64,000 nt of DNA from Belliella pelovolcani (GTDB lineage Bacteria > Bacteroidota > Bacteroidia > Cytophagales > Cyclobacteriaceae). Below are positions 1 to 64,000 of the stretch, one piece after another. The stretch covers positions 124,001 to 188,000 of the forward strand of contig NZ_FTOP01000001.1 in NCBI RefSeq assembly GCF_900156785.1, given 5' to 3'. Made by a program: the position numbers and the translations under genes. The notes under the pieces were generated by a model. The model made no database searches, was not told the DNA's origin, and was given only the letters and a program-made list of their open reading frames with translations. Position 1 is the first letter of the stretch, and each line of letters starts with the position of its first letter.

Positions 1-412
1 TTCTTATTTCAAGCTTGATAATGCTATTAGCATCAGAACCTTTTGCTTGATAGATAATTTCCTCAAATAGATCGTTGATCTCGCAACCTTTAAAATTAAA
101 ATCTTTTATTTTATCAAATGAAGTACTTTTACTACCATAAAGATCATCATATCCTGAGTTGGAAGACTTGGACTTTTTTATTTTAACATCTTCTTTTGGT
201 ACATAGCCTTGATAACAATCTACTATCACAATAGAAGCGGATTTGTAATTCCTAGAAATATCTCCCGTTGTGACGAACATACCCTCTTTTTCAAAAATAC
301 TTAAATCTATTACTGCTGCGTCAAAAGAGTATTTATCTAAAATGGCACAACTATTAAAAAATAAGAATAACGACATTTTCGAAAGAATTTTGATTTGCTT
401 TCTAAACTGCAT
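1..412 (-). CDS. Partial hypothetical lipoprotein (3' end outside window)
   Basis: Reading the minus strand from an ATG at 412 gives 137 open codons running off the left edge of the window, so the C-terminus is missing. The N-terminus is a lipoprotein signal: a basic start (MQFRKQIKILSK), a short hydrophobic stretch and a Cys at residue 22 (FFNSC). The mature part contains FVTTGDISRNYKSA and a later stretch rich in Ser, Lys and Asp. The pattern loosely resembles small Bacteroidota lipoproteins that bind metal or are of unknown role, but no function can be assigned. The signal peptide and the continuous frame make this a real gene rather than the overlapping plus-strand frame at 270-461. Confidence 0.7.
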   Translation of the reverse strand, partial: MQFRKQIKILSKMSLFLFFNSCAILDKYSFDAAVIDLSIFEKEGMFVTTGDISRNYKSASIVIVDCYQGYVPKEDVKIKKSKSSNSGYDDLYGSKSTSFDKIKDFNFKGCEINDLFEEIIYQAKGSDANSIIKLEIR

Positions 413-463
413 GGCTTTTTTGTTTATATGGAAATTTAAAACTAGGCACATTATAGTTTGAAT

Positions 464-487
464 AAAATACCCACAACAGGGTATTTT
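464..487. repeat. 9-bp inverted repeat between divergent genes
   Basis: AAAATACCC and GGGTATTTT form a perfect inverted repeat around a 6-base loop, with A-rich and T-rich outer ends. It lies between the minus-strand lipoprotein start (412) and the plus-strand gene at 611. It could act as a weak bidirectional terminator or as a protein-binding palindrome; the sequence does not decide. Confidence 0.4.
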
Positions 488-514
488 TGAGAGAGTAGAA
501 GCCTTCATTGGATT

Positions 515-528
515 AGTATTTAAATACT
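515..528. promoter_or_regulatory. Perfect 14-bp palindrome, possible operator
   Basis: AGTATTTAAATACT is a perfect palindrome upstream of the gene at 611. The half-site TTAAATACT recurs at 1736-1744 in front of the XRE regulator genes, which suggests a shared binding site for one of the regulators. This is inference from the repeated half-site only. Confidence 0.3.
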
Positions 529-610
529 CATTGATTTTAATAAAATCTAATTTTGCCAATAAAAATATTTTGATGATATTATTAACTTATAAATGTTAAT
601 AATATAGACA

Positions 611-868
611 ATGGATGTTTTTGAGATTTTAGCAGAACTGGAAAGGAGAGAAGAGCAGATTGAAATAAAGCTTAAAAAGATTCTACAGGCTAATTTAAAC
701 CCTTTTCCTGGTGATAGAATACAAAAGGCAAAGCTGTTACTAAAACTGATCTATGAATTCAAGAAGCATATTCAGGCAGACGAGTTTATCCAAGCTGGAA
801 TGAAAATGAGGGATTTGGAAATTGAAGGTTTGATGATTCTTGTAGAAAAATCACCTTCTTTGAAATGA
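611..868 (+). CDS. Small hypothetical protein
   Basis: An 85-residue, charged, mostly helical protein (MDVFEILAELERREEQIEIK at the start) with no signal peptide, membrane segment or recognised motif. The ATG follows an A/T-rich leader, and the frame is intact. It sits beside a cluster of XRE-type regulators and may be an accessory gene. I do not recognise a family, and could not exclude that it is a chance frame, although its composition looks protein-like. Confidence 0.5.
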   Translation: MDVFEILAELERREEQIEIKLKKILQANLNPFPGDRIQKAKLLLKLIYEFKKHIQADEFIQAGMKMRDLEIEGLMILVEKSPSLK

Positions 869-1008
869 TATTCATTAAAAAGAAAAAAGAGGTTCAGTTA
901 TTTTTGATATAGAATCATAAAGTTTATCATAGACCAGAATCAATTGATCACAATTGGGCAATGTGCTTCTGAATATTACTAGTCAAATTAAAGTCCTTAA
1001 TTTACAAC

Positions 1009-1284
1009 TTAAATTTTATCTTCTTTTGATTCAATATAATTTTCCGCATAGATCGTTCTACTGTAGCTTCCAATATTATAGTTTATGCTTTCAGCAAGTT
1101 CTAATAAATGACTTGGATTGATTTCATATAGATCACCGAGCTTTGCAGCCTGTAAAATATCTAATTTCCTGATACCATTTTCTATCTCCAAATATTCTGA
1201 ATCAGTAAGGTCTGCTTTGGCAGCCACCAAGTCAATATCATACTTAAACTCTTCACGTAATTTTTTTAAAAGTGTATATTTCAT
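1009..1284 (-). CDS. XRE-type helix-turn-helix protein, degenerate
   Basis: A 91-residue protein whose first ~65 residues follow the layout of an XRE/Cro helix-turn-helix (LRxE, DLVAAKADLTDSEYLEIENG, AAKLGDLYEINPSHLLEL), though the recognition helix is poorly conserved. After it comes INYNIGSYSRTI, which is almost the same as INYNTGEYSRSI in the gene directly upstream. Its start overlaps the upstream stop by 4 bases (ATGA), indicating co-translation. The two look like an old tandem duplication in which this copy has drifted. It probably works as a DNA-binding or partner subunit with the upstream regulator. Confidence 0.7.
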   Translation of the reverse strand: MKYTLLKKLREEFKYDIDLVAAKADLTDSEYLEIENGIRKLDILQAAKLGDLYEINPSHLLELAESINYNIGSYSRTIYAENYIESKEDKI

Positions 1285-1706
1285 TGTATTGGTTTATCAA
1301 TTCTATTCATATTTTTAATTATCAAAAATAGCTCTTCTTTGTCTTTTTTTAAAGATTCTAATTCTTTAATTAAATTACCAATTTGGATATCTTTCTCCTT
1401 AATTATTCTTTCGTAAAATTCAGAATTATCATTTTTGCCTTCGTGGTATTTATTTGTCGATATAATGGACCTACTGTATTCACCTGTATTATAATTTATT
1501 ATTGGTAAATCTTCTGATAAAAAGTAATCAGGTTTGACATGGTAAAACTCTGCTAATTGTTGTATTCTCTCTAAGGTCAACTTAGTTTTTCCTGACTCTA
1601 AATTAGAATATGTTTTCTGATTAATATCCAAAACATTGGCCACATATTCTTGAGAGAAGTCTCTTGACTCTCTTAATATTCGAATAATTTTCTGTGCTTT
1701 GACCAT
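1281..1706 (-). CDS. XRE family transcriptional regulator with coiled-coil tail
   Basis: The N-terminal part is a clear HTH_3 domain (IIRILRESRDFSQEYVANVL, QKTYSNLESGKTKLTLERI), followed by the motif INYNTGEYSRSI and a C-terminal predicted coiled coil (residues ~95-130, rich in Glu/Lys/Leu) that would support dimerisation. I place the start at the ATG at 1706. A GTG at 1733 is in frame and would add nine residues (MNFSRNISN) without helping the domain. The 3' end overlaps the next gene by ATGA. It is divergent from the third XRE gene at 1923, and the intergenic region carries repeated TTAAATACT-like elements. Confidence 0.82.
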   Translation of the reverse strand: MVKAQKIIRILRESRDFSQEYVANVLDINQKTYSNLESGKTKLTLERIQQLAEFYHVKPDYFLSEDLPIINYNTGEYSRSIISTNKYHEGKNDNSEFYERIIKEKDIQIGNLIKELESLKKDKEELFLIIKNMNRIDKPIQ

Positions 1707-1734
1707 ATTAGAAATATTTCGACTAAAATTCACT

Positions 1735-1764
1735 GTTAAATACTCAATTAGTAAAATACTTAAC
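1735..1764. promoter_or_regulatory. Possible operator in front of XRE gene pair
   Basis: GTTAAATACT (1735-1744) faces AAAATACTTAAC (1753-1764), giving an imperfect inverted repeat immediately upstream of the minus-strand XRE operon. The left half-site also appears inside the palindrome at 515-528. Autoregulation by an XRE protein would be typical for this layout. Confidence 0.3.
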
Positions 1765-1922
1765 TCTCTCTATCCAATTTTTTTTAAAAATTTGTACAAC
1801 ACTCTTCTAAGTTAAATATACTAAGTATTCTTCAAAACTAAAGCATATCAGCAAGATTAGTGGGGCTTAATTTATGCGGCTTTAAAATAAATAGAGATGG
1901 AGAAAATTTATAGGTAAACTTT

Positions 1923-2294
1923 ATGATCCTGGACAATCAAACAGTAGGAAAAAATATCTCTCTCTTCCGTAAATTGAGACAGAAAAAAGCCTTTGAAGTA
2001 GCCTTTCATTTAGGTTTAAAGGAAGCGGCATATACCAAATATGAAAGAGGGGAGACAAAAATCACCATTGACTTCATCCAAAATATCTCTGAGTTTCTAA
2101 AAGTAGATCCACTTCATTTGCTAGTATCTAACCCTGAACAACTGCTCCAAAATCTAAATCAAGATCCAATAATCGCCAGTTTCGAGGGAGACTCAAATAA
2201 AAACGTAGACCACAATAAAACCCTACATCAAATACTACAATCCATTCTAACCCTAAATGAATCCATCAAAGAAATTTTAATACCTGAAAAATAA
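1923..2294 (+). CDS. XRE family transcriptional regulator
   Basis: A 123-residue protein. The first ~75 residues form an XRE helix-turn-helix (VGKNISLFRKLRQKKAFEVA, KEAAYTKYERGETKITIDF, ISEFLKVDPLHLLV). The remainder is a variable tail (residues ~76-123) ending in a hydrophobic helix (LHQILQSILTLNESIKEILI) that may mediate self-association. It is divergently transcribed from the two XRE genes on the minus strand. Unlike them it lacks the NYNxGxYSR motif, so it is a third, separate regulator. The target is unknown. Confidence 0.8.
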   Translation: MILDNQTVGKNISLFRKLRQKKAFEVAFHLGLKEAAYTKYERGETKITIDFIQNISEFLKVDPLHLLVSNPEQLLQNLNQDPIIASFEGDSNKNVDHNKTLHQILQSILTLNESIKEILIPEK

Positions 2295-2335
2295 AATTCA
2301 ATTGTCATTTCCTTCCTCCATTACCTCAGTTACCT

Positions 2336-2359
2336 AATTAACCAATTAACCAATTAACC
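2336..2359. repeat. Three tandem AATTAACC units
   Basis: Three perfect head-to-tail copies of the 8-mer AATTAACC follow the end of the XRE gene by about 40 bases. No known role; possibly slippage-generated. Confidence 0.75.
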
Positions 2360-2426
2360 CCTTTTTCGACTTTTTTCATCCTTCATCCCTCATAATTCCT
2401 CCCTTCTTTCCCCCTCCTCCCTAGTA

Positions 2427-2489
2427 CCAACGTAGTAGCAGTCTAGTATCAACGTTGGGGTAACGTAGGGGATACGTAGACCCCGTGAC
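2427..2489. repeat. Nested inverted repeats built on ACGT
   Basis: CCAACGT (2427-2433) pairs with ACGTTGG (2452-2458), and GGGTAACGTA pairs with TACGTAGACCC immediately after it. The result is two successive stem-loops in a non-coding stretch. Could be part of a dispersed repeat or a structured RNA. Confidence 0.5.
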
Positions 2490-2743
2490 TAGACCCCGTA
2501 ATTTAAATTCTTTAAAAAATAATATTTAATCCTTCATTTAATACAATTTCAACCCTATTTTAATATTTTCACACACCTTCTCTAATAATCCCTGGTTTCT
2601 TTAAGGATGGCCCTAGGTGAGGCTGCTTTTAAAGTGTGTCACTGAAAACTTAACAGCAACCGTCTGATGCGGGCGGGACGACGGAGATCCGGGCCGGCGC
2701 TGGCCTTGTGCGTTGATAGGATATCTCCGTCTTGACTTTTTTG

Positions 2744-2771
2744 TTACTTTTTGCGTCAAGGCAAAAAGTAA
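2744..2771. repeat. 11-bp perfect hairpin
   Basis: TTACTTTTTGC and GCAAAAAGTAA pair perfectly around the 6-base loop GTCAAG. It directly follows the GC-rich patch at 2665-2705, and the combination looks like a dispersed repeat unit rather than a terminator, because no gene ends nearby. Confidence 0.65.
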
Positions 2772-3359
2772 GAGAAAACAATATATTCATCTCAAAACAG
2801 ATTCTCTCACTCCTCAAAATCAACCCTTCACCCTTCTAATTTTGCAAGAACCCTATCGTCCCGAGAGACACTTATTTTTCTAAAAATATCCACAGCTGGG
2901 ACTCTAGGTTACGTGTGCGCACTTTTCATCCATGCACTGCGGCGCATTACAAAAGTGGTGACTATAAAGGATTTTCTGCGCCTTGTACATGGCTATTCAA
3001 TGTTAAGCCCGCTTCGGGGCTTCCTTCCTTGATTTTTTTCATCACTCAGACTTTATCATTTCAACTCCTTTCCTCAGCGACCCTCCGTGCCTCCTCTGAG
3101 CAACTCGGTGTAATATAAGGACTTTGCTCTTTAAACTTTTTCCTTCAATTAGCCAATTACTTAAATTATATCATTGTGCTCATTGTGACTCTTGGAGCTC
3201 TTCGTGTCAATCTATAGCGCATCAGCGCCATAATTTATAAATCCCTATAAATCGAATTTCCGATCATCAAACCTTAATCACCTTCCAAATCCCTTAAGTC
3301 TAAATTCGTTCAATTCGCTAAATTCGTGGTCTTCCTTTTTTCCTTTAACCTTGTGTCAT

Positions 3360-4106
3360 TCATCTTTTCAATACCTCTAAAACCCCCACAGCTCTTTTCC
3401 CCGCTAACTCATTCATTTTCCCATTAACCTCCTGCAAAAAGACAATCCCCATCACAAGAAACAATACCTCTTCTTCTTGCAACGCACTGCCCAAATCCAT
3501 TTCTTTAATCCCATTTAAATCAAGAGAATCATCTAAATCAAGAATATTCCCCTGATATTCCTGATAACCTACTTTTTCATTGACTTCATGAAGCCTACAC
3601 CATAATAGATCTACTCTATAATGTGTAGCTCCTCCAGGAGCAGTCTTTTTATCCATACCTCCAATTTTATTAAAATCTACTTGAACTATTTGTCCTTGAT
3701 AATCAACAAAGGGTAAGTTTGCAATCAGACTCTTCAAAGAAGTAGCTTCAAAATCAAAACCATGCATTAAACCTAAATCTCCAAACCTCAACCTTCTATA
3801 GCCATATACACTGACAGGGTCGGATTGAACTACCTTATGCATTTTTGAAGTCAACCTTCCATGTAAACCATCATGTCTGCTTGGATTCAGAAGACCTACA
3901 CATGACCGGGATAGTTTAGCCGCGAATTTCGAGGCATGTCCAAATTCAGAACTTACCCTTCTAGAGTTCTCAAATTCTGGACCTTCCTTTAATCTTTTCT
4001 TTTTTGGGCTTCCTTTTGACCTGGAATAAAACTTTCCATTTCTCTTGTAAAAGATAACATTTCCCATTGTTCCTTCTAGCGTTAATGATCCTGTTTGCTT
4101 AGCCAT
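3360..4106 (-). CDS. Conserved hypothetical protein (MAKQxGxLxLxGTxGNxxFYK family)
   Basis: A 248-residue protein that starts MAKQTGSLTLEGTMGNVIFY. I recognise this N-terminus from a Bacteroidota-restricted family of unknown function, typically ~200-250 residues, with a conserved Lys/Arg-rich segment (FYSRSKGSPKKKRLKEGP) followed by a helical part (SSEFGHASKFAAKLSRSC) and a beta-rich C-terminal half. No signal peptide or membrane segment. The function is unknown; the family often appears next to repeats and accessory regions, as here. The start ATG is preceded by a long A/T-rich leader. Confidence 0.75.
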   Translation of the reverse strand: MAKQTGSLTLEGTMGNVIFYKRNGKFYSRSKGSPKKKRLKEGPEFENSRRVSSEFGHASKFAAKLSRSCVGLLNPSRHDGLHGRLTSKMHKVVQSDPVSVYGYRRLRFGDLGLMHGFDFEATSLKSLIANLPFVDYQGQIVQVDFNKIGGMDKKTAPGGATHYRVDLLWCRLHEVNEKVGYQEYQGNILDLDDSLDLNGIKEMDLGSALQEEEVLFLVMGIVFLQEVNGKMNELAGKRAVGVLEVLKR

Positions 4107-4446
4107 AATTTCTTAGTGTTTGATCGGACTCTAAAATAATGATAATTAGTGACTTATCCTAGACAAACACGTATTAACTCCGTATCATATCCATATCAAT
4201 ACCATATCATACACGTATCAAACATAAATCAGACTATAGCCAAAATAGACATAAAGTCTGTTTAAAGCTATTTTAAAGGTATTTTTGATAGAATTTTAAG
4301 TAAATAATTAAGCTTAATTGTACTAGATTAACAATATTTTAATGGTTTGATTTTCAACAAAAAAAGGTTTTAATAAATGGAAAAATAAGGAGCCTTTAAA
4401 GGTCTAAAATGGTTTCAAACATTTCTCTTTTCAAAAAAGTGTAAAC
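4107..4446. other. A/T-rich intergenic stretch
   Basis: Upstream of the 3360-4106 gene. Around 4180-4220 it holds several copies of words like CGTATCATATCC, ATACCATATCATAC and ACGTATCAAAC in loose tandem. I see no open frame or RNA gene here. Confidence 0.5.
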
Positions 4447-4471
4447 AAAAAAACCAAGCATTTCTGCTTGG
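4447..4471 (-). terminator. Intrinsic terminator downstream of tRNA-Met
   Basis: On the minus strand a perfect 7-bp stem (CCAAGCA / TGCTTGG, 4-base loop) is followed by seven U residues. It begins nine bases after the tRNA 3' end. Confidence 0.85.
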
Positions 4472-4479
4472 CTTCATAG

Positions 4480-4552
<73 letters not shown>

Positions 4553-4587
4553 ATATATCTTATAGACTTAATAAATCAATCTTTTTT

Positions 4588-4658
4588 ATGACCTCGAACT
4601 TGTATCTGCTACTGCGGATATTAGACCGAAGAACTACCAACAGCTTTAACCTGTGATA
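4588..4658 (-). pseudogene. Decayed tRNA (former tandem copy of tRNA-Met)
   Basis: Read on the minus strand this stretch keeps tRNA landmarks in the right order and spacing: a D-arm-like GTTGGTAGTTCTTCGGTC (4623-4640) and a T-loop-like GTTCGAG (4593-4599), aligned with the functional tRNA-Met 36 bases downstream. The acceptor stem no longer pairs and the anticodon arm is destroyed, so it cannot be functional. It lies between the promoter and tRNA-Met and is presumably still transcribed. Confidence 0.55.
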
Positions 4659-4720
4659 TGTTTTTTGACTTATTTATCGCTTTTTCTTGTTTCAATCAGA
4701 CTTCTGCTGATATTGTGGTA

Positions 4721-4751
4721 CAAAAGTAAGGCGAATTTATATTCAAAGCAA
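4721..4751 (-). promoter_or_regulatory. Promoter for the tRNA-Met transcript
   Basis: Minus strand: TTG (4749-4751), 20-base spacer, TACTTTTG (4721-4728), matching the Bacteroidota -33 TTG / -7 TAnnTTTG pattern. The tRNA begins about 170 bases downstream, leaving room for the decayed tRNA. Confidence 0.6.
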
Positions 4752-4881
4752 GTATGGAGAGATATTATTGCTAAACAATTTCTGATCTCCTACCAACTCC
4801 TTTGGTTTTTAGCATGTTGAGTAGTTACTATTTTTTATAGCAGTAAAGCAACACCAGTTCTACATATTCGAAATACCCATA

Positions 4882-7095
4882 TCAGGCCGCCAAAGCATCC
4901 TCCTTAAACACAATCTCGAATGAGGCACCAGGATTAGAACTGATTTTGAGTTGTCCATTGATCTGACGAGTCAATGTTCTCACTAGCTTCAAGCCAAGGG
5001 ACTTGGACTTTTCTATATCCAAATCATTATCCAAACCCTTCCCTGTATCCTCCACTCGAAGCTTGTAATTCCCTGACTCTTCTTCGCTGAAAATGATATG
5101 AATCTCACCAAAATCCCTGTCCTCAAAAGCATACTTCAGAGAGTTAGAAAGCAGTTCATTCGTGATTAAACCGATTGGAATGGCCATATCCATATCCAAA
5201 TTGATCTCTGCTGCCTCCACAATCACATTGATCTGCTTGTCGGATCGATAGGTCTGTGTCAAGAAATCACTCAACTGCATCATATATTCCTGCATATTGA
5301 TCTTTGAAAGATTTTCATATTGATAAAGCTTTTCATGTATCAAAGCCATTGTCTTGACCCTGCTTTGGCTTTCCTTCATGGCTCCCTTGACCTTTTCATC
5401 TTGTAGCCCCCTAGTTTGCATACTCAAAAGACTTGAAATAATCTGAAGATTGTTCTTCACACGGTGGTGAATTTCTTTGAGCAAAAGCTCCCTTTCTCCA
5501 TTTTGCTTAGCGATTTCTTCATTTTTCAATGCCAAAATATGATTATGCTGTTTTCTTATTTTGGATTGTCTGAAAAACACACCTGCTAAACCCAAAAACA
5601 ATATTAAACCTCCTATGCTAAATGAAATTTGTGCCTTTTGCTTTTCCGACAGAAGGTTTTGAATTTCCTTTTCACTTTCCAATACAGCTATTGTCTGATC
5701 CTTCTTTTCCGTTTCATACACTGTCTCCAGTTCTGCCAACTGTCTACTTTTGACTTCATTGAAAACAGAATCGTAGTATATGTGAAACAATTTAAAAGCT
5801 TCATATGCCTTCGGATAATTCCTCAAACCTTCCTGAGCCTCGGCTATGCCTTGATAAGCGTCTCTAATCCCTCCTAGATCCTTGAGCAGCTTTCTGATTT
5901 CCAAAGCCTGCTGCATATATTCCAAAGCACGTGCTGATTGTCCCACCTTGTTCAATGAATATCCCATATTAAAAAGAAACCCTGCATAGGCTTGTGTTTT
6001 TTCATTTTTAAGATACTCAGCTGTCTGTTGGTAATACCGTATGGCTTTTTCATAATCTTCTTGCATAAAGGCAATATTCCCCATAGTATTGAGCACCATA
6101 CCAATGGAAGATTCCATTTGATTTTCCTTGAAATATGCCAAGCTCTTTTCTACATACACCATAGCAGAATCCATGACACCATATTGATAATGGTAAACAC
6201 CAAGTTTATAATTCAGATTAGCCACAGCTTGCTGATTCTTACTATCCTTAAAAAATGCCTTACTCTTCATCAGTGCTTCATACTGCTTATCAGTTTGGCC
6301 ACGAAGCTCATAGACCTCACCCATCATCTCACCTAGCTTGCTGATGTAATAATCATGCTTATTCGTTTCAGCTATTTGAAATCCTTTCAACAAAAGTTTC
6401 AACCCTTCTTCAACCCTGTTCATTTTAAAAAGCACAAGGTGTTTGTTCATGTAAAAGCCTACCCAACGAATTTCATTGGGATCCAGATAGGTATTTAGCA
6501 AGGAATCTGTTTGTTCAAAATAACGCAATGCCAAATCAAAATCATCTTCTTGATAATACGCTAGCCCTAGATTCTCGTAGACATTACTCAACCCTTTTGC
6601 ATCCTGAAACTCCTTAAAAACTGGCTCAGCTAATTTATAATTGCTGATTGCTGAGTCATATTGACCAATTTTCTCTTGCATCACACCGATGTTCATCGAC
6701 ATGCCAGCAGCCATTTTCTTCTCGTCTGATTTGATGTAGTATAGCCTGGCATCATTAAAAGTCGATAGCGCCGCTTGAATATTCCCACGAAAATACTCCA
6801 GCATTCCCAAACTTTTGTGCAACTCCGCCATAAGCGCGTCTTGACTTTGATAGGATTTGTTTTCAAGAGACCTTTCAAAGAATTCAAAAAACACAGGATC
6901 CAAGCTGTTAGACCCAGCTCGCTCTATCTTACCAACTACCGCTTTCCCTTCATCAAGCTGATCTTTACTGATATGGCTGGCTAATTTTTTCTCGTAAAAA
7001 GCCAAAGAATCTTGTGCCCACTGTGGAACCTGTGCTGAAGTTTCAAATGCGGCAAACAAAACGAAAAACAGTGTATAAACAATGTTATTTTTCAT
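4882..7095 (-). CDS. TPR-containing sensor histidine kinase (HisKA_2 type)
   Basis: A 737-residue sensor kinase. Residues 1-21 are a signal peptide ending SAQ. Residues ~30-430 are a run of tetratricopeptide repeats (for example residues near AGMSMNIGVMQEKIGQYDSA and GFLFNMGYSLNKVGQSARAL), placed in the periplasm. A coiled linker and one membrane segment (FSIGGLILFLGLAGVFF, ~residue 500) precede the dimerisation helix with the phospho-acceptor His (LLLKEIHHRVKNNLQ), then a HATPase_c domain with the N box (ITNELLSNSLKYAF) and G boxes (DTGKGL, SLGLKLV). Downstream partner in the same group: the LytTR regulator at 7768, with a TonB-like gene between them. The signal sensed is unknown. Confidence 0.93.
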   Translation of the reverse strand: MKNNIVYTLFFVLFAAFETSAQVPQWAQDSLAFYEKKLASHISKDQLDEGKAVVGKIERAGSNSLDPVFFEFFERSLENKSYQSQDALMAELHKSLGMLEYFRGNIQAALSTFNDARLYYIKSDEKKMAAGMSMNIGVMQEKIGQYDSAISNYKLAEPVFKEFQDAKGLSNVYENLGLAYYQEDDFDLALRYFEQTDSLLNTYLDPNEIRWVGFYMNKHLVLFKMNRVEEGLKLLLKGFQIAETNKHDYYISKLGEMMGEVYELRGQTDKQYEALMKSKAFFKDSKNQQAVANLNYKLGVYHYQYGVMDSAMVYVEKSLAYFKENQMESSIGMVLNTMGNIAFMQEDYEKAIRYYQQTAEYLKNEKTQAYAGFLFNMGYSLNKVGQSARALEYMQQALEIRKLLKDLGGIRDAYQGIAEAQEGLRNYPKAYEAFKLFHIYYDSVFNEVKSRQLAELETVYETEKKDQTIAVLESEKEIQNLLSEKQKAQISFSIGGLILFLGLAGVFFRQSKIRKQHNHILALKNEEIAKQNGERELLLKEIHHRVKNNLQIISSLLSMQTRGLQDEKVKGAMKESQSRVKTMALIHEKLYQYENLSKINMQEYMMQLSDFLTQTYRSDKQINVIVEAAEINLDMDMAIPIGLITNELLSNSLKYAFEDRDFGEIHIIFSEEESGNYKLRVEDTGKGLDNDLDIEKSKSLGLKLVRTLTRQINGQLKISSNPGASFEIVFKEDALAA

Positions 7096-7156
7096 CTCAA
7101 ATAAATTTTATAAGTACCAAAAGTTCAACTATTTAAAACTAATCAAAATTTAAAGA

Positions 7157-7189
7157 ATAAAAAACTGCCCCCCGAATCAGAAGACAGTT
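7157..7189 (-). terminator. Probable intrinsic terminator after the TonB-like gene
   Basis: Minus strand stem AACTGTC / GGCAGTT (one G-U pair), extendable through the run of Gs, followed by TTTTTT. It would reduce read-through from the TonB-like gene into the kinase gene. Confidence 0.5.
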
Positions 7190-7212
7190 AGTAGTTAACT
7201 TATGCAAAGTCT

Positions 7213-7638
7213 TTAATCGTTTAACTCAAATCTAATAGGGAGTTGATAAGCGACCTCTCTTGGCACTCCATTCTGTAGAGCCGGAGTCCAATGCGGCATC
7301 TCAGAAACAATCCTTAGCGCTTCTTTATCCAAGGCAGGATGCACACCCTGAGATACATAAGGCTTGATGATCTTTCCTTCTTTGGTAATTCTAAAATTGA
7401 CCAATACTACCCCTTCTGCACCTTGTCTAATAGCTAATTCTGGATAAGCAATTTCCTTTTGAATAAAAATAGCCATGGCTTCCTGCCCTCCTGCAAATGC
7501 CGGGAGCTCCATGTCTCTTAATTCCACATTATTTTCGGTATTGTTAGCAGTATTGACGGCAACAAGAGATTCCACTTGTGCAAAACTTACAAAAACTACT
7601 AGAAAAAAACTGGCGAGTACTGTGATTGATGTTTTCAT
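7213..7638 (-). CDS. Energy transducer TonB-like C-terminal domain protein
   Basis: A 141-residue exported protein. Residues 1-20 are a signal peptide (FFLVVFVSFAQ). Residues ~45-140 form a TonB C-terminal domain with the usual landmarks: AFAGGQEAMAIFIQKEIAYP, EGVVLVNFRITKEGKI, DKEALRIVSEMPHWTPA and a closing strand. It lacks the N-terminal membrane anchor and Pro-rich spacer of a true TonB, so it is probably a free periplasmic domain. Such short proteins are common in Bacteroidota next to signalling genes. It lies between the histidine kinase (117 bases downstream) and the LytTR regulator (129 bases upstream). Confidence 0.88.
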   Translation of the reverse strand: MKTSITVLASFFLVVFVSFAQVESLVAVNTANNTENNVELRDMELPAFAGGQEAMAIFIQKEIAYPELAIRQGAEGVVLVNFRITKEGKIIKPYVSQGVHPALDKEALRIVSEMPHWTPALQNGVPREVAYQLPIRFELND

Positions 7639-7767
7639 GATTCATTTTGTTTTTGGTTGTTCAAAAATTTTAAATGAATCTACTGACTATCAGTACACAA
7701 TTGATTTCAATTGGTAACAAGTGCAAAAAAAGGTGTAATAAGTGCAGAAATACAGGAAAGAAGACAC

Positions 7768-8520
7768 CTACAACATCTTGATCTGATGAAGGAGCCAACT
7801 GTATTGGTTTCTACTGATTGGGATTTCCTTGCCTGCAATCTGTACAGCATCAGCCTGAATGCTTTCTATTTCTTCCAAATTGATCAAAAATGATTTATGA
7901 ACCCTTGCAAATCGATTCGGATCCAATTTACTTTCCAATTCTTTCAAGATTGAGCGGATTACATATTTCTTATCCCTCGTATAGACTTGGGTATAATTCG
8001 CATCCGCTTCAAAATAAATTATATCAGTGAACTTGAGCTTGACCAGCATGCCATTCGTTCTGATAAATAAACTATCCTTCAACACAAAATCCTCTGATCT
8101 TTCTGATCTTCCCTTTCTATCTTGTTCTTTCGCAAAATTAGCCAAAGCCATTTCTATGCCCGCAAAAATCTCCCGCTCATTATATGGCTTGACGAGATAC
8201 CCATACGGATGAACTCCCTTGGCCCTCTCAAGTGTCTGCATATCTGAATAAGACGACACAATGATAAAAGGTAGGTGGTAATTAGCATTGATGTCAGCCG
8301 CTAGCTCGATACCATCCTTACCTCCTTTGATATGAATATCAAGCAATGCTAAATCAGGATTGAACTCCTCAATCATCGCCAAAGCCTCTCGAGCACTGAT
8401 AGCTATACCACACACTTCGTAACCAAGCTCTTCTAATATGTCCTTGAGGTCCTCTGCAATGACTAACTCATCCTCGACTATTAAAACCCTTGTTTTTGTA
8501 GATGAATTTTGAATCTCCAT
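7768..8520 (-). CDS. LytTR-type response regulator
   Basis: A 250-residue two-domain regulator. Residues ~10-125 are a receiver domain (LIVEDELVIAEDL acidic patch, phospho-acceptor Asp61 in LALLDIH, the Ser in SSYS, the Lys in GYLVKPY). Residues ~150-248 are a LytTR DNA-binding domain (LFIRTNGMLVKLKFTDIIYF, VIRSILKELESKL, FARVHKSFLINLEEI). It heads the group with the TonB-like gene and the TPR kinase and is their likely cognate partner. Target promoters cannot be read from the sequence. Confidence 0.93.
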   Translation of the reverse strand: MEIQNSSTKTRVLIVEDELVIAEDLKDILEELGYEVCGIAISAREALAMIEEFNPDLALLDIHIKGGKDGIELAADINANYHLPFIIVSSYSDMQTLERAKGVHPYGYLVKPYNEREIFAGIEMALANFAKEQDRKGRSERSEDFVLKDSLFIRTNGMLVKLKFTDIIYFEADANYTQVYTRDKKYVIRSILKELESKLDPNRFARVHKSFLINLEEIESIQADAVQIAGKEIPISRNQYSWLLHQIKML

Positions 8521-8600
8521 GTCTTGTTAAAAATTCTCCAACTTGATAAAAGTAATTTACTCTATCTCAATGCACTAAAAATACACAAATCCTGCAAATG

Positions 8601-8625
8601 AAAAAAAACCAGAGAAAATCTCTGG
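8601..8625 (-). terminator. Intrinsic terminator hairpin (bidirectional form)
   Basis: CCAGAGA / TCTCTGG with a 3-base loop, flanked by eight A on the left and a T run (after CC) on the right. It could stop transcription on either strand; on the minus strand it would be a second terminator after the SulP gene. Confidence 0.7.
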
Positions 8626-8879
8626 CCTTTTTTATCAAATTAATCCCACATCCTTCGTAAAAAGGAATTTTCTAAACTAAGTAAATATTGCTTAAACTCA
8701 AATCTTACGTTAAAAAACTTATTGATCAGGAGATTATTTAAAAAATACCCTTTTTGAAATTATTTTAGTTGACATTGACTAGCCAGCTGTTCACCATCAT
8801 TTCTGAGGAGTTCCTTACCTTAAAATCAAAAATCCGAATTAGAAAAAACTTTTTGCAATAACCAGAAAGACCTATCTAA

Positions 8880-8908
8880 AAAAAAAGCCAACGACTAAAA
8901 TCGCGGGC
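8880..8908 (-). terminator. Terminator hairpin after the SulP gene
   Basis: GCC-AA-CGA pairs with TCG-CG-GGC around a 6-base loop, with A/T runs on both sides. The minus-strand U run follows the stem about 75 bases beyond the SulP stop. Confidence 0.6.
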
Positions 8909-8981
8909 CTTTTTTGTTTTATAGAGCATTGCGGATACTCTTACTTTTTTCTTAGAACGGCATTATACCATTTTCTTGTCA

Positions 8982-10520
8982 TCAATCTGTGACTATCTTA
9001 AAACTAGGATCATCAGCTGTATAATTGACATGGATGATTTTCTCAGCCTTAGATAGGAGCACCTTGCTGGAAGTATTGAGATGGCGGATATAAACCGTCT
9101 TCCCCAATTTCTCATATCGTTCTGTCACCTTGTGGATGGCATCAATTCCCGAATGATCTACAATCCTACTTTCAGCAAAATCTATCACAATTTCATTTGG
9201 GTCATTGATTGGATCAAACTTTTGTCCAAATGTCAATGCTGAAGCAAAAAACAAGGGACCATATACCTCGTAGTGCTTTACCCCATTTGCATCAATCCTT
9301 TTTCTGGTTCGGATCATTTTCGCATTTTCCCAAGCAAACACCAAAGCAGAAATAATCACACCAATCAACACAGCCAAAGCGAGGTTATGTAAGAATACAG
9401 TTACCAAGGTCACGGTCACCATCACCAATACATCGTGAAAAGGTACCTTTCTAAATACTTTCAAAGAAGCCCATTCAAATGTGCCTATAGCTACCATAAA
9501 CATCAAGCCTACCAAAGCAGCCATCGGCACCATCTCAATATAAGTAGACAGGAAAAGGATAAAAACCAAAAGCCCAATTGAGGCTACAATTCCAGAAATT
9601 CTATTTCTACCGCCCGCATTGACATTGATCAAGGACTGACCGATCATCGCACAGCCTCCCATTCCACCAAAGAAACCTGTGGTTAGATTGGCCATACCCT
9701 GAGCAACACATTCCTTATTACCATGTCCACGAGTCTCAGTGATTTCATCTATCAAGGTCAAGGTCAACAAACTCTCAATCAAGCCTACCCCTGCCATAAT
9801 TGCCGAATAGGGAAGGATGATCATCAATGTGTCCCAGTTCAATGGGACAACAGGTAAGTGAAACTCTGGCAGCCCTCCACTGATGGAAGCCAAATCCCCA
9901 ACAGTTCTTGTTTCTACACCACCGAAAATAACAATCACCGAAATGGTCAAAATAGCCACCAAGGCAGATGGAACCGCTGTAGTTAGCTTTGGCAAAAACT
10001 TGATAATAACCATAGTCAAAACTACCAAAGCAATCATCACATAAAGCGGACTTCCTGTCATCCATTCAGATACACCAGCGGCATTCTTTACCTTGAAATT
10101 CTCAAACTGAGCCATCCCAATCACTATTGCCAAGCCATTCACAAAGCCAAACATTACAGGATGAGGCACCAAGCGAATCAACTTTCCAAGCTTCAGTATC
10201 CCTACCAATATCTGGATCAAGCCCATCAATACCACAGCAGCAAAAAGATATTCTACGCCATGTGTAGCTACCAATGCTACAATGACCACAGCAATCGCGC
10301 CGGTAGCCCCTGAGATCATTCCTGGTCTACCTCCTAAAATAGAGGTAATCAAACCAATAATAAATGCAGTATATAAGCCAATCAGCGGACTCACTCCCGC
10401 TATCAATGAAAATGCAACTGCTTCAGGCACCAAGGCCAAGGCTACAGTCAAACCGGATAATACTTCATCTTTCAGATTTGCCTGCGTAGGTTTAAACAGG
10501 CGATAAAACATCTGTGTCAT
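8982..10520 (-). CDS. SulP family anion transporter with STAS domain
   Basis: A 512-residue inner-membrane protein. Residues ~10-400 hold 10-12 hydrophobic segments with the SulP signature near the N-terminus (LSGLTVALALVPEAVAFSLI, GLYTAF, ISGATGA). Residues ~425-510 are a cytoplasmic STAS domain (VIDFAESRIVDHSGIDAI). Members of the family move sulfate, bicarbonate or other anions, often with sodium; the substrate cannot be read from the sequence. Nothing in the neighbourhood (no sulfate assimilation or carbonic anhydrase genes) narrows it. Single-gene unit with its own terminator. Confidence 0.93.
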   Translation of the reverse strand: MTQMFYRLFKPTQANLKDEVLSGLTVALALVPEAVAFSLIAGVSPLIGLYTAFIIGLITSILGGRPGMISGATGAIAVVIVALVATHGVEYLFAAVVLMGLIQILVGILKLGKLIRLVPHPVMFGFVNGLAIVIGMAQFENFKVKNAAGVSEWMTGSPLYVMIALVVLTMVIIKFLPKLTTAVPSALVAILTISVIVIFGGVETRTVGDLASISGGLPEFHLPVVPLNWDTLMIILPYSAIMAGVGLIESLLTLTLIDEITETRGHGNKECVAQGMANLTTGFFGGMGGCAMIGQSLINVNAGGRNRISGIVASIGLLVFILFLSTYIEMVPMAALVGLMFMVAIGTFEWASLKVFRKVPFHDVLVMVTVTLVTVFLHNLALAVLIGVIISALVFAWENAKMIRTRKRIDANGVKHYEVYGPLFFASALTFGQKFDPINDPNEIVIDFAESRIVDHSGIDAIHKVTERYEKLGKTVYIRHLNTSSKVLLSKAEKIIHVNYTADDPSFKIVTD

Positions 10521-10752
10521 ACTATAATAAATTTAATAGGAAGAGGTAAATAAAAGGTACATAATCACCCTCCTAATCAATTGAAAAGGGGTGATCTAAC
10601 ATGAAAAATATGTTTCAGGGTGGAGTACAAGTCATTCCTTAGGCTTGTGATTTGGTGAAAAGAAGTTGCAAAGCTACTCTTTTTAGAAGCAAAAGACAAT
10701 TTGTTCTTAGGAATACTACTGATGTGAAATTATTTTTGTTCAATTTTAGAAA

Positions 10753-11379
10753 ATGTTTCATAACTGCCCACTTTGTTTATCCCCTAGTCATGACTTTGAG
10801 TTCAAAGGTGAATTTACGCACTGTTCGGCATGTGATCTAATCTTCAGAGCGCCAAAAGCGTCCTTTACTGGATTAGGAGAGAAAAAACATTATCTCCTGC
10901 ATCAAAATGGTCCTCATCATGATGGTTATGTTTCATTTTTGAGACGAGCCATAGACCCTATCAAGTCCCATTTACTGCCAAATCTCCAAGCTTTGGATTT
11001 TGGTTGTGGACCAGGCCCCGCCATCAAATATATCCTTCAATCTTATCAAATCTCTTGTGACAGTTATGACCCTTTTTTCTTTCCCGAGGGGATTAAAAAT
11101 GAAAAATATAATTTGATTTTTGCTACCGAATGTTTAGAACACTTTCATGATCCTCAAAAAGAGATAGTGAAGATACTCGACTTACTCGAAAAGGGAGGGC
11201 TGCTTTCTATCATGACAGACATGCATCAAGGAATAGGTCGCTTTCCTGATTGGTATTACGTCAAAGACCCTACCCATGTGGTCTTTTATTCATTGAATAC
11301 AATGATTTGGATAGCTGATCAATTTGGGATCAAGCTGATCTTTACTGATCAAAAAAGAGTCTGTGTATTTGAAAAGTAA
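10753..11379 (+). CDS. SAM-dependent methyltransferase with N-terminal zinc-ribbon
   Basis: A 208-residue protein. Residues 5-8 (CPLC) and 25-28 (CSAC) form a likely zinc knuckle. Residues ~75-190 are a class I methyltransferase core with motif I LDFGCGPG, an acidic strand end (SYDPFF), and the loop FATECLEHFHDP seen in Methyltransf_11/12-type enzymes. The paired Cys motif is typical of 2-polyprenyl-phenol-methylase-like proteins that act on small molecules or sugars. The substrate is not identifiable. It stands alone, convergent with the phosphoglucomutase-like gene. Confidence 0.85.
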   Translation: MFHNCPLCLSPSHDFEFKGEFTHCSACDLIFRAPKASFTGLGEKKHYLLHQNGPHHDGYVSFLRRAIDPIKSHLLPNLQALDFGCGPGPAIKYILQSYQISCDSYDPFFFPEGIKNEKYNLIFATECLEHFHDPQKEIVKILDLLEKGGLLSIMTDMHQGIGRFPDWYYVKDPTHVVFYSLNTMIWIADQFGIKLIFTDQKRVCVFEK

Positions 11380-11419
11380 TCCAACATACCTGAAAACGGC
11401 TGTGTTTTTTCTTAATCAA

Positions 11420-11480
11420 AAACAAAACCCCTTCCAAACCAATTGATTAGCCGAAAGTGCTTGATCTATTGTTTGGAAGG
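11420..11480 (-). terminator. Long hairpin terminator after phosphoglucomutase-like gene
   Basis: 11430-11447 pairs with 11464-11480 over 17 positions with one bulge and one mismatch, around a 16-base loop. On the minus strand it is followed by GGGGTTTTGTTTTTG. It lies between convergent genes. Confidence 0.6.
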
Positions 11481-11499
11481 AATTGAACTCTAATGAGGC

Positions 11500-12543
11500 T
11501 TAGATTTGCCTGTTTAGAAAAGAAACCAATTTGAAAATCTCCTGATCCAGGGCTTTATTGGCCATCTCAAACCTCTCCGGAGAATTCACAGATTCCCTTA
11601 CCGAAATATAATAAGTCAACTTATCTTCAGTAGGTACAAAAGTAATGCTCACCCCCTCCACTGTCTCTACTTTGAGAATATTGGTGCCCGTGATCGGATG
11701 CTTATATACTTTATCGGTCAGGATATTCTTCTTGATCCCCTTATTGAAATCAGTCACTGCACTGACTGAAAATATCTCCTCCAGAAACTTCGGGCTCTTT
11801 CGCACTTCTGACAGAAACTTATTCAATTGCTTCTTGTGCACATCCAAACTCAAATCCAACGCCACCGTCTTCTCCTTGTAGAAGCCATTGTAAAAATACA
11901 CTTCCAATAAGGCATCATAGATGGTCTTCTCTTGTAACCCCTGAATCGCCTCCAATGCTACCAATTCCAAAACGATATCCTCGAAACTCAAATCAGAATG
12001 GATCACTTGCTGATCTATATTGAAAGCTGCTACAGGCTTATCAGAGAGAACTGCTTGGTTGGCATGCATGGCTGCCTTGAGCTCACCAGCTCCGATCACT
12101 TGATCGATGGTCTCTATTCTGCCTTTCCTAGCAACCACATCCAAGACATCCGACATCAGAATTGATTTAAACAAATGTAGATCGGCATATTTACCAGACT
12201 TGATCCATTCCTGTAACAAAACTGCCGCTACCTGATGGGCATTGAGCAACATAAACGCACCCGAACCCCCCTTCTTCACAACCAATGACAACCTATCGCC
12301 CTCAGGATCTACCGCTACGATAAGATTGTACCCACCTTCCTTTGCCTCCTCTATGGCAGATTTCAATGTGACAAAATTAAACGTACGATCTGCTGGCACT
12401 TGATCCAACACATGCTGCCCCACTTCTTGGGCTACCTTATTCAGTTTTTTGACTAAACCTGATTGCTTCTCAAAGGAGACTAAAAGAACTTTATTTTGAA
12501 AGGTTGCAGGTTGCTCTTGTTGGATTTCTGATGCTAAACTCAT
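11500..12543 (-). CDS. Phosphoglucomutase/phosphomannomutase-like protein lacking catalytic domain I
   Basis: A 347-residue protein that aligns by eye with domains II-IV of bacterial phosphoglucomutases (usual length ~550-580). The metal-binding loop is present as DPEGDR (79-84), and the later segment TIYDALLEVYFYNGFYKEK matches the domain III-IV linker. Domain I, with the phosphoserine loop (TASHNP type), is absent. The sugar-binding GEExYG loop is replaced, and the domain IV phosphate loop RPSGTEPK is replaced by VPTEDK. The frame is intact from a clean ATG, with no remnants of domain I in the 880 bases upstream. It is probably a non-catalytic relative, perhaps regulatory or a ligand-binding protein. 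Confidence 0.75.
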   Translation of the reverse strand: MSLASEIQQEQPATFQNKVLLVSFEKQSGLVKKLNKVAQEVGQHVLDQVPADRTFNFVTLKSAIEEAKEGGYNLIVAVDPEGDRLSLVVKKGGSGAFMLLNAHQVAAVLLQEWIKSGKYADLHLFKSILMSDVLDVVARKGRIETIDQVIGAGELKAAMHANQAVLSDKPVAAFNIDQQVIHSDLSFEDIVLELVALEAIQGLQEKTIYDALLEVYFYNGFYKEKTVALDLSLDVHKKQLNKFLSEVRKSPKFLEEIFSVSAVTDFNKGIKKNILTDKVYKHPITGTNILKVETVEGVSITFVPTEDKLTYYISVRESVNSPERFEMANKALDQEIFKLVSFLNRQI

Positions 12544-12980
12544 ATATATTTTACTCGATTTTTTCTCAAAACGGACACTGAATTCAAATACAATAAACTG
12601 AATGATTTTTGATTCAGTATTTAGGCTGGATGCTGGGAAATTTCCATTTCAAAAAAATTACAGCGGACTCTGTATTTTATGCGTTGACCTTTTACATGAC
12701 ACAAATTTACACATTCTCTTTGCCAGTCAAAAGAACAGCGAGATAAATACCCCAAAATAAACCCTTATTTATGTTGATTTTTAATAAATGCTCTCAGGTC
12801 TAGATCTTTTACGCTCATTCATGATCTACCATACTGCTTCATTCCATTACTACGAAAATGTCCAAATAAACACAACATAACATGCTTATTCAATACAAAA
12901 ATGTAAAAATAAGCATTTTTAAACCCAAATTTCAGCTTATTTGTACACTTTGATATTTCTCCAACTAAAAAACTCAGACC
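12544..12980. other. Intergenic stretch without recognised features
   Basis: A/T-rich sequence upstream of the phosphoglucomutase-like gene. One imperfect inverted repeat around 12899-12918 (AAATGTAAAAATAAGCATTT). No plausible open frame. Confidence 0.5.
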
Positions 12981-13142
12981 CTAAGATTTATTAGTTTTCT
13001 CTAACAGAAGATCTATTTTTTTCTCAAGCTCAGCAACCTTCAATTCTAGCGCATCATTATTATCACTCACCATCGCATCGACAAAAATTGAGTTGACGAT
13101 AGATAGACCGAATACCCCACCAAAGAAGAGGATAGCTAAAAA
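12981..13142 (-). pseudogene. 3' remnant of a membrane protein (possible ion channel C-terminus)
   Basis: The minus strand from 13142 to a TAG at 12981 encodes 53 codons without a start: a hydrophobic helix (FLAILFFGGVFGLSIVNSIF) followed by VDAMVSD and a heptad-like coiled coil (LELKVAELEKKIDLLLEK). This resembles the last transmembrane helix plus coiled coil of bacterial ion channels, but the match is weak. An in-frame TGA sits immediately upstream (13143-13145), within a cluster of ATCACAAC / GTTGTGAT / ATCACAA words (13142-13191). The gene appears truncated at that inverted repeat, perhaps by an excised element. Confidence 0.5.
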
Positions 13143-13330
13143 TCACAACTTTTAATTTTTCCTGTTGTGATCTTCGAAACCAATTATCACAAAAAAATTC
13201 AACCCACTATGAGCTTGATGTGATTTGCATTCCTATTCATTTCCCATTGCTCCTCTAATCTTCCCCCTAATTCCTAATCAAATAACCAATTAAGCAACTA
13301 ACCAAATAAACCAGTCTCTACTATTTTTCA

Positions 13331-13408
13331 AATCTTATGTCTTGAATCTAAAGTCTTATATCTTGTGTCTTGAATCTTACATCTTGAATCTCATGTCTCA
13401 TGTCTTAA
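13331..13408. repeat. Degenerate tandem repeat of TCTTGAATCT-like words
   Basis: At least seven imperfect 8-12-base units (variants of TCTTATGTCTTGAATCT) run head to tail just beyond the stop of the CLC gene. Similar word-like repeats occur elsewhere in the window. Confidence 0.65.
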
Positions 13409-13426
13409 TCCTTCCTCCTCCCCACT

Positions 13427-14713
13427 TCATCCTCTTTCCCCTAGCTTTTTTCCCTTATCAGACAACATCTGCTTACTCTTAGGTGAACCAATAACCTGAG
13501 AATTATAAATCCCCGCATGTCCGCTGAAAATATAGGCTACCACACAGGCTATTCCTATAAAAATCCCCGACTCAGCACCAAAGAGTTCTATCCCCATCAA
13601 GGTACAAGCCAAGGGTGTATTGGTTGCTCCGGAAAATACGCCAACAAAACCCATCCCTGCCAAAAGTGCAACCGGTAAAGGGATCAAGAAAGCAAGTGCA
13701 TTGCCCAAGGTCGCGCCAGTGTAGAATAATGGCGTTACTTCTCCCCCTTTAAAACCTGCCCCAAGTGTCAAGGAAGTCATCCCGATCTTCGCCAAGAAAT
13801 CATACCAAGGCAAATCTTCTGAAAAAGCATCGACTATCGTAGGAATTCCCAATCCTATATATTTGGTAGTACCCATGGCAAGTACTAGCAAAGCGACCAA
13901 AGCACCGCCAACTACAGGTCTCAAGGGTGGATATTTGATGTATTTTCTGAAAACATCAGTCCAAAAATGCGTGGCTTTGGCAAACAACCTCCCCGCCAAA
14001 CCAAAGCATATCCCCGCAGGAATGATCCAAAGTAAATTGATCAAATTGAGGCTGGGTACAATAGGGATTGAATATGCAGTATGGTGAACTTGCCAAAACT
14101 CAGCACAAGCATAATCAGCAACATAAGCACCTATAAATGCCGGCAAAATAGATTCATAGCGAATCCTTCCTACAATCAACCATTCCAAAGCAAAAACAGC
14201 TCCTGCTAATGGCGTCCCAAAAACAGAGGAAAAGCCAGCAGCTACGCCAATAGTAATCAGAATTCTTCGATCCTCCTTTTCTAGCTTGAACCACTTGGTA
14301 AACTGATCTGCAATCGCTCCACCCATCTGCACCGCTGTCCCCTCTCGACCAGCCGAACCACCGAATAGATGTGTAGCCAAAGTCCCAAACAAAACCAATG
14401 GAGCCATTCTAAGCGGGATAGTTTGCTGAGGATTGTAAAATTCCTCCAACAGCTGATTGTTCCCTTTGACTACTGATTGCCCGATTTGATGGTAAGTCCA
14501 CCCGATCAACAAGCCTCCCAATGGCAACAAGGCAATGATCCACAAATGCTCCTCTCTATATTCCGTCACCCAAGAAAGCGACACTAAGAAACCTGCCGAC
14601 GCAGAACCTGCCAACATACCAATGATCGTGGCAATCACAAGCCATTTGATCGTAAATCGGAGACTGGGAAGAAACTCTTCTGCGGTAAATACTTTAAAAT
14701 TCAAATTTGCCAT
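13427..14713 (-). CDS. CLC-type antiporter, probable fluoride exporter (CLC-F)
   Basis: A 428-residue protein with about ten membrane helices. Conserved CLC motifs: GNNQLLEE in place of the chloride-type GSGIPE, GREGT with the gating glutamate, and GFKGGEVTPLFYTGA. The polar GNNQ motif is the variant found in fluoride/proton antiporters (CLC-F) rather than chloride channels. A fluoride riboswitch lies in its 5' leader, which independently supports fluoride export as the role. It acts in the inner membrane to relieve fluoride toxicity. Single-gene transcript; the stop is followed by the degenerate repeat at 13331-13408. Confidence 0.93.
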   Translation of the reverse strand: MANLNFKVFTAEEFLPSLRFTIKWLVIATIIGMLAGSASAGFLVSLSWVTEYREEHLWIIALLPLGGLLIGWTYHQIGQSVVKGNNQLLEEFYNPQQTIPLRMAPLVLFGTLATHLFGGSAGREGTAVQMGGAIADQFTKWFKLEKEDRRILITIGVAAGFSSVFGTPLAGAVFALEWLIVGRIRYESILPAFIGAYVADYACAEFWQVHHTAYSIPIVPSLNLINLLWIIPAGICFGLAGRLFAKATHFWTDVFRKYIKYPPLRPVVGGALVALLVLAMGTTKYIGLGIPTIVDAFSEDLPWYDFLAKIGMTSLTLGAGFKGGEVTPLFYTGATLGNALAFLIPLPVALLAGMGFVGVFSGATNTPLACTLMGIELFGAESGIFIGIACVVAYIFSGHAGIYNSQVIGSPKSKQMLSDKGKKLGERG

Positions 14714-14786
14714 AGCCTACTCCAACAAGAGATTAAGATAAAATCTTCCATGGGTAAATCCCCAAAAAAGAAGAGAAATAAGGTTG

Positions 14787-14842
14787 AAGTAGGAGTCATC
14801 AGCACCAAAAATGGGCGGTTGTAAGGCGGAACCCCATCGCCT
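14787..14842 (-). promoter_or_regulatory. Fluoride riboswitch (crcB motif)
   Basis: The minus strand reads GGCGATGGGGTTCCGCC, then ACAACCGCC, then CTGATGACTCCTAC, which is the conserved crcB consensus in the right order, including the GAUGG and pseudoknot-forming segments and the closing GAUGACUCCUAC. It ends ~75 bases before the ATG of the CLC gene. By family knowledge it turns expression on when fluoride binds. Confidence 0.93.
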
Positions 14843-14850
14843 ATGAAAAA

Positions 14851-14858
14851 CAAAAATA
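14851..14858 (-). promoter_or_regulatory. -7 element for the fluoride-regulated CLC transcript
   Basis: TATTTTTG on the minus strand matches TAnnTTTG and ends nine bases before the riboswitch aptamer, the expected position for a start site at the aptamer's 5' edge. No clear TTG at -33. Confidence 0.55.
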
Positions 14859-14921
14859 GCCTTTTTGATCTAAAATCCACTTTAAAAAGATATTAAAATA
14901 AATACCAGCTTTTCTATCGAT

Positions 14922-14969
14922 AAAAAATCCCACCAAGCTCGGTACTTGTGAACCGAAGGCAGAGGATTT
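14922..14969 (-). terminator. Two-tier hairpin with U run (orphan terminator or small RNA end)
   Basis: AAATCC / GGATTT encloses CGGT / ACCG on the minus strand and is followed by a U run. No annotated gene ends here. Coming from the right, it would terminate a short transcript started in 14970-15080. Role unknown. Confidence 0.35.
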
Positions 14970-15080
14970 CTCACCAATAATCCCCGAAATAGGTTTTCTA
15001 TGGCAAGAAAATTGATTAACTTCTGATTTAAATCAAACAAACACCGTCATTCAAGACTTTTGTATTAAAGAAATCATACC

Positions 15081-15989
15081 ATGAAAAACGTTTTAATTAC
15101 CGGGGGCTCAGGTTTAGTAGGCAAAAGAATTACGGCACATCTAGAACGCAAAGGCTATCAGGTCGCATGGCTAAGTCGATCCCCAGATAAATACAAACAA
15201 CAATCATTTTTTTGGGATGTAGATCAAAAGAATATCGACCCTAAAGCCATCGCATGGGCAGACGCTGTCATACATCTGGCAAGTGAAGGTGTAGCGGATA
15301 AGAGATGGACAGCCAAGAGAAAACAAGCCATTCTCCATAGCAGAACACATTCCACACAACTCCTCAGAGAGGCCATCGAAAATTCAGAACAGAAGCCTAA
15401 GACCTTCATCGCTGCAAGTGCAGTCGGTTATTATGGCTTCAATACAGGCGACAGCTTGATGACCGAAGAGAGCCAAGCTGGATCAGATTTTTTGGCTCAA
15501 GTAGTAATAGCCTGGGAGGCAGAAAGCAAAAAGCTCTCTAACTTAGGACTCAGAACAGCCATGCTAAGAATAGGAATTGTATTGGATAAAAATGGAGGTG
15601 CACTTCCCGAGATGCTTAAACCTCCTGTGGCTGCCCCTTTGGGTAGTGGTAGTCAATGGATGAGCTGGATACAAATCGAGGATCTTGCCCGCATGTTTGT
15701 CTTTGCCTTAGAAAATGACCAAGTGAATGGCATCTACAACGCAGTAGGACCCAAGCCATCCACCAATAGAGAACTCACCCAAGCTGCAGCCGATAGGGTA
15801 AATAAAACTTACATTGGCGTTGGCGTCCCAGGGTTTTTACTTTCCATAGTCCTAGGAGAAATGGCCCAAATGGTCACTGGAGGCAATAAAGTCTCCTCCA
15901 AAAAAATCGAAGCCACAGGCTTCCAATTCCGATACCCAAGCCTAGAATCCGCCCTAGACAAAACCTTCTCCAGTGGCGGTGGAGATTGA
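15081..15989 (+). CDS. TIGR01777 family NAD(P)-binding oxidoreductase (SDR, YfcH-like)
   Basis: A 302-residue extended short-chain dehydrogenase. The N-terminal Rossmann motif is ITGGSGLVGKRI (TGGxGxxG). WADAVIHLASEGVADKRW is the hallmark of the TIGR01777 group. The catalytic region contains ASAVGYYG, and the C-terminal DUF1731-like part includes the SWIQIEDLARMF and ATGFQFRYPSLESAL motifs. Members are conserved in most bacteria, with no firmly established substrate. No signal peptide, and it stands alone. Confidence 0.93.
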   Translation: MKNVLITGGSGLVGKRITAHLERKGYQVAWLSRSPDKYKQQSFFWDVDQKNIDPKAIAWADAVIHLASEGVADKRWTAKRKQAILHSRTHSTQLLREAIENSEQKPKTFIAASAVGYYGFNTGDSLMTEESQAGSDFLAQVVIAWEAESKKLSNLGLRTAMLRIGIVLDKNGGALPEMLKPPVAAPLGSGSQWMSWIQIEDLARMFVFALENDQVNGIYNAVGPKPSTNRELTQAAADRVNKTYIGVGVPGFLLSIVLGEMAQMVTGGNKVSSKKIEATGFQFRYPSLESALDKTFSSGGGD

Positions 15990-16000
15990 TTTGGGTTTTT

Positions 16001-16032
16001 TAAACCACAATAGACACAAGAAAAACGCAGAG
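16001..16032. repeat. Phrase-like dispersed repeat
   Basis: On the minus strand this reads roughly as CTCTGCGTTTTTCTTGTGTC followed by TATTGTGGTTTA, one of the word-like degenerate repeats common in Cytophagales intergenic DNA; compare 3170-3210. Recognised by pattern only. Confidence 0.35.
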
Positions 16033-16157
16033 AAAACTCCCATTTTCTCGATTGGCATGCATTAAAAAAACTATAGAAGAGGACATGCTTGATACATCGT
16101 ACTTTGTACCAAGAAGATTAACTCCCTCCTCGAACCTTCACACCATTTGCAAAAAAC

Positions 16158-16334
16158 TCAGCTTGTCCCTTTTCTTCCAAAAAGAAACCAAAGTATCGTT
16201 CCCAAAAGCGGAAGAAATAACACCACAAGTATCCATACAATTTTGTCATTGCCACGAGCGCCAAAACTTCTTGTCAGCACATCATAAATCGTATAAGCGT
16301 AGATCAACAAACCTACAATTCCTAATCCAAACAT
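16158..16334 (-). CDS. Small PLDc_N-type membrane protein
   Basis: A 58-residue protein with two membrane helices (LGIVGLLIYAYTIYDVLTRS and IVWILVVLFLPLLGTILWFL) ending FGRKG. The layout hydrophobic-helix, short charged loop, W-hydrophobic-PLxG-x-ILWFLFGRK is that of the phospholipase D N-terminal domain (PLDc_N), a two-helix membrane module without catalytic residues. Its ATG lies seven bases beyond the stop of the next PLDc_N gene (16341-16592), so three such genes form one operon. The opposite-strand frame at 16052-16336 is a shadow. Confidence 0.8.
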   Translation of the reverse strand: MFGLGIVGLLIYAYTIYDVLTRSFGARGNDKIVWILVVLFLPLLGTILWFLFGRKGTS

Positions 16335-16340
16335 AGCTAT

Positions 16341-16592
16341 CTATTTAAGATGATTAAATTGATTAAAATCACTCCTTTTCTGCCCAGGTGCTATGACCCA
16401 ATAGAGTATTACACCTAAAAAATTGGCAAATAAGATAATCAGGACCCAAATTAACTTCATGTTGGGATCCTTGAAATTCGATTGAACTGCATTGACTATG
16501 GTGACAACCCAAAGCACAAAGAAAATAAAACTCAAGAGTCCAAATAGCAAGAATACCCCTGCGCTAACTCCCCCTACAAACATTAAACTCAT
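16341..16592 (-). CDS. PLDc_N-type small membrane protein
   Basis: An 83-residue two-helix membrane protein. Residues ~10-35 are the first helix (GVFLLFGLLSFIFFVLWVV). The second (LIWVLIILFANFLGVILYWV) ends in YWVIAPGQKR. It fits the PLDc_N pattern and lacks any HKD catalytic motif. It overlaps the upstream gene by four bases (ATGA), a sign of translational coupling, and precedes the 58-residue homologue by seven bases. Function unknown; possibly a membrane-stress or envelope factor. Confidence 0.82.
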   Translation of the reverse strand: MSLMFVGGVSAGVFLLFGLLSFIFFVLWVVTIVNAVQSNFKDPNMKLIWVLIILFANFLGVILYWVIAPGQKRSDFNQFNHLK

Positions 16593-16807
16593 CTCGTTCT
16601 TAATTTTTGTTTTCTAGCAAAATGACCATAAAGAAAAGGTGCCAATGGATTTAGGAACACCAAAAGCAAAAGCCAAAAGGCTTTTATAGAATTATCCGTA
16701 AATTCGGACTTGATCAAGTCTATCAAACACCAAAGCCATAAAATACCGTATAATGCTGCTAATGCCAGCATCCATAATTGCATATCAAAAGGTTTTATTA
16801 ATTCCAT
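16589..16807 (-). CDS. PLDc_N-type small membrane protein
   Basis: A 72-residue protein with two membrane helices (LWMLALAALYGILWLWCLID and AFWLLLLVFLNPLAPFLYG) followed by a basic tail (HFARKQKLRTR). The spacing and the charged NSIKAFW start of the second helix match PLDc_N. First gene of a three-gene operon of related modules (16807 to 16158), probably produced by duplication. No partner phospholipase is nearby. Confidence 0.82.
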   Translation of the reverse strand: MELIKPFDMQLWMLALAALYGILWLWCLIDLIKSEFTDNSIKAFWLLLLVFLNPLAPFLYGHFARKQKLRTR

Positions 16808-16908
16808 TTCAATGTTGATTTGATTAAAACTAACTGAACGAAACTAATAAAAATTATCATTAAATTCTTTTTTTGAAGAAAATAAGCATCAAAAAAATCA
16901 TAAAGACC

Positions 16909-19461
16909 ATGTTGAAAAGAAGTTTATTAGCTATCCTCTGCCTGATCAGTTCTTTGAGTTATGCTCAGATAGAACTTTCCTATTATTTGCCTGAAGGCTT
17001 CACTTATAATTCATCCATCCCTACGCCCAAGCAAGTGCTAGGCTATGAGGTGGGAGAATGGCATGCTTCTCACGACCAAGTGGTCATGTACATGAAAGCT
17101 TTGGCAGAGGCCTCTGATAGAGTTATTTTTGAAGAAATTGGAAGAACCTACGAGATGCGTCCACAAGTCACACTGACCATCAGTAGTCCCTCCAATTTGG
17201 ATAGAATTGATGACATCAAAGCTGAACGTAAAAAACTCCGCCAAGCCAATGCCAGCGTAGATCTTGACAAGATGCCCATTGTAGTCTATGCCGGCTACGC
17301 TGTCCATGGCAATGAAGCTTCTGCGGTGAATGCTTCCCTATTGGCAGCCTACCATTTTGCAGCAGCAGAGGAAATCGCCAATGACTTGGACAACATAGTG
17401 ATCGTCCTTGACCCTGCGCTGAATCCTGACGGCGTCAATAGATTTGCCTCATGGGTCAATTCCCACAAAAGCTATCAGCTCAACGGTGACCCTGAAAGCC
17501 GAGAACTCAACGAAGCTTGGCCAAGAGGTCGTACCAATCATTATTGGTTTGACTTGAATAGGGACTGGCTTCCAGTGCAGCACCCCGAGTCCAGAAATAG
17601 AGTGGCTGTCATCCAAGAATGGTTACCCAATATCCAATTGGATTTTCATGAAATGGGCACCAATAGCACCTACTTCTTCCAGCCAGGTGTACCTGCACGA
17701 AATCACCCTTTGACCCCAAAACGAAACTTTGACCTCACAGAGAAAATAGCACAGTATCACGCCAAATACCTGGATAAAATTGGCTCCCTGTATTACAGTC
17801 AAGAAAATTTTGATGACTTCTACTATGGAAAAGGTTCTACCTACCCTGATGTACAAGGATCGATCGGAATTCTCTTTGAGCAAGCATCCTCAAGGGGACA
17901 CCTCCAAGAAAGTATCTATGGGCCAGTCACTTTTGAGTTTACGATCAGAAATCAGTTCAATACCACCCTCTCTTCCTTCGAGGCAGCCAAAGACATGCGT
18001 AAGGAACTCAACACCTACCTGAGAGATTTCTACCGAGAGGCCAAAAATGAATCTGATACAGACACCAACAAAGCCTACATCTTTGGATCGAAAACTGACG
18101 GGGGAAGAACCTTCCACTTGGCCGATATGATTGCTCAGCATGATGTGGAAGTTTTTGCACTGATGGAAGACATCACAGTCAATGGCGTAGAATTCAAGAA
18201 GGATAAAGCTTACATCGTCCCCCTCACCCAGCCCCAATACAGGCTAATCAAGAGCATCTTCGAGGACAGAACCAATTTCCAAGATAGCCTTTTCTATGAT
18301 GTATCTGCTTGGACCATGCCAATGGCTTTCAACTTAGAATACATGGCACTCAGCAGCAGGATCCTGAATCTTGCCAGTGTGGAAAAAATCGATAAAAACA
18401 GTGCATTGATCCCAGGAACAGTCCACGGGGAAGCTGGAGCGCTTGCTTACGCTTTCGAATGGGGAGAGTACTATGCGCCCAAGGCTGCTTATGCTTTGAT
18501 GCAAAAAGGCTACCTCGTGCGTGTTAGCCATGCTGAATGGGAAAGCCGAGATGGGAAAAAGTTTAAGCGAGGAACCATCTTAGTAAGCAAAGGGCAAAAG
18601 AATGTATCAGACAGAGAGATGCTCGCTGATCTTGAAAAACTAGCGGAAAATTCTGGTATTGAAATTCACGCTATTCAAACAGGCTATACCAAAGGTATCA
18701 ACCTTGGCTCACCTAGTATAGATGTCCTGAAGCAGCCTAGCATCGCCCTATTGGTAGAAGGTGGGGTGTCTAGCAGTGAAGCTGGAGAGATCTGGCATTT
18801 GCTCGATCAGCGCTTTGAGATGCCTGTCACCTTACTCCCCGTAGATCGCATCGGCAATGCAGACTTGAGCAGGTACAATACCATCATCTTTCCCAATGGA
18901 AACTACAACAGCCTCGGTAAATCTGGCGCTGATAGGATCAAAGCTTGGACAAGTGCTGGAGGAACGCTGATCGCTAGGGGAAATGCCCTCACTTGGCTTG
19001 CAGCGCAAGAAATCGGCAACTTCAAATTCAAGGAGCAAGAAACTCAGTCAACTTTTGCCTCCAATGCCTACGCAGATTATACCAATACCATGGGTGCAAG
19101 GGTCACAGGTGGAGCAATTTTCAACGCCAAACTGGACCTTACCCATCCATTAGCCTATGGTTATGAAGCTGAAGATATTTTCACCTTTAGAAATTCCAAT
19201 CAATTCATGCTGCCAGCAGAGAATCCCTTTGCCAATCCTATGTTGTATAAAAAAGAATCATTGGCCAGTGGCTATGTCCATCCAAGCAACCTAAAAGAAA
19301 TCAACGGCTCTGCTGGGATACAAGTAGCGACTGTAGAAAGAGGACGTGTCATCGGCTTTGTAGACAATCCCAATTTCAGAGCCTTCTGGTTTGGCACCAA
19401 CAAGCTCTTTATGAACGCCATCTTCTTCGGTGACACCATCAATCCAGGCACGGGAAGGTAG
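16909..19461 (+). CDS. Secreted M14 family zinc carboxypeptidase
   Basis: An 850-residue exported peptidase. The start is the ATG at 16909; an in-frame TTG at 16873 would add 12 basic residues. Residues 1-19 are a signal peptide (LAILCLISSLSYAQ). Residues ~60-370 are an M14 domain: HGNE (first zinc His and Glu), NPDGVNRF, WFDLNRDW, and LDFHEMG with the second zinc His. The C-terminal half includes a glutamine-amidotransferase-like fold (residues ~600-750, IALLVEGGVSSSEAGEIW). The family trims peptides or peptidoglycan-type substrates. It carries no T9SS C-terminal domain, so it is probably periplasmic. Single gene, convergent with the TonB-dependent-receptor-like gene. Confidence 0.9.
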   Translation: MLKRSLLAILCLISSLSYAQIELSYYLPEGFTYNSSIPTPKQVLGYEVGEWHASHDQVVMYMKALAEASDRVIFEEIGRTYEMRPQVTLTISSPSNLDRIDDIKAERKKLRQANASVDLDKMPIVVYAGYAVHGNEASAVNASLLAAYHFAAAEEIANDLDNIVIVLDPALNPDGVNRFASWVNSHKSYQLNGDPESRELNEAWPRGRTNHYWFDLNRDWLPVQHPESRNRVAVIQEWLPNIQLDFHEMGTNSTYFFQPGVPARNHPLTPKRNFDLTEKIAQYHAKYLDKIGSLYYSQENFDDFYYGKGSTYPDVQGSIGILFEQASSRGHLQESIYGPVTFEFTIRNQFNTTLSSFEAAKDMRKELNTYLRDFYREAKNESDTDTNKAYIFGSKTDGGRTFHLADMIAQHDVEVFALMEDITVNGVEFKKDKAYIVPLTQPQYRLIKSIFEDRTNFQDSLFYDVSAWTMPMAFNLEYMALSSRILNLASVEKIDKNSALIPGTVHGEAGALAYAFEWGEYYAPKAAYALMQKGYLVRVSHAEWESRDGKKFKRGTILVSKGQKNVSDREMLADLEKLAENSGIEIHAIQTGYTKGINLGSPSIDVLKQPSIALLVEGGVSSSEAGEIWHLLDQRFEMPVTLLPVDRIGNADLSRYNTIIFPNGNYNSLGKSGADRIKAWTSAGGTLIARGNALTWLAAQEIGNFKFKEQETQSTFASNAYADYTNTMGARVTGGAIFNAKLDLTHPLAYGYEAEDIFTFRNSNQFMLPAENPFANPMLYKKESLASGYVHPSNLKEINGSAGIQVATVERGRVIGFVDNPNFRAFWFGTNKLFMNAIFFGDTINPGTGR

Positions 19462-19499
19462 GAGTTTAATTGATTACTTATTCATTTAGTAATGGTTAG

Positions 19500-19562
19500 C
19501 TTTTCCAAAGTTCAGCGCTCTAAATAAGGATTATTTTGACCTTCAATCTAACTTTGGAAAAG
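19500..19562. repeat. 13-bp perfect inverted repeat
   Basis: CTTTTCCAAAGTT (19500-19512) pairs perfectly with AACTTTGGAAAAG (19550-19562) around a 37-base loop, 38 bases after the M14 gene. No U run, so it is not a standard terminator. May be the ends of a small mobile or dispersed element. Confidence 0.6.
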
Positions 19563-19685
19563 TTAAATTTCAATATGTAGTCTTAAACAGTTCAGAAGAA
19601 ACTACCTAGACTATGAAAATCTCACATTATAATGAAAGGTCTAAAAGTGTTGTAGCCCATTCATCACTATTACAAATCGTTGCCA

Positions 19686-19722
19686 AAAAACAAAGCCCCA
19701 AGGAATCCTTGGGGCTTGTTTT
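19686..19722. terminator. Bidirectional terminator between convergent genes
   Basis: AAGCCCCAAGG / CCTTGGGGCTT, a perfect 11-bp stem with a 3-base loop, preceded by an A run and followed by GTTTTG. It can serve both the M14 gene (+) and the receptor-like gene (-). Confidence 0.85.
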
Positions 19723-19854
19723 GTACTGGGTATTACCCATCTAATTTAACCTAATCCAATCTATTTTTTATTTAAGTGATATGTCTCTAATTAGCAGCTT
19801 GGCAGTCGCTGCTGATTTAACGTTTAACGTTTTTAACAATTAACAACTCCATCG

Positions 19855-22287
19855 TTAATTCAACCTGTCTCTCTCCTCTGTACTGCCACTCCTATTGGAT
19901 ACACGGAAGCTTTCTCCCTGTGCAAACTTATATCTCAGCGTCAATCTGACACCCTGATTACTTCTGTACTGTCTGAAGAAGGTGTCTATCTGATCAAACT
20001 GCACATCTGCTCTGATCACTTGTGTCCTCAATAGATCAGTACCATTCACCGTCAGTGTCAGCTTATCCTTGGCAAAGGACTTGGTCACCCCTGCATCAAT
20101 ACCACCCATGGCACCGATCGTCGCCTGACCCCAAAGCATCGGACTCATGTACATCCCTATCAATTCTGCCTTGAAACCTTTGGGAAGGATGAAGTTGTGC
20201 TGTGATCTAGCCATGTAGGAAAACTGCGACACATCCAAGAGTGCATCTCCGATTTGAGATTTCCATTGAGCATGATTCATTTGCAGCATATTGCTGGTAT
20301 TCCACCAAGATGTAATCTCCACAGGTACTATGGCCCTGAAATTGATATTCTGGGACCTATCCAAATTCGCATTGAAGGTAGTAGTCGTGCGACTTTCTTG
20401 ATCCTGCTCGAAGATTTGCTGGAATACATCTGTGGTCAAGGCATAGCCTAAGCTGAATTGGTAAGCGCCTTTGACCACGTGATTCATCTCAATATTATGG
20501 GCATATTGTGGTCTCAAATTTGGATTACCTCGCTCGGTGGTCAGCGGATCAATGTAGAATACAAATGGATTCAACAAGCGGTAATTAGGCCTGGTGATCC
20601 TCCTATTGGCATTGTAGATGATTTGATAGTCTTTGCTCACTTTATGCTGTACAAACATGCTCGGAAACAGGTCAAAATATCGCTGTGCATTCTCTTGTTC
20701 CAAGGTCACAGAAGTACCCAAAATATCAGAGTATTCCCCTCTCAAGCCTGCTTGGAAACTCACTTTGTCGGAGAACTTACTTTTATAAGAAGCATAGGCT
20801 GCTAGGACATTTTCTTCATAAATGAATCTGTTGCTATTTGGGTCAGGGTTAAAAGGCCCCTCTCCAATAGACCTGCTAAGGTCTAGGTCATTGTCAGATT
20901 TGACCCAGCTTCCCTTCAGACCTGTCTCCAATACGCGACCCTTTCCAAAGGGCTTGGTGAAGTCTACTTTGGCAGTGAATATGGTATAATCCATATTATT
21001 GAGGTTACGAATCCTATCAAAAGAAGCCTGATCTTCGGCATCATTGAGCCAATAGCTGTTGGATAAGGTGGCGGCAGCATCTGAATGCATCTTGGTGAAG
21101 TCTACATCTGTCGTAATCTTTGTCCCCAAGCTGTCCAATAAACCCACGTAGTGGAAGTTACCAAAAAGCCTATAGTTGCTATTCTCGCTATCATTGATAG
21201 ATCTTAGGAAGTTCTGATCTGTGGTACCAGGATTGCTGACTTGTGTCAATGCCTTACTGATGTCGGTACCATTGGAACTAGAAGCTTGTACACTGACTCC
21301 CAAGCTGTGGTTTTTGTTGATTTCATAATCAGATCCTCCATTGAAAAACAGGTTCTTGCCTCTAGTAGTGATCCTGCTATCCTGATCAAAGACAGATAGA
21401 CCTTCTGCCAGCTGGAAATTTCTCAAAATTTCTAAATCGTTGTAGACAGCATACTCACTGTAGTTTAGACTGGCATTATTCGTCCATTTCCCTTTTTTCA
21501 CATTTACTGTCACACCAGTATTAGGAGCAAATTGACCATTATACTGTCCTCCTACATGGACATTGCCAAATACTCCATCGATATTATTTTTCTTCAACTT
21601 GATGTTGACCACCCCTGCGGCACCTTCTGCATCGAAGCGCGAACTGGGGTTGTTGATGATTTCTATACTCTTGATATTTTCAGCTGGCATCGCTCTTAGA
21701 AAATTAGCCAAGTCCGCAGCACTCATGTATGTCTGACGGTCATTGATCATCACAGTCACACCAGAGCGACCATTGAGGTTGATATTCCCTTCTTGATCTA
21801 CATAGATCCCTGGGGACCTTCCAATCACATCAAGTGCGGTATTGCCTTCTGCCATCACAGTGCCTTCTATGTTGACAGTAGTCTTATCAGGCTCGATGAT
21901 GACTTCAGGACGATTGGCTCTTACGGTGACTTCACCCAAGGCTGCGATTTCTTCTGTGATGCTGAGGGCTCCAAAATCCTTCTTCTCTCCTGCATTTAAC
22001 TGAAAAGTCTCTGACTTGAAGGTTTCAAATCCTATGGAAGAAACCAACAGCTTAAACTCTCCCGATCGAGAGGATTCCAAAATAAAGTTTCCGGACTCAT
22101 CTGTCACGGCACCAGTGATCATGGATTCGGACTGAGCGTCCACCAGCATCACATTTGCGAAGGGTAAGGCTTCGCCCTTTTGATCATGAACTTGCCCCCG
22201 AATGATGGAAATCTCTTTTGCTGCTACATTACTTACCCCTAGGAGAAAAGCAAAAAAGATGGTAAAAACTTGGATAGAAATTTTCAT
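19855..22287 (-). CDS. TonB-dependent receptor-like outer-membrane protein (OMP_b-brl_3)
   Basis: An 810-residue protein from the ATG at 22287; an upstream in-frame ATG (22350) adds 21 residues before an otherwise good signal peptide (VFTIFFAFLLGVSNVAAKE). Residues ~28-105 are a carboxypeptidase-regulatory-like domain (ISIIRGQVHDQKGEALPFAN), then a plug-like domain (GRSPGIYVDQEGNINLNGRS, SIEIINNPSSRFDAEGAAG), then a beta-barrel (OMP_b-brl_3). The layout is that of peptide- or siderophore-type receptors of Bacteroidota that lack a SusD partner. No regulator or lipoprotein partner is adjacent, so the ligand is unknown. Confidence 0.92.
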   Translation of the reverse strand: MKISIQVFTIFFAFLLGVSNVAAKEISIIRGQVHDQKGEALPFANVMLVDAQSESMITGAVTDESGNFILESSRSGEFKLLVSSIGFETFKSETFQLNAGEKKDFGALSITEEIAALGEVTVRANRPEVIIEPDKTTVNIEGTVMAEGNTALDVIGRSPGIYVDQEGNINLNGRSGVTVMINDRQTYMSAADLANFLRAMPAENIKSIEIINNPSSRFDAEGAAGVVNIKLKKNNIDGVFGNVHVGGQYNGQFAPNTGVTVNVKKGKWTNNASLNYSEYAVYNDLEILRNFQLAEGLSVFDQDSRITTRGKNLFFNGGSDYEINKNHSLGVSVQASSSNGTDISKALTQVSNPGTTDQNFLRSINDSENSNYRLFGNFHYVGLLDSLGTKITTDVDFTKMHSDAAATLSNSYWLNDAEDQASFDRIRNLNNMDYTIFTAKVDFTKPFGKGRVLETGLKGSWVKSDNDLDLSRSIGEGPFNPDPNSNRFIYEENVLAAYASYKSKFSDKVSFQAGLRGEYSDILGTSVTLEQENAQRYFDLFPSMFVQHKVSKDYQIIYNANRRITRPNYRLLNPFVFYIDPLTTERGNPNLRPQYAHNIEMNHVVKGAYQFSLGYALTTDVFQQIFEQDQESRTTTTFNANLDRSQNINFRAIVPVEITSWWNTSNMLQMNHAQWKSQIGDALLDVSQFSYMARSQHNFILPKGFKAELIGMYMSPMLWGQATIGAMGGIDAGVTKSFAKDKLTLTVNGTDLLRTQVIRADVQFDQIDTFFRQYRSNQGVRLTLRYKFAQGESFRVSNRSGSTEERDRLN

Positions 22288-22640
22288 TGGTTTAGAAATT
22301 AATTGTGTCTGAGTTATTTGGTACAGACCAGTATGAAAAAGCAGTGCCAAGAGGGATTTTAATTTATAATGTATTGATTATCAATATATTATTTAAATTC
22401 AAAAAAATATCTTTGTTCCAATTCCGAACAGTTTGATTGTTCGCTTTGGGTACAATGGGAGTGATGAATTGTAGTGCGGGGTTCCAAATCTCAACTAGGA
22501 GTAGATTGCATCTACGCTATAATATAAATCTACACTTACGCTTTCTAAAGTTTGGTAACTTCTTATCGTAGAATAGACTAAGCGTAGATTGCATCTAAGC
22601 CAAACTATTCTGTGAATTTGTAATTCTATTTCTAAAAATA
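22288..22640. other. Upstream region of the receptor-like gene
   Basis: A/T-rich, with a patch of palindromes at 22501-22597 (listed separately). No convincing promoter or gene was found. Confidence 0.5.
22501..22597. repeat. Pair of GTAGATTGCATCTA palindromes
   Basis: GTAGATTGCATCTAC (22501-22515) and GTAGATTGCATCTA (22584-22597) are the same palindromic core (arms GTAGAT/ATCTAC around TGC). The related palindrome GAGATTGCAAATCTC sits at 29771-29785, at the other end of the cassette region. They look like dispersed REP-type palindromes. Confidence 0.6.
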
Positions 22641-22847
22641 TTGAATACCCTTTTATTAAAGGGGAAAGATTAGCATATATTTAAATATAGCCCCCAAATC
22701 GTGGTATGATTATATAACTAATTGATTATAAATTTGATACATAAGTATTTCTTCCAGAGAATTAAGACTTGAACAAGGGCAGCTTGACTATTATTTTGAT
22801 AAACTATTTATTAAATTGAGGACATATTATTTTTTGGATACGTCTTG
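22641..22847 (+). repeat. Upstream module, copy 1 of 3
   Basis: About 207 bp. Nearly identical by eye to 23958-24165 and 26758-26964; landmarks shared in order are TTTTATTAAAGGGGAAAGAT, AAATCGTGGTATGATTATAT, AATTGATTATAAATTTGA and AATTAAGACTTGAA. Each copy ends in a promoter-like AAATTGA ... TTTTTG ... CGTCT and is followed by a lipoprotein gene. It probably carries the promoter of the cassette. Confidence 0.85.
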
Positions 22848-22883
22848 ATATCGAAAATGATACTTCATAGAAAAGAATTTGAT

Positions 22884-23441
22884 ATGAAAAAATTAAGCAA
22901 CTTATTGATTTTGGGAATGATCATGTTGGGGTCTTGTACAGAAGACGGTATACCTAATCCTCCAGTAGAAGTGGAAGCTCAGCTTACAAATACAGACGGA
23001 GAACCCACTTGGGTTTTTCAGGAAGGAGAAGATATTTTATTCGAATACTCCATAATAAACCTGACGGAGGAGACGCTCACTTGGTATTTCGACAGTCTGT
23101 TTAATTTCCAAGGGATGTTTACAGTCTATAAGGACGTAGCTCCAAATCCGGAAATGCCAAACGGGGGAGTTGTCAAAATAGGTGCTCCGCAAACAGGGAA
23201 ATTGTTTAGGGATGCTAGACTAGGTAGAGTTTTACCTGAAAATGCTGAAATGAAGGTGATATTATCTTGGTTAGGAGATAGGGAATACACTTATATGTTT
23301 GATAAATGGTCTATTTTTTACCATGAAGAAAGAAATGCACTACCTCCAGGGAAGTATTTTACGGAATTTGAACAAAGGATTAACTTCGCAAAGTTCAATC
23401 CATTTTATGGGAAATTCAGGTTTGATTTTGAAATAAGGTAA
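22884..23441 (+). CDS. Lipoprotein with BsuPI-like beta-sandwich, cassette 1
   Basis: A 185-residue lipoprotein (the start at the ATG 22884 puts the lipobox MLGSC near residue 18; upstream in-frame TTG and ATG starts would precede the signal). The mature part (GEDILFEYSIINLTEETLTW, then VLPENAEMKVILSWLGD and LPPGKY) follows the strand order of the BsuPI / intracellular proteinase inhibitor fold. It is the first gene of cassette 1, 13 bases ahead of a collapsed secreted-protein gene. It may be a periplasm-facing partner or inhibitor of the lost neighbour, but the fold assignment is only by pattern. Confidence 0.7.
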   Translation: MKKLSNLLILGMIMLGSCTEDGIPNPPVEVEAQLTNTDGEPTWVFQEGEDILFEYSIINLTEETLTWYFDSLFNFQGMFTVYKDVAPNPEMPNGGVVKIGAPQTGKLFRDARLGRVLPENAEMKVILSWLGDREYTYMFDKWSIFYHEERNALPPGKYFTEFEQRINFAKFNPFYGKFRFDFEIR

Positions 23442-23453
23442 ATAAAGAAGATT

Positions 23454-23875
23454 ATGAGAAAATTTTCAGTTTTATTCGCTTTAAATTTTATAATCGCCTA
23501 CCAAGTTTTTAGCCAAATAAGGTTAGAATATAGTGTGGATAGAAAATTAGTGGAGGAAAGTGGTGTATATCAAACCAAGTTTAATTATCCCCGCATCAAT
23601 CTACCGGAATTTGATTTTTCAGAACTGAGGGAAAAAAGTTTGAAAGCGTCTCCTAACGAACCTTTTCAATTCGGAAAGGAATTCGATTTGAAATACAAAG
23701 AGATCTAACGTCTTTTGAAGTAAGCCTTTTCGATGTCTTAGGTCAGGAAATCATCAGCAGGGCAGCAGCCACAGATGAAGCAACCCTAGACCTCAGTAAA
23801 CTCAAAAAAGGGCGCTACTATATCCACATCTACTACAAAGAAGCGATCATTAGAAAACAGATCAAAGTGGAATAG
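23454..23875 (+). pseudogene. Collapsed secreted T9SS protein, cassette 1
   Basis: The ATG at 23454 opens a signal peptide (VLFALNFIIAYQVFSQ) and about 60 residues that resemble the start of a T9SS protease propeptide (PFQFGKEFDL), then a stop at 23706. The DNA from 23690 to the TAG at 23873 is 62 codons of the same T9SS tail as the other cassettes (RDLTSFEVSLFDVLGQEI to IRKQIKVE) but in another frame. A deletion joined the two parts at the shared words GAAATACAAAGAGAT, so the protein body is gone and the tail is not translated in frame. Confidence 0.85.
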
Positions 23876-23957
23876 GTCAGAAGAAAGGGGCGAGGAAAAA
23901 GAAGCAAGGTGAACTGTACCTTCCTGCATAATTTCAAATATTAGAACGAGACAATTC

Positions 23958-24165
23958 TTGAATGCTCTTTTATTAAAGAGGAAAGATTAGCATACATTTA
24001 AATATCTCCCCCAAATCGTGGTATGATTATATAAGTAATTGATTATAAATTTGAGATATGAGTATTTTTTCCAATGAATTAAGACTTGAATATGGACAGT
24101 CTGGTTAATAGTTATTGAAACTGTTTATTTAATTGAGGACATATTGGGATTTGGTTACGTCTGGT
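23958..24165 (+). repeat. Upstream module, copy 2 of 3
   Basis: Same landmarks as copies 1 and 3. The similarity to copy 3 continues upstream through the spacer to the end of the preceding T9SS tail (23873-23958 versus 26673-26758), so the duplicated unit is tail plus spacer plus module. Confidence 0.85.
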
Positions 24166-24258
24166 GAATATTAACATATAATCAAATGTTTAAAAAAATA
24201 AAATAATCTGGAATGAACTATATGTTATGTGCTTCATTTTATTCTATAAAAATTAGTT

Positions 24259-24639
24259 ATGAAAAATTTATTGATTTTATTGTTTTCGATATTGATTATG
24301 GGTTTTAGTTGCACGGATAGCACTAAACCTGTAAGTAGAAATTGTCTAACTGGGGTTATAATTGGAAACGGATGTACTAATGAAGGATTTTTGATTGATG
24401 TTGCAGAACTAAAAGATAAAGAAATTGAAGTGGCCTCGGTTACAATCACCAACAAAACATATTTCAATGTAATAATGAGTCTTGGACTTCCCTATGAAGA
24501 TGATTGGCAAGTTGGAGACATAATATACTTTGAAATAAGTGAAATTCCAGTTGAAAAGGATTCTTATTTCTGTCAGGATTTATATCTTACTGCACCTCCC
24601 TATAATTTGATCAAGGTTTCCAAAAATAATTGTTTATGA
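24259..24639 (+). CDS. Small lipoprotein, cassette 2
   Basis: A 126-residue lipoprotein with a typical signal (LLILLFSILIMGFSC) and a Cys-containing mature domain (NCLTGVIIGNGC, DSYFCQDLYL). Unlike the cassette 1 and 3 lipoproteins in sequence. Its last codons overlap the protease start (ATGA at 24636-24639), indicating tight translational coupling and therefore a matched pair. I do not recognise a fold. Confidence 0.72.
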   Translation: MKNLLILLFSILIMGFSCTDSTKPVSRNCLTGVIIGNGCTNEGFLIDVAELKDKEIEVASVTITNKTYFNVIMSLGLPYEDDWQVGDIIYFEISEIPVEKDSYFCQDLYLTAPPYNLIKVSKNNCL

Positions 24640-26675
24640 ATAAATTTGTTTTGTTATTAGTTTGTTATATATCAGTTGTATTTGGAAACAACTTGTTTTC
24701 CCAAGATTATTACTGGTCTTCAGATAGGAAAATCTCTATCGTTAAGGATACTTCGATTTTATTAATCAAGTTTAAGGAAGATCATGATTACAAAAGTACT
24801 TGGGATTTTTTCAAAGATAACAAAACAACGCACAAGAATACCCTTATGGAGGAGAAGAAAATAGCCATAATTAATATTATTGATTATGATCCAAGTAAAT
24901 TAGAAGAAATTCTTAATAAGTCTAGTTCGATAGAGTATTATACACCAATTTTTAAATCCAACAATACTCCCCTTTATCCAACTGATAAAATTATTTTAAA
25001 ACCTAAATCGGCTGGGGATTTTTCTGAAATTAATCGAAAATTTAGCAACTATTTTTCATCTTTTTACAAGAACAGGTATGGGGTATATATTATAACATTA
25101 AACAATTATTCAAATTTAATACCTGTTTCGAATGAAATATACGAGAGTAATTTGACTGAATACTGCCATCCAAATTTTATAGTGGAGCTACAGCATGATA
25201 ATGATCCTTTATATCCTGAACAATATTATTTGAATAATACTGGACAATTTGGTGGGACAGTTGGAATTGATATTAATGTTTTGGGAGCATGGAATAGTAT
25301 TGGTACTTTTTCTAGTGAATGTAACATCAATGTCGCAATTCTTGATGATGGTGTTGAAAATCATGAAGACTTTGATGGTAGGGTTTTGGTAGGTCGTACT
25401 ATTGGAAACCCTACAGGTTTTGGGGCACCTGGTGTTGGTTCGGCCCATGGGCAGGCTTGTGCAGGTATAGTTTCAGCTACGCATAATAATGAATTGGGAA
25501 TTAAAGGAGTAGCACCTAATACCAATATTATACCAGTGAGGATTTTGGGTGTCGCTGCAGATTTAATTGATATAGCTGATGCAGTTGATTGGGCTTGGGA
25601 CGAAGGGATGGCAGATATACTAAGTAATTCATGGGGATTAGGGCCAGGAAACTGTACTCTTACAGGGGTTGATTTTAACAATATTATTGATGCATATGAT
25701 AGGGCAAGAGATCAGGGAAGGGGAGGTCTTGGTTCAATTGTGGTTTTTTCTTCCGGTAATCATGGGAGCTGCATATCATTTCCCAGAAATATTAATGGAG
25801 CTATTACTGTGGGTGCAATTAATAATAATGGGCAAATTTGGAATTATAGTAACACAGGGCCCGAAATGAACCTTGTCGCTCCATCCGGTGATACTGATTT
25901 AAATGGTAATGTTAGAACTACTGACAGAATGGGTAATAATGGATATGAAAATGGTAATTACACCAACAGATTTGGAGGCACTTCAGCAGCTGCACCTCAG
26001 GTCGCAGGTGTTGCAGCATTAATGCTCTCAGTTAACCCAAACTTGACCGAAATCCAAGTGAGAACCATTTTACAGCAAACTGCAACAGACATGGGTCCAG
26101 CCGGTTTTGATAATACTTTCGGTTATGGCCGAGTAAATGCTGAAAAAGCTGTCAAAGCAGCCCTACCCACCATCTCCGGCTCTGATTACCTATGCTCCTC
26201 TTCAACCTATTCTATTCAGAACCCATCTACTGGAAGTACAATTTCATGGTCTGTTTCTCCTACGCATCTATTTTCAGGAGCTACTTCTGGCTCAGGCGCC
26301 ACAGCCAATCTCAGTCCAGCAAGCGGCGCAGCTTCAGGACAGGCTATATTGACATTTGAAGTTACGACAACATGCGGTGTCATCAATGTGGATTGTACAA
26401 TTTTTGGTGGAGATCCCTTTAGAATCTATCCTAATCCCACCACTGACTACGTGACCGTCAGTAAAGTAAGCCATCAAAAACTTGGTGAAGAAATACTAAG
26501 AGATCAAACGTCTTTCGAAGTAAGTCTTTTCGATGTTGTGGGTCAAGAAATCATCAGCAGGACAGCAGCCACAGATGAAGCAACCCTAGACCTCAGTAAA
26601 CTCAAAAAAGGACGCTACTATATCCACATCTACTACAAAGAAGCGATCATTAGAAAGCAAATCAAAGTGGAATAG
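24636..26675 (+). CDS. Secreted subtilisin-like serine protease with T9SS sorting domain, cassette 2
   Basis: A 679-residue S8 peptidase. An in-frame TTG at 24630 is ignored in favour of the ATG. Signal peptide ~1-22. Residues ~25-190 are an N-terminal prodomain. The catalytic Asp (~237, in VAILDDGVENHEDF), His (~271, in SAHGQACAGI), oxyanion Asn (~375, SSGNHGS) and Ser (~450, GGTSAAAP) are all present. Residues ~511-586 are an Ig-like module nearly identical to one in the cassette 3 protease. Residues ~587-679 form a type A T9SS sorting domain (YPNPTTDYVTVSK) that should be cleaved and attached to the cell surface. Confidence 0.95.
   Translation: MNKFVLLLVCYISVVFGNNLFSQDYYWSSDRKISIVKDTSILLIKFKEDHDYKSTWDFFKDNKTTHKNTLMEEKKIAIINIIDYDPSKLEEILNKSSSIEYYTPIFKSNNTPLYPTDKIILKPKSAGDFSEINRKFSNYFSSFYKNRYGVYIITLNNYSNLIPVSNEIYESNLTEYCHPNFIVELQHDNDPLYPEQYYLNNTGQFGGTVGIDINVLGAWNSIGTFSSECNINVAILDDGVENHEDFDGRVLVGRTIGNPTGFGAPGVGSAHGQACAGIVSATHNNELGIKGVAPNTNIIPVRILGVAADLIDIADAVDWAWDEGMADILSNSWGLGPGNCTLTGVDFNNIIDAYDRARDQGRGGLGSIVVFSSGNHGSCISFPRNINGAITVGAINNNGQIWNYSNTGPEMNLVAPSGDTDLNGNVRTTDRMGNNGYENGNYTNRFGGTSAAAPQVAGVAALMLSVNPNLTEIQVRTILQQTATDMGPAGFDNTFGYGRVNAEKAVKAALPTISGSDYLCSSSTYSIQNPSTGSTISWSVSPTHLFSGATSGSGATANLSPASGAASGQAILTFEVTTTCGVINVDCTIFGGDPFRIYPNPTTDYVTVSKVSHQKLGEEILRDQTSFEVSLFDVVGQEIISRTAATDEATLDLSKLKKGRYYIHIYYKEAIIRKQIKVE
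26169..26394 (+). repeat. Shared Ig-like module, copy in cassette 2
   Basis: Nearly identical at DNA level to 28850-29073 in cassette 3. At TGTGGAT (26388-26394) this copy jumps straight to the sorting domain, whereas cassette 3 has 342 further bases between two TGTGGAT words. Confidence 0.85.
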
Positions 26676-26757
26676 GTCAGGAAAAATAAGCGAGGAAAAA
26701 GAAGAAAGGCAAACCGAACCTACCTGCAAAATTTCAAAGATTAGAACGAGACAATTC

Positions 26758-26964
26758 TTGAATGCTCTTTTATTAAAGGGGAAAGATTAGCATACGTTTA
26801 TATATATCACCCAAATCGTGGTATGATTATATAAGTAATTGATTATAAATTTGAGATACGAGTATTTTTTCCAATGAATTAAGACTTGAACATGGGCAGC
26901 TTTACTTTTATTTTTTAAAACTATTTATTAAATTGAAACAGGTTAGATTTTTGACTCGTCTTAA
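26758..26964 (+). repeat. Upstream module, copy 3 of 3
   Basis: About 207 bp; the same landmarks as copies 1 and 2. It follows the 3' end of the subtilase and precedes the cassette 3 lipoprotein by about 60 bases. Confidence 0.85.
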
Positions 26965-27023
26965 CATTATCAGGGATTAGATTACTTGAGTCAGATTCGA
27001 AAGCCATAAAAACTGTAGAAATA

Positions 27024-27488
27024 ATGAAAAATAAAAAGATTCAATCAGTAAGAGCGTGGGGGGTTGGATTGCTGTTTTTGGTATTAATCATGATGGCTTC
27101 TTGTCAGGAAGATGCTGCTCCAGATGATGAATTGAGATGTCAGGTGGAGGCAATAGATGGCTCAGAAGACGAAGTAGTGGGAAAATGGAAATTGATAAAA
27201 GCAGAAATTCTTTTTGGTAACCCACGGAATGAAGATTACTCCTGCGATAATATAATTTATCATTATCGGAATGATGGAATCCTGAGAATAACTAACAACA
27301 CTTCTGATATAAGTCATGGTTCAGGAGAGTACCCCTATGAATTTATTCCTGCTAGTTTGAGCGAGAATGGTTATCCTATTTTGAAAAGGGCGAATTCAAT
27401 TTGGCCATGCCATATTGAAAAAAATAATATGACTATATATCTGATGGCTTTAGATGGTCCAATTTTACACTTTTTAAGGACTGAATAA
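27024..27488 (+). CDS. Lipocalin-like lipoprotein, cassette 3
   Basis: A 154-residue lipoprotein (lipobox MMASC). The mature segment VVGKWKLIKAEILFGNP, then CDNIIYHYRNDGILRITN, has the G-x-W start and strand pattern of lipocalin-like domains common in Bacteroidota. Lipocalin-like barrels include known inhibitors of metalloproteases, and the gene that follows is a metalloprotease. The link is inference from position and fold, not sequence identity. The spacing to the protease gene is 22 bases. Confidence 0.7.
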   Translation: MKNKKIQSVRAWGVGLLFLVLIMMASCQEDAAPDDELRCQVEAIDGSEDEVVGKWKLIKAEILFGNPRNEDYSCDNIIYHYRNDGILRITNNTSDISHGSGEYPYEFIPASLSENGYPILKRANSIWPCHIEKNNMTIYLMALDGPILHFLRTE

Positions 27489-27510
27489 TTCTCAATTAAA
27501 TTCTTCAACT

Positions 27511-29697
27511 ATGAAAAAAATGTTTTACAGATTATATTTCCTAGCTTTATTTTTTTACTCAACATTAGGATTCTCACAAGAGAACCTTTTGTATAGGAGT
27601 ATAAAAGATGCCAAGACTTTAGAAATCGACTTTCAAGTCGTATCATCTGTTTTTTCACAAACTTTGGTTGATAAGACAATCTTACACCATTTTGAAGATT
27701 CAAAAGAGATTGATTTTTTACAATACGAAAACACTGGGTTAAAAGATTTGAAAAAATTTATTTCACTGGAACTCCCACTTAGAACAGGTAAAATCCAACT
27801 GGAACTGCTTGAAGTTCCCGATTCTTTTTACAATTATGAAGTGGTGAACAGCGATGGTAAAAAGTTGCCTGCCAACAGGGATATCAAACACTACCGAGGA
27901 ATTGTGAAGGACGACCCGAACAGCTTGGTAGCCATCAGTTTTATGGAAGATGAAGTTATGGGTCTGATTGCTACCGAAGAGGGTAATTTTAATCTTGCAT
28001 TGGATAAAAAAAGTGGAAACCATATTTTTTATAATGACAAGAATCTAAAGAAGAAAGCGGAGTTTCAATGTGAGACACATGGTCATGGCGCGACTAATTA
28101 TGATACAGAAGTACTTTCCAAATCTTCTAAAACAGCTCTTCGATCTGAAGATGAATGTGTACGTTTGTATTTCGAAACCGAACAGGACATTTTCCTAGCC
28201 AGAGGAAATGTCGCCTCGGTTGAAAGTTTTGTTACCGCAGTATTCAATCAAGTCGCTACACTTTATCAGAATGAAAATATTGAAACCACCCTTTCTGAAA
28301 TTTTTGTTTGGACAACGCCAGATCCTTACACAGCAAATCAACCTGAAGATCTTTTGAATGAATTCCAAGGGCATAGAACAATATTCAACGGTGATCTTGC
28401 TCAATTACTCACATTTAGAGGCGGTAACCTTGCTGGCTGGGCAGCAGGATTCAATGGACTATGTAATACTGATGTTTCTGATAGGTTATCTGTTTCGATG
28501 ATCCCCAACAACTTCGAAATTTTCCCTGTGTTTAGTGAATCTGTGTTCGTGGTTGCACATGAATTTGGACATTTGTTTGGCTCTCGCCATACTCATGCCT
28601 GTGTGTGGAATGGTAATAACACAGCTATTGATGGATGCTCGGGTTGTATGGAAAACCCAGACCCTAATTTAGGAGGATGTCAAAATTGCCCAAATCCGGG
28701 CATTCCATCGGGAGGTGGGACAATTATGAGTTATTGCGTATTTCAGAATGTTGGAGTTAACTTTAATTTAGGCTTTGGTCTTCAACCTGGAAATGTGATC
28801 AGGAATAGCGTGGCAAACGCTGATTGCCTTTGCGAATGTGTCAGCGCCACCATCTCCGGTCCCGACTTCCTCTGCTCCACATCTTCCTATTCTCTTCAAA
28901 ACCCGCCTACTGGAAGTACAATTTCATGGTCTGTTTCTCCTACGCATCTATTTTCAGGAGCTACTTCTGGCTCAGGCGCCACAGCCAATCTCAGTCCAGC
29001 AAGCAGCGCAGCTTCAGGACAGGCTATATTGACATTTGAAGTTACGACAACATGCGGTGTCATCAGTGTGGATAAACGCATTTGGGTGGGTAATGCAACT
29101 GTTAATGACATCACTTTTTCCAATAGCGTAGATGAATTCCAGCATTGGTGCTCAAGTGATGATGGCAATACCTTCAGCATTAATTCTCTCCTTGATCCTG
29201 ACAATACACAATGGGAAGCCAGGCTTTTGAATTGGCCGAGTTTGACTGTAGCCTATACCTCTCCTTCTGTCTATACTGGTGCTGGGCCTCATCAGTGGTT
29301 TTATGTTCCTCCTTTCCCTACTCAAAATAATGGCTACTATGTGTTTCAGGTGAGGAATATCAATGCTTGTAGCCCATCTAACTGGATACCGGGGTTTGAG
29401 GTGGAATATGTGGATTGTACAATTTTTGGTGGAGATCCTTTTAGAGTCTATCCTAATCCCACCACTGACTACGTGACCGTCAGTAAAGTAAGCAATCAAA
29501 AACTTGGGGAAGAAATACAAAGAGATCAAACGTCTTTTGAAGTAAGTCTTTTCGATGTCGTGGGACAGGAAATCATCAGCAGGGCAGCAGCCACAGATGA
29601 AGCAACCCTAGACCTCAGCAAACTCAAAAAGGGACGCTACTATATCCACATCTACTACAAAGAAGCGATCATTAGAAAACAGATCAAAGTGGAATAG
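27511..29697 (+). CDS. Secreted metzincin metalloprotease with T9SS sorting domain, cassette 3
   Basis: A 728-residue peptidase. Signal peptide ~1-22 (LALFFYSTLGFSQ), prodomain ~25-200, and a reprolysin-like catalytic domain with HEFGHLFGSRH (HExxHxxGxxH, ~350) followed by the Met-turn TIMSYC. Residues ~446-520 are the Ig-like module shared with cassette 2. Residues ~521-634 are unique, and ~640-728 form a type A T9SS sorting domain almost identical to the other cassettes. Probably a surface-attached or released endopeptidase. The prodomain suggests autoprocessing. Confidence 0.95.
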   Translation: MKKMFYRLYFLALFFYSTLGFSQENLLYRSIKDAKTLEIDFQVVSSVFSQTLVDKTILHHFEDSKEIDFLQYENTGLKDLKKFISLELPLRTGKIQLELLEVPDSFYNYEVVNSDGKKLPANRDIKHYRGIVKDDPNSLVAISFMEDEVMGLIATEEGNFNLALDKKSGNHIFYNDKNLKKKAEFQCETHGHGATNYDTEVLSKSSKTALRSEDECVRLYFETEQDIFLARGNVASVESFVTAVFNQVATLYQNENIETTLSEIFVWTTPDPYTANQPEDLLNEFQGHRTIFNGDLAQLLTFRGGNLAGWAAGFNGLCNTDVSDRLSVSMIPNNFEIFPVFSESVFVVAHEFGHLFGSRHTHACVWNGNNTAIDGCSGCMENPDPNLGGCQNCPNPGIPSGGGTIMSYCVFQNVGVNFNLGFGLQPGNVIRNSVANADCLCECVSATISGPDFLCSTSSYSLQNPPTGSTISWSVSPTHLFSGATSGSGATANLSPASSAASGQAILTFEVTTTCGVISVDKRIWVGNATVNDITFSNSVDEFQHWCSSDDGNTFSINSLLDPDNTQWEARLLNWPSLTVAYTSPSVYTGAGPHQWFYVPPFPTQNNGYYVFQVRNINACSPSNWIPGFEVEYVDCTIFGGDPFRVYPNPTTDYVTVSKVSNQKLGEEIQRDQTSFEVSLFDVVGQEIISRAAATDEATLDLSKLKKGRYYIHIYYKEAIIRKQIKVE
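28850..29073 (+). repeat. Shared Ig-like module, copy in cassette 3
   Basis: Matches 26169-26394. It is bounded on the right by TGTGGAT (29067-29073), and a second TGTGGAT starts the sorting domain segment at 29409, 342 bases later, an exact multiple of three. Confidence 0.85.
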
Positions 29698-29742
29698 GTC
29701 AGGAAAAAGGGGCGAGGGAAAAGAAGAAAGGAACTTAAAGTG

Positions 29743-29785
29743 GGATTACAAATCCTTCTAATCTGGTTTCGAGATTGCAAATCTC
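29743..29785. repeat. REP-like palindrome pair
   Basis: GGATTACAAATCC (29743-29755) and GAGATTGCAAATCTC (29771-29785), 15 bases apart, are imperfect palindromes of one type. They follow the last cassette and mirror the palindromes at 22501-22597. Confidence 0.55.
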
Positions 29786-29811
29786 AAAAAGCTAGATGGT
29801 GATGAAAACAC

Positions 29812-29846
29812 AAAAAAACCCTGCAAGCTGAAAGCCTACAGGGTTT
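29812..29846 (-). terminator. Terminator for superoxide dismutase
   Basis: Minus strand: AAACCCTG / CAGGGTTT with additional internal pairing, followed by seven U. It starts ~20 bases after the stop. Confidence 0.8.
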
Positions 29847-29868
29847 GAGGTGATATCAAGCAACTTAA

Positions 29869-30474
29869 TTATTTAGCTGCTGCAAATCTCTTACTTACTT
29901 CGTCCCAGTTGACCAAGTTCCAGAAAGCGGATACATAGTCAGGTCTTCTGTTTTGATAATTCAAATAATAAGCATGCTCCCATACATCAAGACCTAGGAT
30001 TGGCGTACCCGGGCATTCCGCTACATCCATCAGTGGATTGTCTTGGTTAGGCGTAGAGCATACACAAAGTTCTTTTTTCTCATCAACACAAAGCCAAGCC
30101 CAGCCAGAACCAAATCGAGTCGCTGCTGCCTTGTTGAATTCTTCTTTGAAAGCATCAAAAGAACCAAACTTAGCATCTATAGCAGCAGCCAAATCCCCAG
30201 AAGGTTGACCTCCACCATTAGGAGCTAAGACAGTCCAAAAAAGGCTGTGATTATAGTGACCACCACCATTGTTTCTTACCGCAGCATTAGATCCTGCTAC
30301 TTTCATCAATTCCTCTAGAGACTTACCTTCAAGGTCAGTTCCTGCGATGGCATTGTTCAAGTTAGTCACATAAGCATTGTGGTGCTTACCATGGTGGATT
30401 TCCATAGTTTTTGCATCAATATGCGGCTCTAGCGCATTAAAATCATAAGGTAATTTTGGAAGTTCAAAAGCCAT
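29869..30474 (-). CDS. Superoxide dismutase (Fe/Mn)
   Basis: A 202-residue enzyme that converts superoxide to peroxide and oxygen, in the cytoplasm. Metal ligands are visible: His27 ([12 protein letters not shown]), His77 ([11 protein letters not shown]), Asp164 and His168 (DVWEHAYYL). The start is the ATG at 30474 ([12 protein letters not shown]); a longer in-frame start adds 20 residues that are not family-like. The metal cannot be decided with certainty from the residues seen. It is a single gene with its own terminator. Confidence 0.96.
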
Positions 30475-30580
30475 AATGTTTTTGGTTTTATAGTTTATGA
30501 TAAAATTTATTTCATTGTATACACATACATCCAATTAACCAACCCCACTTATAAATAGTTCTTTTCTGATGACAAAATGC

Positions 30581-31024
30581 TCATTTTCTCAACTTCTGAA
30601 AAAATTCATCCAGCAATTGCTTGGACTCAGCTGCCATCAAGCCAGCATGAACTTTGGTTTTGGGATGTAGCAAGCCCTCTGAGAATCGCGCAAAACCCCG
30701 CTTCGGATCGGATGCTGCATAATGAACCTCACCAAGCTGCGACCAAAAACTCGCTCCTGCACACATGACACATGGCTCCAAAGTCACATAAAGTTTACAT
30801 TCATTGAGGTATTTGGAACCTAGTGCATTGGCGGCTGCTGTGATGGCTAGCATTTCGGCATGGGCTGTGGCATCGGTCAGCTTTTCTGTTTGATTGTAAG
30901 CCTTAGCGATTACTTTATTCCTACAGACTACGATTGCACCCACAGGGATCTCATCATCTTCAAATGCCTCCTTGGCCATCTTCATGGCCTCATTCATAAA
31001 ATACTCGTCTGTATATAGTTCCAT
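30581..31024 (-). CDS. tadA: tRNA-adenosine deaminase TadA (CMP/dCMP deaminase fold)
   Basis: A 147-residue zinc deaminase. HAE (His55, Glu57) and PCVMC (Cys85, Cys88) are the zinc and catalytic residues. The C-terminal AASDPKRGF segment is the TadA-type tRNA-binding end. It deaminates A34 to inosine in tRNA-Arg, and is normally essential. Other nucleoside deaminases share the core, but the length and the PKRGF motif favour TadA. Confidence 0.9.
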   Translation of the reverse strand: MELYTDEYFMNEAMKMAKEAFEDDEIPVGAIVVCRNKVIAKAYNQTEKLTDATAHAEMLAITAAANALGSKYLNECKLYVTLEPCVMCAGASFWSQLGEVHYAASDPKRGFARFSEGLLHPKTKVHAGLMAAESKQLLDEFFQKLRK

Positions 31025-31081
31025 CGTATGTCAAAAATACGAGAATTGAATCAATTGTAACGAAAAAATAAAGCTTAAATC

Positions 31082-31115
31082 GTCCACGGTCATGTGTAGA
31101 CCATCGACCGTGGAC
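31082..31115. repeat. 10-bp perfect inverted repeat
   Basis: GTCCACGGTC and GACCGTGGAC pair across a 14-base loop, between tadA and the PiT-like gene. No U run. Probably a dispersed hairpin; the loop contains GACCATCGACC-type words that repeat the stem. Confidence 0.5.
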
Positions 31116-31119
31116 CATA

Positions 31120-32250
31120 TTAGAATATCAACTCAAATATCTCTTTTCTCACACCTTCATTGATGATCAAGGCCAGAATCAAAGAAACCAGCAAGCCTAT
31201 CAATGCACGTGTCATGTCTTTTTTAGCCAGTCTATAAGCCCTCACCAGCCTTGCCTTACGCTTCTTGAGTTTCCGCGATTTGGCTAAGGCAATTGAAAGC
31301 TCTCTACCTCCCAGCAAACCAATAAACACCCAAGTGGTACTCATCGGAACATTATTGACCATCTTAAAGTAGAACAAAATAATCGCATAGACAAAATCTA
31401 CAATAGTAGCCGCTCTGACATCAGTGACCTTGGTCTTTTCATTGACTATACCTTGGATCCTGTCACCCTTGAGGTAAAATAGAAAGCCTAAGCCTAAGAA
31501 TACAAATCCTGCATAGGCTACAAATTCCCATACATTCAACTGTCTCGGTAAGAATACCGCAATATTGGCAGCATCCTGCATGATCCATACTGCCCAGAGT
31601 GTCCCTGATGTAATCCATTGTAATACATACCAATAAGGCTTTGGCTTGCCTTTGAGGTAAGTTTTGACAAATTTCTCCAAAACAAACCATACCACTATAG
31701 CGATCCCAAATGCTAACAAATAGCCCAAGAAGCTTTTTTGCATCACACTGACAATCGTCCCGGCCTTGTATGTGAAAACATTAAGCAAAAGAAAAGTAGT
31801 TGACACGGGCATTCTCATCCTAGTCATGACCAGTAGGACTATAGGAGCTGCCAACTGAAGGAACACAAAACTCTGAGGTGCTTGCTCCAAACCTGGTACT
31901 TGTAATCTTTCATAGCTGACGTCACCATTGAATGTAATCCAGCTATATGTTACCGTACCAACAAAAATAACCCCCATAAACAACCATAACCAATACCACT
32001 TCCTATTCTGATTGGAAGCAATAAAGGTACCTATGGTCTGAATACTATCATTGGCAATGGCCGAGTAGGCTGCCAATGCAAAACCAAACCACATCGCCGC
32101 ATATGTATATGGTGTCAGGATTCCGGCAACTGATACCAAAATAAGAATAATGACCAAAAAGGATTTTTCTTTCTTTGTAAAATCAAAAAGTGCGTAGGAT
32201 GCTTTTGAGAGCGCGTCCTGATTGATGTTTTGATCTTTGAGCTTAGCCAT
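31120..32250 (-). CDS. PiT-family inorganic phosphate transporter-like protein
   Basis: A 376-residue membrane protein with about ten helices. NDSIQTIGT (~residue 67) resembles the ANDxxNAxGT signature of phosphate permeases and is repeated in a degenerate form. The second half contains PMSTTWVFIGLLGGRELS, like the second PiT signature (PxSTTH). The basic tail (LKKRKARLVRAYRLAKKD) is cytoplasmic. The family couples phosphate uptake to protons or sodium; the changed residues in the first signature may mean altered specificity. It is divergent from another phosphate-type transporter, with the palindrome at 32313-32327 between them. Confidence 0.75.
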   Translation of the reverse strand: MAKLKDQNINQDALSKASYALFDFTKKEKSFLVIILILVSVAGILTPYTYAAMWFGFALAAYSAIANDSIQTIGTFIASNQNRKWYWLWLFMGVIFVGTVTYSWITFNGDVSYERLQVPGLEQAPQSFVFLQLAAPIVLLVMTRMRMPVSTTFLLLNVFTYKAGTIVSVMQKSFLGYLLAFGIAIVVWFVLEKFVKTYLKGKPKPYWYVLQWITSGTLWAVWIMQDAANIAVFLPRQLNVWEFVAYAGFVFLGLGFLFYLKGDRIQGIVNEKTKVTDVRAATIVDFVYAIILFYFKMVNNVPMSTTWVFIGLLGGRELSIALAKSRKLKKRKARLVRAYRLAKKDMTRALIGLLVSLILALIINEGVRKEIFELIF

Positions 32251-32281
32251 AGTTAGGTTTTGGCGTTGAAATTTTCAAGTG

Positions 32282-32289
32282 CAAAGTTA
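32282..32289 (-). promoter_or_regulatory. -7 element for the PiT-like gene
   Basis: TAACTTTG on the minus strand, about 31 bases upstream of the ATG at 32250. It matches TAnnTTTG. No clear TTG at -33. Confidence 0.5.
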
Positions 32290-32312
32290 AAGAAGATTAT
32301 TTGGCATGAATG

Positions 32313-32327
32313 TTAACAAATTGTTAA
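32313..32327. promoter_or_regulatory. Palindromic operator-like site TTAACAAATTGTTAA
   Basis: Perfect 7-bp arms with a 1-base centre, in the intergenic region between the two transporters and about 25 bases upstream of the -7 element of the PiT-like gene. Possible repressor or activator site. Confidence 0.35.
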
Positions 32328-32577
32328 GACAATGATACCATTTCTTAATACTGCAAAGTTATTGAGTCGCACTCCAAAGTCAAGCGCAAAGCGAAATTTT
32401 AATCACTCTTTCTGTAGAATCAAAAAATATAATTCTAATTTTTAATTTTAGAACCGCTTAGATTCCAAATTAATATTAACAATATCTTCATATTGATTCA
32501 CCTCTTATTTCCACAATCTCCCGTTACTTTGTAGCATAATTTAGGATAGGTGAAGCCATCAGGAGCATAATCAATCA

Positions 32578-33756
32578 ATGACAACCAACAAAGTATCTAC
32601 ACAACAGCCCAATAAGGCACTTTTCTTTTTGAAAATGCTCCTTGCCTTGTTGCTGTTCATGTTTGCCATAGACTTGTTGACAGTGTCTATGCTTCAGCTT
32701 AACAATGAGTTGGCCAAGGAGATTTTTCAAGCCACCAACAATCCTTTCGTAGGCCTTTTCATTGGCTTGCTGATGACTGCCCTGATTCAAAGCAGTTCCA
32801 CAGTGACTGCCATGATTGTTGCAGTCGTAGCTTCAGGCAATCTTTCATTGATGCAGGCAGTTCCACTCGTCATGGGAGCCAATATAGGGACCACCATCAC
32901 CAGTACCTTGGTTTCTTTTTCATTCATTATGAAAAAGGGAGAATTCAAAAAAGCACTATCAGCTGGCGTGCTGCATGATGTATTCAATATCATCACTGTA
33001 ATAATTCTATTTCCTTTAGAGTTCTACTTTGGATTTTTGAGCAGCTCAGCCATGTACATCACCAACACTTTTTTTGACTCTAATAATGATTTTGAAGGTC
33101 AGTATAAGTACAATGTCCTTTTTACAAGGCCCTTATCACTGTGGGTGGTAGATTTTCTAAGACTACCGATCCTCGCATTGATTTTTAGTGTATTACTGGT
33201 ATTTGGAGCTATCAAGTTACTATCTGTAACTGTCTTTCGTTCTTTCGTCTCTGATAACTATAAGAAAGTCAGCAAACATATTTTCAAATCCCCATTTGTT
33301 GCATTCATTTATGGTGTGTTTTTCACGGCTGCGGTTCAGTCTAGCACCGTCACCACTTCCTTGATCGTACCCGCAGTAGCCAATAGAAAAATCTCTTTAA
33401 TCAAAGTTTTCCCCTTTATTATTGGCGCCAATATAGGCACCACCATTACCGCAGTTATTGCTGCAATCTACAAGACTGAGGCAGCCATCAGCATTGCCAT
33501 TGTGCACGTACTTTTCAATTTCATCGGAGCCTTGGTGTTTATGCCTATTTCCTCAGTAAGGAACATCCCAGTAAAAATTGCCACATTCTTGGGTAAAGAG
33601 TCCGTCAAAACAAGGGTAGTTGGGTTTGCATATATTCTGCTCACCTTTTTTATCATTCCCTTTTTGTTGATCTATTTTAATAAAAACGAAGACATCTCTG
33701 CTTCACAGGCCAATCAGAAAAAAATCAATCAAACAGAAGCCCCAACAGAAAATTAA
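32578..33756 (+). CDS. Na/Pi cotransporter family protein
   Basis: A 392-residue membrane protein with the two inverted repeats of the Na/Pi (NptA, SLC34-like) family. The QSSS motifs appear as TALIQSSSTVTAMIVAV and AAVQSSTVTTSLIV, each followed by GANIGTTIT. Length is near the family's short form without the PhoU-like tail. It takes up phosphate with sodium. Its last four codon bases overlap the convergent deoC stop (33753-33756). Confidence 0.93.
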   Translation: MTTNKVSTQQPNKALFFLKMLLALLLFMFAIDLLTVSMLQLNNELAKEIFQATNNPFVGLFIGLLMTALIQSSSTVTAMIVAVVASGNLSLMQAVPLVMGANIGTTITSTLVSFSFIMKKGEFKKALSAGVLHDVFNIITVIILFPLEFYFGFLSSSAMYITNTFFDSNNDFEGQYKYNVLFTRPLSLWVVDFLRLPILALIFSVLLVFGAIKLLSVTVFRSFVSDNYKKVSKHIFKSPFVAFIYGVFFTAAVQSSTVTTSLIVPAVANRKISLIKVFPFIIGANIGTTITAVIAAIYKTEAAISIAIVHVLFNFIGALVFMPISSVRNIPVKIATFLGKESVKTRVVGFAYILLTFFIIPFLLIYFNKNEDISASQANQKKINQTEAPTEN

Positions 33757-34418
33757 TCCTGCTGGGCTTTTTGTTCCTTCACGATCTGTACACCAGAGCT
33801 TGTTCCAATTCGATCTGCTCCTGCTTCAATCAGAGCTTTGGCTTGCGCATAATTCTTAATACCTCCACTTGCTTTGATCCCCACATTGCTAGGTAGATTG
33901 GCACGCATCAAGGCGATATGTTCTACTTTTGCTCCTTCAGGAGCAAAGCCTGTTGAAGTTTTGACATAATCAACCCCTGCATCTCTACAAATCTCACAAG
34001 CTTGGATGATTTCGGAATCACTCAGATAAGCAGTCTCAATGATCACTTTGAGTATGCGCTCATGCTGATGACAAATATTGGCTAGCTTGGCCAGTTCTAT
34101 TTTTGGCCAGTTCATTCCCGCTTTGAAGGCAGTAAGAGACCAGACTACATCTATCTCATCAGCGCCGTCCCTAATAGCTAGCTCTGTTTCATGCGCCTTG
34201 GCCTCACTCATGTTATACCCTAGGGGAAAACCTACTACAGTAACCAATTGGATAGGCTCCTCTCCAATTTCTCTCTTAGCCTTCTTGACCCAAAATGGTG
34301 GCACGCAAATGCCTACAAAACCATAATCCTTTGCTTCTTGCACCAGGTTTTCGATGTCTGCATCCGTGGTCAGTGGCTTCAATACAGTCTGTTCAATATA
34401 TCGCTCAATGTTTTTCAT
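33753..34418 (-). CDS. deoC: Deoxyribose-phosphate aldolase
   Basis: A 221-residue class I aldolase. Splits 2-deoxyribose 5-phosphate into glyceraldehyde 3-phosphate and acetaldehyde. VIIETAYLSDSE and the Schiff-base lysine in VDYVKTSTGFAPEGA are clear, as is GIKASGGIKNYAQAKALIEAGADRIGTSSG. Its start overlaps the end of the upstream dehydrogenase-like gene by 14 bases, so the two are co-translated. Convergent with the Na/Pi gene, overlapping it by four bases. Confidence 0.95.
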   Translation of the reverse strand: MKNIERYIEQTVLKPLTTDADIENLVQEAKDYGFVGICVPPFWVKKAKREIGEEPIQLVTVVGFPLGYNMSEAKAHETELAIRDGADEIDVVWSLTAFKAGMNWPKIELAKLANICHQHERILKVIIETAYLSDSEIIQACEICRDAGVDYVKTSTGFAPEGAKVEHIALMRANLPSNVGIKASGGIKNYAQAKALIEAGADRIGTSSGVQIVKEQKAQQD

Positions 34419-35628
34419 TCCCTTGGCTATTTTCAGCTACAAATTCCTTCAAATATATAAACTCTAATGTCAAATCCCCTTCTTTGGCTATGGTAGCTTT
34501 TTCTATCATTTCCGATCTTGGCTTCATCAGCTCTGGGATGAAGTGCTTCATCAATTGTTCCCCAAAATCCTTAGAAGCGTCTCTAGGCAATTCGGTGGGT
34601 AAATTGTCAATAGCCATCACTGAAATACTTGTTTGCTTTCCAAATGGCGGCAGCTCTTCAAAGTGCTCCCTATCGATATCATAGACTGGATCTAATACTT
34701 TTGATGCGCGAATAGTAGTCGGTACAGAACCATGAATATCACAGGTAATATCTGCGATCACAGATATATTGAAATCATCAGAGTTGATGTCTTCAGGGCT
34801 AAAAAGCCTTGGAGCTCTATTATCCCAATAGGCCGCTGCCATCAAGATATCACTGACCTCTGCATATTTCAAGAAGTGACTTTCATACTTCTCTGGTTCA
34901 TGATAAAACTCACTCCTATCAAACCCCCCATCTGTCTTCCTTCTATTATAATGCGAGGATGATAGAACTGTAAAAACAGATTCTTCAAAATAAGCATTCA
35001 AAAAATCATGTGAATCCACCTGCTTCACTCCAGCCGTTTTGAGGACCTCCACCACCCCTTTTCCAACACGTCCAGTACCTGTCACTACAATTTTGATAGG
35101 TGGAAGCTGCACTTTACGTAGTTCCTTATCCAGCTCTTCTCTATCATAGCAATCGTAGGCTCGCTTGATTTCATATAGTCCCGACTTCTTTCCATAGGTC
35201 CAAAGACCATTGTAAGCACCGACAATCCCCGCCCAGCGTCCAAAAGCAACGACCCTTTCTCCCTGGGAGTTCTTGATCACTTCATAATCAATCAACTTGA
35301 TCTGCTTCTTGATGATTGCTTGAAGCAGTGCTCTATTGTAAGGTTGCTTCTTGATGGTATGAGAGAAAAACACATACGTCTTTTTATCTTTCAATTGAAC
35401 TATAGGAACTTCTTTGATCCCCATAAACACATCACAATCTTCAATATCATCTGTGACCGTAATCCCCCTTGACATATATTCTATATCTTCAAATGACCTG
35501 ACATCGGAGTGCTCCACTACTACTTCGAGCTGTGGATAGACGCGATGCAACTCCAAAATCTGTTCTGGCGTAAAGGCTACTCGCTTATCGGCTGGAATTT
35601 TCCCTTCCCTGATCAAGGCAATTTTCAT
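34405..35628 (-). CDS. Saccharopine/alanine dehydrogenase-like NAD(P)-binding protein
   Basis: A 407-residue protein. Residues ~1-150 resemble the AlaDh/PNT N-terminal domain (IALIREGKIPADKRVAFTPE, EDCDVFMGIKEVP), and residues ~170-300 are a Rossmann fold (IVVTGTGRVGKGVVEVL). The residues AYWDNRAPRLF and SVIADITCDIHGSVPTT occur in LYS1-type saccharopine dehydrogenases of Bacteroidota. The exact substrate is uncertain. It is the first gene of a pair with deoC. The link to nucleoside catabolism is unclear. Confidence 0.8.
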   Translation of the reverse strand: MKIALIREGKIPADKRVAFTPEQILELHRVYPQLEVVVEHSDVRSFEDIEYMSRGITVTDDIEDCDVFMGIKEVPIVQLKDKKTYVFFSHTIKKQPYNRALLQAIIKKQIKLIDYEVIKNSQGERVVAFGRWAGIVGAYNGLWTYGKKSGLYEIKRAYDCYDREELDKELRKVQLPPIKIVVTGTGRVGKGVVEVLKTAGVKQVDSHDFLNAYFEESVFTVLSSSHYNRRKTDGGFDRSEFYHEPEKYESHFLKYAEVSDILMAAAYWDNRAPRLFSPEDINSDDFNISVIADITCDIHGSVPTTIRASKVLDPVYDIDREHFEELPPFGKQTSISVMAIDNLPTELPRDASKDFGEQLMKHFIPELMKPRSEMIEKATIAKEGDLTLEFIYLKEFVAENSQGNEKH

Positions 35629-35873
35629 GACAAAAGATTTTTGAGTTCTAGTATAATCGTCTCAAATCGCTCATAAAAATAGCCCCTGCCAAAGTCATGG
35701 GCTAATAAAATCATCCATGGGTTCCATCTTAAATTCAAGGTCATAGTATTTGGGTTTTATGTTCAAAAGTAAGAAATGGTGATCCTAAGATCACATCTTG
35801 CCTTCCAACTTGAAGATAGAAATAAATAAACAAGTAAGATAAAAATCTCCAAGTATCTTAAACTCAAAAAGCA

Positions 35874-35904
35874 AAAAAGCAGCTAAATCAGCTGCTTTTT
35901 TTTG
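35874..35904 (-). terminator. Terminator of the FKBP operon
   Basis: Minus strand: AGCAGCT / AGCTGCT, 5-base loop, flanked by A and T runs, six bases after the stop of the last FKBP gene. Confidence 0.8.
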
Positions 35905-35910
35905 AATTGT

Positions 35911-36468
35911 TTAATCCAGTCCGAGAAAATCTACATCAAACCTGAGAACAGAGTTTGGAGGTATCCTTTCATTGGTATCAGAGTCCCTATAACCCAGAGG
36001 GGAAGGAATCAAAAGCACGGCTTTGGAACCAGATCTCAATCTTCTAAACCCAAAATTGAATCCAGGTATAGCTGACCCAGTACTATTTGGCCCAGGAATG
36101 GTGAAAAGAAACACAGTGTAGCTTCTATTATCATCGAAGATATCATTGGCTCTAGCTACATCTTCAATACTTGTGTCGAAAACTGATCCATCTAATAAAC
36201 TACCAATGTAATTCGTGTAAACAACACTATTGGATCCAGGCCTTGATCCTTCACCTTCTTCCTGTACAATAATCACGACCCCAGATGGATCGTGAATCCT
36301 GTAAAGGCTATCAATAGGAGTAGACAATAGATATTCATCTATTTTAACTCTATCAGCTGCTAGATTCCCATCAAAATCATACGTTGGACCGCCAAAAGGA
36401 TTTTGTTGATCGCAGGAAGCTAAAACCAATAAGGTTAATACAAAAATCAAACTGTATTTATTCATCAT
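35911..36468 (-). CDS. FKBP-type peptidyl-prolyl isomerase-like lipoprotein
   Basis: A 185-residue lipoprotein (LIFVLTLLVLASC). Residues ~60-185 form an FKBP domain: VVYTNYIGSLLDGSVFDTS, IPGFNFGFRRLRSGSKAVLL, and IPPNSVLRFDVDFLGL. The stretch between the strands is longer than in FKBP12 (about residues 105-128). The N-terminus is ambiguous: ATGs at 36477, 36468 and 36465 are all in frame; I chose 36468. The start lies two bases before the upstream gene's stop, so it is translationally coupled. Three of these genes lie in a row behind the NrnA-like gene. Confidence 0.85.
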   Translation of the reverse strand: MMNKYSLIFVLTLLVLASCDQQNPFGGPTYDFDGNLAADRVKIDEYLLSTPIDSLYRIHDPSGVVIIVQEEGEGSRPGSNSVVYTNYIGSLLDGSVFDTSIEDVARANDIFDDNRSYTVFLFTIPGPNSTGSAIPGFNFGFRRLRSGSKAVLLIPSPLGYRDSDTNERIPPNSVLRFDVDFLGLD

Positions 36469-36469
36469 T

Positions 36470-37027
36470 CTAATCATCAGATTCGTCTTCTTCTTCAAGG
36501 ATGGTAGGCAATAATTCAAGTTCAAAGATTAATGGAGTATTGCCACCGATTACAGGAGGGCTTCCCGCTCTTCCATAAGCATAAAGCGATGGAATAAAGG
36601 CTAGAATCTTGTCTCCAATATCCATTTTGGATACAGCAAAATCAAAACCTGGGATTACTGAACCTGCATTGAAGGTGTATGTCAACGGTTCATAGATTCT
36701 ATTGGCATTGAAAATATTATTTGCTTTTGCGACAGCTTCTTTAGAAGTATCGAAGACAACATTCTCAAGAAATTTTCCAACATAATCAACGGTCACACGC
36801 TGCCCGGGGACTGGCTTTACACCGCTTTCAGAAGTTTCCTTCCAAATGAATATAAAACCCAGACCAGGATCCCGCTCTTCCTTAACTCCAGTTACGTTAT
36901 TATCGGCGATGTATTTTTCAAATGCTTGTATCTCTCTTTGAAGAATCACATCTGCATTTTCCTGATCAGAAATACAACCTGTTGCTAACAGGAAAAATGA
37001 TAAAATTACAACGCTTAACCTTTTCAT
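36470..37027 (-). CDS. FKBP-type peptidyl-prolyl isomerase-like lipoprotein
   Basis: A 185-residue lipoprotein (lipobox LLATGC). FKBP-like core: GQRVTVDYVGKFLENVVFDT, GSVIPGFDFAVSKMDIGDKI, and GNTPLIFELELLP. Several active-site aromatics of FKBP12 are replaced, so it may bind rather than isomerise. The start is the ATG at 37027; a TTG nine bases earlier is in frame but unlikely. Nine bases after the upstream FKBP gene. Confidence 0.87.
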   Translation of the reverse strand: MKRLSVVILSFFLLATGCISDQENADVILQREIQAFEKYIADNNVTGVKEERDPGLGFIFIWKETSESGVKPVPGQRVTVDYVGKFLENVVFDTSKEAVAKANNIFNANRIYEPLTYTFNAGSVIPGFDFAVSKMDIGDKILAFIPSLYAYGRAGSPPVIGGNTPLIFELELLPTILEEEDESDD

Positions 37028-37036
37028 AAATTTCAA

Positions 37037-37966
37037 TTATTTAACATCCTTCACTTCTACGTCGAAGATCAAAACAGAGTTTGGCTTAATGATAGGACCT
37101 GACTGTCTGTCACCATACGCTAAGGTAGAAGGGATCAAGAACTTAGCTTTGGACCCATTTTTCAACAAGGCTAAACCCTCGTCCCATCCTGGAATCACTC
37201 TACCCATCCCTACTTGAACATCGATAGGCTCATATCCACCTCTTTGCTCATTGTAGATACCATTATCTTGGGCAATTTTTTCATTACTGGTATCGAATAG
37301 TGTACCATCCAAAAGGTATCCAGCATAATCTACCGCAGCAACTTGTCCTGCTTCAATCTGAGATCCGGTTCCTTCATTCTCTATGACGTAAAAAAGGCCT
37401 GATTCTGTCCTGTTCGCTTTCAAATTATTTTGCGCAATATAGTCCTCGATCAATTTTACATCAATTTCAAGCTGCTCTGCTGATTTCTCAGCTTGCTTTT
37501 TCATTTGAGCATCCTGCAAAGCAGTGAAATAAGCTTGAACACCCTCTTCATCCAGTACATCAAATACGCCAATTTGAATCTTTACCTTTGAATTTTCTTG
37601 GATAAATGGCGGAATATTAAACTCTCCAAATACTTTTACTGCTGGTGCTTCGAAGGAAATACTATCTCCTTTTCTCAACCCTAAGAAGATTTCATCCATA
37701 CCATTTGTAGCAACTGCAGAGTCATTATAAAGCATATAGCCAGGCTGCATTTGATCATAAGTAGAGATAAAGGTGGAATCATTTTCAGTCGCCACGATTA
37801 AGTTATAGAGCACATATTCTCCGTTTTTAGGATCTTCTTTTCCCTCCTTGATGTAAGTGTACTCTATGCCGTCAGATGTTGTTTTTTTGGTTTTGGTACA
37901 TGCTGACATGGATACTGCCGACGCTACTACTGCTGCTGACAATAAAAGGCTTTTAATTTTTTTCAT
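37037..37966 (-). CDS. FKBP-type peptidyl-prolyl isomerase lipoprotein, two-domain
   Basis: A 309-residue lipoprotein (SAVSMSAC). The N-terminal half (residues ~30-150) is a degenerate FKBP-like domain (EYVLYNLIVATENDSTFIST, GLRKGDSISF). The C-terminal half is a canonical one (VAAVDYAGYLLDGTLFDTS, VIPGWDEGLALLKNGSKAKF, LIPSTLAYGDR). It overlaps the NrnA-like gene by 14 bases (37953-37966), so the four genes form a single operon. Periplasmic or outer-membrane foldase is the likely role. Confidence 0.92.
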   Translation of the reverse strand: MKKIKSLLLSAAVVASAVSMSACTKTKKTTSDGIEYTYIKEGKEDPKNGEYVLYNLIVATENDSTFISTYDQMQPGYMLYNDSAVATNGMDEIFLGLRKGDSISFEAPAVKVFGEFNIPPFIQENSKVKIQIGVFDVLDEEGVQAYFTALQDAQMKKQAEKSAEQLEIDVKLIEDYIAQNNLKANRTESGLFYVIENEGTGSQIEAGQVAAVDYAGYLLDGTLFDTSNEKIAQDNGIYNEQRGGYEPIDVQVGMGRVIPGWDEGLALLKNGSKAKFLIPSTLAYGDRQSGPIIKPNSVLIFDVEVKDVK

Positions 37967-38996
37967 GGATGAGTTCTAATTGATTGTATAAAGTGTTTAT
38001 ATTTTCTTTGATTAATTGCTCAAATTTCTCTGTTGTCTCGCTCAATGTCAAGTCTGATTTTCCTCCAGATGCATTTTTATGGCCTCCACCATTGAAGTGC
38101 TCTTGGGCAAACTTATTGACCGCAACTTCCTCCACCGACCTAAAGGAAATCTTGATTCCGTCTTCACGCTCTGTGAATAAAGCTGCAATCTTGATCCCAT
38201 CTATGGAAAGGGCATAATTCACCAAGCCTTCTGTATCTCCTGTCTGAGAGGCATATTTTTTCAAATCCTTCTTTGAAATCGCAAAATACGCGATCCTTAA
38301 ATCTTGATTGATCACCAACCTACGTGAAATGGCAAAACCGATAAACTTCAGTCTATTCACACTATTGGTGTCATAAATCAACTTAGATATTTTGGTATTG
38401 TCAGCACCTAATTCGATCAGTTCAGCGGTGATAAGGTGAACATTCTTGGTTGTATTGGGATGTCTAAAACCTCCTGTATCAGTCATGATCCCTGCATACA
38501 GACAATCCGCAATATCAGCATCAAGCAGATCCTTATCTCCAAGTTCATCTACGATCAATTCATAAACCAACTCACAGGTAGCTGCTGCATCTGTACTCCA
38601 ATAGCTAAATTGACTGAAATCTTTGGGGTCTTGGTGATGGTCGATGTTGACGATATAAGCAGAAGAATTTTTGACATGGTCTTGCATGGACTGTAGCCTG
38701 CTAAGGCAAGAAAAATCAAGACAAAAAATGATTTCTGCTGCTTCTATTTTTTGGATAGCCTCCTTTTGACGGGATTTATCCTCGAAGTTAATGACCTCTT
38801 CGTTTCCTTTCATCCAATGTAGGAATGAGGGATAATCAGAAGGGGTGATGACTGTTACCTCGTGGCCTTTTTTGATCAGGTAATTTTTCAAACCCAAAGA
38901 CGAGCCCAGTGCATCTGCATCAGGCTTATGATGGGTGGTAATTACAATCTTGGCTGGGGAGGCGATTTTATTTTTGAATAACTCTAATGCTTGCAT
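37953..38996 (-). CDS. DHH-family phosphoesterase (NrnA-like oligoribonuclease)
   Basis: A 347-residue cytoplasmic protein. Residues ~15-160 form a DHH domain (TTHHKPDADALGSSLGL, FCLDFS, NIDHHQDP) and residues ~220-340 a DHHA1 domain ending in HFNGGGHKNASGG. The start is the ATG at 38996; a 24-residue in-frame extension is not family-like. Degrades oligoribonucleotides or dephosphorylates pAp. Divergent from ndk. Confidence 0.92.
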   Translation of the reverse strand: MQALELFKNKIASPAKIVITTHHKPDADALGSSLGLKNYLIKKGHEVTVITPSDYPSFLHWMKGNEEVINFEDKSRQKEAIQKIEAAEIIFCLDFSCLSRLQSMQDHVKNSSAYIVNIDHHQDPKDFSQFSYWSTDAAATCELVYELIVDELGDKDLLDADIADCLYAGIMTDTGGFRHPNTTKNVHLITAELIELGADNTKISKLIYDTNSVNRLKFIGFAISRRLVINQDLRIAYFAISKKDLKKYASQTGDTEGLVNYALSIDGIKIAALFTEREDGIKISFRSVEEVAVNKFAQEHFNGGGHKNASGGKSDLTLSETTEKFEQLIKENINTLYNQLELIHEKN

Positions 38997-39143
38997 TTTT
39001 AAGCTTTTGTCGATTCTCTTTGGAGAACACAGTCTGCAAAGGTCAGGATAATTTCTGAAAATTCCCAATACGGATAAGGGCTTAGAAATTAAACAGATAA
39101 CAGAGATTTCACAGGGATCATTCGGAACTTCATGGATTTCCCG

Positions 39144-39151
39144 TATTTTTG
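39144..39151 (+). promoter_or_regulatory. -7 element for ndk
   Basis: TATTTTTG matches TAnnTTTG; ndk starts 30 bases further on. A TTC/TTTCGG-type -33 region is weak. Confidence 0.5.
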
Positions 39152-39181
39152 CACCCTAATTCCAAAAACGATAAGTATACA

Positions 39182-39604
39182 ATGGCAACTAACAGAACTT
39201 TCACAATGATCAAGCCTGACGCTTTCGGCGCGGGAAATTCAGGTGCAATTTTAAAAATGATCGAAGAATCAGGTTTCAAAATCGTAGCTATGAAAGCTAC
39301 CAAATTGACTCCTGAATTGGCAGGTAAATTCTACGAGGTACACAAAGAGAGACCTTTCTACGCGGACCTTTGTGCATACATGTCTTCTGGACCTATCTTC
39401 GCTGCTATTCTTGAAAAAGACAATGCAGTAGAGGACTTCCGTAAATTGATCGGTGCGACCAACCCTGCTGATGCAGCGGAAGGAACGATCAGAAAAATCT
39501 TCGCTAAATCTATCGAAGCCAATGCCGTACACGGCTCTGACTCTGACGAAAATGCAGCGATCGAAGGAAACTTCTTTTTCAATCAGGCTGAGAGAGTACT
39601 TTAA
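39182..39604 (+). CDS. ndk: Nucleoside diphosphate kinase
   Basis: A 140-residue enzyme transferring phosphate between nucleoside triphosphates and diphosphates. The catalytic His117 sits in NAVHGSDS, and the family ends with [11 protein letters not shown]. The start is the ATG at 39182; a longer frame from 39149 is not family-like. Well-conserved, and probably highly expressed, with an optimal terminator downstream. Confidence 0.97.
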
Positions 39605-39623
39605 TTAGTCAATTTTGTAAATC

Positions 39624-39664
39624 AAAAAGCCCAGCTTCTGTTTCCAGAAGCTGGGCTTTTTTTT
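39624..39664 (+). terminator. Intrinsic terminator of ndk
   Basis: AAAGCCCAGCTTCTG / CAGAAGCTGGGCTTT, a 15-bp perfect stem with a 4-base loop, then a T run. Confidence 0.93.
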
Positions 39665-39774
39665 ATGAAAAACCATTCATTTTTTAAAATGAAACATTAT
39701 TATACGCTTTTTTACCAGTAAATCAATTCATTGGCTCATTCGGTTGCTAATGGTCAATACCTACATATATCCAA

Positions 39775-39825
39775 CCCGCCTGAGTCGGGCTAGTATCAAT
39801 TATATAACTTGTCCGCTGCGGCGGA
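39775..39825. repeat. Two small GC-rich hairpins
   Basis: CCCG / CGGG (39775-39789) and TCCGC / GCGGA (39812-39825). GC-rich against an A/T-rich background; probably a dispersed repeat between convergent genes. Confidence 0.45.
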
Positions 39826-39894
39826 TCGGAATTCGGGTAAATCGGATTTTTTAATATTACTGGCAAAGTTCCGTATATACATAAATTTTAATAT

Positions 39895-41421
39895 TCAATT
39901 ATCATCCTCATCAAAGTCATCTTCATCGGGTGCTCCAATATCGAACATGGAACTGAAGAGGTCTTTGAATTGCATGCCTGTATCCAGCAACTTCTTGCTC
40001 AGTTGGCTAAATTCGGCTAAGCCATGTAGCGCAAACTCCATAAAAAACTCTTTCTCTTTCTCATTGAGCTGATTCACTTGACTGGTGACAATCTCCTCAA
40101 GGCCTGGCACCTCCTGCAAGGCAGACTTGTAGGCCTTATCAGATTGAGAGGCGAGGATATCAAGGGTATTACCCTCTCCAAACCAAGACAATGGCAACAC
40201 ATAAGGATTGACCTCTTTGTCCTTTTTCTTTTGCTCTGGTGATGGAAAATAATCTACAAAGAGTGTTCTAATAGCTTTACCAATCAAATTATAAGCAACC
40301 AAGCCTGCACCTTCCTGCTCTCCCTCATAGACCAATTCTACTTTACCCGTTATAGCAGGAATGATCCCAATCAAATCTGAGATTCTAACAACTGTATTTT
40401 CTTCTTTATTTTTATACAGTCTTCTTTCAGCAGCTGAAATCAAGTTTTCGTAAGCCGAGATCGTCAACCTTGCCGAAACCCCACTCTTCTCATCCACATA
40501 CTCACTATGTCTTGCCTCTATCGCAATCTGCTCTATCAAATCCTTCATCAATTCAGGCACATGGATTTTGTCCAATGGCTTCCCGTCTAGCTTGGCTTCT
40601 TGGGCAGTAATTTGCTTCCCTATCTCGATTGTCTTCGGATAATGGGTGATGATCTGACTCTCTATCCTATCCTTCAATGGCGTCACGATGGATCCTCTGT
40701 TGGTATAATCCTCCGGATTGGCGGTAAAGACAAACTGAATATCCAAAGGCAACCTCAGCTTAAAGCCTCTGATCTGAATATCGCCTTCTTGCAAAATATT
40801 GAACAAGGCAACCTGAATCCTTGCTTGTAAGTCTGGCAGCTCATTGATTACAAAAATGGATCGATGTGATCGCGGCACCAAACCATAGTGAATCACTCGC
40901 TCGTCATTGTAGGAGAGCTTCATGGTAGCTGCCTTGATGGGGTCTACATCTCCGATCAAATCTGCCACAGAAACATCTGGCGTTGCTAGCTTCTCTGTGT
41001 ATCTGTCAGCTCTGTGCCACCAACTAATGGAAGTATGATCTCCCTTTTGCTTGATCAATTCTACCGAATAGGATGTCAACGGTGCCAATGGATCATCATT
41101 CAACTCTGAACCAGCCACAACAGGAACATATTCATCCAGGAGTGCGGTCATCATTCTAGCAATCCTTGTTTTGGCTTGCCCCCTGAGTCCAAGTAAGTTG
41201 ATATTGTGGCGGGACAAAATGGCTCGCTCTATATCAGGAATCACAGTATCTTCATAACCCCATATTCCTTCAAAAACGTTCTCTCCAGCACTGATCTTTT
41301 TGATCAGATTTTGCCTGAGTTCTTCTTTGATAGATTTTGATTCATAACCTGCTGCTTTGAGCTCTCCCAAAGTGCTAATCTTCAGCAAATCACTTGCTGC
41401 CATTTTATTATATGCTATCAT
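39895..41421 (-). CDS. MoxR/magnesium-chelatase-type AAA+ ATPase
   Basis: A 508-residue protein. Walker A-like GLRGQAKTR (~residue 78) and Walker B-like FVINELPDL, with sensor motifs (FTANPEDYTNRGSI) typical of the MgChelatase ChlI/MoxR clade. The C-terminal half is an all-helical extension ending in an acidic tail (DEDDFDEDDN). It precedes a VWA protein from the same operon, four bases upstream on the same strand. Such pairs act as metal-insertion or complex-assembly chaperones; the target is unknown. Starts at 41421 or 41403 are both possible. Confidence 0.9.
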   Translation of the reverse strand: MIAYNKMAASDLLKISTLGELKAAGYESKSIKEELRQNLIKKISAGENVFEGIWGYEDTVIPDIERAILSRHNINLLGLRGQAKTRIARMMTALLDEYVPVVAGSELNDDPLAPLTSYSVELIKQKGDHTSISWWHRADRYTEKLATPDVSVADLIGDVDPIKAATMKLSYNDERVIHYGLVPRSHRSIFVINELPDLQARIQVALFNILQEGDIQIRGFKLRLPLDIQFVFTANPEDYTNRGSIVTPLKDRIESQIITHYPKTIEIGKQITAQEAKLDGKPLDKIHVPELMKDLIEQIAIEARHSEYVDEKSGVSARLTISAYENLISAAERRLYKNKEENTVVRISDLIGIIPAITGKVELVYEGEQEGAGLVAYNLIGKAIRTLFVDYFPSPEQKKKDKEVNPYVLPLSWFGEGNTLDILASQSDKAYKSALQEVPGLEEIVTSQVNQLNEKEKEFFMEFALHGLAEFSQLSKKLLDTGMQFKDLFSSMFDIGAPDEDDFDEDDN

Positions 41422-41424
41422 TTC

Positions 41425-42525
41425 TTAAAATCTTTTTGTTCTGTTTTTCCTGTAATCTTCAAAAATCAAATCCCCGAGACCTTTTAAGCTACTGTAATAC
41501 GCATTCCCATTATTGACTTTGGTGAATTCTTTGACAAATTCCTTCAAGTAGGGATCTGAGGCAATCATAAAGGTGGTTACGGGTATTTTGAGCTTCCTAC
41601 ATTGAGCAGCGAGTTTGAGCGTTTCGTTCAAAATCTTGCTGTCTATTCCAAAGCTATTTTTATAGTATTTAATCCCAACTTTCAGACAAGTAGGTTTCCC
41701 ATCAGTGATCATAAAAATCTGCTTATTGGGGTTCTTCCTCCTTCTCAGTAGGTCCATGGCCAGTTCTAAACCTGCCACAGTATTGGTATGATAAGGGCCT
41801 ACTTGCAGGTATGGCAGGTCTTTGATCTCAATCTGCCAAGCGTCGTTTCCAAACACAATCACATCAAGCGTATCTTTGGGATAGCGTGTTTTGATCAACT
41901 CAGCCAGCGCCATTGCTACTTTTTTAGCTGGAGTGATTCTATCTTCCCCGTAGAGAATCATCGAGTGAGAAATGTCAATCATCAAGACTGTGGAGGTCTG
42001 CGTCCGCATTTCATTTTCTACTACTTCTAAGTCATCTTCTGTGAGTAGATAGTCCCCTGAGAAACCATGATTGACTTGAGCGTTTCGCAAAGAGTCAGTA
42101 AGTGCTATTTGATCTAGGTTATCTCCGAATGAATAAGGCCTTCTATCCGAGCCTTTTTCATCACCAGGGCCAGAAAAAGTAGTCTTATGCTGCCCTCCTT
42201 TGGATTTTTTAAGCTTTCCAAAAATCTCCTCTAAGGCAGATTTACGAATGCTTTGCTCTGCTTTACCAGTGATTCTGAATTCACCTTTTTGATTTTCTTC
42301 GGTCAGGTAGCCCTTGGATTTCAGATCATCAATAAAGTCTCCAATACCATAACTAGGGTTAGTGAGATTGTACTGCTTATCTAAGTTGGTCAGCCAACTC
42401 AATGCTTCTGACACATCCCCACCAGTCATGGTGACAAGTTGTAAAAATATCTGCAGGAGATTCTCAAAGTTATTTTTCTCAGGATCCTGCGGTGGTATGT
42501 ATTGTGTAAATCTGAATCCTTTCAT
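41425..42525 (-). CDS. VWA-domain protein paired with AAA+ ATPase
   Basis: A 366-residue soluble protein. Residues ~170-350 are a von Willebrand A domain with MIDAS residues DISHSM and a conserved Thr, Asp pattern (MITDGKP). Residues 1-165 are an uncharacterised helical domain. No signal peptide, so it acts in the cytoplasm with the AAA+ partner. Confidence 0.92.
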   Translation of the reverse strand: MKGFRFTQYIPPQDPEKNNFENLLQIFLQLVTMTGGDVSEALSWLTNLDKQYNLTNPSYGIGDFIDDLKSKGYLTEENQKGEFRITGKAEQSIRKSALEEIFGKLKKSKGGQHKTTFSGPGDEKGSDRRPYSFGDNLDQIALTDSLRNAQVNHGFSGDYLLTEDDLEVVENEMRTQTSTVLMIDISHSMILYGEDRITPAKKVAMALAELIKTRYPKDTLDVIVFGNDAWQIEIKDLPYLQVGPYHTNTVAGLELAMDLLRRRKNPNKQIFMITDGKPTCLKVGIKYYKNSFGIDSKILNETLKLAAQCRKLKIPVTTFMIASDPYLKEFVKEFTKVNNGNAYYSSLKGLGDLIFEDYRKNRTKRF

Positions 42526-42589
42526 CTTGGGCTTATAACAAGATAGCCCCTTGGCTAGTTTACAATAGCACCAGATTAATTTAAAAAAG

Positions 42590-42796
42590 ATGAAAAATTA
42601 CCTCTTCCCCATTTATCTAGTCACAGCCATTCTCTTGGTTTATGTGACGGCTATCCTTGCCAACCTCAGCACAGCCATGATTCTATTCGCTTTTTCCATC
42701 TCCCCAGCATTGGTGATCTGGATGGTCTACAGTGTCCTCACAGCAGATGTTGAAGTCCATTCAACATTTGAGGAAAAATGGTACGAGAATGTTTAG
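42590..42796 (+). CDS. Small two-helix membrane protein
   Basis: A 68-residue protein. Residues ~5-27 and ~29-50 are hydrophobic helices (FPIYLVTAILLVYVTAIL and AMILFAFSISPALVIWMVY). The C-terminal tail is acidic (DVEVHSTFEEKWYENV). Divergent from the VWA gene. Function unknown. Confidence 0.72.
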   Translation: MKNYLFPIYLVTAILLVYVTAILANLSTAMILFAFSISPALVIWMVYSVLTADVEVHSTFEEKWYENV

Positions 42797-42809
42797 TAAA
42801 AGATAAAAC

Positions 42810-43049
42810 TCACTTACAGGCACCCTTGGTATAGGATGTAACGCCAGCGTTGATTGCGATACAGTCATTGCCATAGGTCTTGTTGTCACACCCGCAAACA
42901 GGTGCGTAAATCATGTAACATGCTGCGTCTTTGTTGATTTTTGAAGGATCTATGCAATTAGAAGATTCCAATGGACTTAAATCCTCACACTGAAACGCAA
43001 CCAAGATAGCTGCCCCACATAACATCAAAATGATAATCCAATTTTTCAT
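42810..43049 (-). CDS. Exported Kazal-domain protein
   Basis: A 79-residue exported protein. Signal at the start (WIIILMLCGAAILVAFQC); the Cys is near a weak lipobox. Mature part has a Kazal-type serine-protease-inhibitor pattern: C...CYMIYAPVCGCDNKTYGN-C...C, with six cysteines. The start is the ATG at 43049; an upstream start at 43091 is not helpful. It is separate from the cassette array but is another inhibitor-type exported protein. The target is unknown; it may protect against exogenous or own proteases. Confidence 0.85.
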   Translation of the reverse strand: MKNWIIILMLCGAAILVAFQCEDLSPLESSNCIDPSKINKDAACYMIYAPVCGCDNKTYGNDCIAINAGVTSYTKGACK

Positions 43050-43196
43050 AACCGTGCGTGTTTGATATTCTCCAGACGAAAGTCCTACCAAAAGTGCTAC
43101 AGTAGCATTTGATTTTTTATATAAATCTAGCCGCTCGTACTTTTAGCAATCATTTTCCTTACCTTAGCTACAATATAAAACCTAATTATTAATCCA

Positions 43197-43799
43197 TTGG
43201 ACTTACAATACCCCCTTGAGCTAGCAGGTACATTTGTCTTTGCCATTTCTGGTGCATTGGCTGTCAAAGATCGGGAGCATGACCTATTTGGTGCAGGTTT
43301 TACAGGATTCATTACAGCTATAGGAGGGGGAAGTTTGAGAGATATGCTATTAGGAAGTTATCCTTTGGTCTGGATTGGAGACGTCTATTTCCTTTATTCC
43401 ATCTTCGCAGGTATCCTATCAGCTTTTCTATTTCAAAGATTCCTTTTGAAACTACGCAAAACCATGTTTCTATTTGATACACTGGGAATCGGCTTTTTTA
43501 CGGTTTTAGGTGTGGAAAAAGCACTAAGCCTTGGTGTCAGTGTGGAAATCGCCGCTATCATGGGGATGTTTTCAGCCGTCATGGGTGGCGTGCTACGTGA
43601 TACACTTACCAACGAAATCCCGATCCTATTTCGAAAAGAAATTTATGCATCCGCTTGTTTGGCAGGAGCAATTTTATATTTGATTTTAAACTATTTTGGC
43701 TTAGAAAGAGACTACAACTTGTTGATCTCCATGTCAGTGGTCATTTCGATTAGACTGATTGCAGTCAAGTATAAGTTGAGTTTGCCAAGTTTAGATTAA
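43197..43799 (+). CDS. TRIC-type (YadS/UPF0126) membrane protein
   Basis: A 200-residue protein with seven hydrophobic segments and the duplicated glycine-rich motif (FVFAISGALAVKDREHDLFG ... TGFITAIGGGSLRDMLLG; later MGMFSAVMGGVLRDTLTN). This is a trimeric intracellular cation channel family protein, a potassium channel in bacteria. The start is a TTG (no upstream ATG in frame). Divergent from the Kazal gene. Confidence 0.92.
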   Translation: MDLQYPLELAGTFVFAISGALAVKDREHDLFGAGFTGFITAIGGGSLRDMLLGSYPLVWIGDVYFLYSIFAGILSAFLFQRFLLKLRKTMFLFDTLGIGFFTVLGVEKALSLGVSVEIAAIMGMFSAVMGGVLRDTLTNEIPILFRKEIYASACLAGAILYLILNYFGLERDYNLLISMSVVISIRLIAVKYKLSLPSLD

Positions 43800-43949
43800 A
43801 ATTCTTTCTGGACTAAATAATCACATATTCATGATGTAAATATTTTTAGAATTATCTAAAATAAATTGCTTTATTGAGTTTTTAGTTGTAAAATGAAATT
43901 AATTTGAATTGAGCATCTATTTGTCTGATTTTTAATTATAAACAAGTCT

Positions 43950-44528
43950 ATGAGATCACGCTTCCATATATTATTCTTAGTTTCTATACTCACTATTTTT
44001 TGTTCACATTTCGATGCCATTGCCCAAGAGGAAGCTGAAATTTTCACTGCCAAAAACTCGATATTTGTTGAGCTAGGGGGAAATTCAATTTATTATTCAG
44101 TGAATTACAATAGAATCCTACTTCAGAAGGATAAATTAAAAATCTCGGGAAGTGCTGGGTTTTCAGTATTCAAACAAAGTGGAGGGAGTCAGTCTTCAAA
44201 CATTTCTCCCTTTTGGTCACCTATGTTACCTCTTGAAATTTCCGCTTTCTGGGGAAAGTCAAATCATCATTTGGAAATTGGCACCGGTCTTACTTTTTAT
44301 GCTTCTCGTGCATTAGTATTCAATCCAGATGTGCCTAATAATTTTCAACAAGACAAATCTCTAGAAGCAATCCTGCCCCTGAGAATAGGCTACAGGTATC
44401 AAAAACCAGAAGGAGGTTTCTTCTTCAGAGTTGGTTACACTCCTGGATTCAATCTTTTTCTCAGTTCAGAAGATAGTCCAAAATTCCATCCGCTATGGGG
44501 AGGAATTAGCCTAGGAAAAAGTTTCTGA
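43950..44528 (+). CDS. Outer-membrane beta-barrel-like protein, paralogue 1
   Basis: A 192-residue exported protein. Signal peptide ~1-25 (LTIFCSHFDAIAQ). EEAEIFTAKNSIFVELGGNS and IGYRYQKPEGGFFFRVGYTP are nearly repeated in the following gene. Beta-rich pattern typical of small outer-membrane barrels. The two genes are a tandem duplication 44 bases apart. No function known. Confidence 0.82.
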   Translation: MRSRFHILFLVSILTIFCSHFDAIAQEEAEIFTAKNSIFVELGGNSIYYSVNYNRILLQKDKLKISGSAGFSVFKQSGGSQSSNISPFWSPMLPLEISAFWGKSNHHLEIGTGLTFYASRALVFNPDVPNNFQQDKSLEAILPLRIGYRYQKPEGGFFFRVGYTPGFNLFLSSEDSPKFHPLWGGISLGKSF

Positions 44529-44572
44529 TTATAAAATATTACCAAGATGAAAACTGAAATAAATCTAAGTTT

Positions 44573-45154
44573 ATGACACTATTAAAAAATAAATTTTTGT
44601 TATTCACTTCCATCATCCTTTTGCTGTGTTTGCAATTAGAAGCATTTGCCCAAGAGGAGGCTGAAACTTTCACTGCTAAAAACTCGGTATTTGTTGATCT
44701 CGGGGCAAATGCACTTCAGTATGCCGTCAACTATGGGCGTATTATACATCAAAACAATAAATTAAAAATAGCGGCAAGTGTAGGTTTTTCGATGAGATAT
44801 CGCCAACCTAGTGAACCCATTCATTCTGGTTATTTGATTCCTGTCATTCCAGCGGAAATTACAGCATTTCTTGGGAGAGATAAACATCATTTGGAATTTG
44901 GAACAGGATTTTTCACTATTTTAAACCGAAGATTTCTTTTAGACCCCGATCAAGCAGGCGAACTTCAAGAAAAAACATATTGGGATAGATTTGTGATGGC
45001 TAGAATAGGCTATCGCTATCAGAAGCCTAACGGAGGCTTCTTTTATAGAATAGGGTACACACCTACTTTAGCTTTCTATAACTCTGGGGTTTCAGAAAAC
45101 CCTATTCAGTTTTTACCCTTTGGATTAGGAGTTAGCCTTGGGAAAAGTTTTTGA
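44573..45154 (+). CDS. Outer-membrane beta-barrel-like protein, paralogue 2
   Basis: A 193-residue exported protein (LLLCLQLEAFAQ). Shares EEAETFTAKNSVFVDLGANA, LKIAASVGFSM, IGYRYQKPNGGFFYRIGYTP and the end LGVSLGKSF with its neighbour (LGKSF there too). Divergence in the middle, plus identical ends, points to relaxed selection or a mid-sequence change of ligand. Confidence 0.82.
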   Translation: MTLLKNKFLLFTSIILLLCLQLEAFAQEEAETFTAKNSVFVDLGANALQYAVNYGRIIHQNNKLKIAASVGFSMRYRQPSEPIHSGYLIPVIPAEITAFLGRDKHHLEFGTGFFTILNRRFLLDPDQAGELQEKTYWDRFVMARIGYRYQKPNGGFFYRIGYTPTLAFYNSGVSENPIQFLPFGLGVSLGKSF

Positions 45155-45165
45155 TAGCAATGATT

Positions 45166-45678
45166 CTACCTCGCCGCAACAGCTTCTATTTCAATAAGCA
45201 AATCTGGATTGGCTAAGGCGAAGACAGCTATGGTACTTCTGGCTACCTTATTTGGATTTGCATCATTGTTGAAATATTCTCCATAAGCCTTGAACCAAGC
45301 CTGCCAATCTATATTTCCCTCCTGATCTGGTGCTAGATAAACTCTTAAGAAAAATACATCCTCCATGGTAAAATCCGCTTCTGCAAGCGTCGCCTTGATT
45401 TTTTCTAGGGTGCTTTTGCTTTGCTGATATGTATCTCCATATCGCTTGTAAGTTCCCGGCTCTGCGTCCACATCTACAACATCAGCTACCAAGCCAGAAG
45501 TGTAAAAATATTCCTTGCCTGCTGGAATATATACTCCTTTGAGTATACTGGCATCAGGCCGATCGAATCTCGTGATGATAGTTTCCACAGGATCCTTGCC
45601 TTTTTCCTCTACTTTCACCTGACAAGAAAAACCAAGCATAAAAGCTAATAATGATACAATAAAGATATTTTTACTCAT
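45166..45678 (-). CDS. Exported RidA-family lipoprotein
   Basis: A 170-residue protein. Signal with lipobox (LLAFMLGFSC), then a YjgF/RidA domain (IPAGKEYFYTSGLVADVVDV; YLAPDQEGNIDWQAWFKAYG; ARSTIAVFALANPDLLIEIE). The conserved active-site Arg for imine hydrolysis is not certain (ARSTIAV is present). Most RidA enzymes are cytoplasmic, so the export is odd. The start is the ATG at 45678. Last gene of the glucan operon, 20 bases from GH57. Confidence 0.88.
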   Translation of the reverse strand: MSKNIFIVSLLAFMLGFSCQVKVEEKGKDPVETIITRFDRPDASILKGVYIPAGKEYFYTSGLVADVVDVDAEPGTYKRYGDTYQQSKSTLEKIKATLAEADFTMEDVFFLRVYLAPDQEGNIDWQAWFKAYGEYFNNDANPNKVARSTIAVFALANPDLLIEIEAVAAR

Positions 45679-45697
45679 GGAGAATGGTAGTTTGGGT

Positions 45698-46903
45698 TTA
45701 TAGAATCTGCTTTTTGAGATGTTGCTCCACTCTGAGAATGAAATCACTCAAGGCATTCATGTAATTGATGAAAGCATCATAGGGCGAATCATAAGGGCTG
45801 AAATACGCGTGAATATCTCCATCGGAGAAAAACTTGGTACACATATAATAAAAATGATCAGAGGTCTGCAGGTAAGTCCAGTCCCGCTGAATCTCTTCAT
45901 CTTCAATTTGCTTGACCAAATGCTCAAGCTGATACAATTTCTCAAAAGCTTCATCCTGCAAATCATTACCAAGCCAAGCTGTCAAATCCCGCTCTTCATC
46001 TGCCCATGAAATCGGAGTGGGCACATGAATAGGAGCAATATTTTTGGCACGGCCCAATACTTCTGAAGGAGTAGAAAATCCAAAGTCACTTCCTTGAAAC
46101 ACTGCCTCTGGAAGGGCTTTCATAAAATCAAAAATCCCTGAATCAGCCCATTGATGCTCTCCAAAAGTTTCATAATCCATGAATAAGTTGAGCGTTTCTT
46201 CTTCTTTTGGAATCATATTGATCCAGTTGACAAACTTGTCAGTGGTCAATGGATAAGCTGGCCAAGTTTTATTGCTAAATCTAAAAGCAATATCGTCACT
46301 GAGTTGGAAATTTTTCAATAATACTTTGAGCTCTGGCTTGATGGCATTTTGATAGACATAATTGGGACTTTTCCATCCCAAGATATGTTTGGCACCCTCC
46401 GTCAATATCCCCCTGTAGCCCAATTCATAGACCATCGCACCGATGCTATCAGAATAGATCAACTCTGTATTTCTGAAAACCTTCGGCTCATATCCATTGA
46501 AATGCTTCTTGATTTTTTCTTTGTGATTCTTCACCATGCGAGCAAATTCATCATTACTCTTCAATGAGCACAAGGCATGGGCATCTGTTTCACTGAGCAA
46601 CTCCACATGACCTGTGGCCACTAGTTTTTGGAAACTCTCCAGTACATCTGGCGCATATAGCTCGAATTGATCTAAACAGACCCCCGAGATAGAAAAGCTT
46701 ACTTTGAATGCCCCATTGTAATGATTGATCAAATCCAACAGCAAAGCATTCATAGGCAAGTAGCATTTTTGCGCCACCTTCCTCATGATACTTTTATTAC
46801 TATAATCATCCCAGTAATAATGATCGTCTCCTATATCAAAAAACCTATAAGGCTTTATCCTCAATGGCTGATGAACTTGAAAGTAAAAACAAATGGTTCT
46901 CAT
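45698..46903 (-). CDS. Glycoside hydrolase family 57 alpha-glucanase
   Basis: A 401-residue cytoplasmic protein. GH57 motifs: HQPLR (1), the nucleophile Glu in VFRNTELIYSD (3) and the acid Asp in FMDYETFGEHQW (4). The family includes amylases, branching and debranching enzymes; the length (~400) suggests an amylase-type member. Two bases separate it from the GT4 gene (46906), and it is in the same operon. Confidence 0.92.
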   Translation of the reverse strand: MRTICFYFQVHQPLRIKPYRFFDIGDDHYYWDDYSNKSIMRKVAQKCYLPMNALLLDLINHYNGAFKVSFSISGVCLDQFELYAPDVLESFQKLVATGHVELLSETDAHALCSLKSNDEFARMVKNHKEKIKKHFNGYEPKVFRNTELIYSDSIGAMVYELGYRGILTEGAKHILGWKSPNYVYQNAIKPELKVLLKNFQLSDDIAFRFSNKTWPAYPLTTDKFVNWINMIPKEEETLNLFMDYETFGEHQWADSGIFDFMKALPEAVFQGSDFGFSTPSEVLGRAKNIAPIHVPTPISWADEERDLTAWLGNDLQDEAFEKLYQLEHLVKQIEDEEIQRDWTYLQTSDHFYYMCTKFFSDGDIHAYFSPYDSPYDAFINYMNALSDFILRVEQHLKKQIL

Positions 46904-46905
46904 GG

Positions 46906-48186
46906 CTATTCTTCTGTTATTTTTTCATACACGGTTACTAATTTGGCAGCTACATGCTCCCACTTGAGGTTTTTCAACTCCTCGCTTCCAAGTTCTTTGA
47001 ACATCTTGGAAATACTCTGATAATGTAAAAGGGCAAAAATGGCATCAGCCATAGCATCCACATCCCAAAAATCAATTTTGATTGCATTTTGCAACACCTC
47101 CGCTACACCCGATTGCTTGGATATAATTACGGGGGTATTATGCCTCACTGCTTCTAAGGGCGCAATTCCAAAAGGCTCAGATACCGAAGGCATGACATAC
47201 ACATCAGACATGGCATACATATCATCCACATCCTGCCCCTTCAGGAAGCCCGTAAAATGAAACTTCGTCCCAATCCTCAATTCAGCCACCCTTTTGATCA
47301 TGGCATTGAGTAAGTCTCCGCTGCCTGCCATCACAAATCTCACGTTAGGATCTCTTTCGAGTACTTTTTTGGCTGCTTCTACAAAATATTCAGGGCCTTT
47401 TTGGAAAGTAATCCGACCAAGGAAAGTGACGATTTTTTCTGGCACTTTCTTCTTCACCTTACTTTCTATGATACTGGCATCTAGCACAGCATTATGAAGG
47501 ACACTCACTTTGTCCGGATGTACTCCATACTTATTGATGACAATATTTCTTGTAAGGTGGCTTACAGCCACCACATGATCGGCAGCATGAAGACCTGCAT
47601 ATTCAATATCAAAAACAGGCTTATTGACAGACTCTCCAGAGCGATCGAATTCTGTTGCGTGAATATGCGCAACCAAAGGCTTGCCGCTCATTTGCTTGGC
47701 TGCAATACCAGCAGGATACGCTAACCAATCATGCGCATGGATGACATCATGATCCTTGGACTTGGCTATTTGAGCAGCAACCAAGGCATAACGAGAAACC
47801 TCCTGTAGAAGATCTTTGCCATACTTACCACTAAACTCAAACTTATTGCTAAAAATACTTTCATCTACATCAGTACGATCATGTAGCGCATAATCTGAAT
47901 ATTTTTTAAACTCTTCTGGACTGAGGTAAGGCACCAAAAAACTACTCACTTCCAAATAGGTAAGGTTCTTCCAAATTTCCCTGAATTTTTTTTCCCTATA
48001 ATCTACCGTCACATCACTGGCATTGACAAAATCAGCAAGTGGCTCTTCATCTCCCCATAATTTGGGAACCACAAAGATGATATCCTGCTTATGATGAACC
48101 AATCCCTTGACCAAGCCGTAGCATGCTGTGCCCAATCCTCCAGAAATATGTGGTGGAAACTCCCACCCAAACATTAAAACCTTCAT
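46906..48186 (-). CDS. Glycosyltransferase family 4, glycogen-synthase-like
   Basis: A 426-residue GT-B enzyme. FGWEFPPHISGGLGTACYGL is the N-terminal donor/acceptor motif, and EPFGIAPLEA is the E-x7-E motif. N-terminal DUF3492-type features are absent. Its place between a debranching enzyme and a GH57 enzyme in one operon suggests that it makes alpha-1,4-glucan. The upstream gene ends 10 bases before its start. Confidence 0.92.
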   Translation of the reverse strand: MKVLMFGWEFPPHISGGLGTACYGLVKGLVHHKQDIIFVVPKLWGDEEPLADFVNASDVTVDYREKKFREIWKNLTYLEVSSFLVPYLSPEEFKKYSDYALHDRTDVDESIFSNKFEFSGKYGKDLLQEVSRYALVAAQIAKSKDHDVIHAHDWLAYPAGIAAKQMSGKPLVAHIHATEFDRSGESVNKPVFDIEYAGLHAADHVVAVSHLTRNIVINKYGVHPDKVSVLHNAVLDASIIESKVKKKVPEKIVTFLGRITFQKGPEYFVEAAKKVLERDPNVRFVMAGSGDLLNAMIKRVAELRIGTKFHFTGFLKGQDVDDMYAMSDVYVMPSVSEPFGIAPLEAVRHNTPVIISKQSGVAEVLQNAIKIDFWDVDAMADAIFALLHYQSISKMFKELGSEELKNLKWEHVAAKLVTVYEKITEE

Positions 48187-48196
48187 AAAAATCCGC

Positions 48197-50113
48197 TTAA
48201 ACTTTTTTCACTAAATGCATCATCCTCAATAATTCTCCCACACTCCAAGCTTGAGAAATAGCTCCTTTTGGACGATGAGGCGGGTCACCATCATATATTT
48301 CCGCCACAGTACCTATACCATATTGTGTCATCACCCCGTCAAATGACTGAATGATCTTCTCAATAAAGTGCTTCCCTGATTTGCCATGAAGCTTCAGATA
48401 GCCTTCTGCAAAATGCCCCAAGAGCCATGCCCATACTGTACCGTTATGGTATGCTCTATCTCGCACATACTGATCACCAAAATAATACCCCTTATAGCCT
48501 GGATCATCTGGTGATAAAGTCCTGAGTCCTCTAGGCGTCAACAGCTTAGATTTGATGACCTCTAATACCCGATCCATTTGACTTTCTTCCAGAGGAGAAT
48601 GTGGCAACGAAACCGCAAAAAGCATATTTGGCCTAATAGACCAATCTTTGTGATTTCCATCTACCACATCTGCCAAATATCCTTTCTTCTCATCCCAGTA
48701 AGTAGAGACAAAACTTGATTTTACCTGCTCTGCTAGAGTAGCAATCTCTTGATCTCCAGAAAGCTCATGATAAAAACAAAGCGCATTATACCACAAAGCA
48801 TTGATTTCAACTGGGCAGCCTATCCTTGGAGTCACAGGACCATCAGAATTTACCGCATCCATCCACGTCAATGCTATCCCTTCTTGACCTCCATAGATCA
48901 AACCTGATTCTTGCATATGAATGTTGAAATCTGTACTATTTTTGAACCCTTCAATGATCCCCTTGAGCTTTTCTAAATATTTTTTCTTGACTGTCTTCTC
49001 ATCTCCAGTGAAAGCGATATACTGCTGAAGTGACCAGAAGAACCATAGTGGCGCATCCATAGAATTCATATTGCGCATGACGCCACTTCCCACATTAGGA
49101 AAAAGCGCCCCACTCAAGTCAGCAACCATAGTATCCATGATCTCTAGAAATGTATCCTTATCTCCATGGGTCAATGTCAACCCAGGACTGGCTATGAAAG
49201 TATCTCTACCCCACCATCCAAACCAAGGATATCCTGCTATGACATGAGTCTTGCCATCTCTTTTTTGAATAAATTGACCTGCTGAGTTTAGCAGACAGTT
49301 TTCGAAATTATTCCTAGGTATTCTCCTTGCCAATTCCTTTTCAAAAGCCCGCTGTCGGGTAGCGGGGTCTGCTTCTGTAAGCCCAGCCGAGAAAATCACA
49401 GATTCTCCCTTTTCTATATCAAACTCAAAAAATCCTGGCACAAACAAATCTTCTTGATAGGCATATCCCCTTTCTCGTTCTTGAATGTACTCTATGTTGT
49501 GGTACCAATTAGGTATGCTATGAAAGTCATTCTTTTTAGAAACCTGCAAATACAAGGGACTGTACTCTGGATAAAGTTGAAAAATAGCGCCATTGGGTGC
49601 TTTCTTGAAACTTTGATCAAGGCGATCATTGGCTTTAGATAATTCATGATATCCTCTGAAAGCTAAAAAAGGGCTAATTCTGATTTTGGTTGGGGAATGC
49701 GCATCAAGTAAGGTATACCGAATCATCACCCTATCTCTATTGGTATCAAGTATCAATTCCTTCTGAAGCAATACACCTCCTACCCTATAGGTCAATTTTG
49801 GGATAGGTTCTGAATCAAAATCCTCTAAATATTTATGTCCTCTTGGAGAATAATTCCCTGGATACTTATTGATCCCCAAATTGAAGCTAGCTCCTCTTTG
49901 AATGACAGTCTCATGAACTGTGGATAATAAAACATGTAATTGGCTATCAATCTGGGGCTGCGGGCTGACCAAGAGTCCATGATACTTTCTGGTATTACAC
50001 CCAATGATTGTAGTACTTGTATAAGATCCGCCGCGATTGGTTCTGATGATTTCGCGATCAAGGGAATAATTGAGGTTTATTAATTGTGTTTTATCGAAAT
50101 GGATATAACTCAT
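48197..50113 (-). CDS. Glycogen debranching enzyme (GH133 / GDE_C)
   Basis: A 638-residue protein. N-terminal GDE_N domain (GGSYTSTTIIGCNTRKYHGL, LLVSPQPQ) and C-terminal catalytic domain (HVIAGYPWFGWWGRDTFIAS, GLRTLSPDDPGYKGYYFGDQ). The start is the ATG at 50113 (MSYIHFDKTQLI); a longer frame to 50212 begins inside a terminator hairpin and is not translated. Head of a glucan operon with GT4, GH57 and RidA. Confidence 0.94.
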   Translation of the reverse strand: MSYIHFDKTQLINLNYSLDREIIRTNRGGSYTSTTIIGCNTRKYHGLLVSPQPQIDSQLHVLLSTVHETVIQRGASFNLGINKYPGNYSPRGHKYLEDFDSEPIPKLTYRVGGVLLQKELILDTNRDRVMIRYTLLDAHSPTKIRISPFLAFRGYHELSKANDRLDQSFKKAPNGAIFQLYPEYSPLYLQVSKKNDFHSIPNWYHNIEYIQERERGYAYQEDLFVPGFFEFDIEKGESVIFSAGLTEADPATRQRAFEKELARRIPRNNFENCLLNSAGQFIQKRDGKTHVIAGYPWFGWWGRDTFIASPGLTLTHGDKDTFLEIMDTMVADLSGALFPNVGSGVMRNMNSMDAPLWFFWSLQQYIAFTGDEKTVKKKYLEKLKGIIEGFKNSTDFNIHMQESGLIYGGQEGIALTWMDAVNSDGPVTPRIGCPVEINALWYNALCFYHELSGDQEIATLAEQVKSSFVSTYWDEKKGYLADVVDGNHKDWSIRPNMLFAVSLPHSPLEESQMDRVLEVIKSKLLTPRGLRTLSPDDPGYKGYYFGDQYVRDRAYHNGTVWAWLLGHFAEGYLKLHGKSGKHFIEKIIQSFDGVMTQYGIGTVAEIYDGDPPHRPKGAISQAWSVGELLRMMHLVKKV

Positions 50114-50177
50114 TTGGTCAAAAGTTTGGAGATTTCCATAAAAATAGTTTTTCCATCCCGAAAGAAAAATATTATAG

Positions 50178-50209
50178 CAAAAAATAAAGGTTATGTTTCC
50201 ATAACCTTT
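50178..50209 (-). terminator. Terminator hairpin after the 46-residue gene
   Basis: Minus strand: AAAGGTTATG / CATAACCTTT, a 10-bp stem with a 4-base loop, then TATTTTTTG. It separates the small gene at 50224 from the debranching gene. Confidence 0.8.
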
Positions 50210-50223
50210 CATAATATCTCGAC

Positions 50224-50364
50224 TTACGAGCCCATACTTTCTTTTTGAACCTCTTCAAAGTTGCGGAGAGACTCCTCAAACTTTTCAAAATAGCACTGAA
50301 TGAACTTCAAGTTCACAGGCTGTATTTTAGGGAATTTTGGCGAAGCTTTGAATAATGTAAACAT
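50224..50364 (-). CDS. 46-residue hypothetical protein
   Basis: Minus-strand ATG at 50364 to TAA at 50224, 47 codons with no interruption: MFTLFKASPKFPKIQPVNLK then FIQCYFEKFEESLRNFEEVQ and KESMGS. The second part reads as an amphipathic helix. A TAAATTTG promoter element lies 44 bases upstream and a strong terminator 15 bases downstream, so this is an independent transcription unit. No family recognised. Confidence 0.65.
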   Translation of the reverse strand: MFTLFKASPKFPKIQPVNLKFIQCYFEKFEESLRNFEEVQKESMGS

Positions 50365-50407
50365 TGCCGTGTATCTTTTGATTTTTAAAATTTTATATTT
50401 TCTGTGA

Positions 50408-50415
50408 CAAATTTA
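50408..50415 (-). promoter_or_regulatory. -7 element for the 46-residue gene
   Basis: Minus strand TAAATTTG, matching TAnnTTTG. A TTG-like word 14 bases upstream is nearer than the usual 19-20. Confidence 0.5.
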
Positions 50416-50450
50416 ATGCCATAATAGTTCAATTTTATTTGTTAAAAATG

Positions 50451-50474
50451 AAAAAACCCCTCTAAAGAGAGGGG
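50451..50474 (-). terminator. Terminator of tRNA-His
   Basis: Minus strand: CCCCTCT / AGAGGGG with a 4-base loop, then six U, beginning six bases after the tRNA end. Confidence 0.88.
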
Positions 50475-50479
50475 TCAAG

Positions 50480-50553
50480 GGTGGAAGACCGGGTTCGAAC
50501 CGGCGACCTCTGGTGCCACAAACCAGCGCTCTAACCAGCTGAGCTACAACCAC
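50480..50553 (-). tRNA. tRNA-His (GTG)
   Basis: 74-nucleotide cloverleaf with anticodon GTG (in GGTTTGTGGCACC) and the His-type C73. An additional G precedes G1 in the DNA (50554), as in other His tRNAs with a G-1. The acceptor stem GTGGTTG against CTTCCAC leaves T-T mismatches at positions 5-68 and 6-67; the other stems pair well. CCA is not encoded. Confidence 0.94.
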
Positions 50554-50595
50554 CATTTTAACACTACAAATCAGGCCTGATGCCTGATTGGACTG

Positions 50596-50626
50596 CAAAG
50601 GTAATATTCGGTTTTTTGGCAAACAA
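50596..50626 (-). promoter_or_regulatory. Promoter of tRNA-His
   Basis: Minus strand: TTG (50624-50626), 20-base spacer, TACCTTTG (50596-50603). Matches the -33/-7 pattern of Bacteroidota. It lies immediately beyond the end of the dihydroorotase gene. Confidence 0.65.
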
Positions 50627-50630
50627 TACC

Positions 50631-51980
50631 CTAGTCAATTATTTTTCTGGAAAATTTCAAACGCTCTCCTTTTTTCTCCTCGTGGAATGTCCCATTCTCG
50701 TACGCCAAATGTCCAGAAACGATCGTATGCGTTACTTTTGATTTGAATGTATGCCCTTCAAATGGAGACCAGCCACATTTGGAAAGTACATTGTCCCTCG
50801 ATACAGTCCAAGGATCATCCAAATCTACAATCACCAAGTCAGCATGATAACCTGGCCTAATGTAACCCCGCTTTTCAATTTCAAATAATATTGCAACGTT
50901 GTGACACATCTTTTGAGCAATCTGATCTAGCCTGATTTTCCCTGCATGATACAGATCCAGCATGGCTACCAAACTATGTTGAGCCAATGGTCCCCCAGAT
51001 GGAGCCTTGAGATATTTTTCTCCTTTTTCTTCCAAAGTATGAGGTGCATGATCTGTAGCAATCACATCGATATTGCCCTTGAGAACACCTGCTAAGATTT
51101 TCTCTCTATCTGCTGCAGTTTTGACTGCAGGATTCCATTTGATAAAATTGCCTTTTTCTTCATAATCTTCGTCCGAAAACCACAAGTGATGTATACATGC
51201 CTCAGCAGTGATGCGCTTTTCTTCAAGAGGAAGCCTATCATCAAACAAGTCCACTTCTCTACCTGTACTAATGTGCAATACATGGAGCTTAGTACCATAT
51301 TGTCTAGCAAGATCTACTACCCTCTTGGATGCATCATAGCAAGCTTCCTCAGACCTAATTTTTGGATGGTAACTAGGTGGGATACCCTCTCCAAATTCAG
51401 CCTTGTACTTCTCCAAATTTTCCTTGATGATATTGTCATTTTCGCTGTGGGTTGCGATCAAGAGCTTGCATTCTGCAAAAATTCTCCTGAGGCTTTCTTG
51501 ATTATCTACTAGCATGTTGCCAGTAGAAGAACCTTGAAAAACCTTGATACCACAGACATTTTCAGGATCTACTTTTAGGATTTCATCGATATTATCATTG
51601 GTAGCACCGAAGAAAAAGGAATAGTTCGCAAGAGATTTTTCGGCAGCTATTTTGTATTTGTCCTCCAAGAGTTCAAGAGTTGTGGCCTGAGGCACTGTAT
51701 TGGGCATTTCCATGTAGGAAGTGATCCCTCCTGCGACTGCAGATTTACTTTCGGTGTAGATATCAGCTTTATGGGTCAGCCCCGGCTCCCTGAAATGCAC
51801 TTGATCATCTATCAAGCCAGGAAAAATATACTTCCCACTTGCATCTATGGTAATATCCGCTTCAAATTCGGATAAATCTTTGCCGATATTGTAAAACACC
51901 CCATCTTGGATCAAAATATCCATCGGGGTAATCTTACCTTCATTTACTATATTTGCACCTGTTATTAAAATACTTTTCAT
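50631..51980 (-). CDS. pyrC: Dihydroorotase
   Basis: A 449-residue class I amidohydrolase. LIDDQVHFREPGLTHK holds the HxR zinc motif, and IATDHAPHTLEEK the later Asp. Ring closure/opening of carbamoyl aspartate in pyrimidine synthesis. Some dihydropyrimidinase-like proteins share the motif, but HFREPG with TGREVDLFDDR favours dihydroorotase. Stands alone. Confidence 0.9.
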   Translation of the reverse strand: MKSILITGANIVNEGKITPMDILIQDGVFYNIGKDLSEFEADITIDASGKYIFPGLIDDQVHFREPGLTHKADIYTESKSAVAGGITSYMEMPNTVPQATTLELLEDKYKIAAEKSLANYSFFFGATNDNIDEILKVDPENVCGIKVFQGSSTGNMLVDNQESLRRIFAECKLLIATHSENDNIIKENLEKYKAEFGEGIPPSYHPKIRSEEACYDASKRVVDLARQYGTKLHVLHISTGREVDLFDDRLPLEEKRITAEACIHHLWFSDEDYEEKGNFIKWNPAVKTAADREKILAGVLKGNIDVIATDHAPHTLEEKGEKYLKAPSGGPLAQHSLVAMLDLYHAGKIRLDQIAQKMCHNVAILFEIEKRGYIRPGYHADLVIVDLDDPWTVSRDNVLSKCGWSPFEGHTFKSKVTHTIVSGHLAYENGTFHEEKKGERLKFSRKIID

Positions 51981-52110
51981 ATGTCGTTATGATTTGATGA
52001 AAGGTTTTTGATTCAATTTATCCTAAATGGAAAAAGCGTACAGTATTTATTTACTGGAAAAATCAATTTTGAGTTTTTCTTTTTCCCTTATCCTGTAAAA
52101 TTAAACAAAC

Positions 52111-53475
52111 ATGTCTGATAGCCTTCTATCTTTTGAGAATTTTAAATTGAATAAACAGCTGATGGAAGCTGTCAAGGAGGCTGGCTACACCAAGCCAACG
52201 CCTATCCAAGAAAAAGCCATCCCATTGGCATTGGCTGGACATGATGTCTTAGGAATAGCACAAACAGGCACCGGAAAAACGGCCGCTTATGTGCTTCCAC
52301 TCCTATTCAAAATCAAATATGCACAAGGTCAGCACCCAAGAGCATTGATTCTTGCTCCTACTAGAGAGCTTTGTATGCAGATCGAAGAAGCTGTGATACA
52401 ATTTGGGAAATACACTGACTTAAGATATGTATGCCTGTATGGTGGTATAGGTCCAAAAACGCAGATTGAAAAATTACAAGCTGGTGTAGATATCATCATC
52501 TCTACTCCAGGAAGATTTTTGGATCTTTATAAAAAAGGGAAAATCTACGTGCGAGACCTCAAAACAATGGTCATGGATGAAGCAGACAAAATGCTGGATA
52601 TGGGATTTATGCCTCAAATCAGGGGTATACTGGAAGTAATCCCAAACAAGCGTCAGAATTTGCTTTTTTCGGCTACCTTCGGCTCAAGAGTTGAAAATCT
52701 ATCTGCTGAATTCCTCGAGTTTCCAGAGCGTGTAGAAGTCACTGCACAAGCAACTACAGCCGAAACCATTCAACAGACCAAATATCATGTCCCAAACATC
52801 AAGACTAAAATCAACCTGCTTGAATACCTCCTGCAGGACGAGTCTGTAAATCGGGTGATCATTTTTACCAAATCAAGAAAAAACGCAGAGTCAGTTTTTA
52901 GTTATTTGGAACGAAAGCAACTAGGAGAAATACGTGTAATCCATGCCAACAAAGGTCAAAACACAAGAATCAACTCCATGGAAGACTTCAAAGCCGGAAG
53001 TGTAAGGATTTTGGTAGCTACCGATGTGGCGGCTCGTGGATTAGATATTTCCATGGTCAGCCATGTGATCAACTTTGATGTACCTCTGATCTATGAAGAT
53101 TATGTACACAGAATAGGCAGAACAGGCAGAGCTGAAAATGAAGGTAAGGCCTTTACCTTTATCAACCCAGCCGAGATTTGGCATTTTGAGAAAATTGAAG
53201 AAATCATCAGGATATCCGTCCCCGAGAGTGAAATACCCAATGAGGTAAGTATTGCTCCTACTCCTTTTATAGAAAAACAAGGCTATGAAAGAGAAATCGA
53301 CAATCAAAAACGAAAAGACAATCCTGAATTCAAGGGAGGCTTCCACGAGAAAAAAGCCCGACCAACAGCTAATCCAAATAAAGCAAAAGAAAAGCGTGGC
53401 AATAAAAACTCTAAAGCCAAGCGCAATAGAAATCAGATGAAAACCCAAGGAAAGTGGAAGAAAAAAGGAGGTTAA
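52111..53475 (+). CDS. DEAD-box RNA helicase
   Basis: A 454-residue helicase. Q motif region (FKLNKQLMEAVKEAGYTKPT PIQ), motif I AQTGTGKT, Ia PTRELCMQ, II DEAD, III SAT, V ATDVAARGLD, and VI HRIGRTGRA. The C-terminal ~60 residues are basic and disordered (KARPTANPNKAKEKRGNKNS), which would bind RNA. RhlE-type by length and tail. The stop codon lies within the downstream hairpin. Confidence 0.95.
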   Translation: MSDSLLSFENFKLNKQLMEAVKEAGYTKPTPIQEKAIPLALAGHDVLGIAQTGTGKTAAYVLPLLFKIKYAQGQHPRALILAPTRELCMQIEEAVIQFGKYTDLRYVCLYGGIGPKTQIEKLQAGVDIIISTPGRFLDLYKKGKIYVRDLKTMVMDEADKMLDMGFMPQIRGILEVIPNKRQNLLFSATFGSRVENLSAEFLEFPERVEVTAQATTAETIQQTKYHVPNIKTKINLLEYLLQDESVNRVIIFTKSRKNAESVFSYLERKQLGEIRVIHANKGQNTRINSMEDFKAGSVRILVATDVAARGLDISMVSHVINFDVPLIYEDYVHRIGRTGRAENEGKAFTFINPAEIWHFEKIEEIIRISVPESEIPNEVSIAPTPFIEKQGYEREIDNQKRKDNPEFKGGFHEKKARPTANPNKAKEKRGNKNSKAKRNRNQMKTQGKWKKKGG

Positions 53476-53498
53476 GCGTTTGCTTAACCTCCTTTTTT
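53461..53498. terminator. Bidirectional terminator between helicase and SlyD genes
   Basis: GGAGGTTAAGC / GCTTAACCTCC, perfect 11-bp stem with a 4-base loop, A6 on the left and T6 on the right. The left arm includes the helicase stop codon. Confidence 0.92.
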
Positions 53499-53503
53499 GA
53501 ACC

Positions 53504-54016
53504 TCAGTGGTGATGCCCTCCTGGACCATGCACATGACCGTGATCTATCTCTTCTTGCTCGGCATCGCGGATTGAAATCACTTCACCTTGAAAATATAAA
53601 TCTAAGCCAGCTAAGGGCGAATTGAAATCCATATGAACTCCCTTATAATCTATCTTGGTAATCTCTCCTCTCAGTTGATTGCCTTGATCGTCTTGCATGG
53701 GTATGACTTTGCCTACTTTTAGCATTTGGGGATTCTTCTTACCATTTTCCTTGAAATTAGCCTTAGGAATGATCGCTGTTTTACTTTCATCATAATCTCC
53801 GTAGGCATTTTCAAAATCTATAAAAACCTCGAAAGTGTCGCCTACCTCCTTGCCACGAAGCGCGTCTTCCAATGCTGGAAGCGTATTGCCCGCTCCAAAT
53901 AAAAAATAAAAAGGCTGATTTCTTTCTACTTTTTCAAAAAAGGTTTTCCCATTCTCTCCATCATCCACATGGAGCTCATAGCTGACAGCTACAACTTTAT
54001 GCTTCTCTATTTTCAT
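53504..54016 (-). CDS. SlyD-like FKBP peptidyl-prolyl isomerase
   Basis: A 170-residue cytoplasmic protein. FKBP core FLFGAGNTLPALEDALRGKE with the insert-in-flap domain (FENAYGDYDESKTAIIPKAN), and a histidine-rich tail (HGHVHGPGGHHH). The tail is the metal-binding end of SlyD. Folding helper and possible nickel chaperone; no hydrogenase or urease genes are nearby. Confidence 0.92.
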   Translation of the reverse strand: MKIEKHKVVAVSYELHVDDGENGKTFFEKVERNQPFYFLFGAGNTLPALEDALRGKEVGDTFEVFIDFENAYGDYDESKTAIIPKANFKENGKKNPQMLKVGKVIPMQDDQGNQLRGEITKIDYKGVHMDFNSPLAGLDLYFQGEVISIRDAEQEEIDHGHVHGPGGHHH

Positions 54017-54101
54017 AATTCATTTTGATTGACAATATTGAACACAAAAGAAATCAAAATAGATCAAAAATAAATATGTACAAAAATACAACGCTTTATT
54101 T

Positions 54102-54278
54102 ATGAAGTTTGGCGCATATTTAGTCATCGTTGCTTCGATCAGCCCGCTTCCTTTTTCAGCTATAGCGCTGATGGCTGGCGCAGGAGGAATGTCTCGGATG
54201 AAGTATACATTTTACAGTCTTTTGCGCATTCTTAGGTATTTTGCCTATGCCTATATTTTATGGTTAGTTGAAGGCTAA
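54102..54278 (+). CDS. 58-residue VTT/YqaA-like membrane protein
   Basis: A 58-codon frame encoding [40 protein letters not shown] and [18 protein letters not shown]. The [17 protein letters not shown] and [13 protein letters not shown] pattern resembles the C-terminal end of VTT/DedA-like (YqaA) membrane proteins, of which the N-terminal ~140 residues are absent. It could be a free-standing short protein or a leftover; the frame is intact with an ATG. Ends 51 bases before uvrA. Confidence 0.55.
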
Positions 54279-54315
54279 AATTTCCAACAAATTATCTTTT
54301 CAGCTGTTGTTTGGG

Positions 54316-54323
54316 TAACTTTG
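54316..54323 (+). promoter_or_regulatory. -7 element immediately before uvrA
   Basis: TAACTTTG, perfect TAnnTTTG, ends six bases before the ATG at 54330, leaving almost no untranslated leader. No clear TTG at the -33 position. Confidence 0.5.
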
Positions 54324-54329
54324 TGCGAT

Positions 54330-57152
54330 ATGAATTTGAGCATCCCTGTAAAACATACATCAGTAGACGACCTTGACCCCAAGGAATACATCATCATCAA
54401 AAATGCTAAGGTTAATAACCTCAAAAGCCTCAGCGTAGCAATTCCAAGGAACAAACTTGTTGTAGTAACAGGCCTTTCGGGTTCAGGAAAGTCCTCTTTA
54501 GCTTTTGATACACTTTTTGCTGAAGGACAGCGGATGTACGTAGAGAGTTTGAGCTCTTATGCCAGACAGTTTCTTGGAAGGATGGAAAAACCCGATGTGG
54601 AATACATCAAAGGTGTCTCTCCGGCCATTGCAATTCAGCAAAAGGTATCAACTAAAAATCCGCGCTCTACTGTAGGCACCACCACAGAGATCTATGATTA
54701 CCTCAAGCTACTCTTCAGTAGAATCGGTAGAACCTATTCTCCTATCAGTGGTGAAGAAGTAAAGCACCACACCGTCACTGATGTGGTGGATTTTATTCAT
54801 TCATTTGAGGAAGGGGATAGGGTCATGATTTCCTGCCCACTGCAAGTCCTCAATGATAGATCCAAAGCCAAAGAGCTTGAATTACTACTTCAAAAAGGCT
54901 TCACTCGTATCCTGATAGATGGTGAAGCGCACTTCGTAGAAGACTTGGTAGGAGAAAAACAGCTTCCCAAAGGTCATTACGAAATTCTAATAGACCGGGC
55001 TACAGTCCAAAAGGAAGATGAAGACAACCAATTCAGAATTGCTGACTCAGTACAGACAGCTTTCTACGAAGGTCATGGAGAATGTACCATTTTGATCCCC
55101 GAAAAAACCAAAAAGACCTTCTCAGACAAGTTTGAGCTAGATGACATCAGCTTTGAGTTGCCCTCTGTGAACTTCTTTTCATTCAATAATCCCTACGGAG
55201 CATGCAAAACTTGTGAAGGTTTTGGCTCAGTGTTAGGGATAGACGCTGACTTGGTCATCCCTGACAAAACCCTCTCCATTTATGAAGGTGCAATAGCTCC
55301 TTGGAGAGGAGAGACGACGGGCAAATGGCTTGAACCATTGGTCAAAAAGGGCATTTACTTTGACTTTCCCATTCACAGGGCATACGAAGACCTGACAGAA
55401 GCTGAGCAAGAACTACTTTGGACGGGCAACTCCCACTTCAAAGGGCTCAATGCCTTCTTCAAAGACTTAGAAAGCAAAACACACAAAATCCAATACCGGG
55501 TAATGCTTTCTCGATTCAGGGGAAGAACCACCTGCCCCGATTGTAGGGGCACAAGATTGAGAAAAGATGCCTCCTTTGTCAAAATAGCAGGGCATTCCAT
55601 CACAGACATAGTTTTGATGCCAATTGACAAGGCCTTGGATTTTTTCCAAAACCTACAGCTTTCTGCATCTGAACAAAAAGTAGCCAATAGACTACTCAAA
55701 GAAATCCTGAATAGGTTAGAATATATTGACAAAGTAGGTCTTGGCTACCTGACTTTGAATAGGCTAACTTCGAGTCTCTCAGGTGGTGAATTCCAAAGGA
55801 TCAAGCTTGCCACTTCTTTAGGGTCGGCCTTGGTAGGATCGATGTATATTTTGGACGAACCAAGCATTGGGCTTCACCCAAGAGACACTGACAGATTGAT
55901 CGAAGTACTCAAATCGCTCAGAGACCTCGGCAATACCGTCATCGTAGTAGAGCACGAGCAAAAAATCATGAAAGCAGCTGATGAAATCATCGACATTGGT
56001 CCTGACGCAGGTGTCAATGGTGGTCAGCTGATGTTCCAAGGTGACCTCAAAGCACTCATGGATTCCTCCCACACCCACACAGCAAAATATCTCAGAGGTG
56101 AGGAAAAAATCAACATCAAAGAGTCCAACAGAAAGTGGAAAGATAGCATCACCGTAAAAGGTGCCAGAGAGAATAACCTCAAAAATCTCACTGTACAGTT
56201 TCCCCTAAATACCCTGACTGTAGTCACTGGGGTAAGTGGCTCTGGCAAGTCCACTTTGATCAAAAAAGTACTCTACCCAGCACTGGGTAAAATGCTTGGG
56301 ACGGTCATTGACGAGTCTGGCAAATTTGACAAAGTAGAAGGAGACTATAAAAAAATCTCACAGATTGAATTTGTAGATCAAAACCCCATTGGCAAATCCT
56401 CTCGATCCAATCCTGTCACCTATGTAAAGGCTTATGACGCCATCAGAACGCTGTATGCCGAATTACCCACCTCTAAGCAAAGAGGCTACAAGCCTGCATT
56501 CTTTTCCTTCAATGTAGATGGAGGAAGGTGTGAAGCTTGTCAAGGTGAAGGAACGGTCACGGTAGAGATGCAATTCATGGCTGACATTCATTTGACATGT
56601 GAAGCTTGCAAAGGAAAGCGATTCAAAGCTGAAATCCTTGATGCCAAGTACAAAGACAAGGATATCTCAGATATCTTGGACATGACCATTGACGAGGCGA
56701 TGGAATTCTTTGCTGGAAAAAATCAAATCATCAACAAGCTACAACCGTTACAAGAAGTTGGTCTGGGCTATATCGGTATGGGCCAATCCTCCAATACACT
56801 TTCAGGTGGAGAAGCACAAAGGGTCAAACTGGCTTCATTCCTAGGTAAAGGAGGTACAAAATCAGGTGATCATATTCTTTTTATATTTGATGAACCCACC
56901 ACCGGACTTCATTTCCATGATATCAAAAAGCTCCTTCATGCCATCAATGCGCTTATCGAACAGGGTCATTCTGTAATCGTCATTGAACACAATACCGAAG
57001 TCATCAAATCAGCGGATTGGGTAATAGACCTAGGACCAGAAGGTGGAGAAAAAGGAGGAAACTTGACTTTCCAAGGCACGCCAGAAGACATGAAGGCGCT
57101 ACAAAACAACTATACAGCAGCATACCTAAGAGAATCCTTTGATGGGATTTAA
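54330..57152 (+). CDS. uvrA: Excinuclease ABC subunit A (UvrA)
   Basis: A 940-residue DNA damage-recognition ATPase of nucleotide excision repair. Two ABC domains: first Walker [16 protein letters not shown] with zinc Cys pairs (CKTC, CPDC), signature LSGGE, and Walker B ILDEP; second Walker [10 protein letters not shown], zinc CEAC/CEAC, signature LSGGEAQR, and Walker B FDEP. Start at the ATG 54330; an in-frame TTG nine bases earlier is not needed. Confidence 0.97.
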
Positions 57153-57200
57153 TTTGCCCTTGTTTCAAAAGTTAATCTCTGCTATACAAGTCCACATACC

Positions 57201-57248
57201 TCCTTATTTCAAATCTATTTCTACCTTATTTCCACTCTATTTCAATTC
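57201..57248. repeat. Degenerate tandem TATTTCCA-type words
   Basis: Three or four imperfect copies of a 14-16-base word with the core TATTTC(A/C)A(A/C)TCTATTT lie between convergent uvrA and photolyase genes. Confidence 0.4.
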
Positions 57249-57255
57249 CTAATCA

Positions 57256-58785
57256 TTACAACTCCTCCAAGTTGCCCAAATAATATTCAGCTTGCTTGAG
57301 AATAGCTTCCTTATCCTTCATCTTGGCCAGTGTGCGGTAAGCCATTCCAATTCTTGGATTTTTGGCCAATTGTGCTTCATTTCTAGCATAGAAATGCCAA
57401 TATAGACTATTGAAGGGACAAGCTTTATCGCCTACTATCAGGTTTTTTTTATAGAAGCAACCCTCACAATAATTGCTCATCTTGTCAATGTAATTCGCAG
57501 AGGAAACATAAGGCTTTGTCCCTACAATCCCCCCATCAGCAAACTGGCTCATCCCTCTAGTATTGGTGATCTCCACCCACTCAATGGCATCTATATATAT
57601 CCCCAAGTACCAAGCATCCACCTCATCAGGGTGAATACCAGCCAAAAGGGCGAAATTCCCCGTCACCATCAAGCGCTGAATGTGGTGGGCATAAGCATGG
57701 TCCAAAGATTGACCAATGGCATGCTTGAGGCAATTCATTTTGGTTTTTCCTGTCCAAAAATAACTCGGCAACTTGCGCTGATGATCAAAGAAGTTCAAGC
57801 TGGCATAATCGGGCATCTTAGCCCAATATACCCCCCGCATATACTCCCTCCAGCCGATGATCTGCCTGATAAACCCCTCCACTTGTGCGATGGAAATAGC
57901 ATCTTGATGGCTGTACCAGTATTGTTCTACCTGCTCTACCACTTCTATCGGACTGAGAATTTTAGCATTCATTGCAAAACTGAGTCGACTATGAAACAAG
58001 AATGCATCATCCGTATACATGGCATCCTGATAAACCCCAAAATAGGGCAGCAACTTCTCACAGAAATAAGTAACTAAGCCCAAGGATTCAACTCTTGTCA
58101 CTGGCCAAGCAAATTGCTTCGCATCTAGCTTTCCTATCGTCTCCACCTCCATCTTTTCAAGCAATGCTACAATATCAGTCACATCTCTGTGATGAACTTT
58201 GGGTGGAATCAGCAACAAAGGGTCTTTGAACTTATTCCTGTTTTCATGATCATAATTCCACTTTCCCGTCAAGGGCTCGTCCCCATCCATCAAGATATTG
58301 TATTGCTTGCGCATGGCACGGTAAAAAGTCTCCATCAGGTAGGTCTTTTTCCCTTTAAAAAAGTCCTTCAAAAACCCCCTCTCTGTAAGGAAATGTTCCG
58401 AGTCACAGGCCTGCACCTCCACTTCAAGCTCCTCACTCAAATCACGCAATTGCTGATCAAGCCGATACTCATCCGGCAATTGGTACTCAAATCTCCCAAA
58501 TCCTTGTTCGGCAATAAGGCTTTTGATATTCTCTGTGAGTGCTTGTTTGTTCGCTTGGTCATCTAAGCGATAATACACCACCTGATGTCCATGCGCTGCA
58601 AGCCAATCAGCAAAATGTCGCATCGCTAGGAAAAACCCAACCACCTTTTGGATATGATGCCTGACATATCCTGTCTCCTGCTTCATTTCCATCAGCAGGT
58701 AAGTCACATCCGAATCCACCTCCCCAAACCAACTGTGCTTTTGATTCAACTGATCTCCCAATATCAAACGTAAAGTCTTCGCCAT
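57256..58785 (-). CDS. FeS-BCP-type photolyase-related protein
   Basis: A 509-residue member of the cryptochrome/photolyase-related DPRP family (KTLRLILGDQLN at the N-terminus; GIHPDEVDAWYLGIYIDAIE; TNTRGMSQFADGG). Four cysteines (one in MNCLK, two in YCEGC, one in ACPF) match the 4Fe-4S cluster of PhrB-type (6-4) photolyases. Light-driven repair of UV DNA damage, using FAD. The start is at ATG 58785; the upstream ATG at 58806 is in frame. Adjacent to uvrA but on the opposite strand. Confidence 0.9.
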   Translation of the reverse strand: MAKTLRLILGDQLNQKHSWFGEVDSDVTYLLMEMKQETGYVRHHIQKVVGFFLAMRHFADWLAAHGHQVVYYRLDDQANKQALTENIKSLIAEQGFGRFEYQLPDEYRLDQQLRDLSEELEVEVQACDSEHFLTERGFLKDFFKGKKTYLMETFYRAMRKQYNILMDGDEPLTGKWNYDHENRNKFKDPLLLIPPKVHHRDVTDIVALLEKMEVETIGKLDAKQFAWPVTRVESLGLVTYFCEKLLPYFGVYQDAMYTDDAFLFHSRLSFAMNAKILSPIEVVEQVEQYWYSHQDAISIAQVEGFIRQIIGWREYMRGVYWAKMPDYASLNFFDHQRKLPSYFWTGKTKMNCLKHAIGQSLDHAYAHHIQRLMVTGNFALLAGIHPDEVDAWYLGIYIDAIEWVEITNTRGMSQFADGGIVGTKPYVSSANYIDKMSNYCEGCFYKKNLIVGDKACPFNSLYWHFYARNEAQLAKNPRIGMAYRTLAKMKDKEAILKQAEYYLGNLEEL

Positions 58786-58832
58786 CTCCTTTGCTTTATT
58801 ATTCAAGAAGAGAGATTGAAGCTGATTTGTTT

Positions 58833-58868
58833 AAAAAAAATGCCTCCACTGAATGAACAGCAGAGGCA
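58833..58868 (-). terminator. Terminator of the PorP/SprF-adhesin unit
   Basis: Minus strand: TGCCTC / GAGGCA with additional internal pairing, then eight T. Lies 35 bases after the PorP-like stop. Confidence 0.7.
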
Positions 58869-58902
58869 ACCATCTGAGTTTAAAAAGATCCCTAACCAAA
58901 TA

Positions 58903-59928
58903 TTAATACTTAAAGCATGGCATCATGCTAACTTTTCTACCCTTCTGATTGGAGTCTCCTGCTAGGAAGGAAAACCTGATGGAGATTTCATGTGCTCCTC
59001 CCGAATTGGCTTGGCTGAGCTGAGAAAGTGTATAATCATAGCTATAGCCTATATCCATTCCATTACCTAGTGAGATGCCCACTAAGCCGATCAATGATTC
59101 ATTATTAGGCAGTGCTTCGCTGAAAGTCGGTAGACCTCTATACCACAAGCCGAATACGATAGGCTGAAGGTTGATCTGTGCGCCTAAATCAAGCTGATTG
59201 AATGGATCCTGATGCTTATAATTGAATGCCAAAACCAATTCTCTAGCTCCCATGGTATTGTTATAAAAGTTCTGCACCATACCATTAGACAGGTCAAATT
59301 TCACCCCACCATGCGCTGACAATCGCATCGGAAGCTTCGCAATCCCATCTTCTATAAATGAAATATTCGGTTGCGTGATGTGATGGGCTGATAAGCCCAA
59401 CCATACATGCTCATTATTGTAAAGCACCCCGAAATTGTAATCCATAAACCTGTGACGAGCATCAGCCCCAAGGTTCTCGCCACTGAAATCTCCAATATTA
59501 CCATTGGCATCTATCTGACTTCCAAAGACCATATTGCTGAAATTGGCATCTCTGGACACAAAACTTGCCTGCCCGCCAAATCTCAAAAAGCTTCTAAAGC
59601 CCAATTGTAATCTATAAGAGTAAGCAGCACCTACTTCCATGGTGCTCAAATTGGCCATTGACTCCTGCGTGCCGTTTACGATCAGGCCTATGCCACTATT
59701 TAAGTTGAAAAGATAATGATCGATGTAAGCAGAATAAGAATTCAAAGTCTGACCAAGGCCAGGCCACTGATTTCTATAATTCACACCGATTCTAGTCATT
59801 TCAGATGCCCCAGCAAAAGCTGGATTTAAGTATAATGGCGCAGCATAAAATTGAGAATACTGCATATCCTGTCCTTTCAAGGAAAAGGTGCATAGGAGAA
59901 GGGCGATAATTGTCCATATTTTTTTCAT
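58903..59928 (-). CDS. PorP/SprF family type IX secretion membrane protein
   Basis: A 341-residue outer-membrane protein. Signal peptide ~1-19; then the PorP_SprF features YSQFYAAPLYLNPAFAGA, NYRNQWPG and a beta-barrel. It pairs with the next gene (four bases), a large SprB-repeat protein, in the common arrangement of SprF with its adhesin partner, helping to secrete or attach it. Confidence 0.95.
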   Translation of the reverse strand: MKKIWTIIALLLCTFSLKGQDMQYSQFYAAPLYLNPAFAGASEMTRIGVNYRNQWPGLGQTLNSYSAYIDHYLFNLNSGIGLIVNGTQESMANLSTMEVGAAYSYRLQLGFRSFLRFGGQASFVSRDANFSNMVFGSQIDANGNIGDFSGENLGADARHRFMDYNFGVLYNNEHVWLGLSAHHITQPNISFIEDGIAKLPMRLSAHGGVKFDLSNGMVQNFYNNTMGARELVLAFNYKHQDPFNQLDLGAQINLQPIVFGLWYRGLPTFSEALPNNESLIGLVGISLGNGMDIGYSYDYTLSQLSQANSGGAHEISIRFSFLAGDSNQKGRKVSMMPCFKY

Positions 59929-59932
59929 GACA

Positions 59933-62020
59933 TTATCTGATTAGGGTGACGCCTCCGGTTTTGTTAATCGATTGACCATCGGAGGTCTTGTAGGTTATTT
60001 TGTAGACATAGTTGCCAGGAGGCAAAAGTCTACCTTTGAATGTTCCATCCCAGCCATTGACTTCTAGGCCATTTTCGGAATAAAGATGCTCACCCCAGTG
60101 ATTGAAAATATCCATCTGGAAAGCAGTGAGGCCTTTGGTTACTGGCTTCAAAGTATCATTGAGCCCATCACCATTTGGAGAGAATGCATTGGGCATGACT
60201 ACTATTTCGCCATTGGCCAAAACTTGAACTGTATTGATTTCTACTGAAGAGCATCCATAGATATCGTATGCCGTCAGCTTTACTTCATATTCACCAGCTT
60301 TTCTGTAAGTATGCACAGGATCCTTATCCTGACATACTCTACCATCTCCAAAGTCCCACTCCCATGTGATGTATTCTGGAGCGATGTAACTTTCAAACTG
60401 TAATGGATCATTGACAAATACCTCTGGCTCGGAAGTGATTTCTAACTTTCTGTATTCAAAATCTAATCGAGCGTTGCCAGTCACTTCTGGGAAGCTGACA
60501 CGCATTTTGTCTGATGTAGTACAGCCATTGGCATCCGTGATTTCGATGCTGATTTCTGTACTACTATTGAAATTGATCTCTCTGGTGTTTTCTGCACCTG
60601 AACTCCATTTGATGGTATAAGGAGACTGACCCCCTGTGATATTGACCCAAGCCACGCCGATCACTTCACCAGTTGTACAGTTCACATCCAAAGTATTGTC
60701 CAACCTAGCAGTCAATGCTTGTGGTGCAGTGATATTGACAACTTGCTCAGAATTACATCCACCAGCATCACTTACTTTTACTGTGTAGGCACCTGCCTTA
60801 AGCCCCGTTCTTTTCAAGCTATCCTTGACACCATCTGACCATAGCACGGTGAATGGAGCTATACCACCCACGATTTCCACTTCAATAGCTCCATCCTCGC
60901 TGCCATGACAAGTAATCTGCTCCACACCAACCAACTTCAATCCAACTGCCTCTTCCCCTGCCTTCACTTCAAAAACTCCATTGACTGAACAACCTGCGGC
61001 ATCAGTAACTTTAACTGTGTAGCTACCAGCTTTTAGGTTAGCAATCTTTGCTGTCTTTGCACCATTGCTCCATTCGTAATTGAATGGGGCTTGACCTCCA
61101 GTGATACCTAGCTCAATCGCGCCATTATCAACTCCTGCGCAAGTAATGTCTGTGATTTTCACAGCTTCTACTTCCATGGCAGTTGCTGCCTTGATTTCAA
61201 ATGTTTTGCTCAAAGAACATCCCGCAGCATCTTCAATCAATACTTGATAGTTTCCTGCGCTCAGACCAGAAATATCCCTGGTAGTTTTACCATTAGACCA
61301 CTTATAAGTAAATGGAGCTTGACCACCTGAAACTTGCAAGCTAATCGCTCCATTCTGATCATCAGTACAGGATACATCTTGTACATTTTCAGTTACAGTG
61401 ATTGCAGGGCCATTTGATCCAATAGAAAATGCTACGGTTGTGCTACAGTTAAAAATATCATACACCGTGGCTGTATAGTCTCCAGCTGGAAGATTGGTAG
61501 CTTCCATTTTATCTTTCAACCCATGACTCCATTCCACACGATAAGGCTCCCCTCTACCTACTCTTACATTGATTTTTGCAGATCCATTATTGCTACTACC
61601 ACAAGAGGCATTCTTGGTCTCTACCAAATCCACAATCAATGGAAAAGGTGGCTGAACCACGATTTGCTCTGTATGCTGCAAGCCTTTGGCATCAGTGATA
61701 AATACAGTATAAGTACCTGCGAATAAGTTGTATCTATTTTGTTCTGTAGAATTGTTGTTCCATCTAAAAGTATAAGGTGCTGTACCTCCAAAAACATCTA
61801 AAATGATATGCCCCTTTTCTGCGTGAGAACAAAGTGCCAATTTCCCAGACACATTTACCTCTATCTTACCCACCATCTGATTGCCAGTCGTCGCAGCTAC
61901 TTTAGCATTTTGGAGTGAGTTTTCCTTGGTTTGAGCATGGGATACAGCAAGAAGACTTCCCACTCCTAGAAGGAGAAGAAAGAAGAAGAATTTGCCATAT
62001 TTTATTCCGAAAGCTTTCAC
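59933..62020 (-). CDS. SprB-repeat adhesin with PKD and gliding C-terminal domain
   Basis: A 695-residue exported protein (signal ~1-31). Residues ~40-530 hold about seven SprB repeats (for example GGQAPFTYKWSNGKTTRDI, GNYQVLIEDAAGCS), each starting with a paired-glycine turn and ending in a Cys. Then a PKD domain (WEWDFGDGR, HTYRKAGEYEVKLTAYD, ~570-620) and a gliding-motility-associated C-terminal domain (MPNAFSPNGDGLNDTLKP ... LLPPGNYVYKITYKTSDG), a type B T9SS signal. A surface adhesin. Followed by PorP/SprF. Confidence 0.94.
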   Translation of the reverse strand: MKAFGIKYGKFFFFLLLLGVGSLLAVSHAQTKENSLQNAKVAATTGNQMVGKIEVNVSGKLALCSHAEKGHIILDVFGGTAPYTFRWNNNSTEQNRYNLFAGTYTVFITDAKGLQHTEQIVVQPPFPLIVDLVETKNASCGSSNNGSAKINVRVGRGEPYRVEWSHGLKDKMEATNLPAGDYTATVYDIFNCSTTVAFSIGSNGPAITVTENVQDVSCTDDQNGAISLQVSGGQAPFTYKWSNGKTTRDISGLSAGNYQVLIEDAAGCSLSKTFEIKAATAMEVEAVKITDITCAGVDNGAIELGITGGQAPFNYEWSNGAKTAKIANLKAGSYTVKVTDAAGCSVNGVFEVKAGEEAVGLKLVGVEQITCHGSEDGAIEVEIVGGIAPFTVLWSDGVKDSLKRTGLKAGAYTVKVSDAGGCNSEQVVNITAPQALTARLDNTLDVNCTTGEVIGVAWVNITGGQSPYTIKWSSGAENTREINFNSSTEISIEITDANGCTTSDKMRVSFPEVTGNARLDFEYRKLEITSEPEVFVNDPLQFESYIAPEYITWEWDFGDGRVCQDKDPVHTYRKAGEYEVKLTAYDIYGCSSVEINTVQVLANGEIVVMPNAFSPNGDGLNDTLKPVTKGLTAFQMDIFNHWGEHLYSENGLEVNGWDGTFKGRLLPPGNYVYKITYKTSDGQSINKTGGVTLIR

Positions 62021-62416
62021 CGTGGTAGGGATCTAGGTTTTAAACTTTGCTTTGAATTTCACCCTGATATTTTGCTCTTTGAATGCATAATTTTGATTTT
62101 CACTATTTGAAACATTATTTTATGCTTTTTACAAATACCAAAATGAAATTCTTTTATTTCACTCGTTTTGATTAATTAATGGAATAAATTATAGATTTCC
62201 AAAATCAGATACGAGATATTTTCATGATAAAGATCACTTCAAAAAATGCTATTTTTCACCCTAGAATACCATGTTCAAATAAGTAGTGAGGAGTTGCTTT
62301 TTTCCTGTTTTTAAAAGCAAAATCAAGCTTAGAGTAGCTGAAAAAAATAATTTAAAAATTTTTGAATATTTTTTCTCCTACCGCAATAAACTCTGAAAAT
62401 CACTTTCTAGAAGACA
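62021..62416. other. Upstream region of the adhesin operon
   Basis: A/T-rich sequence of ~400 bases between the adhesin start and the lysA terminator. No open frame, RNA gene or repeat visible. A long leader or regulatory region for the adhesin operon is possible. Confidence 0.5.
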
Positions 62417-62444
62417 TAAAAAAACCCGGTAATGGAGACCGGGT
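62417..62444 (-). terminator. Terminator of lysA
   Basis: Minus strand: ACCCGGT / ACCGGGT with a 7-base loop, then a run of seven U. Lies 137 bases after the stop. Confidence 0.82.
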
Positions 62445-62581
62445 CTTTATTAAAATAATTACTACTACTAGGGAATATCTATCTAGGATTTTTGCCCTTA
62501 CCAAATATACGACTAATTAAAATCTGTTCAAAAATTAGCAGGAAATTAAACGATTAATAATCTGATGCTAAATAGCTTAGA

Positions 62582-63814
62582 TCAAATCCCAATATCAACC
62601 TGATGCTTCAGAATATCTTCAAAAGTCTCCCTTGCACGAATTAGGTAATCTTTACCATCTAAGATCAATACCTCTGCAGGTCTCAGTCTGGAATTGTAAT
62701 TTGATGCCATGCTGAAACCATAAGCTCCTGCATTTTTGATGGCCAGAATATCCCCTTCCGATACTGTATGCAGCTTTCTGTCTGCTGCAATGGTGTCTGT
62801 TTCGCAGATATAGCCCACTACAGTATAAATATGCTCCTCACCAGAAGTATTAGACACATTGACTACACCATGGTATGCATCATACATCATAGGCCTGATC
62901 AGGTGATTCAAGCCCGAATCTACTCCCACAAATGTACTTACTGGAGTAGATTTAATCACATTGGACCTGACAAGTAGGTATCCAGCTTCACTGACAATGA
63001 ATTTGCCTGGCTCAAACCAAATCTCCAATTTCCTTCCATACCCTTGGCAGAAAGTCTGAAATGCTGCGGAAACCTTCTCTCCCACCTGCATGATATCTGT
63101 GGTGATATCCCCTTCTTTATAGCCAACCTTGAATCCCCCTCCAAAATCCAAAAACTTCAAATCAGGAAACTGCCTTGCCGCGTCAAAAAGAATCTCTGCA
63201 CCTTTCAAGAACACCTCTGCTTCCAAAATATCGGAACCAGTATGTACATGCAAGCCAGTGACCTGCAATTGGTACTCCTCCACTACTTTCAGTATATTTT
63301 TCAATTGTAGAATAGAGATACCAAACTTGCTATCAATATGGCCAACTGAGATTTTGGCATTTCCTCCTGCCATGATATGTGGATTCAGACGGATACATAC
63401 AGGAACAGTATTTCCATAATGCTTGCCGAAATGTTCCAACATGGGTACATTATCTATATTGATCATCACACCCAAGTCGACCGCTTCTTGGATCTCGGAA
63501 AAAGCAACACAATTAGGCGTGTACATGATATCCTGAGCCTCAAAACCTGCATGCATTCCTAACATGACCTCTTCAATGGACACCGCATCGATACCAGTAC
63601 CAGATGCCTTGAGTAGTTTCAAAATATTTATATTGGAAAGTGCCTTAGTGGCATATTTGATTTTGAGATCTACACTAGCAAATGCCTCTTGAAGTAACTT
63701 AACTTGAGATTTGATTTTGGCGCCATCATACACATAAACTGGGGTGCCATATTTTGCTGCTATCTCTGTAAGGGCTAGACCTTGTATTTGGTAGGTTTGA
63801 TTGATTAACTCCAT
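62582..63814 (-). CDS. lysA: Diaminopimelate decarboxylase
   Basis: A 410-residue PLP enzyme (fold type III). Lys57 in IKYATKALS is the PLP lysine, LHVHTGSDI and LDFGGGF bind phosphate. Makes lysine from meso-diaminopimelate. The family's C-terminal residues (ICETDTIAADR) are present. A perfect TAnnTTTG element lies 18 bases upstream, so the leader is short. Confidence 0.94.
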   Translation of the reverse strand: MELINQTYQIQGLALTEIAAKYGTPVYVYDGAKIKSQVKLLQEAFASVDLKIKYATKALSNINILKLLKASGTGIDAVSIEEVMLGMHAGFEAQDIMYTPNCVAFSEIQEAVDLGVMINIDNVPMLEHFGKHYGNTVPVCIRLNPHIMAGGNAKISVGHIDSKFGISILQLKNILKVVEEYQLQVTGLHVHTGSDILEAEVFLKGAEILFDAARQFPDLKFLDFGGGFKVGYKEGDITTDIMQVGEKVSAAFQTFCQGYGRKLEIWFEPGKFIVSEAGYLLVRSNVIKSTPVSTFVGVDSGLNHLIRPMMYDAYHGVVNVSNTSGEEHIYTVVGYICETDTIAADRKLHTVSEGDILAIKNAGAYGFSMASNYNSRLRPAEVLILDGKDYLIRARETFEDILKHQVDIGI

Positions 63815-63831
63815 GATTTTGAATTGAGTCG

Positions 63832-63839
63832 CAAAGATA
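63832..63839 (-). promoter_or_regulatory. -7 element of lysA
   Basis: TATCTTTG on the minus strand, 17 bases before the ATG at 63814. Matches TAnnTTTG. Confidence 0.6.
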
Positions 63840-63854
63840 AGGATTGATGGACAA

Positions 63855-63880
63855 TAAAAAAGGAAGACCTAGGCCTTCCT
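63855..63880 (-). terminator. Terminator for a gene to the right of the window
   Basis: Minus strand: GGAAGGCC / GGTCTTCC (one mismatch), then TTTTTT. A minus-strand gene would end near 63890 or further right, outside the window. 63881-64000 shows no coding frame. Confidence 0.55.
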
Positions 63881-64000
63881 TTTCGGTATTATACTAGCTA
63901 TTCGCTATTTTAAGAAACAATTAAACAACGGTCTAAAAGTACGAAAGGTTTGATAATTTAAAAGTCAAACATGCTTCCTTTTGCTGTTAAATAATGTTAA

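What the first reader, a model, noticed from the sequence alone, without database searches (positions are those of the whole stretch)
22641..29697. Three-fold cassette array: repeated leader, variable lipoprotein, secreted protease with a shared T9SS tail
Three copies of a ~207-bp leader (22641, 23958, 26758) each introduce a lipoprotein and then a T9SS-exported protein. The lipoproteins and protein bodies are unrelated between cassettes (subtilase, metzincin and a lost third), but the leaders, spacers and T9SS tails are nearly identical. This is what one expects when recombination exchanges payloads between fixed flanks. Seen directly: the repeats and the gene order. Inference: a modular system for swapping secreted proteases with their partner lipoproteins.
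Basis: partly seen in the sequence, partly recalled or inferred. Interest (0 to 1): 0.88.

Follow-up and report, generated by a model that had tools for sequence, protein, structure and literature searches.

The report
Swappable secreted proteases with guard lipoproteins
In a group of environmental bacteria, pairs of a secreted protein-cutting enzyme and a small surface protein that probably keeps it in check have moved between genera, while the DNA that switches them on and the tail that exports them stay those of each genome.

Summary
The array is real: three leaders (the only three in the genome) alternate with unrelated lipoprotein + protease payloads and near-identical T9SS tails. The cassette-2 payload (about 24131-25990) is 96% identical to one in another genus, while leader and outer tail are genome-specific; elsewhere these genomes share 64-75%. 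A second case: Belliella alkalica shares 1.8 kb at 98% with Cecembia, behind a Belliella 5' end and before a Belliella tail. Among 19 proteases, tails follow the genome (mean 92%, nearly all G091 pairs), not the protease family (37%). The island moves too: a sister species has a clean empty site, while another species shares lip1 at dS 0.018 beside near-saturated neighbours. Closest known: KLIKK proteases and potempins of Tannerella forsythia. The cassette-3 lipoprotein model finds potempin E first in the PDB, tied in Z with another lipocalin-like fold. The tail does not end in KLIKK, and inhibition is untested. Verdict: a horizontally traded variant of a known protease-inhibitor kind.

The parts
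22455..22640 (.). left end of the island, with two copies of a short near-palindrome (22494-22525, 22577-22608)
   Evidence: absent from the sister genome G004, present with the same junction in G003
22641..22845 (+). leader 1
22884..23441 (+). lipoprotein lip1 (ORF listed from TTG 22845; ATG 22884 likelier); orphan, its protease is lost
   Evidence: 98% aa identical in G003
23454..23708 (+). 84-codon stub of the lost cassette-1 protease
   Evidence: tail homology begins inside it at 23690
23690..23909 (+). truncated T9SS tail of cassette 1 (94.5% to the cassette-3 tail)
23958..24162 (+). leader 2
24131..25990 (+). exchanged payload of cassette 2 (5' UTR + lip2 + protease prodomain and most of the catalytic domain), 96% identical to G091; ends approximate
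24259..24639 (+). lipoprotein lip2
24630..26675 (+). T9SS-exported subtilase (S8), 681 aa as listed; a likelier start is ATG 24636
   Evidence: Peptidase_S8 and Por_Secre_tail
26167..26393 (+). shared start of the C-terminal extension (block repeated at 28847-29073)
26386..26709 (+). shared T9SS tail, cassette 2
26758..26962 (+). leader 3
27024..27488 (+). lipoprotein lip3, predicted barrel (10 strand segments); nearest PDB fold by Foldseek is potempin E
27511..29697 (+). T9SS-exported M12B-type metzincin, 728 aa
28847..29073 (+). shared start of the C-terminal extension, cassette 3
29408..29731 (+). shared T9SS tail, cassette 3
29732..29811 (.). right end of the island

Best explanation
The stretch 22455-29811 is a mobile island of protease-inhibitor cassettes in a Belliella genome. 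Each cassette has a local leader (5' region, probably the promoter), an exchangeable payload and a local tail. The payload is a small lipoprotein followed by the prodomain and catalytic domain of a secreted protease. The tail is the T9SS sorting domain that sends the protease out. SHOWN: two payloads are shared between genera at 96-98% DNA identity while the sequence next to them is that of the resident genome; the island is absent from a sister species, and at least its left part (lip1) has moved recently between Belliella species. INFERRED: the route is homologous recombination, using leader, signal-peptide, catalytic-core and tail sequence as homology arms, plus unequal crossing-over and gene conversion within the array, which duplicate, delete and homogenise cassettes. 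INFERRED: the lipoprotein works like a potempin, a membrane-anchored inhibitor that keeps its own protease from damaging the producer's envelope. This would explain why lipoprotein and protease travel together, and why lipoproteins are often found without their protease.
For: Payload 1: window 24200-26000 is 96% identical over 1801 nt to G091, another genus. Identity per 150-nt window is 0.92-0.99 from 24213 to 25862, 0.24-0.49 in most of the leader, and falls from 0.75 to 0.51 and below after 26012; dS is 0.10 (protease) and 0.08 (lip2). Background for 34 kb of window DNA against G091 is 64-75% in matches over 100 nt. Payload 2: Belliella G001 vs Cecembia G059 is 98.4% over 1836 nt, with sharp drops on both sides; background G001-G059 is 66-73% in matches over 100 nt. 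Tails: 19 proteases; same genome and different protease family mean identity 0.92 (29 pairs, 27 of them within G091), different genus and same family 0.37 (29 pairs); grouping by genome was reached by 0 of 5000 shuffles, grouping by family by 4829 of 5000. Island: clean empty site in the sister species G004 and in G001. lip1 W-G003 dS is 0.018 beside TonB gene dS 4.5 and two saturated genes; the intergenic left flank is 0.95 identical to G003 against 0.63-0.72 in five other Belliella genomes that are not the sister. Array dynamics: a 3.7 kb cassette duplicated at 98% in G091; two lip3-type genes of identical protein sequence in G003. Inhibitor: Foldseek first hit of the lip3 model is potempin E 8ehc (E 0.013, prob 1.00), VIA Z 9.7. 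Pairing: of 18 lip3 places, 9 are followed by an M12B protease, 1 by a 73-residue M12B fragment, 8 by none, and none by another class as immediate partner (plus the window). T9SS present: SprA E 4e-164.
Against: The leaders of Belliella and G091 are too different for direct homologous crossing-over, so intermediates or later flank homogenisation are needed. In payload 2 only about 120 nt of the G001 leader plus the signal peptide are Belliella-like; further upstream the G001 leader differs. Flanks are not always local: a G038 tail is 99% identical to a tail of another genus, G049. The right flank of the island, 90-99% identical to G003, is no evidence of block transfer: G002, which lacks the array, is 85-95% identical there. 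lip1-type lipoproteins sit before different protease classes (S8, M43, S1) in different genomes, which does not fit strict cognate pairing. The potempin E match is tied in Z with another lipocalin-like fold (4qrl, 9.7); no Foldseek match reached E 0.001, and TM by query is only 0.42. The lip3 model rests on 7 sequences, and 1 of 5 models was good. The lip2 model failed. No inhibition was measured.
Confidence: 0.72

Rival explanations
1. Whole cassettes, with their own leader and tail, are imported. The foreign flanks are then overwritten by gene conversion from resident cassettes (concerted evolution). Payloads move, but they are not swapped between fixed flanks at the moment of transfer.
For: Tails within a genome are 87.5-100% identical across unrelated proteases, as concerted evolution predicts. 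G091 and Belliella flanks are barely alignable, so a direct double crossover between them is unlikely. G038 and G049 share tails across genera.
Against: The breakpoints lie close to payload edges in regions conserved between donor and recipient (lip3 signal peptide; catalytic core and start of the extension), which direct recombination into a resident related cassette also explains. The listing of the 18-kb G001 locus shows no second cassette beside its single one.
Confidence: 0.35
2. A site-specific or integron-like system moves payloads, with the leader 3' end (TTTGG.TACGTC) and the start of the extension as sites.
For: A conserved leader end is seen in 3 of 7 Belliella leaders and 4 of 7 G091 leaders aligned; the island has a precise empty site.
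Against: The two documented events break at different places (5' UTR vs inside the lip3 gene). Pfam finds no recombinase among 5 window neighbour genes and 4 genes at the G091 array edges, though 2 of these 9 match no family. Rfam finds nothing at E 0.5, though that does not model such sites.
Confidence: 0.06
3. The lipoproteins are not inhibitors but secretion partners or surface anchors for the proteases.
For: In the cassettes examined the lipoprotein gene lies upstream of the protease on the same strand; lip1 types pair with several protease classes.
Against: The window's lipoproteins are unrelated to each other although the secretion tail is shared, so they track the catalytic domain and not the export signal. 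Lipoproteins without a protease are common (8 of 18 lip3 places). The nearest fold is a known peptidase inhibitor.
Confidence: 0.18
4. An ordinary tandem-duplicated paralogous family with conserved ends and no turnover.
For: Tandem arrangement and shared ends.
Against: Cross-genus payload identity with divergent flanks, a different payload set in G003, and tails that follow the genome.
Confidence: 0.02

Closest known systems
KLIKK proteases with potempins, Tannerella forsythia (PMC4404884: abstract, section 14 and passages seen; PMC7296668: passages seen; potempin structure paper: recalled, not seen)
   Same: Clustered secreted serine and metalloproteases of several families; each preceded by a small lipoprotein gene; lipoproteins without significant sequence similarity to each other; a C-terminal extension with a conserved start, a variable middle and a virtually identical T9SS domain; pot/protease pairs the most variable of the virulence genes analysed and varying together between strains (PMC7296668).
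   Different: The tail here ends IRKQIKVE, not KLIKK. The hosts are environmental Cyclobacteriaceae. Protease classes in these arrays are S8, M12B, S1 and M43, with a repeated leader before each window lipoprotein and direct evidence of payload transfer between genera. In print the origin is left open: it 'requires further research' (2015) and 'remains to be investigated' (PMC13298647, passages seen).
Polymorphic toxins of Bacteroidetes with TANFOR domain (PMC7073777: passages seen)
   Same: Variable effector body joined to a constant delivery part; adjacent protective protein; T9SS setting.
   Different: There the constant part is N-terminal and the immunity gene lies downstream; here the constant part is C-terminal, the presumed guard is an upstream lipoprotein, and the effectors are proteases.
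Integron gene cassettes (recalled)
   Same: Array of exchangeable units in fixed flanks.
   Different: Each unit here has its own leader; breakpoints are not fixed; no recombinase was found in the neighbour genes tested.

Membership tests
KLIKK protease / potempin system | secreted proteases of several catalytic classes | tested here: met
   S8, M12B; trypsin-like, M43, S8 in related arrays
KLIKK protease / potempin system | small lipoprotein gene directly upstream of each protease, lipoproteins unrelated in sequence | tested here: met
   for the window; lipobox judged by motif only, no signal-peptide program run
KLIKK protease / potempin system | near-identical T9SS C-terminal domain in all members of one genome | tested here: met
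   for the array members; other T9SS proteins of the genome not compared
KLIKK protease / potempin system | extension with conserved start, variable middle and conserved end | tested here: met
   blocks 26167-26393/28847-29073 and 26386-26709/29408-29731; the variable middle is present in cassette 3 only
KLIKK protease / potempin system | C-terminus Lys-Leu-Ile-Lys-Lys | tested here: not met
   IRKQIKVE here, RRQIRVER in G091
KLIKK protease / potempin system | lipoprotein has a potempin fold (recalled: OB-fold or eight-stranded up-and-down barrel) | tested here: inconclusive
   lip3: potempin E first in Foldseek, Z 9.7 tied with 4qrl; lip2 model unusable; lip1 not folded
KLIKK protease / potempin system | lipoprotein inhibits the downstream protease | not testable with these tools
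   needs protein assays
Polymorphic toxin system | constant N-terminal delivery part and variable C-terminal toxin | tested here: not met
   the constant part is C-terminal
Polymorphic toxin system | orphan immunity genes accumulate | tested here: inconclusive
   orphan lipoproteins do accumulate (G003 has 3 without protease beside 1 complete pair), but that they give immunity is not shown
Integron | site-specific recombinase and recombination sites | tested here: inconclusive
   no recombinase in 9 neighbour genes checked (2 without any family match); the whole genome was not searched for integrases

The most novel reading that the evidence does not exclude
The array is a traded arsenal for conflict between bacteria. 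T9SS delivers proteases that attack neighbouring cells, and the lipoproteins are surface immunity factors. Payload pairs circulate between genera, and orphan lipoproteins are kept as protection against neighbours' proteases, so that variable effectors plug into each genome's own expression and export module.
Probability: 0.27. Interest if true: 0.88.

Novelty: new variant of a known kind. Interest (0 to 1): 0.74.

Why it matters
Papers on Tannerella KLIKK proteases leave open why unrelated proteases carry virtually identical export domains and where they came from. These environmental relatives suggest an answer: catalytic bodies with their partner lipoproteins move horizontally, while the export tail and leader stay with the genome. 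This gives a testable model of T9SS effectors as plug-in modules, a set of new candidate protease-inhibitor pairs from several protease clans, and a natural experiment on loss and retention of the presumed inhibitors.

Tried and rejected
Stable paralogous family: rejected. The right flank (29812-30410) as evidence for block transfer from G003: withdrawn after a control, because G002, which has no array, is nearly as similar there. Structured RNA in the leaders: Rfam found nothing at E 0.5. Sequence relatives of lip1 and lip3 in the PDB: none convincing (best 0.11-0.13); none for the metzincin at 1e-3; lip2 was not searched there. lip2 structure: single-sequence model at pLDDT 38.5, not used. 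dN/dS of the orphan lip1 between W and G003 (0.50) rests on very few changes and says nothing about selection. GATTGCAAATC as an island-end element: 4 matches in the window against 3.2 expected. Literature: the listings of searches (two returned no paper) showed no report of KLIKK/potempin-like arrays or payload exchange in Cyclobacteriaceae; the library lacks many journals, and most listed papers were not opened. The 2023 potempin structure paper is known to me by recall only.

Rows dropped: of 30 lip3 places, 18 were checked for a partner (17 plus the window); 12 weak, partial or tandem hits were not. Of 15 lip1 places, 11 were checked (10 plus the window); 4 were not. The 6 lip2 rows (two are halves of one G038 gene) were covered and the window. 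Family searches examined 295 genomes drawn from a larger group; lip3's 20 of 295 includes the window's own genome and hits as weak as E 5e-4. One search used 19 proteases that I selected, 8 of them from G091, and 27 of its 29 within-genome pairs are from G091, so pairs are not independent and the shuffle counts are not probabilities. In one search the synonymous comparison of the dismutase gene failed for G001 and G005, whose gene start was not found by my anchor.
Full report
1. The observation. The ORFs, repeats and sequence show three leaders, two complete lipoprotein-protease pairs and one lipoprotein with a protease stub. The repeats score 202-582 bits against at most 30.7 bits in 20 shuffled controls. 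The repeated unit between cassettes is continuous: tail, spacer and next leader (23690-24136 vs 26490-26936, 90%). A further shared block at 26167-26393/28847-29073 (93%) begins the C-terminal extension. In the whole genome the leader occurs only here. Pfam names an S8 subtilase and an M12B-like metzincin, both with the T9SS sorting domain; the lipoproteins match nothing at E 0.1. The T9SS translocon gene sprA is present. Base composition is mosaic: leaders 26-27% GC, cassette-2 payload 33%, tails 2 and 3 about 44%, rest of the window 39-40%.

2. Where it is. The window genome is in the same genus as G001, so it is a Belliella. G091, G003, G002, G004 and the others are used by handle.

3. Same genus, same site. 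The array lies between a TonB-dependent receptor gene and a superoxide dismutase gene. Of 8 Belliella genomes, 2 have cassettes there (G000, G003). G004, a sister at 91-100% per 100-nt window next to the island, and G001 have the two flanks joined directly. G002 keeps only a 50-nt piece of the tail end, beside a PIN-domain gene. G005, G006 and G007 have no cassette match there. G003 has the same junctions but partly other contents: lip1 (98% aa), two lip3-type genes of identical protein sequence, and a different subtilase with its own lipoprotein. Three of its four lipoproteins lack a protease.

4. The island moves. lip1 has dS 0.018 between W and G003, while the neighbouring TonB gene has 4.5 and the deaminase and the 31120-32250 gene are saturated. 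The intergenic left flank (window from 22300) is 0.95 identical to G003, as against 0.63-0.72 in G001, G002, G005, G006 and G007. So at least the left part of the island, with some flank, has passed recently between these two lineages. The right flank is also 0.90-0.99 identical to G003 up to about 30410, then 0.62-0.87, but a control takes most of the weight from it: G002, without the array, reaches 0.85-0.95 there, and the dismutase gene in it is conserved (synonymous differences 0.23 for G003, 0.36 for G002, 0.16 for the sister). Although lip1 is so similar, most other payloads of the two arrays differ, so turnover has been fast.

5. The payload moves on its own. Cassette 2 of the window and cassette 4 of a 34-kb array in G091 agree at 0.92-0.99 per window from 24213 to 25862. 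Identity is 0.24-0.49 in most of the leader; downstream it falls through 0.75-0.57 in the end of the catalytic domain and the start of the extension to 0.51 and below. The lip2-subtilase DNA is 96% over 1801 nt, with dS 0.08-0.10. Other DNA of the two genomes agrees at 64-75% (15.1 kb, 19.0 kb; matches over 100 nt; shorter ones reach 88% over 42 nt). The G091 array is not at the orthologous site: the window's right flank maps to 1.32 Mb there, the array to 5.30-5.33 Mb. Contamination is an unlikely cause, because each copy is embedded in flanks of its own genome.

6. A second event. Belliella alkalica (L015) 6958-8792 is 98.4% identical to Cecembia rubra over 1836 nt and covers the mature lip3 and the metzincin body. 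The last 120 nt before the lip3 gene and the signal peptide match Belliella (89.7-91.6%; further upstream the leader differs), and the tail matches Belliella G007 (88%). Background between the two genomes is 66-73% (matches over 100 nt). The upstream break lies inside the lip3 gene, the downstream one near the start of the extension.

7. General test. In 19 proteases from 10 genomes, tails (last 88 residues) of unrelated proteases in one genome average 92% identity (29 pairs, 87.5-100%; 27 pairs from G091, 1 from the window, 1 from G049). Tails of the same protease family in different genera average 37% (29 pairs, 21-77%), although the bodies there are 49-95% identical; different family and genus average 40% (109 pairs). 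One exception: a G038 tail is 99% identical to a G049 tail from another genus, so tails can move too. Array dynamics are visible in G091: a 3.7-kb cassette repeated at 98.1%, and payload classes S8, M12B and S1; M43 occurs in G038.

8. What the lipoproteins do. The lip3 model (block pLDDT 75-94 in the barrel, 7 sequences) finds potempin E of Tannerella forsythia first among solved structures (E 0.013, probability 1.00, TM 0.63-0.65 by target but 0.42 by query, rmsd 4.5; no match reached E 0.001). In the second look potempin E (Z 9.7) ties with the lipocalin-like 4qrl (9.7) and lies slightly above other lipocalin-like proteins. Of 18 lip3 places, 9 have an M12B protease next, 1 an M12B fragment, and 8 none; no other protease class is the immediate partner (plus window). 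lip2 is followed by the same subtilase type in the window and G091; in G101 no protease follows within 4 kb, in G038 only the next cassette's, and in G145 only 420 nt could be seen. lip1-type genes are less strict: of 11 places, S8 twice (after a second lipoprotein gene), S1 twice, M43 once, and no intact adjacent partner in 6. Lipoproteins without protease are common; the shared fold alone does not show inhibition.

9. Mechanism. Shown: payload sharing across genera, local flanks, an empty site, cassette duplication and loss. Inferred: homologous recombination using short conserved arms and repeated tail-leader blocks. Whether foreign flanks are excluded at transfer or overwritten afterwards is open. 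No recombinase was found among 9 neighbouring genes checked (2 of them match no family); whole genomes were not searched for one.

10. Known relatives. The 2015 KLIKK paper (abstract, section 14, passages) describes six serine and metalloproteases in two clusters, each preceded by an unrelated small lipoprotein gene, and calls the virtually identical C-terminal domains unusual and in need of explanation. PMC7296668 (passages) reports that these pairs vary together between strains and that the lipoproteins inhibit their proteases, citing data then unpublished. PMC13298647 (passages) finds no evidence of mobile elements at these loci and says the origin remains to be investigated. The system here works like that one but lacks the KLIKK end, so I do not file it as a member.

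11. Verdict. The kind of gene pair is known; the exchange between genera behind local leader and tail, and the spread through Cyclobacteriaceae (lip3-type in 20 of 295 genomes of the family, weak hits included), were not found in the literature searches made here.

Noticed in passing
L017 9668-10111 (G002, same site as the island): A PIN-domain gene sits where the island would be, next to a 50-nt remnant of the cassette tail end.
   Followed up: partly
L067 8438-9685 (G119): A Mutator-family transposase gene lies between lip3 and its metzincin; two more transposase genes lie upstream.
   Followed up: partly
L076 around 8175-9565 (G038): Several lip3-type genes or fragments in tandem (4 hits), with no protease found within 4 kb downstream of the best one.
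   Followed up: no
22494-22525 and 22577-22608: Two copies of a near-palindrome (GTAGATTGCATCTA core) at the left end of the island; similar palindromes lie upstream of the G001 cassette.
   Followed up: no
leader ends, near 22840 and 24155; several G091 leaders: A conserved TTTGG.TACGTC near the leader-payload junction in two genera; promoter element or recombination hot spot.
   Followed up: no
44020-44163 and 44646-44788: A 144-bp direct repeat at 78% identity elsewhere in the window.
   Followed up: no
L015 7544-9463, L063 6063-8145, L069 5759-7904: The M12B protease after lip3 is split over several frames in G001, G091 and G049, while lip3 stays open.
   Followed up: partly
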